From Acidobacteriota bacterium (lineage in GTDB: Bacteria; Acidobacteriota; Terriglobia; Bryobacterales; Bryobacteraceae), in NCBI GenBank assembly GCA_947470805.1, contig CANIVU010000086.1:1-38561 (forward strand): DNA of 38,561 nucleotides, given 5' to 3'. The notes below the pieces were generated by a model that was not told where the DNA came from, made no database searches, and saw only the letters and a list, made by a program, of their open reading frames with translations. Below, piece after piece: positions 1 to 38,561 of this stretch (within the stretch, counting starts at the first letter, position 1; every line of letters begins with the position of its first letter). Position numbers and translations under genes: made by a program.

Positions 1-466
1 TAATGCGTTGCTGCAATACCGCTGTTTCGTCGTAAAGGGACCAGCGGTCATCCGGTCAATTTAGTCGGCATGGGTTCACGCAGCAAATCGGTTGTGTCGA
101 ATACTTCCGTCCCACCCGATTCGGCGCGATGTCGGAACAACTGCTTCGAACAATCCGTTGCCTTTGGCCAGAATTTCCGGCATTTATCAACGCAGACCGA
201 GATGCGCCGAGAATCGATCTTCGGGCCGCAATTCTGCCTCTTCAGTAAACCCAATATAGCCGACCTTACCTCATACGACGCACCACGGCGTGCCTGCCGG
301 ACCGAAGACGCACACTCGAGGCAAGCCGTCCGCCGCGGAACTCAATTTCGACGCGAAAAGTTCCGGCTATGGCGTTCGTACGCAGAGATCTCAACGCTTC
401 ACGAATCTCACCGGCACACGGATCCCCTCAATTTCAGACGGAGTTTGTCGATATGATGGTGTACGT
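1..466. other. no supported gene
   Basis: Short open frames exist on both strands but none has a ribosome binding site, a recognisable domain or a homologous-looking motif. A minus-strand stretch around 270-400 reads as a plausible protein tail but has no start, so I leave it unassigned. The promoter of the downstream small-protein/czc operon should lie here; I could not pick out convincing -35 and -10 boxes. Confidence 0.4.
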
Positions 467-814
467 ATGTGGACAGCGTTCCGACATCTCGCCGCCTCAT
501 GGCTACTTATTGTCGCGATCGCGCACGTCGGGTCTCCCGTCCTATCCGGATTCTGGGGCAGTCCCAAGCACCTGTCGTCAGGTTGTGATCGCGCAGTCCT
601 CCCAACCACGCCCAGTTCCCTCGGCGAACACACAGCTGACACCAAGTCGGATGACGACTGCGATTCCTGTTGCTTTTGCTGTTGCACGCATCTTTTGCCC
701 GTAACTGCCACCGCACTCATCCCAGCCGGCATTCGTACTGACGATCCGGTCGCGCTAACGTATTTCAGTCCAAGCCAGCGCGTCCGGCCCGGTCTACTCC
801 CTCCACGCGCCTAA
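467..814 (+). CDS. small exported Cys-rich protein at head of czc operon
   Basis: This 115-residue protein starts with MWTAFRHLAASWLLIVAIAH, a hydrophobic export or membrane segment. It carries an acidic Cys cluster in the middle (DDDCDSCCFCCC, near residues 60-75) and ends in a proline-rich tail, LLPPRA. I know no exact family. Small exported His/Cys proteins of this layout (CzcI-like, DUF2946-like) often precede czcCBA genes, which fits the czcC gene 71 bases downstream. The start was placed at the ATG at 467 because the hydrophobic segment begins there; the frame is open further upstream but that part looks non-coding. A role in periplasmic metal sensing or buffering is inference from the Cys cluster and position. 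Confidence 0.6.
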   Translation: MWTAFRHLAASWLLIVAIAHVGSPVLSGFWGSPKHLSSGCDRAVLPTTPSSLGEHTADTKSDDDCDSCCFCCCTHLLPVTATALIPAGIRTDDPVALTYFSPSQRVRPGLLPPRA

Positions 815-838
815 ACTCCCGCTCCTTCAAATCACCGG

Positions 839-857
839 CCGATTCCTTCCGGATCGG
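839..857 (+). repeat. small inverted repeat between small gene and czcC
   Basis: CCGATTC and GGATCGG can pair (seven pairs including one G-U) around a five-base loop, about 30 bases before czcC. There is no T-run directly after it, so it is a poor intrinsic terminator. It could be a leader hairpin affecting czcC expression or chance. Confidence 0.25.
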
Positions 858-885
858 TAGTCACTTTATTTCCCTGGGAGTTTTT

Positions 886-2193
886 ATGCATTTATCCGCC
901 TGGCTGCGGCTGGCGGCGCGTTCCCTCGCTCCGTTTCCGCTGCTTTTCATACCTCTTTACGCCGAATCCCTTCCGGATCTAGTCACCTTGGCGCTGTCTC
1001 GCAATGGCGATCTGCAGGCCATGCGCAAGCGATCTGACGAAGTCCGCGGCTTGATCCGCCAAGCCCAATTGCGGCCCAATCCCAATCTCGATGTCAGCTA
1101 TTCCAACGGCCCCGTCTTCGGCAGTGAAGGGGAAACCGACATCAGTATCGGCCTCTCGCAATCGATTGAAACAGGCGGCAAGCGAATTCGACGAGTCAGC
1201 CTCGCCGAGGCTGAACTGCGGGAAGTTGAATGGCAAATCGCGGATCGCGAACGGCACCTGCGATCCTCGATCGCCGCTGCCTTTGCCGAGTGGCTGGCGG
1301 TCAGCCGCAACGAGGCAACCGCCCGCCGGCTGCTGGAACTCACCCGCCAGAGTCTTGCGCTCGTCACCGCCCGCGTTGCGCAGGGCGAGGTGGCGGCCCT
1401 GGAGCAATCGCTGCTGCAAGTCGAGTCGAACCGAATCCGGACCGATCTCATTCTCTATACCGGCCAAAGGGAACGCGCCGTGCTGGCACTGCGAAACATC
1501 TGCGGCATTCCCGACACGGAGGCGCCCCCACTGCAGGGCGATCTGCTGCAAATGGCCGCTACGCTTCCCCAGGCAGAAAAGGCCCCCGAAGAGATTGCCG
1601 CCGCACTCCGCACCAGGCCCGATCTGGCCGTGTTGCGCGCAGCGGAACTGATCGGCGACCGCGCCGTAGAGCTAGAGAAAAGCGCCGCCGTCCCCAACAT
1701 CACCGCCTTTACCCGCTACTCGCATCAGCATCAGAGTTCGGACGGCTTCGGCTACTCCTCTGCCCGTCCCATCGGCCCTCTCAGCCGAGTTACCGACCGT
1801 GACAACATCCTCACCGGGGGCGTCAGTATCGCGCTCCCATTCAAGAATCGTAATCAGGGCAACATCCAGGCGGCGATTGCCCGCAAGGAGGCGGTCCGCC
1901 TGCGCCGCGCCTACCTTGAGCAGTCCATTGAGCGGGAGGTGAGTGCAGCCCTTCTCCGTGTTGCCGCCGCGGAAGAGGCCAGCCGCCTCTTCGATGAAGG
2001 CGTCGTCACGTTGGCTGAGAAGAATCTCACGGTCATTCGCAAAACCTACGAACTCGGCGAACTGCGCCTGCTCGACGTCATCAACGAACAGCGCAGGCTG
2101 ATCGAAATTCAACGAACCTACACCGACACGTTGAAAGAGCGTGTCCTGGCCCACATTGAACTCGAATCGGCCCGTGGCAAAGCAAAGCAATAA
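886..2193 (+). CDS. czcC: CzcC-like outer membrane factor (TolC family)
   Basis: This 435-residue protein is the outer-membrane channel of a heavy-metal RND system; it would join the CzcBA complex to the exterior. It begins with a signal peptide (hydrophobic stretch APFPLLFIPLYA, residues 15-26) followed by the TolC-family start LPDLVTLALSRNGDLQAMRK. Two long helical, Arg/Glu/Ala-rich halves follow, as expected for the duplicated outer membrane efflux domain, with the typical ELRLLDVINEQRRLIEIQ segment near the C-terminus. The length is normal for CzcC. A GGGAG ribosome binding site lies just before the ATG. It is followed after 10 bases by czcB, so the genes form an operon. Confidence 0.92.
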   Translation: MHLSAWLRLAARSLAPFPLLFIPLYAESLPDLVTLALSRNGDLQAMRKRSDEVRGLIRQAQLRPNPNLDVSYSNGPVFGSEGETDISIGLSQSIETGGKRIRRVSLAEAELREVEWQIADRERHLRSSIAAAFAEWLAVSRNEATARRLLELTRQSLALVTARVAQGEVAALEQSLLQVESNRIRTDLILYTGQRERAVLALRNICGIPDTEAPPLQGDLLQMAATLPQAEKAPEEIAAALRTRPDLAVLRAAELIGDRAVELEKSAAVPNITAFTRYSHQHQSSDGFGYSSARPIGPLSRVTDRDNILTGGVSIALPFKNRNQGNIQAAIARKEAVRLRRAYLEQSIEREVSAALLRVAAAEEASRLFDEGVVTLAEKNLTVIRKTYELGELRLLDVINEQRRLIEIQRTYTDTLKERVLAHIELESARGKAKQ

Positions 2194-2203
2194 GGAGACA
2201 TTT

Positions 2204-3448
2204 ATGACCCCTCTCTTCCCCTCACTTGTGGCCCTTTGCCTGCTCGCATTTCTAGCGGGTTGCCAAAAGCAGACGCCCGCCGCGGCCGCCCCGGAGTCTA
2301 AAGCCGAAACCGGCCACGACCACGCGGCGGAACCTCACGATGTCCAATTGACTGAAGAGGTCCAACGCGCCAGTGGCTTCGCTTTCGCGACGGCCGCCGC
2401 AAAGAACTTGACTGGAATCATCCAGGCCACAGGCGTCGTCACCGCAAATGAAAGCCGCGTCGCCCATGTCCGTCCGCTTGCTCGCGGCCGCATCTTGAAA
2501 GTTGCCGTGCGCTCTGGCGACCGAGTTAAACAGGGCCAGGTCCTGCTCACCTACGACAACATCGAACTCGGCGAATCTGTCGGAGACTACTTGCGCGCCA
2601 TCGGTGCCCTCCAGCGAGCCCGAACCGAGTTGGATCTCGCCCGCCGTTCCCTCGAACGCGCCACAAATCTTCTCACCTCCGGAGCCATCGCCCGCGCCGA
2701 AGTGGAACGCCGCCAAGCCGAGTTTCACAACACCGAAACGGCCGTTCAGGCACAGCAGGCAGACGAGGCCCGCATCCACGAAAAGCTCCATCGCTTCGGC
2801 CTGGAAGAAGCCGACATCCGCGGGCTCATTAAGACGAACGGCGCCGACTTTCATCGCGAAGTGTCCATTAGCACTCTTCGCGCTCCCTTCGATGGGGCCA
2901 TTCTGAAAGCAGTCGCCGCCGAAGGGGAAACCGTCAGCGCGGAACAGGAACTGTTTACGCTGATAGACACAACCACCGTCTGGATCCTCGCCGATGTCTA
3001 CGAACGCGATATCGCCAGCATTCGCGAGGGCGCTACGGCGGCGGTCACCGTCGATTCGTTTGCCGGCGAAACGCTTACGGGCCGTGTGACCAACGTTTCC
3101 GACTCGCTCGATCCCACCAGCCGCACCGCCAAGGTCCGCGTTGAAGTGGCCAACCACTCGCGCCGCCTGAAGTTAGAGATGTTCGCCAACGTCGCTATTC
3201 CTACCACCCAAAGCCGTTCTGCCCTCGTCGTTCCCGCCTCCGCTCTGCAACAGATCGGAGGCAAGCCGGTCGTCTTTGTCCGCGAATCGCCAACGAAATT
3301 TGAGGCGCGGGAAGTGGAGACTGGCACCCAATGGCCGAATTGGACAGAGATCGTCAAAGGCATCTCGGCCAACGACGTCGTCGTCTCCCAAGGCGCCTTC
3401 CTTCTTAAATCCGAACTCGCCAAGTCCGAACTGGCCCACGAACACTAG
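2204..3448 (+). CDS. czcB: CzcB-like RND periplasmic adaptor (membrane fusion protein), lipoprotein
   Basis: This 414-residue protein links the inner-membrane pump to the outer-membrane channel. The start at 2204 is chosen because AAGGAG sits seven bases upstream and the first residues form a lipoprotein signal with lipobox FLAGC. A short His-rich stretch (GHDHAAEPHD, near residues 38-47) is typical of metal-specific adaptors and may bind the cargo metal. The HlyD-type core follows: barrel-sandwich halves (VRPLARGRILKVAVRSGDRV and later LRAPFDGAILKAVAAEGETV) flanking an alpha-hairpin, then the beta-barrel and membrane-proximal domains (LVVPASALQQIGGKPVVFV). It precedes czcA by eight bases. 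Confidence 0.93.
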   Translation: MTPLFPSLVALCLLAFLAGCQKQTPAAAAPESKAETGHDHAAEPHDVQLTEEVQRASGFAFATAAAKNLTGIIQATGVVTANESRVAHVRPLARGRILKVAVRSGDRVKQGQVLLTYDNIELGESVGDYLRAIGALQRARTELDLARRSLERATNLLTSGAIARAEVERRQAEFHNTETAVQAQQADEARIHEKLHRFGLEEADIRGLIKTNGADFHREVSISTLRAPFDGAILKAVAAEGETVSAEQELFTLIDTTTVWILADVYERDIASIREGATAAVTVDSFAGETLTGRVTNVSDSLDPTSRTAKVRVEVANHSRRLKLEMFANVAIPTTQSRSALVVPASALQQIGGKPVVFVRESPTKFEAREVETGTQWPNWTEIVKGISANDVVVSQGAFLLKSELAKSELAHEH

Positions 3449-3456
3449 AGCCCATC

Positions 3457-6400
3457 ATGATTGAACAACTCATTGCCTTCAGCATCCGCTGGCGTGTACT
3501 CGTCGTTGTCCTGTCCCTTCTCATCGTAGGGTTGGGCGGCTACGCCGCCTTGCGTCTGCCCATTGACGCAGTGCCCGACATCACGACCAACCAGGTGCAG
3601 ATCAACGCCCTCGCGCCAGCCTTCGCTCCCGCCGAGGTCGAAAAGTACATCACTTTTCCGCTGGAAGTCGCCATGGGCAGCCTCCCCGGCAAGGACGAAA
3701 TCCGGTCGATCTCCAAGTTCGGACTCTCGCAGGTCACCATCACGTTTCACGAAGAGGTTGATCTCTATCAGGCCCGGCAACTCGTCTTGGAACGCCTCAT
3801 CCAGGCACAGAATGAACTGCCGGCCGGCGTGCGTCCGGAGATTGCGCCCATTAGCACCGGCCTTGGCGAGATCTACCAGTTTTCGGTGGAAAACGACGCC
3901 AAATCGCCAAATCGCCATCCTCTGATGGAGTTGCGATCCATCCTGGATTGGCAGATCGTGCCCGTCCTTCGCACCGTCCCCGGCGTCATCGAAGTGAACG
4001 TCTACGGGGGCAAGCTTAAGCAGTACGAGGTGCTGATTGATCCAACCAAACTGGTGAGCTACGGTCTGGCGCTGCATGACGTAATCGCCGCGTTGGAGAA
4101 AAACAACGCCAATGTTGGCGGTGCCTACCTCGAACGCGGCGGCGAGCAGCAGCTCATCCGGGGCATCGGCCTGATTCGCAACTTTGAAGACATCGAATCA
4201 ATTGTGGTGTCCGCCAATAAGGGCACGCCGGTCTTTATCCGCAACCTGGGCACCGTCGGCTTCGGATCGCAGGTGCGCCAGGGCGCCGCGACAACCGATG
4301 GCCGGGGCGAAACTGTTCTCGGCATTGCCATGCTGCTGAAGGGAGAGAACAGCCGGCAAGTCGCTGGCCGCGTACATGCGCGGCTGGACGGTCTGCGGAA
4401 ATCCATGCCCCCTGGCGTCGTCCTTCGCACTTCGTACGACCGCAGCGACCTGGTCAACCGCACCATCACGACGGCGGGCTACAACCTGATGGAAGGCGGC
4501 GCCATCGTCATTGTTGTCCTCTTCCTGTTTCTCTTGCAGATCCGCGCCGGGCTCATCGTCTCTGCCGCCATCCCATTTGCCATGCTCATCGCCCTTACCG
4601 GCATGTGGTATTTCGGTGTCTCGGCGAACCTCATGAGTCTCGGCGCCATCGATTTCGGCCTCATTGTCGACGCCGCTGTCATCCTCATCGAAAACTCCGT
4701 CCGGCGGCTGGCACTGGAGCGCCGCCGCCTGGGCCGCGCGCTAACACAACCGGAACGCCTTTCCACCATCCAGGCCGGCATCCTCGAAGTCCGCCAGGCC
4801 AGCCAGTTCGGCGAGATGATCATAATCGCCTCTTATTTGCCCATCCTCGCCCTCGCTGGGATTGAAGGCAAGATGTTCCACCCGATGGCCTTCACCGTCA
4901 TCCTGGCCCTTTGCGGCGCGCTCGTGCTCAGCCTGACGCTGATCCCGGCACTCGCCGCGCTTTTCCTGCGCGACCATGCGACGGGGGCACCCGGAGACAG
5001 CGCTGAGCCAGAGGAAGAAAACCCCGTCATCCGTGCGCTCCTGCATCCCTATCGCGCCCTGCTCGAATGGTCGCTCCGTGCCCCGTGGGTCCCCGTCACC
5101 GGCGCCGCCGCCTCGGTCGCGCTCGCGCTCGTACTCTTCCTCGGTCTCGGCTCGGAGTTCATTCCGGAACTCGATGAAGGCGCCATCGCTATCAGCGCGC
5201 AGCGCCTTCCCAGCGTTTCGCTCGAACAAGGGGTTCGCTCCACCACCCAAATGGAAATCGCGCTCCGCGGAATGCCGGAAATCCGGACCATCGTTAGCCG
5301 GATCGGCCGCCCGGAAATCGCCACCGACCCGATGGGTCCGGACCTGACCGATTGCTATGTCTTCCTGAAAGACCCTGCCGCCTGGCCGAAGCCAAAATCC
5401 AAGGAAACGCTGATCGCAGAAATGGAGGAACGTCTGAAGGCTGTGCCGGGGATGGCGTTCACCTTCTCACAGCCCATCAAGTTCCGCATGCTCGAACTGA
5501 TCGGTGGCATCGGATCCCGCTCCGATGTCGCCGTAAAAGTCTTCGGCGAGGACTTTGAAATCATGGAGAAATCGGCCGGCCAGATCGCCCGGGTTCTGAA
5601 AGCGATTCCGGGCTCTGCCGATGTGAAGGTGCAGCAGATCGAAGGTCTCCCGGCACTGGAAATTGAAGCGGACCGCCGCGCCATTGCCCGCCACGGGATC
5701 AATGTTTCCGACGTGCAGGAATTGACCGGCGCCGCCATCGCCGGTATCCGAGCCACCACGATTCTGGAGGGCTTCAAACGGTTCGATCTCACCGTCCGGC
5801 TTACCCCCGAATCCCGCTCCAGTTCGGCCGCGCTCGGGGCGCTTCTCGTCAATAGTCCCAACGGCGCCAAGATCCCGCTGGCGCAACTTGCCACGCTCCG
5901 CGAAACCGAAGGCGCCGCTGAAATCAGCCGGGAAAACGGTCAGCGCCGCGTATCGATTGAGTCGAACGTCCGCGGCCGCGATCTGGCCACGTTCGTCGAG
6001 GAAGCGCAACGCCGCGTAGAGGCGCAGGTGAAACTGCCGCCGGGCTACCGTCTGGAGTGGGCCGGCACGTATGAGAATCTGCAGGCCGGAAAGCTCCGCC
6101 TCGCCATCGCCGTCCCTGCCACGTTCACTCTCGTTTTCATTCTCCTCTACGCCACGTTCGGCAGCATTCGCCAGGCCCTCCTGATATTTACCGGAATCCC
6201 GCTTGCGCTCACCGGGGGCGTGTTCGCGCTCATACTCAGAGGAATGCCGTTCTCCATCAGTGCCGGGGTTGGATTCATCGCCGTCTCTGGTGTGGCGGTG
6301 CTGAATGGCCTGGTGCTGGTTGGTTTCATCAATCAGCTTCGCGGGGAGGGCCTCCCAATCCGGGACGCCATCCTCGACGGTTGCGTCACCCGTCTGCGTC

Positions 6401-6594
6401 CAGTGCTGATGACGGCCATGGTTGCAAGCCTCGGCTTTCTGCCGATGGCCATCTCCTCCGGCGCCGGGGGCGAGGTCCAACGCCCCATCGCCACCGTTGT
6501 GATCGGCGGTTTGATCACTTCAACCGTTCTCACCCTCGTCGTGCTCCCGGCGCTGTACCGGCGCTTTAGCGGTGTCCTACGGAGTTCGGAGTAG
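3457..6594 (+). CDS. czcA: CzcA-like heavy-metal RND efflux pump (HME family)
   Basis: This 1045-residue inner-membrane proton/metal antiporter has full RND length: TM1, a large periplasmic loop, TM2-6, a second loop and TM7-12. The fourth transmembrane segment carries the CzcA signature AIDFGLIVDAAVILIEN at about residues 397-413, containing the proton-relay acidic residues typical of divalent-cation pumps. The family start IPLD-like motif is here LPIDAVPDITTNQVQINA, near residue 34. Substrates of this class are Zn, Co, Cd or Ni; the sequence alone does not decide which. It lies downstream of czcB and its stop is two bases before the P-type ATPase start, consistent with co-transcription. Confidence 0.95.
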   Translation: MIEQLIAFSIRWRVLVVVLSLLIVGLGGYAALRLPIDAVPDITTNQVQINALAPAFAPAEVEKYITFPLEVAMGSLPGKDEIRSISKFGLSQVTITFHEEVDLYQARQLVLERLIQAQNELPAGVRPEIAPISTGLGEIYQFSVENDAKSPNRHPLMELRSILDWQIVPVLRTVPGVIEVNVYGGKLKQYEVLIDPTKLVSYGLALHDVIAALEKNNANVGGAYLERGGEQQLIRGIGLIRNFEDIESIVVSANKGTPVFIRNLGTVGFGSQVRQGAATTDGRGETVLGIAMLLKGENSRQVAGRVHARLDGLRKSMPPGVVLRTSYDRSDLVNRTITTAGYNLMEGGAIVIVVLFLFLLQIRAGLIVSAAIPFAMLIALTGMWYFGVSANLMSLGAIDFGLIVDAAVILIENSVRRLALERRRLGRALTQPERLSTIQAGILEVRQASQFGEMIIIASYLPILALAGIEGKMFHPMAFTVILALCGALVLSLTLIPALAALFLRDHATGAPGDSAEPEEENPVIRALLHPYRALLEWSLRAPWVPVTGAAASVALALVLFLGLGSEFIPELDEGAIAISAQRLPSVSLEQGVRSTTQMEIALRGMPEIRTIVSRIGRPEIATDPMGPDLTDCYVFLKDPAAWPKPKSKETLIAEMEERLKAVPGMAFTFSQPIKFRMLELIGGIGSRSDVAVKVFGEDFEIMEKSAGQIARVLKAIPGSADVKVQQIEGLPALEIEADRRAIARHGINVSDVQELTGAAIAGIRATTILEGFKRFDLTVRLTPESRSSSAALGALLVNSPNGAKIPLAQLATLRETEGAAEISRENGQRRVSIESNVRGRDLATFVEEAQRRVEAQVKLPPGYRLEWAGTYENLQAGKLRLAIAVPATFTLVFILLYATFGSIRQALLIFTGIPLALTGGVFALILRGMPFSISAGVGFIAVSGVAVLNGLVLVGFINQLRGEGLPIRDAILDGCVTRLRPVLMTAMVASLGFLPMAISSGAGGEVQRPIATVVIGGLITSTVLTLVVLPALYRRFSGVLRSSE

Positions 6595-6596
6595 CC

Positions 6597-8696
6597 ATGG
6601 CAATTTCATCTTCAGCCCCCCAGCGCCAGTTCAAGATCCGTGGTCTCGATTGCGCGGAGGAAGTGGCCATTCTGAAGCGGCAGCTTGGTCCGGCTGCGGG
6701 AGAAGACAACCTCTTTTTCGATGTGCTGCGGGGGCGAATGACCGTGCTGGGGCGCATCCCCGAAACGGCTGAACTCCTTCGGCTCGTCGCTCAAACCGGG
6801 ATGGCTGCCGAGCCGTGGGAGGAGTCGCGGCCGGAGGCCCCGGCTTCGAATCTGCGCGATCGATTCATGATCGCCAGTGGCCTGTTCCTCGCGGCCGGCT
6901 ATCTGGTTCCGGTCGCCGCGTCACACACCCTCTTCGGCCTGGCCGCGCTGCTCGGCGCCTGGTTTATTCTGCCGAAGGCGTGGTTCGCCGCCCGGCACCT
7001 GCGGCCGGACATGAATTTCCTCATGACGGTCGCCGTTTGCGGGGCGATCGGCCTCGGTGATTGGGCGGAAGCCGCCGCCGTGGCATTTCTTTTCGCGCTC
7101 TCCAATTCCCTCGAATCCTGGAGCGTTGGACGAGCTCGCCGCGCCGTGGAGGCGCTGCTCGAAATTGCTCCCGATCAAGTCGAACTCTTGCTGCCAGATG
7201 GGCGCACCCAATCCACCGCGTCCGCGGCCGTCGAACCCGGGCAGAGATTCCGCGTCTCTCCCGGTTCGCGCGTCGGCCTTGATGGAATCGTCGTCTCCGG
7301 CGCCTCGGAAGTAGATCAGGCCCCGATCACGGGGGAAAGCCGGCTCGTACCCAAAGAGGTTGGCTCCGCGGTATTCGCCGGGACGATCAATGGCAATGGA
7401 ACTATCGACGTGGAAGCAACCAAACGATCCACGGAAACCACCATCGCCAAGGTGATTCGCCTGGTGGAACAGGCGCAGGCCAGCCGCTCGCCATCCGAAT
7501 CCTGGGTCGAACGGTTCGCCCGCATTTACACGCCGGCCGTCCTCTTGACGGCGATACTGATCGCCATTCTCCCACCACTCCTGTTGGGCCAACCATGGCA
7601 TCCGTGGATCTATCAGGCTCTCGTTCTCCTCGTAATCGGTTGCCCTTGCGCGCTGGTGATCTCCACTCCCGTGAGCATCGTTGCCGGTCTCACCGGGGCC
7701 GCCCATCAAGGCGTCCTCATCAATGGCGGAAAGGCGTTGGAAGCGGCTGCGCACATCAAGGCAATCGCATTCGACAAGACAGGCACGATCACTCGCGGCC
7801 GCCCTTCCGTCGCCGGAATCTTCCCGCTTGCGGGGCATTCAGAAATGGAACTGCTTTCGATTGCTGCTTCCCTCGAAGCCGGCAGTTCCCATCCATTGGC
7901 GAGAGCCATCCGTGACCACGCGGCGGAACAGGGAATCACTGCGGCGCCAGCCGTCGAATTCCGGATCCTTCCCGGCAAAGGGGCTTCCGCGCTTCTGGGG
8001 GGAACGGCGTATTGGCTTGGCTCGCACAGATATTTGGAAGAACGCGGGGAAGAAACGCCTCCCGTGCACGAGAAGATTGAGCAGCTATCGGCCAGTGGGC
8101 ACTCGGTTGTGGTGATCGGAAACGCGGAACATGTGTGCGGCTTCATCGCGCTGGCCGATCAACTGCGTGAGGATATACCAGCCACGCTGACCGCGCTTCG
8201 TGAACTCGGTGTAGAAAAACTTGTCATGCTCACCGGCGATAATCAAGGCACCGCGCAGGTTGTCGCCGCGGCCGCCGGCATCACCGATTTTCAGGCGGAA
8301 CTCCTTCCCGCCGACAAACTGAAAGTCATTGAAGCACTGGTCGCCAGTCACGGGGCCGTGGCGATGGTCGGCGATGGCGTCAACGACGCGCCGGCCATGG
8401 CGCGCGCCACACTGGGAATCGCGATGGGCGCCATCGGCACGGACGCGGCCATCGAAGCGGCCGACGTCGCCCTCATGGCCGATGACCTCTCTCGCGTCCC
8501 CTGGCTCATCCGCCATTCCCGGCGAACCCTTGGCGTGATCAAACAAAACATCGGACTTTCGCTAGCCGTCAAATTTGCCGTCGCCATTTTGGCATTCTCC
8601 GGCTATGCGTCCCTTTGGGCCGCCATCGCCTCCGATATGGGCGTGTCCTTGCTCGTCATTTTCAATGGCCTCCGGCTGTTGCGCCACCGAAAATAG
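6597..8696 (+). CDS. zntA: ZntA/CadA-like P1B-2 metal-exporting ATPase (Zn/Cd/Pb)
   Basis: This 699-residue ATP-driven inner-membrane exporter has a degenerate N-terminal heavy-metal domain with GLDCAEE (one Cys, CxxE style). It then has the transmembrane metal site CPC (about residues 348-350) followed by SXP, the phosphorylation motif DKTGT (Asp near 393), the nucleotide-domain SSHPLARAI and the hinge VGDGVNDAPA. In the last two membrane helices a Lys (LAVKFAV) and an Asp (AIASDMG) match the conserved Lys/Asp pair of ZntA, which supports subclass P1B-2. It follows czcA by two bases. Pairing a cytosol-to-periplasm ATPase with a periplasm-to-outside CzcCBA pump is a common two-stage detoxification arrangement. 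Confidence 0.93.
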   Translation: MAISSSAPQRQFKIRGLDCAEEVAILKRQLGPAAGEDNLFFDVLRGRMTVLGRIPETAELLRLVAQTGMAAEPWEESRPEAPASNLRDRFMIASGLFLAAGYLVPVAASHTLFGLAALLGAWFILPKAWFAARHLRPDMNFLMTVAVCGAIGLGDWAEAAAVAFLFALSNSLESWSVGRARRAVEALLEIAPDQVELLLPDGRTQSTASAAVEPGQRFRVSPGSRVGLDGIVVSGASEVDQAPITGESRLVPKEVGSAVFAGTINGNGTIDVEATKRSTETTIAKVIRLVEQAQASRSPSESWVERFARIYTPAVLLTAILIAILPPLLLGQPWHPWIYQALVLLVIGCPCALVISTPVSIVAGLTGAAHQGVLINGGKALEAAAHIKAIAFDKTGTITRGRPSVAGIFPLAGHSEMELLSIAASLEAGSSHPLARAIRDHAAEQGITAAPAVEFRILPGKGASALLGGTAYWLGSHRYLEERGEETPPVHEKIEQLSASGHSVVVIGNAEHVCGFIALADQLREDIPATLTALRELGVEKLVMLTGDNQGTAQVVAAAAGITDFQAELLPADKLKVIEALVASHGAVAMVGDGVNDAPAMARATLGIAMGAIGTDAAIEAADVALMADDLSRVPWLIRHSRRTLGVIKQNIGLSLAVKFAVAILAFSGYASLWAAIASDMGVSLLVIFNGLRLLRHRK

Positions 8697-8702
8697 CAGT
8701 CA

Positions 8703-9440
8703 CTACCGCATCGCTACAAACTCAGCCGCCAGCACCGCCGGATGCCGGGTTCTGGCATTCCGCGATGTCCGCACCATTTCTGCCGCGGCAAAACCCGCTT
8801 CCCGGAACTCTTCTAAGAATGCACCCGCATCCTTTGCGCCGGCGATTCACGAAAACCAGTTCGCGTTGCCGGTCTGAAGCGATTCCGGCAGCGCATCCCG
8901 CAGCACCAACTCGGCCCCGGCCACCCGCCCGCCAGGACGCAGGACGCGCGCCAATTCACGGAAGATATCCCCCCGGAACGGATTGAGGTTGAAGATTCCA
9001 TTCACGAGAACCACGTCGATCGACGAATCCGGCAGTGGAAGTGACTCTGCCGCGGCCTGCACGAAATGGACGTTCGACAGGCCGCTTCGCAGCCCGCCCA
9101 ATTGGGCCCGGCCGAGCATGGCGGCGCTGAAATCGAAGCCGATAACAGTCCCACTGTCCCCCACCCGGCCGGCCGCGATCAGGCTATCCAGTCCCGCACC
9201 GCAACCAAGATCGACGACCGTCTGACCCAACTCGATGGGGGCTGAAATCGACACATCCGCAACTCCCGCGAAAGCGTTCACTGGCTCCTCTGGCAAACGG
9301 GAAAGCAACTCCGCCGGATATCCAACGCTCAGCGCGAACGCGGCGCCAACCGGGAATGGGTGGCGGCCCTCTGGTTGCGCCGCCGCCGCGGAGTACGCGC
9401 CGCGCACGCTCTCTCGTAGCGCCTCACCGGCCCCGGTCAT
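8703..9440 (-). CDS. ArsM-like SAM methyltransferase, probable selenoprotein (in-frame TGA)
   Basis: The frame encodes 197 residues, a TGA at 8847-8849, then 47 more in-frame residues to a TAG at 8703-8705, giving 245 residues if TGA is selenocysteine 198. The N-terminal part is a class I methyltransferase close to arsenite methyltransferases: GYPAELLSRLP and NAFAGVADV before the SAM motif VVDLGCGAG (residues 75-83), then FDFSAAML and LRPGG. Residues after TGA (IAGAKDAGAFLEEFREAGF, then RNARTRHPAVLAAE) look like the normal C-terminus of this family, where a Cys stands in a [C][IV][AG]GA context. A SECIS-like hairpin follows the TGA. The start overlaps the preceding desaturase stop by four bases. 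Reading the TGA as a true stop would give a truncated enzyme. The arsenic substrate is inference from family likeness and the ArsR-type regulator. Confidence 0.75.
8815..8834 (-). promoter_or_regulatory. candidate bacterial SECIS element downstream of in-frame TGA
   Basis: On the minus strand, 12 bases after the TGA, AAGGATGC pairs with GCATTCTT (eight consecutive pairs, one G-U) around the four-base loop GGGT. The loop begins 20 bases after the TGA. Known bacterial SECIS elements have a small apical loop starting about 16-37 bases after UGA with a G in the first two loop positions; E. coli fdhF has loop GGUC about 18 bases after its UGA. All of these hold here. The pairing is read directly from the sequence; that SelB binds it is inference. 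Confidence 0.7.
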
Positions 9441-10231
9441 TGTTTGCCTCTCCCATCCCAGAGAAGAGGCGCCAGCGTCTGCGTCACGATGTTCTTTGGA
9501 AACGCTTCAATCCCCGTAAAGCCCAGTCGCGCCGGAATCGCGGCGGCCGGCAGATACGCAGTACCAAACACCCAATCCCACACACTCAGGGCAATCCCGA
9601 AGTTCCTGTTCATCGGGCCGCTGTCGGGATGCGTGTGGTGCCAGATATGCATCTCCGGGCTATTGATTAAGTAGCGCAGCCACCCAATGCGCGCCCGCAG
9701 ATTCGCGTGGGCAAAATGGCCGATCAGCGTGTTGAAAACGCCGTAGGTAAACATCGCCTCCACTCCAAACCCGAAGAAGGCGGCACATGGATACAGCAGT
9801 GCCCGATAGACGATGACCTCCACCCCGTGGAAGCGCCAGTTCCCGATCCAATCCATCTCCTCAATGCTGTGATGCACTCGGTGAAACCGCCACAGAATCG
9901 GCACTCGGTGCAGCAGGTTGTGAATGCCCCACTGCGCGAAATCAAATACCAGCAACAGCACCACAAACTGCACGGCGAACGAGCGTCCTGACATCACTCC
10001 AAGGTAGAAAACCTCGCGCAGACGCAGCAGGTCCATCGTGCGGTCCAGCCAGGCAACCGCGTGGATCGACAGCGCGCCAATCAGGACTCCCAGATACTCG
10101 CTGTTAAACACAAGGTAGGCAACGTCGGAAACAATACCCCGGCGCAGCAGTTTCTGCGGCGAACGCGGCCAAACGCGTTCCACCAATATGAACAGCAGCG
10201 ATAACCCGATCAGCCACACCGCATAGTTCAT
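9437..10231 (-). CDS. sterol desaturase / fatty acid hydroxylase family membrane protein
   Basis: This 264-residue membrane protein belongs to the non-heme di-iron hydroxylase superfamily. The His clusters are visible: H104xxxH108 (HNLLH), H117xxHH (HRVHH, 117-121), HFAHAN near 172-177 and HIWHHTH at 195-201. Hydrophobic segments surround them (residues 4-18, 45-60, 85-100, 140-170). Family members hydroxylate or desaturate lipids; the substrate here is unknown. It is sandwiched in the ArsR-methyltransferase operon, overlapping both neighbours by four bases, so its expression should be coupled to theirs. Why a lipid-type oxygenase sits in a metalloid-type operon is not clear. Confidence 0.85.
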   Translation of the reverse strand: MNYAVWLIGLSLLFILVERVWPRSPQKLLRRGIVSDVAYLVFNSEYLGVLIGALSIHAVAWLDRTMDLLRLREVFYLGVMSGRSFAVQFVVLLLVFDFAQWGIHNLLHRVPILWRFHRVHHSIEEMDWIGNWRFHGVEVIVYRALLYPCAAFFGFGVEAMFTYGVFNTLIGHFAHANLRARIGWLRYLINSPEMHIWHHTHPDSGPMNRNFGIALSVWDWVFGTAYLPAAAIPARLGFTGIEAFPKNIVTQTLAPLLWDGRGKQ

Positions 10232-10920
10232 ACCGGGGTCCGTCCCCCGCCGATTCCTTCCACCTTCCAGCCAAGCGCCTTCCAGTCCGGGAACCCATGC
10301 GATAGCCGGAGCGCCTTCCTGCCGCTCTGCCGGAGCGCCGCGACGGCATCGTCGGATAGGAAACAGTACGGGCCACGGCAGTAGGCGACGATTTCACATT
10401 CCTCGGGCAGGCCCTTCATGCTCTTCTTCAACTCCGCCAGCGGGATGTTCCGCGCCCCGGGAATGTGCCCGTCGGCGTACTCCTCGGCCGGCCGAACATC
10501 TAGCACCAGTACGCTCCCCTCCCGCATCCGGCGCCGTAACTCCTGCAGGGAGATCGCCTCCAGCGAATTGCGGTCCTTCCGGTAGACCCCAGCCAGTTTT
10601 TCGATCTCCGCCAAACGCTTTTCGCCGGCGGTTCGAAGCGATTGGCACAGCGCGAAGACGTCGTCCCCGGCAAGTCTATAGTGGACATGCGTCCCCTCCT
10701 TCCTGGCCTCCACCAGCCCCGCCGTACGCAGGACCTGCAGGTGCTGGGAGGCGTTGGCGACACTCAACCCCGACATCCTGGCGAGTTCCTCCACGCTTCG
10801 CTCGCGCTGCGCGAGGAAGTCTAGAATTTCAAGCCGGCGTCCGCTCGCCAAGGCCCGCCCGATTCGCGCGAACTGGTCGAAGAGATCCTGCTTGGTGCGA
10901 TTGCCGGAAGGAGACGCCAT
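10228..10920 (-). CDS. ArsR-family transcriptional regulator fused to rhodanese domain
   Basis: This 230-residue protein has an N-terminal winged helix (residues about 12-95; recognition region SGLSVANASQHLQVLRTAGL) and a C-terminal rhodanese domain (about 122-225) with active-site loop CRGPYC (Cys181 to Cys186) preceded by LVLDVRPAEEYADGHIPGA. Such ArsR-rhodanese fusions are known. The usual ArsR metal-binding CVC motif in the recognition helix is absent, so sensing may use the rhodanese Cys residues (persulfide, selenium or metalloid), which is inference. It is the first gene of the operon and a palindromic operator overlaps its promoter eight bases before the ATG, so autorepression is likely. 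Confidence 0.9.
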   Translation of the reverse strand: MASPSGNRTKQDLFDQFARIGRALASGRRLEILDFLAQRERSVEELARMSGLSVANASQHLQVLRTAGLVEARKEGTHVHYRLAGDDVFALCQSLRTAGEKRLAEIEKLAGVYRKDRNSLEAISLQELRRRMREGSVLVLDVRPAEEYADGHIPGARNIPLAELKKSMKGLPEECEIVAYCRGPYCFLSDDAVAALRQSGRKALRLSHGFPDWKALGWKVEGIGGGRTPV

Positions 10921-10928
10921 CTATCAAG

Positions 10929-10959
10929 TATTCAAGCAAGTTCTTGAATACAATGTCAA
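10929..10959 (-). promoter_or_regulatory. promoter with palindromic operator for the arsR-rhodanese operon
   Basis: On the minus strand a consensus -35 box TTGACA (10954-10959) is followed after 18 bases by a weaker -10 box, TTGAAT (10930-10935). A perfect inverted repeat, TATTCAAG and CTTGAATA separated by six bases, occupies 10929-10950, covering the spacer and the -10 box. Binding there would block RNA polymerase, the classic ArsR/SmtB mode. The -35 box overlaps the stop codon of the truncated phosphorylase upstream. Confidence 0.75.
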
Positions 10960-11450
10960 CCCAGGAACGCCGCCCCCGCCCGTGCGATTCCCTTCAAAAT
11001 CCCTAGCCCCTCGGACTCCGTTCCTGTATTGAACTGGTCCCCTTCATGGTCTATGGCGTTGCTAACCATCGCGACAACGGCCACATTGACCCGCCGCGCG
11101 CTGGCGAAGGCAAAGAGGGAGGCGGCCTGCATCTCCACGGCCAGCACGCCTTCGGCGCCCCAGCGGCGGATCTCCTCGCTGGTTTCCCGGTACGGGGCGT
11201 CCGTGGTCCAAACGCGGCCCGCCCGCACAGCCCAGCCAGTGGCCGGCAGTTCGTGTTCAAAATGGGATTCGATCCGAGTCGGGCACGCCACTTCAGCCGC
11301 GGGCGGCAAGTAATGGAAAGAGGTGCCCTCGTCGCGAATCGCACCTGTGGCGATGACCAGACACGGAAGCGGGAGATCTGGCGCGATCCGGCCGGCGGAC
11401 GTCAGCCCGACGATCAGTTGCGCTCCGGCCGCATCTGCGCGAAGAGGCGG
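10956..11450 (-). pseudogene. 5'-truncated nucleoside phosphorylase (purine/uridine phosphorylase family)
   Basis: The frame is open from just after a TAA at 11451-11453 and reads as the middle and C-terminal part of a nucleoside phosphorylase: GLTSAGRIAPDLPLPCLVIA, TGAIRDEGTSFHYLPP, then GVLAVEMQAASLFAFA, the conserved Glu-Met purine/uridine site, and a normal end. Only about 165 of some 240-250 usual residues remain; the N-terminal phosphate-binding part is gone. No ATG or GTG with a ribosome site is present, only an internal TTG at 11309. It ends inside the arsR promoter. The missing part stops seven bases from the next gene's stop, suggesting a deletion or insertion junction at about 11450-11460. 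Confidence 0.8.
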
Positions 11451-11459
11451 TTAAGGCCG

Positions 11460-11771
11460 CTATTTGACCGGCGGGACGATGCGTACTTCCAAAGCTAAAA
11501 GATCACTCTCACTGTCGCCGGTCGCGTCAACCACAACGCTCTGTCCGGCCTTCAATCCTGAAACTCCCATTTTCTTCTTGTCACGATTGACGAAGGTATC
11601 TTTGTTCAGCTTGATGGAGTGATTCTTCCCGTCTTTGGATTTGACATCGAGCTTGGAAGTCTGAACTTTCGTAACGACTCCAATGACACGGTAATCGTCA
11701 TGCGCCGATAGGGGCATCAAAGCAGAGAAAACTAGCGCGAGGGCAATAGCGATTGAAGTTCGTCTGGTCAT
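11460..11771 (-). CDS. small exported protein, DUF5666-like
   Basis: This 103-residue protein has a signal peptide (MTRRTSIAIALALVFSALMP, cleavage expected after LSA) and a compact beta-rich domain. The domain contains GVVTKVQTSKLDVKSKDGK and a GLKAGQSVVVDATG segment, typical of small OB-like periplasmic domains annotated DUF5666. The start at 11771 is preferred over two upstream ATGs because AAAAGGA lies nine bases before it. It is the last gene of the 21902-to-11460 metal operon, 67 bases after the P-type ATPase. A metal-binding role is inferred only from context. Confidence 0.75.
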   Translation of the reverse strand: MTRRTSIAIALALVFSALMPLSAHDDYRVIGVVTKVQTSKLDVKSKDGKNHSIKLNKDTFVNRDKKKMGVSGLKAGQSVVVDATGDSESDLLALEVRIVPPVK

Positions 11772-11838
11772 ATGGTTCATTCCTTTTCTATTTAGATTCA
11801 TTCTTGCCCGGGAGCCATTTGGGAAACAATAGCTAACG

Positions 11839-13755
11839 TCACGGGAGGGGAGGCGACGTGGAATCTTCGATTCTTACCCGAAGCAACTTCACTGAGTTCA
11901 AAAACACGAGGATGTCCGGGCCAAGATGAAGAATCGCAGCCTGAATCGGTCCAATCCAGCCCATCAGGGCCGCGGTAATGCCGAGCACGTGGACGACGCC
12001 GACGCCGACAAAAAGGTTCTCCTGAATCGTTCGATAGGACCGCCGGGCGAGCGCGCGGACCAGAACGATTTTGCCAAGGTCGTCCGTCATCAATGCGATG
12101 TCGGCGGCTTCGAGGGCGGCTTGCGTCCCGCGCGCCCCCATTGCGATTCCGACGTCGGCGCGAGCAAGAGCGGGTGCGTCGTTGATCCCGTCGCCAACCA
12201 TGGCGACCCGGTATCCTTCCTTTTGAAACCTCGCAATACTCTCGACCTTTTGTCCAGGAAGCAGTTCCGCTTCTACGTCGTCGATTCCCAACTCCGCGGC
12301 GACCTGCAGCGCGACCCTCTGGCTATCGCCTGTCAGCATCACGACTTTCCGGATACCTGAAGCCTTCAACCGGATGATGGCTTCCCTCGCCCCCTCGCGC
12401 ACTTGGTCTGCAAGTTCCAGAATTCCCACCGTCTTGCCGTCGAGGGCGAGGAACACCGCGATGCCCGCCATCGCGGTGTCCAATGCGGGGACATCGATAC
12501 CGTTTTCAGACATTAGTTTGGCGTTGCCTACTAAAACGGACAGGCCGTCGACGGTTGCGCGAACACCACGGCCCTGGACAACTTCAAACGCGGCCGGCTC
12601 GGGCACGGTGAGCGCGCGCCCTGCAGCAAAAGCGACCACGGCTTGCGCCAGGGGGTGGCCCGAACGGCGGTCAGCGGCTGCGGCCAGGGCCGAGATTCGA
12701 TCTTCGGTAAGCGAAGGCTCCAGCGACCGGACGCGCACGACCTCGGGACGGCCTGCTGTGAGCGTACCCGTTTTGTCGAAGACCAGAAGATTCACCTTCG
12801 CAAGGGATTCGAGGTAAAGCCCGCCCTTCACCAGGACGCCATTGCGGGCCGCGCGGGCGATCGCCGCAATCATGACCAGAGGCGTAGCCAGTCCTAGTTC
12901 GGCGGGCGAGGTGAAAATCAGAAGCGTGACGATCTTCCGCACGTCGTGGGTGACGAAATAAACGACGAAAAGAAATATGAAAACGACTGGAATCAACCAG
13001 GACGCCACGCGGTCCGCCAGCTTCTGCACGGGTGCTTGTTGATCTTCCGCGTTTTCAACCAATGCAATGATGCGGGCGAACATGGTGTCCTGCCCGGTCT
13101 TGTCGGTGCGAATGTCTAGCGCACCCGATTCCACCACCGTTCCGGCGAGAACTTCCGAGGCAGGCTGTTTCTCAACCGGGAGACTTTCCCCGGTGATGGC
13201 AGCCTCGTTTACCGAGGCATTGCCATTTATGACGGTCCCATCCACCGGCATTTTCTCGCCGGCCCGCACCAGCACTACATCGCCAACCTTCAGTTCGCCG
13301 ATTGGAACGATCCGCTCTCCCGCCTCCTGCCGAATCGTTGCCATTTGAGGAACCGAGCCAATCAACGCTTTGATTGATGCCCGCGCACGATCCGTATTGA
13401 GGTCGGCGATAAATTCGGCGACTAAAATGATACTCATCAACACAGCTCCGGCGAGCGGTTCCCCGCCGGCGATTGCGATTCCGGTGGCGATTGTGACGAA
13501 GATCTCCGTGCCGATCTTGTGCTCACGCAGGAGGTCCAGCAAGCCTACTTTCACCAAGGGGTAGAGGCCTATTGCCACGGCAACCCAGAGCGCCTGAATA
13601 GGAGCGATATTGCGCCAGTAAAGCAGGCTCACGAAGGCGACAAGGCAAATGCGGGCTACCTCGATCCAGCGACCGCGAGTCATGAGCGCGGCGGTGGAGG
13701 AATCCGACCGGGCAACCGGCGCCGGTTGAGTTTGTTCTGTGGAGGTTTTGGTCAT
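11839..13755 (-). CDS. heavy-metal P1B-type ATPase with SPA in place of CPC
   Basis: This 638-residue ATPase lacks an N-terminal metal-binding domain. It has the actuator TGES motif, the phosphorylation site DKTGT (Asp near 327), the nucleotide-domain SGHPLAQAV and the hinge [10 protein letters not shown], so it should be able to hydrolyse ATP. The transmembrane metal motif that is normally CPC reads SPA (residues 283-285, within FTSPAELGLATP), so both Cys are absent. The last helix carries HLGPDILVFLNSVKLL, resembling the His-containing last helix of P1B-4 pumps (usual motif SPC). The substrate is therefore uncertain; Co or another divalent ion is a guess. A GTG two codons upstream is an alternative start; the ATG has AGG five bases before it. 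Confidence 0.88.
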   Translation of the reverse strand: MTKTSTEQTQPAPVARSDSSTAALMTRGRWIEVARICLVAFVSLLYWRNIAPIQALWVAVAIGLYPLVKVGLLDLLREHKIGTEIFVTIATGIAIAGGEPLAGAVLMSIILVAEFIADLNTDRARASIKALIGSVPQMATIRQEAGERIVPIGELKVGDVVLVRAGEKMPVDGTVINGNASVNEAAITGESLPVEKQPASEVLAGTVVESGALDIRTDKTGQDTMFARIIALVENAEDQQAPVQKLADRVASWLIPVVFIFLFVVYFVTHDVRKIVTLLIFTSPAELGLATPLVMIAAIARAARNGVLVKGGLYLESLAKVNLLVFDKTGTLTAGRPEVVRVRSLEPSLTEDRISALAAAADRRSGHPLAQAVVAFAAGRALTVPEPAAFEVVQGRGVRATVDGLSVLVGNAKLMSENGIDVPALDTAMAGIAVFLALDGKTVGILELADQVREGAREAIIRLKASGIRKVVMLTGDSQRVALQVAAELGIDDVEAELLPGQKVESIARFQKEGYRVAMVGDGINDAPALARADVGIAMGARGTQAALEAADIALMTDDLGKIVLVRALARRSYRTIQENLFVGVGVVHVLGITAALMGWIGPIQAAILHLGPDILVFLNSVKLLRVRIEDSTSPPLP

Positions 13756-13764
13756 ATCCACCTG

Positions 13765-14415
13765 CTACTTCGTGCCGGACGCCGCTGGCGGGGCCATTGG
13801 GGCTGTCAACTCGTGAGCGCGCCGCGTGCGGTCCGACCGGGATTCCATTGCCGAGGAATAGAAGCCCGCGCTGTTCAACGTGATGGTGATGGTCTCTCCG
13901 CTTGGGTTCTCCCAAAACCAGCCGTGCATGCCGGCAAAGGGAGCGATGAGAGTTCCACTACTTGCCTGGCGGTCTTTCTTGTCATAGCTTTGCTCGGCTC
14001 CTTTTCCACTTCCAGGGTCGCCGTGAAAATCGTGGGAGACCGCGGCAGAGGCTGTCCACGAGAACATCATGGAGGCATCCTTTTCCAGGCGGTACTTGTA
14101 CTCTAAATACTCGTATGGTCCGAGCTTGAGCACCGTCGAATCGACTTTGTATCCTGCGCTGTAGTATCCGATCGGGCCGTCCTGGACTGGCTTGAACATC
14201 GTTGCACCCGCAGGAGCCTCCACTGCTTTAGCGGCCGCAGGAGTCGACATCGCGGTTAGGCCCAGTGCAGCGCCGGTGTGGAGCGGATCAAGCCCATACT
14301 CAGCGGGAAGCACGATTGTGACTAGCAGCACGCCTGCCACGGCGAGGGCGACGGCGGTGGTGACCGCCAGTTTTCGTTTTGACGGAGGTTCCGGTGTGGG
14401 TAGCTGTGGAGTCAT
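13765..14415 (-). CDS. transmembrane anchor protein (metal operon accessory)
   Basis: This 216-residue protein has a short cytosolic N-terminus, one transmembrane segment (VALAVAGVLLVTIVLPAEYG, about residues 20-39) and a periplasmic domain ending with FAGMHGWFWENPSGETITIT. This layout matches small proteins annotated as transmembrane anchor protein that sit beside HupE/UreJ-like genes in czc-type clusters. Function is unknown. The start overlaps the preceding hupE-like stop by four bases (ATGA), and the P-type ATPase starts nine bases after its stop, so the genes are translationally coupled. Confidence 0.8.
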   Translation of the reverse strand: MTPQLPTPEPPSKRKLAVTTAVALAVAGVLLVTIVLPAEYGLDPLHTGAALGLTAMSTPAAAKAVEAPAGATMFKPVQDGPIGYYSAGYKVDSTVLKLGPYEYLEYKYRLEKDASMMFSWTASAAVSHDFHGDPGSGKGAEQSYDKKDRQASSGTLIAPFAGMHGWFWENPSGETITITLNSAGFYSSAMESRSDRTRRAHELTAPMAPPAASGTK

Positions 14416-15107
14416 GATTTTGCTGTGAAATATCCTGTCAATTGATAGCCCACCAGAACGAAGCCCGCGCACATGAGAAGCGAGTTCGTCAGGTAGGCGT
14501 GCTTCATGTAACCGGGGCGAGTGCGCCAAAAGCTCAGGGCGATCAGGACGCCAGTGAGCGCGAGCAACTGGCCGATCTCCACGCCCACATTGAAGCTCAC
14601 GATGTTGGTGGTCAAGCCATTCGTCGAGAGCGCGAAATCCTGAAGTTTGGTCGCCAGCCCGAAACCGTGGAAGAAGCCGAAGACCAAAACCGCAACGCGG
14701 GTGTTTGGCTGAAATCCGAGAAAGCGGCGAAATCCGCCGAGGTTCTCGAACCCTTTGTAAACGATAGAGAGCCCGATGATGGCATCGATCAGGTAAGGAT
14801 TCACGCGGATGCCGCCCAGCGCTCCTGCGAGCAGTGTAATGCTGTGGCCGATGGTGAAGAGGCTGACGTAGAGAAGAATATCCTTCAGGCGGTAGAGAAA
14901 GAAGATGACGCCAACCAGGAATAGTAGATGGTCGTACCCGGTGACCATGTGCTTCGCTCCCAAGTACATGAGCGGAATGATCGCGGCTCCATCAATGAGC
15001 TGCAGGTATTGAGCGTCCTTTGATGAGAGCCCATGCGCGCTCACCGTGGTGGGCGCGCATAGGAACAGGGCAATGAGGATGGCGCTGAGGCGTTTCCAAT
15101 GTGCCAT
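14412..15107 (-). CDS. HupE/UreJ-family membrane protein
   Basis: This 231-residue protein has a signal peptide (LIALFLCAPTTVSA) and about six membrane segments. The family motifs are clear: GYDHLLFLVG (His/Asp in the second segment), FTIGHSITL, VFGFFHGFGLA and NVGVEIGQL. HupE and UreJ are thought to bring nickel into cells or maturation systems; versions within czc-type operons are common but not well characterised, so either import or accessory function is possible. It lies six bases after the YcnI-like gene and overlaps the anchor protein gene. Confidence 0.88.
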   Translation of the reverse strand: MAHWKRLSAILIALFLCAPTTVSAHGLSSKDAQYLQLIDGAAIIPLMYLGAKHMVTGYDHLLFLVGVIFFLYRLKDILLYVSLFTIGHSITLLAGALGGIRVNPYLIDAIIGLSIVYKGFENLGGFRRFLGFQPNTRVAVLVFGFFHGFGLATKLQDFALSTNGLTTNIVSFNVGVEIGQLLALTGVLIALSFWRTRPGYMKHAYLTNSLLMCAGFVLVGYQLTGYFTAKS

Positions 15108-15113
15108 GGCGGG

Positions 15114-15581
15114 TTATTGTTTGCGCGGAGCGAGAGTGGTAACCGCCGTTGGCCGCGTACCGTTAGGGCCTTTGGTCCAGTCACTGACGGTGCCATCGGC
15201 GAACTTTTGCCGAAGGGTCCAAACTAGCTGCGTTTTGTCTCTAGGGTTGCGGGCGACAAACGAGAACTCCACGAATTCGCCAGGTTTCACGTCCATCGTC
15301 CAGGTAATGGCGGTAATCCGATCGCCATCCTTTTTCAGCTCGTGCTTCCAACCCATTGGAACGGCCATTGCCTCAACGGTGACACCTTCGGGCACTTCCA
15401 ACTCGACCGATTTGGTTGTTACTTTTCCCTCGGTTGGGACGCGGACGATGTACTTCTCCGTCGCACCCGCCATGGACTCGCGGGGCGAGATGGTTACGTG
15501 TGCGAGGGAAACGACGGGCATCATGCAGGCCAAGCCTGCCAGGGCAATCATGTTGGACAACCGAAAATGTTTCATGGTCAT
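15114..15581 (-). CDS. YcnI-like copper-binding exported protein (DUF1775)
   Basis: This 155-residue protein has a signal peptide ending SLA followed directly by His28 (HVTISPRESMAG). In Bacillus YcnI the mature N-terminal His forms a mono-histidine copper brace, and the same placement is seen here. The DUF1775 domain continues with TEKYIVRVPTEGKVTTKSVE and ends in the usual W-containing segment DWTKGPNG. The start is placed at 15581 because AGGA lies five bases upstream. It is the first gene after the second czcA, eight bases away. A copper role within an otherwise Czc-like operon is inferred from the family. Confidence 0.88.
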   Translation of the reverse strand: MTMKHFRLSNMIALAGLACMMPVVSLAHVTISPRESMAGATEKYIVRVPTEGKVTTKSVELEVPEGVTVEAMAVPMGWKHELKKDGDRITAITWTMDVKPGEFVEFSFVARNPRDKTQLVWTLRQKFADGTVSDWTKGPNGTRPTAVTTLAPRKQ

Positions 15582-15588
15582 TGCTTTC

Positions 15589-18500
15589 CTAATCCTTGTT
15601 TGGTTCGTTATGCTTCGTTCGCCCAGCGGCATAGTAAACCGCCGGGACCACCACCATGTTGAGGGCAGTAGATGTTAAGAGGCCAAAGAGAATCACCATG
15701 GCCATGGGAGCTTGAATTTCGCTGCCGGGCTGGCCCATTCCCAAGGCGATGGGAATGAGCGCCAACCCTGCGGCCAGCGCAGTCATGAGGATGGGCGCCA
15801 GTCGTTCCGTCGCCCCCCGAAGAACGGCCTCGCGCCAATCGGTGACGCCTTCCACCTGCAGCAAATGGCGAATGTGCGAAACGAGCATAATGCCATTGCG
15901 TGTGGCAATCCCAAACAGCGTGATGAAGCCGATGATCGAAGCGACTGAGAGCACGCCGCCTGCAAGGTAGACGCCGGCGACTCCGCCTACCAACGCCAGT
16001 GGAAGATTCAGCATGACGATCAACGCGTCGCGAGGTGAACCGAATGCCGTCGTGAGCAATAGGAAGATCGCGAAGATGACGCCCACGCTGAGAACGATCA
16101 ACCGTTTTGAAGCCGCGGCTTCGCTTTCAAACTGCCCGCCGTATTCCACCCGATAGCCCTGCGGAAACTTGACCTGGCTGGCAACCGCCAAGCGAATCTC
16201 GTTCACCACGCTGAGCAGGTCGCGGCCTGCGACGTTGGCCTGAATGACGATCTTGCGTTGCACTCCTTCCCGGCTAATGAAGTTCGCGCCGCGATCCTCG
16301 ACGATGTCGGCCACCGCATCCAGCGGCACCTTCGCGCCGGAGGGCGAGTCAATCAAAGTCTTGCCGATTGCTTGCAGATCGACCGATTTAACCTCAGGAA
16401 AGCGCACGACCAGCGGAAAGCTGATCTGGCCTTCCAAAACCCGATTCACCTCGACGCCGACGAACGCGGTTTGGATCTGCGCCGCCACAGCGCCGGGCTG
16501 AAGCCCCAGGCGTCCCGCATCCTCCGGCCGAACCCGAACTCGCAACGTGGGGATATCGGTTTGCTGCTCGACGGAAATATCGACTGCGCCGCTCACCCCC
16601 TTGATCGCTGTCTCGATCTGGCGCGCCAGCGAACGAAGAAGCGGCAGGTCATCACCAAAGACCTTGATCGCGATGTTGGCTCGTGTTCCCGACAGCATGT
16701 GATCGATACGGTGCGAGATGGGCTGCCCAATCGTCACGTTCATGCCGGGGAGCAGTGTAACCCGCTCGCGGATCTCGGCCATGACAGCGTCCTTAGGACG
16801 AGCCTTCATTCGCAACGTGACATCCACCTCGGCCGACTCGACACCTTGGACGTGTTCGTCAAGCTCTGCTCTGCCGGTGCGGCGCGCTGTGGAAACTACT
16901 TCAGGAACATCCAGCAGGATACGTTCGAGCCCTCGCCCGAGATTGTCCGAATCCGCAAGGCTGGTGCCGGGCAACGTCACGGCACTGACCGTTAGAGTAC
17001 CTTCGTTAAACTCCGGAAGGAAGGCGCGGCCCGTTTGAGAGATTGCAAAGCCGGCAACCCCGAGCGCCACTGCCGCAGGAAGAATGACCAGGGCAGGATG
17101 ATTCAACGATGCCCGAAGAAATGGCTGGTAGGCTCTCTTGAGTTGCCGGACCAGCCAAGGCTCATGGCCCTGCAGGATGGACTTCGCATTCGGAAGTAGT
17201 AAGGAACAGAGCGCCGGGGTCACTGTTAGCGCAACGGCCAGCGATGCGGTCAGGCTGACGATGTAGGCGAACCCGAGCGGCGAGAGGAGTCGCCCTTCAA
17301 CGCTTCCCAAGGCAAAAAGCGGCAAGAAGACGAGCGCCACGATGAGCGTGGCAAACACCACGGAGCCTCGGATCTCGCTACTGGCTTTGTAGATGACTTC
17401 GAGCGGGGGCACCCGTTCGCTCTCTGGCAAAAGAGCATTCTCCCGCAAACGCCGGATGACGTTTTCCACGTCGATTATCGCGTCGTCCACCAGTTCTCCA
17501 ATGGCAATCGCCAGGCCGCCCAGGCTCATCGTGTTGATCGTGACGCCGAACCAGTTCATGGTGATGATCGCGGCCATCAACGACAAGGGGAGCGCGAGCA
17601 GCGTGATGATCGCCGCGCGGAAGTTCATCAGAAACAGGACCACGACGATGACGACGAGGATTGCTCCATCGCGAAGCGCCTTGGTCAAGTTTTCCAGAGA
17701 GCGTTCAATGAAGTCAGCTTGCCGGAACACTTGCTTATCGATCTTCATTCCGGCTGGCAGGCCTTTTTGAATATCGTCGAGCGTTGCGTCCAGCCGCTGT
17801 GTGAGATCGAGCGTGTTCGCGCCGGGCTGCTTCTGAATGCCCAACACGACTGCAGCCTCGGCATTGTGCGAGCCTTCGCCGCGCTTCAATGCCGGGCCTA
17901 TGCGGACCTCAGCAACGTCGCGGACGAGAATGGGCCGGCCTTCGCGCGACGTGACAGCAATCTGTCCGATCGTGGCTACTGAGGTTGCGCGGCCGACGCC
18001 TTGGATCAGATACTCCTGTCCACCGGAGGCGCGAAAACCGGCCGACGAGTTTTGGCTCCCTTGACGAAGTGCCGACTCTACTTGCTCCAGCGACACCGCG
18101 TATTCCCGCATCAATTGCGCGGAGACCAACACCTGATACTGTTTCTGTTCGCCCCCGGTGGGAATCACCTGAGCCACTCCCGGGACGGCGAGAAGGCGAC
18201 GGCGAATGATTGAGTCGGCCGCGGTTCGAACTTCCATGGCCGTATGGCGTTCGGATTCCAACGTGATGAACAGGATCTCGCCCATAATCGACGAGATCGG
18301 CGCGAGGAAGGGCTTCTCCACACTGGAAGGTAATGTACCGGCGACGAGGGAGAGTTTCTCGTTCACGGTCTGACGGGCCCGGTTGATATCCTGCCCCCAA
18401 TCGAACTCCACCCAGATCACGGCGACGCCCACTGCCGTAGCGGAGCGCACACGCCGAACGCCAGGCGCGCCGTTGATCGCTGACTCGATTGGAAACGTGA

Positions 18501-18693
18501 CTAGCGATTCCATTTCCGTGGGGACCATCCCCGGTCCTTCGACGAGCACGGTTACCGTCGGCGCAGTAAGGTCCGGCAACACGTCGAGAGGAATTTCGCG
18601 AATTGAATATCCGCCCCAAATGAGCAGGATGGCTACCAGGAAGAGGACGACAGAGCGGTGATGAAGGGACCAACGTATGAGTGAGTCAAGCAT
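15589..18693 (-). CDS. czcA: second CzcA-like heavy-metal RND efflux pump
   Basis: This 1034-residue inner-membrane pump of RND architecture differs from the first CzcA in this window. The fourth-segment motif reads GLAIAIGELVDDAIIDVEN rather than the DFG form, giving the proton-relay acidic residues in a CusA/CnrA-like context. The N-terminus has IPLDVLPDLTAPTVTVLVEG. The start at 18693 is supported by AAGGA seven bases upstream. It is the third gene of the czcCBA set, 10 bases after czcB. Substrate specificity cannot be read off; the YcnI, HupE and P1B neighbours suggest a divalent transition metal. Confidence 0.92.
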   Translation of the reverse strand: MLDSLIRWSLHHRSVVLFLVAILLIWGGYSIREIPLDVLPDLTAPTVTVLVEGPGMVPTEMESLVTFPIESAINGAPGVRRVRSATAVGVAVIWVEFDWGQDINRARQTVNEKLSLVAGTLPSSVEKPFLAPISSIMGEILFITLESERHTAMEVRTAADSIIRRRLLAVPGVAQVIPTGGEQKQYQVLVSAQLMREYAVSLEQVESALRQGSQNSSAGFRASGGQEYLIQGVGRATSVATIGQIAVTSREGRPILVRDVAEVRIGPALKRGEGSHNAEAAVVLGIQKQPGANTLDLTQRLDATLDDIQKGLPAGMKIDKQVFRQADFIERSLENLTKALRDGAILVVIVVVLFLMNFRAAIITLLALPLSLMAAIITMNWFGVTINTMSLGGLAIAIGELVDDAIIDVENVIRRLRENALLPESERVPPLEVIYKASSEIRGSVVFATLIVALVFLPLFALGSVEGRLLSPLGFAYIVSLTASLAVALTVTPALCSLLLPNAKSILQGHEPWLVRQLKRAYQPFLRASLNHPALVILPAAVALGVAGFAISQTGRAFLPEFNEGTLTVSAVTLPGTSLADSDNLGRGLERILLDVPEVVSTARRTGRAELDEHVQGVESAEVDVTLRMKARPKDAVMAEIRERVTLLPGMNVTIGQPISHRIDHMLSGTRANIAIKVFGDDLPLLRSLARQIETAIKGVSGAVDISVEQQTDIPTLRVRVRPEDAGRLGLQPGAVAAQIQTAFVGVEVNRVLEGQISFPLVVRFPEVKSVDLQAIGKTLIDSPSGAKVPLDAVADIVEDRGANFISREGVQRKIVIQANVAGRDLLSVVNEIRLAVASQVKFPQGYRVEYGGQFESEAAASKRLIVLSVGVIFAIFLLLTTAFGSPRDALIVMLNLPLALVGGVAGVYLAGGVLSVASIIGFITLFGIATRNGIMLVSHIRHLLQVEGVTDWREAVLRGATERLAPILMTALAAGLALIPIALGMGQPGSEIQAPMAMVILFGLLTSTALNMVVVPAVYYAAGRTKHNEPNKD

Positions 18694-18703
18694 CGTTGAG
18701 TCC

Positions 18704-20230
18704 TTAGTGAACGTGACCATGCGCCGGCACTTGGCTCGACATGGCCGAGAGTCGAATGAGGTGGGCTCCCTTGGAGACGACCCTCTCGCCGAGCTTTATG
18801 CCATCTAGCGCCTGGACATAGCCACCTTCCCGCACGCCCAATCGAACTGCCCGACGTTGGAACGATTCGCCGGAAATCTGGACGAAGACGATGGGACGCC
18901 CGCCGTCGTCAATGATGGCTGATTCCGGAAGCGCAACACCCAGGCCGGATCCTTTGATAAGGAGCCGGATGTGGAGGTTCTGGTTTATGGCGATTCTTCG
19001 ATCGCCGTTATCGACTTCATAGATCACCGGGAAGGTACGCGATTGCGGATCGACCACACGGCCAATCGAGATGAGTCGGCTAAGGCGCCTAGGCTGCTCG
19101 ATTCCCGGCACTTCGAGTTCCGCGCCACTCAAATTCCGAATGAGAGGCAGTTCGGATTCTGGAACGATGGCCGAAACATAGACACGATCCACGTCGACGA
19201 TTTTGAACAAGGTGTCGCCGGCCTTTACATTGGCTCCAGGCGCGGCGACGACCTGCTGGATTACGCCGGCGATGGGCGCACGCAGGACAAACAGCTTGGA
19301 ACCGTTCGCATTCGAATCAGCCGCCCGCGAGGCATCGAACTGAGCGAGGCGTGATTCGGAAGCCTTCAGCCGGGCTTCGGCCGTGGCTTCAACCGTTCGG
19401 GCCTCCTCCAAGCGCCTGCCCGGCGCGGCGCCGCTGTTGACCAGACGCTCCGCTCGCTCCCGATCCTTCCGCGCGAGCTGAAGCGCCAACGAGCTTTCAC
19501 TCTTCGCCAATTCGAGGGAGGACACATCACTGGGCGTGCTGGTCGGTGGGAGTAGGCTGGCGAGCACCTGGCCTTGGGAGACACGCTCGCCAATGATCGG
19601 CAGGCGGGAAGAGACGAGTTGTCCGTTGAACGGCACCGTGACCTCGGCTTCACCGCCCGACCGTGGCTTCACCTCTGCTGGCGCACGGATACTCGTCCGC
19701 AGATCACGGTTCTCCACTACCGCGGTGGCAAAATCCAGGGTCCACTGCTGTTCTTTGAGGAACGGTACGAGATCCGCCAACAACGGGCCGTCTTCGTGCG
19801 TCGCGCCGGCAACGGTGGCGCTGACGGCTACGCCGGTAAGCTCGTGCACGTCGCTCAGGTCTGCGCTGGTGAGCCGTACCAGCAGCTTGTAACTTGCGGC
19901 GGATGCCGGCTTCACGTTCACGCCAAAGATTCCCGGCCGCGATGGCGCGTCGGTCGAGAATGTTTCCGGTGCGCTACCGTCCTTGAAGAGTTGCACCTCT
20001 ACTTTCCCCTTGGCAACCGCCTTGAAGTTGTCGAGCCGCGTGAGATGGATGGCGAAGCGGCTCGTTTGACCCGCGACCAGGGGCGGATGCTCCATGAACA
20101 ACTCGGTCTTAGCGGTCCAGTTGGTGGCTGATTCGGTGTGGACTTCGGGCTCTTGCGCCTTTTGTGGCGCTACCTTTTTTTCGCAGCCAACAATCACCAG
20201 GAGCGTCACGATCAGGATTCCGACTCTCAT
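18704..20230 (-). CDS. czcB: CzcB-like RND periplasmic adaptor with extra N-terminal domain, lipoprotein
   Basis: At 508 residues this is about 100 longer than a usual CzcB. It begins with a lipoprotein signal (LLVIVGC lipobox) and then an extra beta-rich domain of about 150 residues (FMEHPPLVAGQTSRFAIHLT onward) before the HlyD-type core. The core has the barrel-sandwich halves (VTVPFNGQLVSSRLPIIGER and LRAPIAGVIQQVVAAPGANV), an alpha-hairpin and a beta-barrel. It ends with HGHVH, a likely metal-binding tail. It overlaps the czcC stop by four bases, so the two are translationally coupled. Confidence 0.9.
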   Translation of the reverse strand: MRVGILIVTLLVIVGCEKKVAPQKAQEPEVHTESATNWTAKTELFMEHPPLVAGQTSRFAIHLTRLDNFKAVAKGKVEVQLFKDGSAPETFSTDAPSRPGIFGVNVKPASAASYKLLVRLTSADLSDVHELTGVAVSATVAGATHEDGPLLADLVPFLKEQQWTLDFATAVVENRDLRTSIRAPAEVKPRSGGEAEVTVPFNGQLVSSRLPIIGERVSQGQVLASLLPPTSTPSDVSSLELAKSESSLALQLARKDRERAERLVNSGAAPGRRLEEARTVEATAEARLKASESRLAQFDASRAADSNANGSKLFVLRAPIAGVIQQVVAAPGANVKAGDTLFKIVDVDRVYVSAIVPESELPLIRNLSGAELEVPGIEQPRRLSRLISIGRVVDPQSRTFPVIYEVDNGDRRIAINQNLHIRLLIKGSGLGVALPESAIIDDGGRPIVFVQISGESFQRRAVRLGVREGGYVQALDGIKLGERVVSKGAHLIRLSAMSSQVPAHGHVH

Positions 20231-21462
20231 TTTGCGAACTCCTCCCCAATCACTTTTTCCAACTCGATTTGCGCTTCCTTTACAGCCGTGTGGATGTCCA
20301 GCATCCGCAACTGGGCCAAGCGCTGCGTGCGGTAAGCGTCAAGCAATTGAAGGATTCCAATCTCTCCCTCCTGGTAGGCGACGGTGGCGATCCGGATCAG
20401 TTCCGGCCCCGTGTCCGCCAGTTCTCGGGCATACTCGTCTCGTGTCTTTGCACGAATATTGAATGCTTGTACGGTCCCCTCGACAGAAGCTCGAATTTGC
20501 TGGCTTAGGATTTGAAGGCGGGCCGCGACACGCTCCTGTTCGGCGGTGTAGCGGGCGACCTCCGTCTGTCCCTTGTTGAACAGCGGTATCGGGACCGTGA
20601 TGCCGATGACGGGACCATTGGCAATATTGCTTGATCCAGCACCGCGTTGCCCCAGGTCGGCGCGCTTCAAGCCTGCATTGAGGACTGGCTCAGGATAGCG
20701 AAGCCGTTCCGCGGCCCGCTGCTCGAAGCGGTACTGCTCAGCACGCTTCAATTCGGCGCGGTAGTCTTCGCGCGCAGCCATTGCACGTTGCACCAGTTCA
20801 TTGGCGCTCAGTGGAAGAGGTGAAGAATCGATCTGCCCTGCGACGGAGGCAATGGCCGTATCAGGCGGCAAGAAGGCCAACAGTTGTGCTCGTTCCAGAG
20901 CGGTATCGGCCCGGATCAAGGCCAGTTCCGCCATTAGTTCGGCTCTTTCTCGCTCCGCCCTGAGCCGGTCAAACTTCGTACCTTCGCCTTCCCTCTCACG
21001 GTCGCGGAGGACTTTAATGACGGACTCGATCTCCTTGGCGCTCGCGGAGTATAGGGATTCTCTCTGCTGCGTGGCCAGCACGCGGAAGAATGCGCGGCGC
21101 AGCGAGGTTCGCGCCTGCCAAAGCGAAAATGCTCCGTCCGCCTCCGTCGCGCGAACGGATGAGGCTCCGGCTTGTTTCAGAAACTTGAGACGGCCCGTAA
21201 TCGGCAGGGTCTGCTCAGCCTGAAAGAACTCGGTGAATCCGGCGCTCTCGCGGCTGTAGTTGACTGTGGGATTGGTATAGAGCGTCCGGCCCCGCGCCTC
21301 TGCCTCCGCAATCGCGACGCGGGCTCGCGTCTCTCGCGCGTGGGGACTCTGCTCCAGAAACTTTGCAACGATACTGGTTTCCGTCCACTCCTGCGCCGTG
21401 CACAACCCGGAAAGGGCAGCCATGCACAGCGCGGAAGCGGCGGCTCGTTTCGGCCAATGCAT
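20227..21462 (-). CDS. czcC: CzcC-like outer membrane factor (TolC family), second set
   Basis: This 411-residue outer-membrane channel of the second czc set has a signal peptide (AASALCMAALSGLCTA), then long helical segments rich in Arg, Glu and Ala. The TolC-family features include ARGRTLYTNPTVNYSRES, GITVPIPLFNKGQTEVARY near the middle and EGEIGILQLLDAYRTQRLAQ near the C-terminus. The length is normal for CzcC. Its stop overlaps the start of the adaptor gene by four bases. The His-rich small protein gene lies 77 bases upstream on the same strand. Confidence 0.92.
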   Translation of the reverse strand: MHWPKRAAASALCMAALSGLCTAQEWTETSIVAKFLEQSPHARETRARVAIAEAEARGRTLYTNPTVNYSRESAGFTEFFQAEQTLPITGRLKFLKQAGASSVRATEADGAFSLWQARTSLRRAFFRVLATQQRESLYSASAKEIESVIKVLRDREREGEGTKFDRLRAERERAELMAELALIRADTALERAQLLAFLPPDTAIASVAGQIDSSPLPLSANELVQRAMAAREDYRAELKRAEQYRFEQRAAERLRYPEPVLNAGLKRADLGQRGAGSSNIANGPVIGITVPIPLFNKGQTEVARYTAEQERVAARLQILSQQIRASVEGTVQAFNIRAKTRDEYARELADTGPELIRIATVAYQEGEIGILQLLDAYRTQRLAQLRMLDIHTAVKEAQIELEKVIGEEFAK

Positions 21463-21539
21463 GGCGCCACCTCATTCCAATCTCAACAGTTCACAAACAC
21501 ATAAGTGCGGGCACACGAAGAGTGCGCCTGGTCGTTGAG

Positions 21540-21902
21540 CTATGCAGGTGGTGCGCGCGGAGGAATATGCAGTTGCTGCGGCGGGTCGTGATTTTGCGGT
21601 CGTCGTTCGACGATTCGGCCAGTTTGCACCGCCGGAACCGGTGTAACCAGCAACGCCGTCTGGATTACGTAGACGGCGTTGGAGATTTTTCCGTCGCCTG
21701 GAATCCAGTCGTCGAAACGGGCGTCGGAATCATGATCGTCGGCTTCCCATTCCACTCCGTCGGCTGTGTGATGGTCGCCATGCTTATGGTCGAACCCATG
21801 GGCGTGCTCCACGCCTTCTCGCTCGTGCGTGTGCTGAAGCGGCGCCACGGCGAAAGCCCATAAGAGGCTGGCAATCGCGACAATTGGGATGGGTCTCCGC
21901 AC
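21540..21902 (-). CDS. small exported His-rich protein at head of second czc operon
   Basis: This 120-residue protein starts with GTG (the only usable start; a TGA lies three codons upstream) and a hydrophobic export segment (PIVAIASLLWAFAVAP). A His/Asp-rich stretch follows: HTHEREGVEHAHGFDHKHGD, then HHTADGVEWEADDHDSD. The C-terminus is proline rich, HIPPRAPPA. I recognise no specific family, but the layout parallels the Cys-rich protein at 467-814 and CzcI-like proteins. Zinc or nickel buffering in the periplasm is inference from the His cluster and the adjacent czc genes. Confidence 0.75.
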   Translation of the reverse strand: MRRPIPIVAIASLLWAFAVAPLQHTHEREGVEHAHGFDHKHGDHHTADGVEWEADDHDSDARFDDWIPGDGKISNAVYVIQTALLVTPVPAVQTGRIVERRPQNHDPPQQLHIPPRAPPA

Positions 21903-21968
21903 CTCGCTTCATCTTAGCCCATGTTGCCGAATGTCCTATCGCGCAATCGGCCAGTCCGTTGCCGAAGT

Positions 21969-22262
21969 ATGGTAGCCTTGACTCACTTGCCCCGTTTTAC
22001 CAACAAATCGCTCCATATTGGGATGGCGATTTTGTTGTGTCTGGTGGCGATCATCATATGGTCACCGCTGCACAAGCACCAGAACGGCAAATGTTCGCTG
22101 AATAACCTGGAGTCGTTTGTATCCGGTAAGGTGGCCGCTGAAGTTGCCCTGCCTGCGCCTGCGAAATCCCATTTTCTTGCGCTCGTCGTGAATGCGGTGG
22201 TCGCCCTCGCTATGGCGCCACGGGACCTACCCGCGCGCGCCCCGCCAGCTCAACTCACCTAA
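21969..22262 (+). CDS. small membrane/exported protein with His-Cys motif
   Basis: This short protein of about 97 residues has one hydrophobic segment (MAILLCLVAIIIWSP, residues 19-33), then LHKHQNGKCSLNNLES and a second hydrophobic stretch. It ends in a proline-rich tail, RDLPARAPPAQLT. It is similar in plan to the small proteins at 467-814 and 21540-21902. It is divergent from the latter and lies 93 bases before the TonB-dependent receptor. The start is uncertain: 21921 upstream or 22023 downstream are alternatives and none has a strong ribosome site. Function unknown. Confidence 0.5.
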   Translation: MVALTHLPRFTNKSLHIGMAILLCLVAIIIWSPLHKHQNGKCSLNNLESFVSGKVAAEVALPAPAKSHFLALVVNAVVALAMAPRDLPARAPPAQLT

Positions 22263-22355
22263 ATCAACGGCCACCGGTTCGGGACCAGAACCACGACGGA
22301 CTCCCATGAGTCCGCCGGACACGTTTATCGATTTTCGAGAGTGAGGATTTCTGCT

Positions 22356-25300
22356 ATGTTCTCTATCCGCCTGCTTGCGGCTATCATTCTGTTGGGCCCC
22401 CTCGCCTTTGGCCAGGGAGAAACCACCAGCGCCATTGTTGGCGCTGTGACCGATTCGACGGGCGCTGCGCTGGTGGGCGCTACCGTTACCATCACCAACC
22501 GCGAGAATGGCGCGCAACGCACCGCCAAGTCCGACGATTCCGGGCGGTTCAGTTTTCCGCAGTTGAAACCGGGGCCGTACACCGTGAAGATGGAAGCGGA
22601 TGGCTTTGAGCCGCAACAGAACAGTTCGGTGTTTGCCGGTCTGGGGCAGAAGCAGACGGTGGATTTCATGCTGAAAGTCGCCTCCGCTAACCAGAACATC
22701 CTGGTGACCGACTCCGCTGCGCTGATCAATCCGGAGAACCCCAATACCGCTACCACCCTGAACCGGGAAGCGCTGGCAACGGTGCCGAACGCCGGCGGAG
22801 ACCTTACCTATCCCATCCAGTTTGCGCCCGGGGCGCTGATGAATACCGCCGGCAGCGGCAACGATTTTGTGGGCGGAACCAACGGCTATGGAAACGTGCA
22901 GTTCAACGGACTTTCCTCGCTTTCGAACGGCTATATTGTGGATGGCCTGGAGACGAACGACCCGTTGACGAACCTGAACAGCGGGCTATCCACCAATCTG
23001 GTGCTCGGTTTGAACTCCATTGCTGAAATGACCGTCAATACGCTGTCGTTCGCTGTGGACCAGGGCCGTTACGGCGCTTCCCAAGTGAATTACGTCACCA
23101 AGTCCGGCACCAACCAGTTGCACGGCAACCTGTACGAGATCTGGAACGGTTCGAAGTTCAACGCGGCCAACTTCTTCACGAACGCACTGCCCGGCAACCA
23201 GAAGCCGCGTTCAGTGGTGAATCATTTTGGCGGCAGCCTCGGCGGACCGATCCGGAAGAACAAACTGTTCTTCTTTTTCGATGCCGAATATGTGCGCATC
23301 GCGCTGCCGATCATTTCGACCATCACCACGCCGACGCCCGCCTTTCAGAACTACGTGCTGCAACAGTTGCCAAAAGGTGGCGTTGACGCCGTTACCGGCA
23401 CCGCCTACCGGCCATCGCCGGAATCGCTGCCGTTCTACCGCAAACTATTCAGTCTTTACCGCGATACTTCCGGGACCGCACTGCCTGTTCTGGGCTGCCC
23501 CTTCGATATGGGCGGAGCCGCTGCCGCCGGCAGCCCGCCGAACGGCAACGGCTGCGCAAGCCGCCGGACTACGTCGCTTTCAAGCCTCAGCACGGAGCGC
23601 GTCTACACGGGCCGTGTGGATTACAACATCAACGACAAGAACACGGCGTGGTTCCGTTTCCAGAGTGACGATGGCCTGCAGGCTGCGTATACGGACCCGA
23701 TCAATCCGGTGTTCAACGCGCTTTCGCCACAACCGCTCTATTCGTTCGCGTCCGGTTACACTCGTGTGTTTTCGCCGCGGCTGGTGAACTATTTCAACCC
23801 CGCCTTCTCCTGGTATGAAAGCCTCTTCGGACCTCCGGATTTTCAGAAGACGATTGATGCTTTTCCGATCGTCCTGCGGGGCAGCGGCGCCAATGCGCCA
23901 TTCACCACGCTCGGCGGGCTGAACGACACGTGGGTGCAAGGCCGGCGCGCGGCGCGCTACTTTATCAATGACAATCTCGCCTGGAGCGTCGGCGCTCATG
24001 AGCTGCGCTTTGGCACCAATTCGCGAATCCTTCGTTTGAACAATTACAACTTCGGCCAAGGCACGGTTCCGGTCGTCGAATACACCACGCTGCCGCAGTT
24101 TATCTACGGGGTCGCCTCCACGGCTTCGCGTTCCTACCCGATCGCGAACAACCAGCCGTACAACATCATCAACGTCGATCTCTACGCGCAGGATACCTTC
24201 AAAGTGAGCCGGAAACTCACCTGGACCTTTGGCATCCGCGCGACACACAACTCCAATCCTTCCAATCCGCACGGCGCGCTGGCGCGCGTTGCCGGCTCGT
24301 TCAACTCCATCTCCCACGATGTGAATCAACCGTTAAACGCTGTGCTTAAAACGGATACGAAAAATGTGTTTGCCGGCGTGCCGCTGCTGATGTGGCAGCC
24401 CCGCACGGCGCTTGCCTGGAATGTTTTGAAGAAGACCGTGGTCCGGACCGGCTTCGGTATGTTCAGCGACATGCTGCCGGCGAGCGTTGTGGATCTGGTT
24501 GGCGTGAATCCACCCTATTACCGGAACTTCGAAGGTGGCTTGTTGGGCAACATTGGCGGGACCGCCATTGCCCCTGGCGTGCCGGACAGCGCCGTGGACG
24601 CCACCGCAGCCGCGGACCGCGGCTTCCTGGCTGGATTCACCCGCGGCGGACTTTCCTGCGCTTCGCCGAATGCGAACCCGGCCACCTGCCTGCAGCCGGT
24701 CTCCATCACGGCCGTGCCGGACGGGAAACTCCGGGCGCCGTACAACATGCAGTGGAGTTTCGCGCTGGAGCATCAGGTGGGTGATTCGCTGAATGTGCGC
24801 GCGCAGTACGTGGGAACGCGGTCGGTCAATCAGCCCTATCAGACCCAAGAGAACGGGTACCAGACCGTATGTGAGGGTTGCTTTGCGCCCTACCCCTACA
24901 AGAAGCCGGTGGATCCGCGGTTTGGCGCGGTTACGCAGTTGAACACGGGAGCCAATAGCCACTACAACGGCCTGCAGCTCACGGCGGACAAGCGGCTGGC
25001 GAAAGGCCTGCAATTCACGGCGAACTATACGTGGAGCCACTGTATGGACACGGTTTCGAACGGTGGCTTTCTGCCGTTTTCGGCCGGGGGGATTCTGCAG
25101 CCGCTGCCAGGGCGACTGCAAAGGCAGTATGGGCCCTGCGATTACGACGTGCGCCACAACTTCACGTTCCAATACGTGTACCAGTTGCCTTGGAAAGTGA
25201 AGAGCCGCCAGTTGGGGTATGCCGTCAATGGGTGGCAGGTATCCGGTTCGGCATTCCGCAGGAGCGGCATACCGTTTTCGGTTTTGAGCACCCCATATTC

Positions 25301-25814
25301 GGCTAACGGCAATGGAATCGTCCAAGGGGGCGGGCCCCAGTATGCCAACTACGTGGGCGGGACTTCGGCCTATGAAAAAAACAGCGTTCCGGGAGCCACA
25401 CAGCCGGGCACACTGCAGTGGTTGAATCCAGATGCGTTCGCCTCGACGGTGGATCCGCGCACCGGCGCGTGCGCCGGTGGGGACAGCGTGAAGAACTGTC
25501 AGTTCGGCAATTTAGGCCGGAACTCACTGCGAGGGCCGTTCTTTACTTCCGGTGATCTGTACATCACCAAGTGGTTCCCGCTGAACGAGCGAGTAAAGCT
25601 TCGCATGGACGGGCAGTTTTTCAATGTTCTGAACCACGCCAATTTCGGGCTCCCCATTCTCGGGCTGGCGGGCGTGCCGGGGGTGCGTTCCACGCAGACT
25701 GGATTCGGCGCCCTGTCGTATACGACGGCGCCTCCGACGGGCTTATTGGGCGTTGGCTTGGGCGGAGACAGCGCTCCGCGGTTGATTGCATTCCAGGCGC
25801 GGATCGAATTTTAG
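22356..25814 (+). CDS. Oar-like TonB-dependent receptor with carboxypeptidase-regulatory domain
   Basis: This 1152-residue outer-membrane protein has a signal peptide (FSIRLLAAIILLGPLAFG), then a carboxypeptidase-regulatory-like beta-sandwich (IVGAVTDSTGAALVGATVTI, residues about 30-110), a plug domain (FNGLSSLSNGYIVDG; GRYGASQVNYVTKSGTNQLH) and a long beta-barrel ending in aromatic QARIEF, as usual for barrel insertion. The NHFGGSLGGPIRKNKLFFFF motif is typical of the large family found in Acidobacteriota. The start at 22356 is preferred because GTGAGGA lies eight bases upstream; a GTG at 22341 is possible. Substrate is unknown; import or scavenging of copper or organic metal complexes is only suggested by its neighbours. 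Confidence 0.92.
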   Translation: MFSIRLLAAIILLGPLAFGQGETTSAIVGAVTDSTGAALVGATVTITNRENGAQRTAKSDDSGRFSFPQLKPGPYTVKMEADGFEPQQNSSVFAGLGQKQTVDFMLKVASANQNILVTDSAALINPENPNTATTLNREALATVPNAGGDLTYPIQFAPGALMNTAGSGNDFVGGTNGYGNVQFNGLSSLSNGYIVDGLETNDPLTNLNSGLSTNLVLGLNSIAEMTVNTLSFAVDQGRYGASQVNYVTKSGTNQLHGNLYEIWNGSKFNAANFFTNALPGNQKPRSVVNHFGGSLGGPIRKNKLFFFFDAEYVRIALPIISTITTPTPAFQNYVLQQLPKGGVDAVTGTAYRPSPESLPFYRKLFSLYRDTSGTALPVLGCPFDMGGAAAAGSPPNGNGCASRRTTSLSSLSTERVYTGRVDYNINDKNTAWFRFQSDDGLQAAYTDPINPVFNALSPQPLYSFASGYTRVFSPRLVNYFNPAFSWYESLFGPPDFQKTIDAFPIVLRGSGANAPFTTLGGLNDTWVQGRRAARYFINDNLAWSVGAHELRFGTNSRILRLNNYNFGQGTVPVVEYTTLPQFIYGVASTASRSYPIANNQPYNIINVDLYAQDTFKVSRKLTWTFGIRATHNSNPSNPHGALARVAGSFNSISHDVNQPLNAVLKTDTKNVFAGVPLLMWQPRTALAWNVLKKTVVRTGFGMFSDMLPASVVDLVGVNPPYYRNFEGGLLGNIGGTAIAPGVPDSAVDATAAADRGFLAGFTRGGLSCASPNANPATCLQPVSITAVPDGKLRAPYNMQWSFALEHQVGDSLNVRAQYVGTRSVNQPYQTQENGYQTVCEGCFAPYPYKKPVDPRFGAVTQLNTGANSHYNGLQLTADKRLAKGLQFTANYTWSHCMDTVSNGGFLPFSAGGILQPLPGRLQRQYGPCDYDVRHNFTFQYVYQLPWKVKSRQLGYAVNGWQVSGSAFRRSGIPFSVLSTPYSANGNGIVQGGGPQYANYVGGTSAYEKNSVPGATQPGTLQWLNPDAFASTVDPRTGACAGGDSVKNCQFGNLGRNSLRGPFFTSGDLYITKWFPLNERVKLRMDGQFFNVLNHANFGLPILGLAGVPGVRSTQTGFGALSYTTAPPTGLLGVGLGGDSAPRLIAFQARIEF

Positions 25815-26084
25815 TGGAATACTTGGCCAATCTCCGTGTGCTCCTCACAAACGTAATTCGGGCAGGTGACCCATCCTAGGGCCTCAAAGAACGCATTCAG
25901 GGTGTTTCCTAACCCGACCCTGCTTTTTGCAGGACCGATTTCGCAGCGGTGACGCAACATTGTGTCACTTAATTCGGTCGGCCGCGTCTCAATCTATATC
26001 TAGAGGACTGTTCGGGGCACCGAAAGTTCCAGGCGGCCACGAGGTGCGGCAAAATTGCCGACCAAATGGCGGATAGAGGCTCTT
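25815..26084. other. intergenic region before multicopper oxidase, with imperfect palindrome
   Basis: No gene seen. CCTGC and GCAGG around a T-run near 25917-25931 form a weak hairpin after the receptor gene. At 25949-25968 a 20-base near-palindrome, GTGAC..GTCAC with inner CAA/TTG, could be an operator. The TGTCAC within it followed 16 bases later by CGTCTC resembles the general look of ECF sigma promoters; this is a tentative reading. Confidence 0.3.
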
Positions 26085-27488
26085 ATGGATCGAAGACAAT
26101 TCCTGATTCGAGCTGGCGGGATTGCATCGTTTTCAGCTGCGGGAGACATCGTCCGTGCGCAAACGAGCAATCAAGGGCCGGCTTTAGTAGAGGCGGTATT
26201 GGAGGCTCGGGAAACCTGGGCGACTCTTGCAGGTAGGCCGGCCCAGCTTTACACGTACAACGGGCAGACGCCTGGACCCATCATCGAGGCCCGGGCGGGC
26301 GATACGATTCGTATTTCCTTCCGCAATGCGCTTTCCGAGACGACAAATCTGCATTTTCACGGGCTCCATGTCTCCCCGGCTGGCAATGCAGATAACAGCT
26401 TTCTCGAAGTACCCAGCGGAGAATCAATAACGTACGAACTGCCGATTCCCAAAGCCCATCCTAGCGGGATGTTCTGGTATCACCCTCACATGCATGGCAG
26501 TGTCGCCCGCCAGGTTTCAAGGGGAATGGCAGGGCTGATCTTGATTCGTGGAGAATTTGATGATCAGCCGGAAGTGCGAGATACGCCCGAGTACTTCATG
26601 GTCCTGCAAGATTTCGATATTTCCGAAGCTGGCTTGGTAAACGAACCGACTACAGCGGAAAAGGCCCGCGGACGCGAAGGCCCGCTCGTTACGGTAAATG
26701 GCAAAGTTAACCCAACCGTTCCGCTCGTCAGTAATGGCTGGACCCGGCTCCGATTGCTCAACGCCTCCTCGTCCCGCTTCTATCGCCTTCGGCTCGAAGG
26801 GCATCGATTCACGATCACAGGAGTTGATGGCGGGCTCGTCACGACGCCGTTTGAAACCGAGGAGCTGCTCCTCGTACCAGGCCAACGCGTGGACGCATTC
26901 GTTCGCGGAGAGGTGCCTTCTGGAGTTTTTCGACTTCTCAACCTGCCCTACGACCGGTTCGGGGCGATGGGCGGCGGTATGAATAGTTTCATCGTCGGAC
27001 GCCTGGCCATGGAACCGCTTGCCGTGGCTTCGTTTGAGTACACGGCTTCAGCGCAAACACAATGGTCCATGCCCGATCGCCTCGCGCCGATTGAAATCCT
27101 ATCCGCACCCCAAGTTCGCCGAACGTTCCGATTTGGTATGGGGATGGGAATGGGCATGTCAGCGGGAGGATTCACAATCAACGGACGATCTTTCGATCCG
27201 AACCGAGTCGACACCCGAGTCGCATTGGGTAGTGTCGAAGATTGGGACCTCATTAACGCGTCTGCGATGGATCATCCCTTTCATATCCACACCAATGCTT
27301 TTCAGATCGTGAGTGGCGCTGATGAGGCCCAGTCTACGTGGAGGGACGTAGTCCTGGTTCCAGCCGGGCGATCAGTTCGTATTCGCTTGCAATTCAGCGA
27401 CTATATCGGCAGGGCGATGTATCACTGCCACATTCTTGACCATGAAGACCTGGGGATGATGGGGATCGTTGATGTGGTCTCAGTGTGA
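26085..27488 (+). CDS. CueO/CumA-like multicopper oxidase, Tat-exported
   Basis: This 467-residue periplasmic oxidase likely turns Cu(I) to Cu(II) using oxygen. The N-terminus MDRRQFLIRAGG is a Tat-type signal. All four copper-ligand motifs are present: HFHG (LHFHGLHV), HPHMHG, HPFHIH and HCHILDHEDLGMM, the last giving the type 1 Cys, His and axial Met. A short Met-rich stretch, GMGMGMGM, near residue 353 resembles Met-rich insertions of copper-resistance oxidases. The start at 26085 is supported by GAGG five bases upstream; a TTG 30 bases earlier is open but unlikely. The copper ATPase gene follows on the same strand 361 bases later, and a decayed C-terminal copy lies at 31516-31683. Confidence 0.93.
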   Translation: MDRRQFLIRAGGIASFSAAGDIVRAQTSNQGPALVEAVLEARETWATLAGRPAQLYTYNGQTPGPIIEARAGDTIRISFRNALSETTNLHFHGLHVSPAGNADNSFLEVPSGESITYELPIPKAHPSGMFWYHPHMHGSVARQVSRGMAGLILIRGEFDDQPEVRDTPEYFMVLQDFDISEAGLVNEPTTAEKARGREGPLVTVNGKVNPTVPLVSNGWTRLRLLNASSSRFYRLRLEGHRFTITGVDGGLVTTPFETEELLLVPGQRVDAFVRGEVPSGVFRLLNLPYDRFGAMGGGMNSFIVGRLAMEPLAVASFEYTASAQTQWSMPDRLAPIEILSAPQVRRTFRFGMGMGMGMSAGGFTINGRSFDPNRVDTRVALGSVEDWDLINASAMDHPFHIHTNAFQIVSGADEAQSTWRDVVLVPAGRSVRIRLQFSDYIGRAMYHCHILDHEDLGMMGIVDVVSV

Positions 27489-27849
27489 GCTTGATCTGCG
27501 ACACTCCATACCTGAAGACTGACAAGCATATCGCTCACGCTCGCTGGCTGTCACGACATGTCGTAGTACGTTAACCCGCTCTCGCAGTGACAGACCGACA
27601 ACTGCCAAGATTGTGGGCACCGAGTCGCGTCCTACTCGCCCATCCCATTCAAACGAGAATAGGTCAGGTGGACGAGACCGCGTCCGTGCCCGCCGGGCCC
27701 ATCTAGCGTCCTCGCCATAATCATCGACAACGGTTGTAATTGAGACTTCCGTTCGCCTGACCGTTACTGTAATGTTGAGCAGCGTGGTCCGTCAACAGTG
27801 CCGAGAGAGGGGCCGGAGAAGGCTCCCTCCGAGAACAAAAGGGGATACC
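27489..27849. other. intergenic region upstream of copper ATPase
   Basis: No gene supported. A minus-strand frame ending at 27488 is open for about 100 codons but has no start or known motif. No CueR-type or CsoR-type operator was recognised. The ribosome site AAAAGGGGA lies before the ATPase start at the right end. Confidence 0.4.
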
Positions 27850-30306
27850 ATGCCTGAAGATTCGCACGATCATATACAAACTCTTACCGTCGCCAAAGTG
27901 AAAGATCCGGTGTGTGGGATGGATGTAGATCCGCACGCCGCGGCCGGACATGCGGAGCACCACGGCCACAACTATTACTTCTGCAGTGGGCATTGCGCCT
28001 CAAAATTCAATTTCGATCCCGAGAAGTACATTGGAGCGCCGAAAGAATTGTTCCCGCAAGAGTCGCCTAAACAGGAGGCTTCCGGAGAATATACCTGTCC
28101 TATGCATCCCGATGTCCGCCAAGCAGGACCGGGTAGTTGCCCCCTCTGTGGGATGGGCTTGGAGCCGGTTACGGTTGCGCCACCAGAAGCAAAGACGGAA
28201 TATACGTGTCCGATGCATCCGGAAATTGTCCGTGATGTCCCGGGCGACTGCCCGATCTGCGGGATGGCGTTGGAGCCAAGAACCGTCACGATCGACGAGG
28301 GCGAAAATCACGAATTGATCGACATGCGCAGGCGCTTCTGGATTTCCGCCGCGCTCAGTCTTCCCGTGTTCCTCTCAGCGATGGGAGATTCCTTTCCCGG
28401 GCTGGACCAAATCGCAACTGCCAGAACTCGAACCATTTTTGAGGCAGCCCTCACGACTCCAGTCGTCCTTTGGGGAGGATGGCCATTCTTCGTTCGGGCT
28501 TGGCAATCCATCGTGAACCGCAGCCTGAATATGTTCACTCTCATTGGCCTCGGGACCGGAGCTGCCTATGTTTACAGTGTCGTTGCGACGCTGTTCCCAC
28601 ACGTCTTCCCGCCATCATTCGCGGATCACTCCGGCCGCATTTCCGTGTATTTCGAAGCTGCGGCGGTCATCGTAACCCTTGTTCTATTGGGGCAAGTCCT
28701 GGAACTGAAGGCCCGCAGCCAAACTGGAGCAGCCCTCAAAGCGCTGCTAGGCCTGGCGCCAAAGACAGCGCGCCTCGTTCAAAACGACGGTGCTGAGGTG
28801 GACGTGCCTCTTGCGCACGTCAAAGTTGGGGACAAGCTTCGTGTGCGTCCGGGCGAAAAGATACCGGTGGATGGATCGGTCCTCGAAGGCACCAGCAACG
28901 TAGATGAATCCATGGTGACGGGTGAGCCAATCCCGGTCGAGAAGCGGGCAGGAGATCGTGTGACCGGAGCCACTGTGAACGGAAACGGATCGCTGATTAT
29001 GCGTGCCGAGCGGGTTGGGTCGGACACTCTGCTCGCTCAAATTGTCCAAATGGTTTCGCAGGCTCAAAGAAGCCGAGCGCCGATCCAGAAGTTGGCGGAC
29101 CAGGTTGCAGGGTACTTCGTACCGATTGTCGTGGCGATTGCCCTGGTCACGTTCGCTGTATGGGGGCTCTGGGGGCCTGACCCGAAGATGGCCCATGCCC
29201 TGATCAATGCGGTCGCGGTCCTGATCATCGCCTGCCCTTGCGCTTTGGGCCTGGCAACGCCAATGTCCATCATGGTCGCCATGGGGAGGGGTGCAACGGT
29301 CGGCGTGCTGTTCAAGAATGCCGAGGCGATCGAGTCCATGAGAAAGGTGGACACTTTGATCGTCGACAAGACCGGCACGCTGACGGAGGGCAAACCCCAA
29401 CTTGTCAGTGTGAAACCTGCGCCGGGTTTTGACGAAGCCCAAATACTTCGTTGGGCCGGCACCCTGGAGCGGGCCAGCGAACATCCATTAGCGGCGGCAA
29501 TCGTCTCCGGTGCAACCGAAAGGGGCGTAGCATTCGGTTCAGCGGAGGCGTTCCAATCTATAACCGGGCAAGGCGTGGAAGCGCTGGTCGACGGCACCAA
29601 GATCTCTATTGGAAATCGAAAGCTTATGGAATCCTCCGGCGCTGAGATCGGCGCAAGTCTTCAAGATGCGGAGATTATGCAGGCGGAAGGCCAGACGGTG
29701 ATGTACCTGAGCGCCAGCGGTAAGTTCGCGGGTCTCATCGGCGTAGCAGACCCGATCAAACCGACTACGATCGAAGCGATCCAGGAACTCCGAAAAGAGG
29801 GGATACGAGTTGTGATGCTCACCGGCGACAGCTTGACTACGGCCAAGGCGGTAGCGGCTCGGTTGCATATCGACGAAGTCGTCGCCGAAGTTCTGCCGCA
29901 GGACAAAAGAGCGAAGGTTCAGGAATTGCAGAACGCGGGCCGGTTCGTCGCGATGGCGGGAGACGGCATCAACGACGCCCCTGCGCTGGCCCAAGCCCAA
30001 GTAGGCATCGCCATGGGCACCGGCACTGACGTTGCTATGCAAAGTGCGGGTGTGACGCTGGTGAAAGGCGATCTGCGCGGCATCGCGCGGGCGCGTCTTC
30101 TAAGCCAGGGGACGATGAGCAATATTCGCCAAAATCTCTTTTTTGCGTTCGTCTACAACGCCATCGGCGTGCCGATCGCCGCAGGAGTGCTGTATCCGTT
30201 CTTCGGACTCTTGCTGAGCCCTATGATTGCAGCGGCGGCGATGAGCCTCAGTTCAGTCTCCGTAGTGGCGAATGCATTGCGGCTTCGGGCCCTTCGGCTC
30301 AATTGA
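27850..30306 (+). CDS. copA: CopA-like P1B-1 copper-exporting ATPase with YHS and two heavy-metal-binding domains
   Basis: This 818-residue ATPase has an unusual N-terminus: a YHS domain ([12 protein letters not shown] ... [12 protein letters not shown], residues about 18-60), then two heavy-metal-binding domains, each with YTCPMHP and CP[LI]CGM. The transmembrane copper site CPC is at 462-464 ([11 protein letters not shown]), phosphorylation at DKTGT (Asp near 506), SEHPLAAAI for the nucleotide domain and [10 protein letters not shown] at the hinge. The last helices carry the [13 protein letters not shown] and [15 protein letters not shown] motifs of P1B-1 Cu(I)/Ag(I) pumps. The start at 27850 has GGGG five to eight bases upstream. 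It directly precedes the ECF sigma factor gene. Confidence 0.93.
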
Positions 30307-30350
30307 TCGGGAGCAGGCTAAGGATAACTGAGAGGTGCTACGGTGGTGGC

Positions 30351-30926
30351 ATGTCCACCTCGGAGTCCCCTGGACGTCTGTCACCTCAAGCTCTGGACCG
30401 ACTGGTTGCGAGCCGTCAGCAGTTCTTAGCCTTTCTCCGCAAGCGCGTTGGTTCTGCAGAAGCGGCCGAGGACATCCTTCAGGCCGCCTTCGTCAAAAGC
30501 ATTGAAAAAGGCGGATCCGTGCGAGATGAAGAGACGGTAGTTGCCTGGTTTTACCGTCTACTCCGCAACGCCATCATCGATTACTACCGGCACCGTGGCT
30601 CGTCGGATCGTACGTTTGAGGCCCTCGCCAATGAACTTCAATTACAACAAGAGCCCGACATCTCATTTAAAGGCGAAATCTGTGGTTGCATCACTGGCGT
30701 GCTTGACACGCTCAAGCCTGAATATCGCGAGGCGCTGGATACAGTCGATCTTCAGGAACAGAGTCTTGCGGATTTGGCCAGCCAAGCCCACATCACGGCC
30801 AACAATGCCGCCGTTCGAGTGCACCGGGCTCGCGAAGCTCTACGTAAGCAGGTAAACGTAACCTGCGGAATCTGCGCCACCCACGGATGCCAGGATTGCA
30901 GTTGCAAATCCGAACGTCCGAAATAG
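30351..30926 (+). CDS. ECF sigma factor with Cys-rich C-terminal tail (CorE-like)
   Basis: This 191-residue sigma-70-family factor has region 2 (about residues 22-85; EDILQAAFVKSIEK, WFYRLLRNAIIDYYR) and region 4 (about 115-168; LADLASQAHITANNAAVRVH). Two Cys clusters stand out: CGC at 111-113 in the linker and CGICATHGCQDCSC at 172-185. ECF factors with a linker CxC and a Cys-rich tail (CorE of Myxococcus) act as direct metal-sensing sigma factors without an anti-sigma protein, and none is seen next to this gene. It starts 44 bases after copA stops. Direct copper, or zinc/cadmium, sensing is inferred from this resemblance and from its neighbours. Confidence 0.88.
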   Translation: MSTSESPGRLSPQALDRLVASRQQFLAFLRKRVGSAEAAEDILQAAFVKSIEKGGSVRDEETVVAWFYRLLRNAIIDYYRHRGSSDRTFEALANELQLQQEPDISFKGEICGCITGVLDTLKPEYREALDTVDLQEQSLADLASQAHITANNAAVRVHRAREALRKQVNVTCGICATHGCQDCSCKSERPK

Positions 30927-31014
30927 AATCCGCTCTCTGAGTGTAAGGTTGGACGGTCGTGATCGTCAGCACCAGCGAAGGGCAACTTTCAGCCCTCGAA
31001 AGCGAGACTATCCA

Positions 31015-31422
31015 ATGACCAACACAATTGCAGTAGCTTCTGATGTCGCTCTTCTCGACCGGAAATTGAATCATCTGATCCAACGCGGAGAAATTCTCAA
31101 GGCGTTCGAACTTTACTACGCGGACAATGTGACGATGCAGGTGAATGACGAGAAAGCAACCGTCGGGAAGGCAGCCAATCGGGTTCGCGAACTTGAATTC
31201 TTGGCCTCCATCGAGACAGTCCATCAGACGAAACTCCTGTCCGAAGCTATCCAGGACGACGTCGGCTTCAGCGAATGGGAGCTCGATGCAACGTATCGGG
31301 GTAGCGGGCGCACGGTTCGTCACCAGGTGCGGGTGCGGCGATGGGCGGAAGGCAAGGTGATAAGCGAACAGCTTTATTGCGGCGCTGAAAAGCCATTCCG
31401 TCAGAGCTGTTGCTGCCACTAA
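31015..31422 (+). CDS. NTF2/SnoaL-like small protein with CCCH tail
   Basis: This 135-residue cytosolic protein has no signal peptide. It has the alpha-beta cone fold features of SnoaL-like proteins: an N-terminal helix, FELYYADNVTMQVNDEKATV, a second helix, then strands (VGFSEWELDATYRGSGRTVR; HQVRVRRWAEGKVISEQLYC). The protein ends with SCCCH, an unusual Cys-rich tail that could bind a soft metal. It follows the Cys-rich sigma factor on the same strand after 88 bases. Function unknown; a metal-linked role is inference from the tail and location. The ribosome site is weak (GAGACT before the ATG). Confidence 0.7.
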   Translation: MTNTIAVASDVALLDRKLNHLIQRGEILKAFELYYADNVTMQVNDEKATVGKAANRVRELEFLASIETVHQTKLLSEAIQDDVGFSEWELDATYRGSGRTVRHQVRVRRWAEGKVISEQLYCGAEKPFRQSCCCH

Positions 31423-31440
31423 TCTCCCGGCCTGATTCAC

Positions 31441-31490
31441 GCCGGCGCGGATTTCCAGGAGCGGGTTTCTCCTCTCCTGGTCCCGCCGGC
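31441..31490 (+). terminator. two-part stem-loop, possible terminator
   Basis: Outer arms GCCGGCG (31441-31447) and CGCCGGC (31484-31490) and inner arms CCAGGAG (31455-31461) and CTCCTGG (31474-31480) are perfect complements. The structure lies 19 bases after the NTF2-like gene. There is no T-run after it, so it may terminate weakly or stabilise the transcript end. Confidence 0.5.
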
Positions 31491-31515
31491 TTCGAGCCAA
31501 AGGAGTCAGTTTGAG

Positions 31516-31683
31516 ATGGCTACGAGGATGGTTCTTTTCCGCTTGCGGTTCGGTGACTATATCGGCAGAGCGATGTAGCCCTCTCTAACTCCTAACCAAG
31601 GGGAGCTGGGGATGATGGAAATTGTCGAAGCTGTTGCCGAGTACTCGGTGCAATCAGCGCGGAACGATCAATCAATACTCTGA
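31516..31683 (+). pseudogene. decayed C-terminal fragment of a multicopper oxidase
   Basis: Read from 31516, the frame gives RMVLFRLRFGDYIGRAM, a TAG stop at 31576-31578, then after nine codons ELGMMEIVEAVAEY and a TGA at 31681-31683. The intact oxidase ends FSDYIGRAM, ten residues holding HCH..D.H, then LGMMGIVDVV. The spacing between the conserved blocks is identical, so this is a colinear remnant in which the Cys/His copper ligands have been lost. It has no domain large enough to be functional. Confidence 0.75.
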
Positions 31684-31686
31684 AGC

Positions 31687-32910
31687 TTAATGATAGATCG
31701 TGAAGCTGCCGTCCGGATACGCAATTGGTGCGGCGAAACTCCAGGTTGGAACACCTGGGAGCGTGCCTCTTGCGCCGGTAGGCTGGCCAGCGGCGTTGTA
31801 GCATTGCCACGCAAGCGATCCACCACGCTGCCAACCGGTTCCCTCCGTCCACACCAACAACAATTCACCCTTATTGTTGACGGCGACGCGAGGGTGTTTA
31901 CGCCCTTTGCCTTCACCCGGGGCGGGCACTGGTTCGGCCTTGAAATTCAACTCACTGTCGACAGTCGTCCAATACACCTGTGAGCCTGTCTCCCAAGCGG
32001 CGACTACGCCGACGGCACTCTCGGCGAAATCCACACTGCTCATCGGACACGCATTGATATCCCATTTGTGAAGCAGTTTGCCTCTGAATTTCTCGCCTCT
32101 GTCGCTGGAGCGGAGGAGGTAAATGTCCCTGTGAATAGACTCTCGGGCAGAGCGGTACATGGTGAGAAGATTACCGCGCCCATCGACGAACGACTTCATT
32201 CCGCAGCACCCGCACGCTCCGGTAGGCTCAGTCCACGACTTCTTCTCCTGGCTGAATGAGGTCCCATCGTCGTGAGAAGCGACGATCCGCACCTGTCTCC
32301 GCGCCTCGCCCTGCAACTCACCTTGGGCCTCTTGGAGACCGATGCCATGCCAGGTGACGTATACATTGCCTGCTTTGTCCGCAGCGACCGATCCGCCGCC
32401 GTCTAGACCGAAGGAATCCTTCATGAGGTTTCGTTGCGGCTCGAAGGCTGTGCCGGAATCATTGAGCCGGGTGTATAACATCGGCGCACCGGGCTTTCCG
32501 GAGTCGGGATTGACGGGGCCTCCCGGCTTCGCTTTTCCGGAACCGTTCCAAGCCACATGAACTCTTCCATTCCTTCCAACAGCAATCTGGGCCCCGCGAA
32601 TGGTTCCAGCGGCCACGGCACTGCCCGGTGCGTTTACCGGAATTGCGGGTGACCAAGTGGCAGCTTGGTCTTTGGACCGGACATAAAAAAGGTCGCCAGC
32701 AAAAGGGTCGCCTGAGTAGTAGAGCAGGTGGAGAGTCTTTTGGTCGTCAAGTACGATTTGCGGCTGAATGGCGCCGGAAGGTAGACGTGACGTTCTGACG
32801 TCAGTGCTTCCGCCCAAATTGGGGCCAGCGGACAAGCGAGTGACTCCAGTCAATATGCTGCATGCTGTCGCCATGGCGGCTTGCCGTCTAGTCACTGCTC
32901 GGTGTCCCAT
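31687..32910 (-). CDS. exported sialidase-like beta-propeller (BNR/Asp-box) protein
   Basis: This 407-residue protein has a twin-arginine-like N-terminus (TRRQAAMATACSILTG) and at least three Asp-box-like repeats: SKDQAATW, SHDDGTSF and SSDRGEKF, which point to a sialidase-type six-bladed propeller. A compact ACGCCG motif (Cys 233, 235, 236) lies between blades and is not part of the sialidase catalytic set. Catalytic arginines of true sialidases could not be recognised, so enzyme activity is not claimed. The CxCC motif in a metal island may bind copper; this is inference. Confidence 0.75.
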   Translation of the reverse strand: MGHRAVTRRQAAMATACSILTGVTRLSAGPNLGGSTDVRTSRLPSGAIQPQIVLDDQKTLHLLYYSGDPFAGDLFYVRSKDQAATWSPAIPVNAPGSAVAAGTIRGAQIAVGRNGRVHVAWNGSGKAKPGGPVNPDSGKPGAPMLYTRLNDSGTAFEPQRNLMKDSFGLDGGGSVAADKAGNVYVTWHGIGLQEAQGELQGEARRQVRIVASHDDGTSFSQEKKSWTEPTGACGCCGMKSFVDGRGNLLTMYRSARESIHRDIYLLRSSDRGEKFRGKLLHKWDINACPMSSVDFAESAVGVVAAWETGSQVYWTTVDSELNFKAEPVPAPGEGKGRKHPRVAVNNKGELLLVWTEGTGWQRGGSLAWQCYNAAGQPTGARGTLPGVPTWSFAAPIAYPDGSFTIYH

Positions 32911-32991
32911 TCCGCCAGTTTATACCTGCGGCCTACGAGGGCGGCGTCTAATCCAAGCTTCAGCGCCAAGTGCCTGCCCGAAACGACGTTT

Positions 32992-33039
32992 AAATGCTCA
33001 CGCACCGGCGCACTTTTGGGCGCCGGTGCGTGAACATTT
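32992..33039 (-). terminator. long inverted repeat, probable terminator
   Basis: Two 20-base arms (32992-33011 and 33020-33039) are complementary at 19 positions around an eight-base loop; the core CACGCACCGGCGC / GCGCCGGTGCGTG is perfect. It lies 50 bases downstream of the minus-strand gene at 33090-33491 and is followed on that strand by ATTTAAA, so it probably ends that transcript. Confidence 0.65.
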
Positions 33040-33089
33040 CCTGCTGACTTTAGATCAATCACACAAATCTGGCTGCCAAGACCGGGAAG

Positions 33090-33491
33090 CTACTTCTTCT
33101 CCTTTGCCATTGCCTCGTGAGCCGCGGCCATCGCCTTCATCTCTGCGGCAGCCTTACGGCAGTGCTCAGCATAGTATTTGCAGTGTTCCGGAGTATTGCC
33201 AGACATCGGCGTCTTGGCGCCCGGCTGCGGGTGCTTTGCGTACTCTTCGGCAAGGGCCTCGTGTTCAACTGCATCTGCTTCATGCTTGGCGGCCATCGCG
33301 TTGAAGTGACGAGCCAATTTCATGTGGTCGGCTGGCGTTTTCGCATTTGCGACGAGGGCCATGACCTCTTTGGGCTTCAGCACACCCTTGGACTCCATCG
33401 CTGTTGCAACTCCACCGGCAACCGTGAACAGCAAGGCGAAAAGTGAAACGGTGGCGACTGTTCGGAACCACCGGGTCTTAGTTACGGTCAT
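33090..33491 (-). CDS. small exported His/Met-rich helical protein
   Basis: This 133-residue protein has a signal peptide (VATVSLFALLFTVAGGVATA). The mature part is mostly helical, with many His, Met, Glu and Ala: DHMKLARHFNAMAAKHEADA, VEHEALAEEYAKH, and HCKYYAEHCRKAAAEMKAMA near the end. Two Cys and regularly spaced His suggest metal binding in the periplasm. The start at 33491 is supported by AGGAG eight bases upstream. I do not know a characterised relative. Confidence 0.75.
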   Translation of the reverse strand: MTVTKTRWFRTVATVSLFALLFTVAGGVATAMESKGVLKPKEVMALVANAKTPADHMKLARHFNAMAAKHEADAVEHEALAEEYAKHPQPGAKTPMSGNTPEHCKYYAEHCRKAAAEMKAMAAAHEAMAKEKK

Positions 33492-33842
33492 TTGAAAAAC
33501 TCCTTTTGTCGGGTTCAGCAACTTGGTGAGCCTTGACGCCCTAGTAAATGCACGTTTGCAGCCAATCGGTTCTCACGCGTAGATTCAGCGGTTTGCGGTC
33601 CGCGCGAGCGCCGACGGCGGTTGCGGTTGCCTCAAGAAGAACAGCCGGTGGAGAGAATTCGGCAGCACCCATCGGAACCCAGGGTGGGTTCCTTTACGCT
33701 GGTGCTCGTTCGCAATTGCCCCGAGTCGCCCCAATCTTCGAATACGCAGGCTGTGCATTGGTCTGCGGGTGGAACCAAAGCCGGAGTCGAAGTTGCCGTA
33801 GTTCGCTATTGGGTGTAGCATCAGGGCAATGGAGGCGCCCCA
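33492..33842. other. intergenic region, no supported gene
   Basis: Divergent promoter region between the His/Met-rich gene (minus) and the NosL-like gene (plus). Several frames are open but none has a start with ribosome site or a known motif. No operator was recognised. Confidence 0.4.
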
Positions 33843-34334
33843 ATGGATAGGCGAAGCTTCGCTGCTACATTAGTGGCGGTTCCGACGCTCACGGCGTTGG
33901 GCTACGCCAGCTGGCGTTACCTAAGGCACAAGGATGAGCATACTTGCAGAGCCTGTTCCCGACCAGTGCACGCTCAAACGCGAACGATTGCAGCAATAGA
34001 AAGCAAACGCGGCGTCTACTGCTGCCTTGCGTGTGCGCTCTCGGAACATCGGCAGCTTGGGATGCCAGTCCAAATTGTGGAACTGGCCGATTATCTTGGT
34101 GGCCCCGCCATGATGCCATCGGATGCGTTCCTGGTACAAGGCAGTGAGATCAACCCATGCAAAGGCCAGAGCACCGCCGTCACAACGGACAAACAGCCAA
34201 TGCATTCCCATTTTGACCGCTGTTCGCCGAGCATGCTTGCATTCCGCGATAGGAAGTCCGCTCAAAAACTCGCGGCTGAACATGGAGGCCAAGTCATTGC
34301 ATTTTCAGAAATGGCCTCCCAGTTTTCGCGCTAA
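33843..34334 (+). CDS. NosL-like copper-binding accessory protein
   Basis: This 163-residue protein has an MDRRSFAATLVAVP Tat-like start and an early membrane segment. The mature part carries CRACSRPV, YCCLACAL and HSHFDRCSPSML, with an ending AAEHGGQVIAFSEM that resembles NosL/nitrous-oxide-reductase accessory proteins, which carry Cu(I). No nos genes are nearby, so a general copper chaperone role is more likely; this is inference. The ribosome site GGAGG lies seven bases before the ATG. It converges with the small gene at 34344-34727, nine bases apart. Confidence 0.7.
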   Translation: MDRRSFAATLVAVPTLTALGYASWRYLRHKDEHTCRACSRPVHAQTRTIAAIESKRGVYCCLACALSEHRQLGMPVQIVELADYLGGPAMMPSDAFLVQGSEINPCKGQSTAVTTDKQPMHSHFDRCSPSMLAFRDRKSAQKLAAEHGGQVIAFSEMASQFSR

Positions 34335-34343
34335 GGATCCAGG

Positions 34344-34727
34344 CTACTGGGCGAGATCCACTTTCTCGATTTTGATTCCCTTGAGACCAGCTTTCGCCAT
34401 GACGGTGCCCGTGACCGTAACCTTCTTCTCGATGAATGGCATCAGCTTTGTGTTCGGGTTTCCATGATCCATGGAGATGGAAACGTAGATCTCCTTGCCA
34501 TCAAAAACCGCGAGCGGGTTTCCGGCTCGCGCGCACGCTTCGGCGCACTTCGCGTGCTTTTCGCCAGAACTGTTATGGCCGACGAAGCAAGCGATGTCCA
34601 CTACCTGTCCAGTGATCTGGACGGTCTTCGCGCCGCCATGTTCATGTGAGTGCTGGGCCCATGCGGCGGTTCCACAAATGGCTACGGCGCTCAATCCGAG
34701 CGTGATGAGTCTTAATTTCAGGTTCAC
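34344..34727 (-). CDS. small exported His/Cys protein, OB-like
   Basis: This 127-residue protein starts with GTG, supported by AGGAG seven bases upstream. A signal peptide (LGLSAVAICGTAAWA) is followed by HSHEHGG, then ITGQVVDIACFVGHNSSGEK, HAKCAEACARAGNPLAV and a beta-rich end (KKVTVTGTVMAKAGLKGIKI). The same pattern of Cys, then Cys-xx-x-Cys, then a strand-rich tail occurs in the next gene, so the two are likely paralogues. Relatives are common in Acidobacteriota and Planctomycetes, to my knowledge uncharacterised. Copper or silver binding is inferred from the neighbouring cusA. Confidence 0.78.
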   Translation of the reverse strand: MNLKLRLITLGLSAVAICGTAAWAQHSHEHGGAKTVQITGQVVDIACFVGHNSSGEKHAKCAEACARAGNPLAVFDGKEIYVSISMDHGNPNTKLMPFIEKKVTVTGTVMAKAGLKGIKIEKVDLAQ

Positions 34728-34765
34728 AGGTAATCTCCTTGGTATTTGAATGGTGTGAGCGAACT

Positions 34766-35092
34766 CTAACGAGCAGCTTCGATTTTGTCGACTTTCAATA
34801 TCTTGGTCTTCGCGAAGAGGGTGCCAGTCACCTTGACCTTCTGCGCGGCGAACTTCTCAGGTGTCTGCTGGTCGCTGAGCACATATGTCTCTGAGCCCAC
34901 CGAGAGAGCGTACTTCCATTTCTTGGCGTCTTGCTTAATGCATTCCCGGACACACTTTTCGTCGGGCTTAATGCCCATCGTGTGCTTGGCGCCACACATC
35001 GTGTCGGTAATGATGCCCGTATACGTTTGAGGCTTCTCGGCAGCGGAAAGCAAAGCCGTGCCGAGAATCAGCGTGTAGATCTTCATTGTCAT
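34766..35092 (-). CDS. small exported Cys protein, paralogue of the preceding gene type
   Basis: This 108-residue protein has a short signal peptide (YTLILGTALLSA), then TYTGIITDTMCGAKHTMGIK, KCVRECIKQDAKKWKYAL and a strand-rich tail, AQKVKVTGTLFAKTKILKV. It shares the plan of the protein at 34344-34727: a Cys after the first strand pair, a CxxxC pair, and a VKVTGT-type strand. Its ATG overlaps the stop of the upstream gene by four bases, so it is co-translated with it. Function unknown. Confidence 0.75.
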   Translation of the reverse strand: MTMKIYTLILGTALLSAAEKPQTYTGIITDTMCGAKHTMGIKPDEKCVRECIKQDAKKWKYALSVGSETYVLSDQQTPEKFAAQKVKVTGTLFAKTKILKVDKIEAAR

Positions 35093-35874
35093 TTTGAAAT
35101 ATGGTTCCTCTCTTCAATAGAAGTCAAAAACTGAAGCCCCTTCCCCCGATTCAGCTTCTTCCACAACTCCTCAAACAGCTTTTCATCTAACGGCTGTTTG
35201 AGCTGGAAGTTGAAGCCCTTCATGCTTCCGTAGTGGTTCTTGGCACGCTCAAAGGTGGTCAGTGTCAATTGATAGCGATCGGATGTGCTGACATTTTCGA
35301 TGTCCTGGAAGCGCCAAGTTCTCGACTGGCGGGGGCTGGTGGTCTTGTAGACAATGCGATCCGATCCGACCATCAGATTTCCCTCCGATCCCTGAATCAT
35401 TCCCAATCGCTTCACTGGCAGTTCCCAATCAGCTTGAACTTGCGCGTCGGCCATTGCCGCGACAAAACGCCGGTCCAGCTTGTCCTTCAGCATTGTGAAG
35501 GCGGCCTCGAAAGTCTTGCCCTCCGGGAGAAAGAATTCGAATTCCTTGTCGATACCGAAAAGCCACTTCCGGTCCTTATAAGTGACGAGTACCATCTTGT
35601 TCGGGGACACCCACAGTTCCTGGATGTCCTGGTATTGAAAATGTACGGTATCGAGTTTTGGTGGTTTTTTCGGATCGGTTGATTGTTTCTTGGTCAGCTT
35701 GAGTTGCTGGTAACCAACGCCCTGATCGCTAATCGTTAGGACGCCAACATGATCCTTCAGCGCCCGATGATGCCGAACCTCATAATTGAGATCGGCTGCC
35801 CCGAGCGTTGTGATTGGCAACATGGCAAAGAGCAAGCTTAAGCAGTGGCTAGTTTTTTTACTTCTGAGTTCCAT
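35089..35874 (-). CDS. exported protein of unknown function
   Basis: This 261-residue protein has an N-terminal signal-like segment (HCLSLLFAMLPITTLGA). The mature part looks like two repeats of a PH-like or GRAM-like beta fold: LTISDQGVGYQQLKLTK with VHFQYQDIQELWVSPNKMVL, and GNLMVGSDRIVYKTTS with RTWRFQDIENVSTSDRYQLT. I do not recognise a family name with confidence. The start at 35874 overlaps the end of cusA by 37 bases in another frame, and the stop overlaps the next start by four, so it belongs to the cus operon. Confidence 0.7.
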   Translation of the reverse strand: MELRSKKTSHCLSLLFAMLPITTLGAADLNYEVRHHRALKDHVGVLTISDQGVGYQQLKLTKKQSTDPKKPPKLDTVHFQYQDIQELWVSPNKMVLVTYKDRKWLFGIDKEFEFFLPEGKTFEAAFTMLKDKLDRRFVAAMADAQVQADWELPVKRLGMIQGSEGNLMVGSDRIVYKTTSPRQSRTWRFQDIENVSTSDRYQLTLTTFERAKNHYGSMKGFNFQLKQPLDEKLFEELWKKLNRGKGLQFLTSIEERNHISK

Positions 35875-38561
35875 TTCCAAACCTCATAGATTGCCGGGTA
35901 AACGACCAGCTCAAGGATGAATGACGTGAAGATTCCACCGATCATCGGAGCCGCAATTCTCCTCATCACATCCGCACCGGCTCCCGTGGACCACATAATC
36001 GGGACCAGACCCATGAACATTACGGCTACCGTCATGAATTTCGGCCGGATGCGCTTTACGGCGCCATTGTGGATCGCGTTCTGAAGGTCCGCCAGGCTGT
36101 TCATCTTGCCCTCCTTCTTTGCGCCTTCATAGGCGATGTTCAGGTAGAGCAACATGAAGATGGCCGTTTCGGCGTCTACGCCGAGTAGCGCGATCAAGCC
36201 AACCCAAACGCCGATGCTCATGTTGTAGCCGAGAATGTACAGGAACCAAATGGCGCCTACCGCAGAGAAAGGAACGGCAAGAATGATCAGCAACGTCTCG
36301 GCGACCGACTTCGTGTTCATATAAAGAAGCATCATGATCAGGAAGAGCGTCAGCGGCAGTATAACCGTGAGCTTCTCCCGCACTCTCTGCATGGCTTCAT
36401 ATTGCCCACTCCAGACCAACGTATACCCCGCAGGGAGTTTCACCCTTTCGCGGACGATTGATTTGGCCTCATCCACGTAGCTGCCAATGTCACGCCCCGC
36501 CACGTCTACGTAAACATAGCCGTTTAGCATCCCATTCTCGTCGCGAAGCATGGCCGGACCGCTGGATAGCTTGATGTCGGCGAGCTGGGAGACCGGAATT
36601 TGGGTCTTACCATCCATTACTGGGACAAGAACGCGGCTGAGTCGATTGATGTCGCTGCGATAATCCTGCAAGTAACGGACGTTGACCGGGTATCGTTCTC
36701 GGCCTTCGATGGTAGTGGTCACATTCTCGCCGCCTACGGCGCTCATCAGAACGCCCTGGACATCTTCGATGCTGATGCCATAACGTGCCAGCTCTTCTCG
36801 CTTCCAATCAAAGTCCAGGAAGTAGCCGCCGCCAGTACGCTCCGCGAAAACATTCCGTGTTCCTCGAACTTTTGGCAATATTCCTTCAATCTCAGTTCCG
36901 ATCTGTTCGATCTTCTTGAGATCGGCCCCATAAACTTTGATTCCGACGGGTGTGCGGACCCCTGTGGTGAGCATGTCGATTCGAGCTTTAATGGGCATCG
37001 TCCAAGCGTTGGACACGCCAGGCATCGAGAGAGCCGCATTCATCTCTTCGACCAGTTGGTCGCTTGAAATGTGCTCTGGGGTGACGTGGCTAAAGACCCC
37101 TTTAAGCCAACTCGGGGCCCAAGTCCATTTCGAATACCAGGTATCGACTTTGCGCCATTCGTTTTGTGGCTTCAGGACGATAATCGTCTCCATCATAGAG
37201 AACGGCGCTGGGTCCGTAGACGTCTCTGCCCGGCCCGACTTGCCCATTACGGTGAGCACTTCCGGGAACTTCTTAATGATGCGGTTTTGAACCTGCATCA
37301 ACTTCTGAGCCTCAGCCACAGAGATGCCCGGCAGCGTCGATGGCATGTAGAGAAGCGTGCCCTCGTCGAGCGGCGGCATGAACTCAGATCCAAGCTTTTC
37401 GTAAATGGGAACCGTTACCGCCACCATTGCGATTGCACCGGCGATCACCACATACTTCCAGCGGATCGACCACCGGCAGATTGGGTCGTAGAGCCGGATG
37501 AGGATTCTGCTGATCGGATGATTCTCCTCAGAGTGAATTTTGCCGACCAGGACTGCATTCACGACGCGCGCGAGCCACAGCGGGCGGAACTGGAAGTTGT
37601 CCATGTGCGTGAACAGCAGGCGCATCGCTGGGTCCAACGTAATAGCCAGGACCGCGGCAATGATCATGGAGAGATTCTTCGTGTAGGCGAGCGGCTTGAA
37701 AAGACGGCCCTCTTGCGCCTCCAGCGTCAGAACGGGGAGGAACGCGACGGCAATGACTAGCAGCGCAAAGAAACTTGGGCCACCGACCTCTTTCACTGCA
37801 TCGATGACGACTCGATGATAGTCCTTCTTCCGTCCCGTTCGGTCCCATTCTTCCAGGTGCTTGTGGGTCTGCTCCACCACAACAATGGCGGCGTCCACCA
37901 TGGCGCCAATCGCAATAGCGATGCCGCCGAGCGACATGATGTTGGCGCTAACGCCCAACATTCTCATCGGGATGAACGAGATGATGATGGCAATCGGAAT
38001 TGTGAACACGGGTATGACGGCGCTCGGAATGTGCCAAAGGAATATGAAGATCACCAGCGCCACGATCAGCATTTCCTCAGTAAGCGTACTTTTTAGGTTT
38101 TCGATCGAGCGAAGGATCAGGTCTGACCGGTCGTAAGCAGTTACGATCTTGACGCCGGGCGGAAGGCCGGGCTCAAGGTCTTTGATTTTGGCCTTAACGC
38201 GCTCAATCACATCAAGCGCATTCTCGCCCTGCCGCATGACGATGATGCCCGATACGACATCGCCTTCTCCATTCCAGTCCGCGATGCCTCTTCGGATATC
38301 GGGCCCGAGTACCACGGTGCCGACGTCTTTCACGCGGACCGGAACTCCATCTTGCGAACTCAGAAGGACGATATTGCCGATGTCTTCGACGCTTTTCGCG
38401 TAGCCGCGTCCGCGAACCATGTATTCCGTACCGCCGAACTCGACTAGCCGGCCACCGACATCGTTATTGCCGCTGCGGACCGCTTCCACAACTTTCATAA
38501 TCGGGATCTTGTACGACTGGAGCCTGTTGGGGTCAACGTTTACCTGGTACTGCTTGACGAA
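35838..38561 (-). CDS. cusA: CusA-like Cu(I)/Ag(I) RND efflux pump, partial (N-terminus beyond window)
   Basis: 907 codons and the stop are present; the frame is open to the window edge (it enters with FVKQYQVNVDPNRLQSYKIP), so about 130-140 N-terminal residues are missing. The CusA-type fourth-segment motif GGIAIAIGAMVDAAIVVVEQ and the motifs EFMPPLDEGTLLYMPSTLPG, SMMETIIVLKP and IDMLTTGVRTPVGIKVYG identify it as the copper/silver branch. Two of the three Met of the E. coli CusA site are matched, in SMMETI and IDML; the third position appears to be Ile in LARYGISIED. The adaptor and outer membrane genes should lie beyond the window. Confidence 0.92.
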   Translation of the reverse strand, partial: FVKQYQVNVDPNRLQSYKIPIMKVVEAVRSGNNDVGGRLVEFGGTEYMVRGRGYAKSVEDIGNIVLLSSQDGVPVRVKDVGTVVLGPDIRRGIADWNGEGDVVSGIIVMRQGENALDVIERVKAKIKDLEPGLPPGVKIVTAYDRSDLILRSIENLKSTLTEEMLIVALVIFIFLWHIPSAVIPVFTIPIAIIISFIPMRMLGVSANIMSLGGIAIAIGAMVDAAIVVVEQTHKHLEEWDRTGRKKDYHRVVIDAVKEVGGPSFFALLVIAVAFLPVLTLEAQEGRLFKPLAYTKNLSMIIAAVLAITLDPAMRLLFTHMDNFQFRPLWLARVVNAVLVGKIHSEENHPISRILIRLYDPICRWSIRWKYVVIAGAIAMVAVTVPIYEKLGSEFMPPLDEGTLLYMPSTLPGISVAEAQKLMQVQNRIIKKFPEVLTVMGKSGRAETSTDPAPFSMMETIIVLKPQNEWRKVDTWYSKWTWAPSWLKGVFSHVTPEHISSDQLVEEMNAALSMPGVSNAWTMPIKARIDMLTTGVRTPVGIKVYGADLKKIEQIGTEIEGILPKVRGTRNVFAERTGGGYFLDFDWKREELARYGISIEDVQGVLMSAVGGENVTTTIEGRERYPVNVRYLQDYRSDINRLSRVLVPVMDGKTQIPVSQLADIKLSSGPAMLRDENGMLNGYVYVDVAGRDIGSYVDEAKSIVRERVKLPAGYTLVWSGQYEAMQRVREKLTVILPLTLFLIMMLLYMNTKSVAETLLIILAVPFSAVGAIWFLYILGYNMSIGVWVGLIALLGVDAETAIFMLLYLNIAYEGAKKEGKMNSLADLQNAIHNGAVKRIRPKFMTVAVMFMGLVPIMWSTGAGADVMRRIAAPMIGGIFTSFILELVVYPAIYEVWKWNSEVKKLATA

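Follow-up and report, generated by a model that had tools for sequence, protein, structure and literature searches.

We found that an ArsM-like methyltransferase gene in the window, by which we mean the whole analysed stretch of 38,561 nucleotides, very probably encodes a selenoprotein. Comparison with homologues suggests, with little room for doubt, that the in-frame UGA at 8847-8849 on the reverse strand, codon 198 of the complete frame at 8703-9440 (-), is decoded as selenocysteine (Sec). The codon occupies the position of the arsenic-binding Cys224 of CmArsM and is a TGA in all 14 members of a clade that spans two phyla. Within the genes sampled, the loss of both other arsenic-ligand cysteines together with the occurrence of Sec is new here. 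Taken as a whole, these observations are likely best explained by a Sec-decoded methyltransferase of the ArsM superfamily whose selenolate would hold a metal(loid).

The first-pass annotation had described a TGA-interrupted frame with 47 further in-frame codons, closed by a TAG six bases from the convergent stop, whose only other Cys lies in the SAM motif and whose TGA stands where ArsM enzymes carry an arsenic-binding Cys. Translation and alignment bore out each of these points, and its interpretation of the gene as encoding a selenoprotein is supported. The frame runs from an ATG at 9440 to a TAG at 8703-8705 and yields 245 residues, with residue 198 as the single TGA; the product made without read-through would have 197. 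The convergent gene, considered here as context only, encodes a P-type ATPase (6597-8696, +; PF00122, PF00702), and its frame ends at 8696. Besides U198, which replaces a Cys, the protein has a single Cys, C80, within DLGCGAG. The AlphaFold model of the protein (pLDDT 93.1) had ArsM proteins as its best structural matches, and the SAM domain is predicted to adopt the ArsM fold.

Among the matches listed from 297 sampled genomes of this phylum, five genomes, that of the window included, had a close homologue with an E value of 4.4e-76 or better; each of these genes has one TGA, and the four other proteins share 57-60% identity with the window protein. In the Candidatus Methylomirabilis phylum, searched at a threshold of E 1e-45, nine genes in eight of 95 genomes (E 1.2e-109 or better), one of them L045, likewise have one TGA each. 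All 14 clade genes read WF[AS]U[IV]AGA[KR] around the UGA. The homologues continue past this point, and 13 of the 14 reach the same C-terminus, the tail of the remaining one (L082) being about 20 residues shorter. The clade gene was absent from two genomes of the window's own family (G187 and G289), where the best values among the matches listed were E 1.1e-34 and 3.4e-34. The clade thus has a patchy distribution and may have been transferred between phyla; a search for plasmid carriage matched 331 records, every one below 60% identity.

To compare the arsenic-ligand columns, we aligned 83 rows. The UGA rows comprise 33 fetched genes, namely the 14 TGA rows among the matches listed from the same phylum and 19 from the second phylum. 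The rows without a stop were, in the second phylum, four of 24 fetched and, in the same phylum, the best-scoring loci, 20 picked by hand, L057 and the second gene of L017; L030 is the same protein as L029. In a part of the phmmer alignment that contains no gaps, U198 corresponds to CmArsM 224 and G148 to CmArsM 174, and V60 falls on CmArsM 72. Thus in place of the three arsenic-binding cysteines the window protein has V60, G148 and U198. Position 224 is UGA in 33 rows, Cys in 49 and TAA in one, so that the UGA is conserved among the homologues and Cys stands there in the wider family. Forty-seven rows have Cys at 72, 174 and 224, whereas all 33 sampled UGA rows have Gly at 174 and, at 72, Val (24), Thr (6), Ile (2) or Leu (1). 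Among the columns that are at least 90% one residue in the UGA rows and rare in the Cys rows (P23, F29, F57 and G148) there is no His, and we rejected the idea that a conserved His replaces the lost cysteines, as was proposed for TtArsM. No report of the split between three-Cys and Sec forms was found in the literature searched, most subscription papers lying outside that search.

A tree of 81 rows was built by a quick method, with L052 and L030 dropped and the three ligand columns left out. The clade of the window gene formed one branch (14 rows, Sec in 14, support 100), and a split with support 98 set the UGA rows, together with L022 and L089, apart from 46 Cys rows. The tree requires two changes between Sec and Cys, and only a single independent pair with support could be drawn from it (sign test p 1). 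We therefore regard the split as essentially one evolutionary event and rejected repeated convergence as the source of the coupling between Sec and the Cys columns. L022, L056, L072, L088 and L105 have long branches on this quick-method tree, which makes the placement of L022 unsure.

Two further loci carry a codon other than UGA at the Sec position and Gly at 174. In genome G301, L089 has TAA (2080-2082, +) at position 224 and Val at 72. Beyond the TAA its frame stays similar to that of its nearest UGA relative, L090: there the two genes differ synonymously at 19 codons and in other ways at 10, compared with 51 and 30, respectively, before the TAA. G301 had neither selA nor tRNA-Sec over the cut-off. 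The gene may have decayed recently, once Sec decoding had been lost; alternatively, the assembly may be wrong at this codon, or UAA may be recoded. In genome G005, one gene (rows L022 and L052, contig C123) combines Cys at 224 with the Gly at 174 and the Thr at 72 that belong to the Sec-type pattern, and a UGA version lies on the same contig. The two versions offer a natural Cys/Sec pair for comparison.

The start of the methyltransferase gene overlaps by four bases an upstream gene for a fatty acid hydroxylase superfamily protein (9437-10231, -; PF04116, E 5.9e-30), and that gene in turn overlaps by four bases a gene encoding an ArsR/SmtB-type regulator fused to a rhodanese domain (10228-10920, -; NF033788, 77.4 bits against a cut-off of 55; PF00581, PF01022). 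The three genes likely form one operon under the ArsR/SmtB regulator. Two RND-type efflux systems and two P-type ATPases lie within about 20 kb (886-8696 and 11839-20230 of the window), probably a metal-resistance region. We compared by blastp the called ORFs of the 13 stretches carrying the other clade genes with one another and with the window ORFs starting at 2000-20000. This revealed no neighbour besides the methyltransferase common to the window and the 13 stretches, and no operon common to those stretches, by a method that cuts or misses TGA-interrupted ORFs. The widest neighbour group was present in five of the 13 stretches (in L099 it is an ABC-transporter ATPase) and the next widest in three. 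Individual stretches had other partners: in G266 a TIGR04053 radical SAM/SPASM protein (L048:6719-7894, -; 445.5 bits, cut-off 395) is encoded directly upstream of the UGA methyltransferase, the L045 stretch has ABC and UPF0014 genes, and the L017 stretch has an ArsR gene and an ordinary ArsM.

We propose that the product would be a class I SAM methyltransferase, 245 residues long and belonging to the ArsM superfamily. Its Sec selenolate, strongly nucleophilic and soft, would hold or activate the methyl acceptor beside SAM. This selenolate could serve as the single soft ligand or nucleophile for a metal(loid), either a soft element other than arsenic or an arsenical, perhaps one that already carries methyl groups. 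Methylation would then take place under the ArsR-family regulator, within the metal-resistance region. We lean slightly towards a metal(loid) as the substrate. The conserved cysteines of ArsM are described as all three needed for the conversion of As(III) to MMA, with 174 and 224 needed for MMA to DMA (PMC6950371). The selenolate of the window protein cannot copy the three-thiolate site of ArsM, since the other two ligand positions are V60 and G148. With two of the three arsenic ligands missing, arsenite is doubtful as a substrate, for one selenolate would have to do what three thiolates do; it may nevertheless be accepted, since a one-cysteine arsenite methyltransferase is described from Thermus (PMC8649762). 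A single AS3MT cysteine is reported to bind DMA (PMC3877260), and by analogy a methylated arsenical bound through a single bond would fit better than arsenite.

The genome of the window also encodes an ordinary three-Cys ArsM (L057). Together with the split at the ligand columns, this suggests that the Sec enzyme probably has one selenolate for three thiolates, and perhaps it acts on another substrate than arsenite. Extended to the whole UGA clade of ArsM-like proteins, the proposal that one selenolate (Sec at 224, with Gly at 174 and no Cys at 72) serves another reaction or substrate beside the ordinary ArsM of the same cell is a tentative one, to which we give slightly less than an even chance.

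The main alternative is that the Sec enzyme methylates a thiol, a selenol or an organic acceptor and that Sec198 has a redox or nucleophilic role and is no metal(loid) ligand. We consider this a possible reading, well short of an even chance. The lipid-type hydroxylase of its operon would provide, for instance, a possible link to an organic acceptor, and the absence of Cys72 and Cys174 equivalents from all 33 UGA forms, as well as the three-Cys ArsM retained in the same genome, point in the same direction. On the other hand, ArsM or Sec-containing ArsM provides both the nearest structures solved so far and the curated families with the highest scores, a regulator of the ArsR family lies upstream, and TtArsM is reported to methylate arsenite with one cysteine (PMC8649762), all of which argue against this alternative.

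The organism's own SelA, SelB, SelD and tRNA-Sec would decode the UGA at 8847-8849, with SelB and the hairpin just downstream, acting as SECIS, directing the insertion. The genome of the window encodes this machinery, with all components over their cut-offs: selA (478.9 bits, cut-off 267.9), selB (376.7 bits, cut-off 242.25), selD (selenophosphate synthetase; L013, G000:C8:33103-34020; 365.3 bits, cut-off 125) and tRNA-Sec (72.1 bits, cut-off 47), the last called SeC with anticodon tca by ARAGORN. The selD gene has one in-frame TGA of its own, hence its product is probably a selenoprotein too. For the wider comparison of selA the genomes were picked by hand, and an association with the UGA genes holds in the first set only. 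There, 14 other UGA genomes were examined (one of the 14, that of L045, belongs to the other phylum); selA scored over the cut-off in 12 of them, and in two of ten genomes for which no UGA row was listed. For the second phylum the figures were 14 of 15 UGA genomes (missing in G374) and 12 of the 14 that had no UGA row listed, so that selA does not discriminate there. The two exceptions in the first set were G266 and G104. G266, a clade genome that is 72% complete, had no selA over the cut-off, and its one tRNA-Sec match over the cut-off is a tRNA-Ser according to ARAGORN; G104 had tRNA-Sec and no selA over the cut-off.

A SECIS-like hairpin at 8815-8834 (-) begins 12 bases past the TGA. Its stem of eight base pairs, AAGGATGC/GCATTCTT (8834-8827 paired with 8822-8815), encloses the loop GGGU (8826-8823), 20 nt from the UGA, with an MFE of -7.8 kcal/mol. 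The published rule for bacterial SECIS elements gives a loop of 3-9 nt, a stem of 4-16 bp and a G in the first two loop positions, with a spacing of 16-37 nt and an MFE of -7.5 or lower (PMC13188914). The window hairpin satisfies this rule, which is weak evidence by itself: with one mismatch allowed, 123 of the window's 1159 TGAs, counted over both strands, pass as well. Moreover, the fold z-score of the 71-base hairpin region was an unremarkable -0.14, 71 of 200 synonymous shuffles of the gene's own codons folded equally well, and an Rfam search of the window gave no match at the gathering score. We therefore rejected the hairpin as stand-alone proof of Sec. Across the UGA homologues, a hairpin passing the rule was found in 32 of 33 genes against 9.5 expected from synonymous shuffles of 60-base stretches, a count that does not represent 33 independent tests because the genes are related. 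The exception is L018, with an energy of -6.2. The SECIS-like hairpin described in the first-pass annotation is present with the stem, loop and spacing given there, but is unconvincing outside the set of homologues.

That so many TGAs of the window are followed by such a hairpin is what could be said for the UGA being a true stop, with a 197-residue methyltransferase as the product and the remainder untranslated. We judge this very unlikely, given the open frame beyond the UGA in all 14 clade members, the recurrence of the hairpin among the UGA genes, the complete sel machinery of the genome and the tail itself, which contains two strands of the predicted fold. A frameshift, a pseudogene or a TGC or TGT misread as TGA is scarcely credible. 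Ordinary ArsM does have Cys at this position, but the same TGA recurs in independent genomes from both phyla, and none of the 14 clade genes found has Cys at codon 198, which makes a base-calling error at 8847-8849 very unlikely.

If the UGA is decoded as Sec, a gene caller that treats UGA as a stop would cut the protein short after codon 197, and a fifth of its length would be missing together with the active-site residue. Furthermore, the sharp split at the arsenic-ligand columns poses a testable question, namely whether one selenolate takes the place of two or three thiolates in arsenic methylation or whether Sec marks another substrate.

Among known systems, canonical ArsM and AS3MT (CmArsM, 4fr0; CrArsM, 5evj) differ from the window protein in having Cys72 and Cys174 where it has V60 and G148. 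The published Sec-containing arsenite methyltransferase WP_011987699.1, which we take to be from Alkaliphilus/Clostridium oremlandii, shares with it the Sec at UxxG and the SAM methyltransferase domain of the PRK11873 superfamily, whereas the window protein scored 164.2 bits against PRK11873/NF008823 (ArsM), below the cut-off of 263, as it was below every curated ArsM cut-off tried. The families NF041537, NF041536 and NF047649, in which ArsM or a methyltransferase is fused to AhpD, DUF2284 or UXPK-star, have the UxxG-bearing Sec methyltransferase part in common with it. Matches of the window protein to their profiles extended only up to about position 230, with 189, 155.3 and 173.8 bits against cut-offs of 510, 575 and 460, respectively; the window protein differs from them in lacking the second domain and in having one Sec. 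In a published table of selenoproteins, the heading "Predicted with high confidence" follows the entry for the Sec arsenite methyltransferase with UxxG (WP_011987699.1) and precedes those for the three fusion families, which have two or three Sec each (PMC13188914); a Sec-containing arsM had been noted by 2008 (PMC2398784). A one-ligand precedent, likened here by description, is offered by Thermus thermophilus HB27, whose TtArsM is reported to methylate arsenite with a single cysteine; this enzyme differs in having Cys77 and no Sec, and is called evolutionarily distant from other arsenite methyltransferases (PMC8649762). Sec-containing arsenite methyltransferases are already published, and what the window gene adds to the ArsM superfamily is a stand-alone Sec clade present in two phyla.
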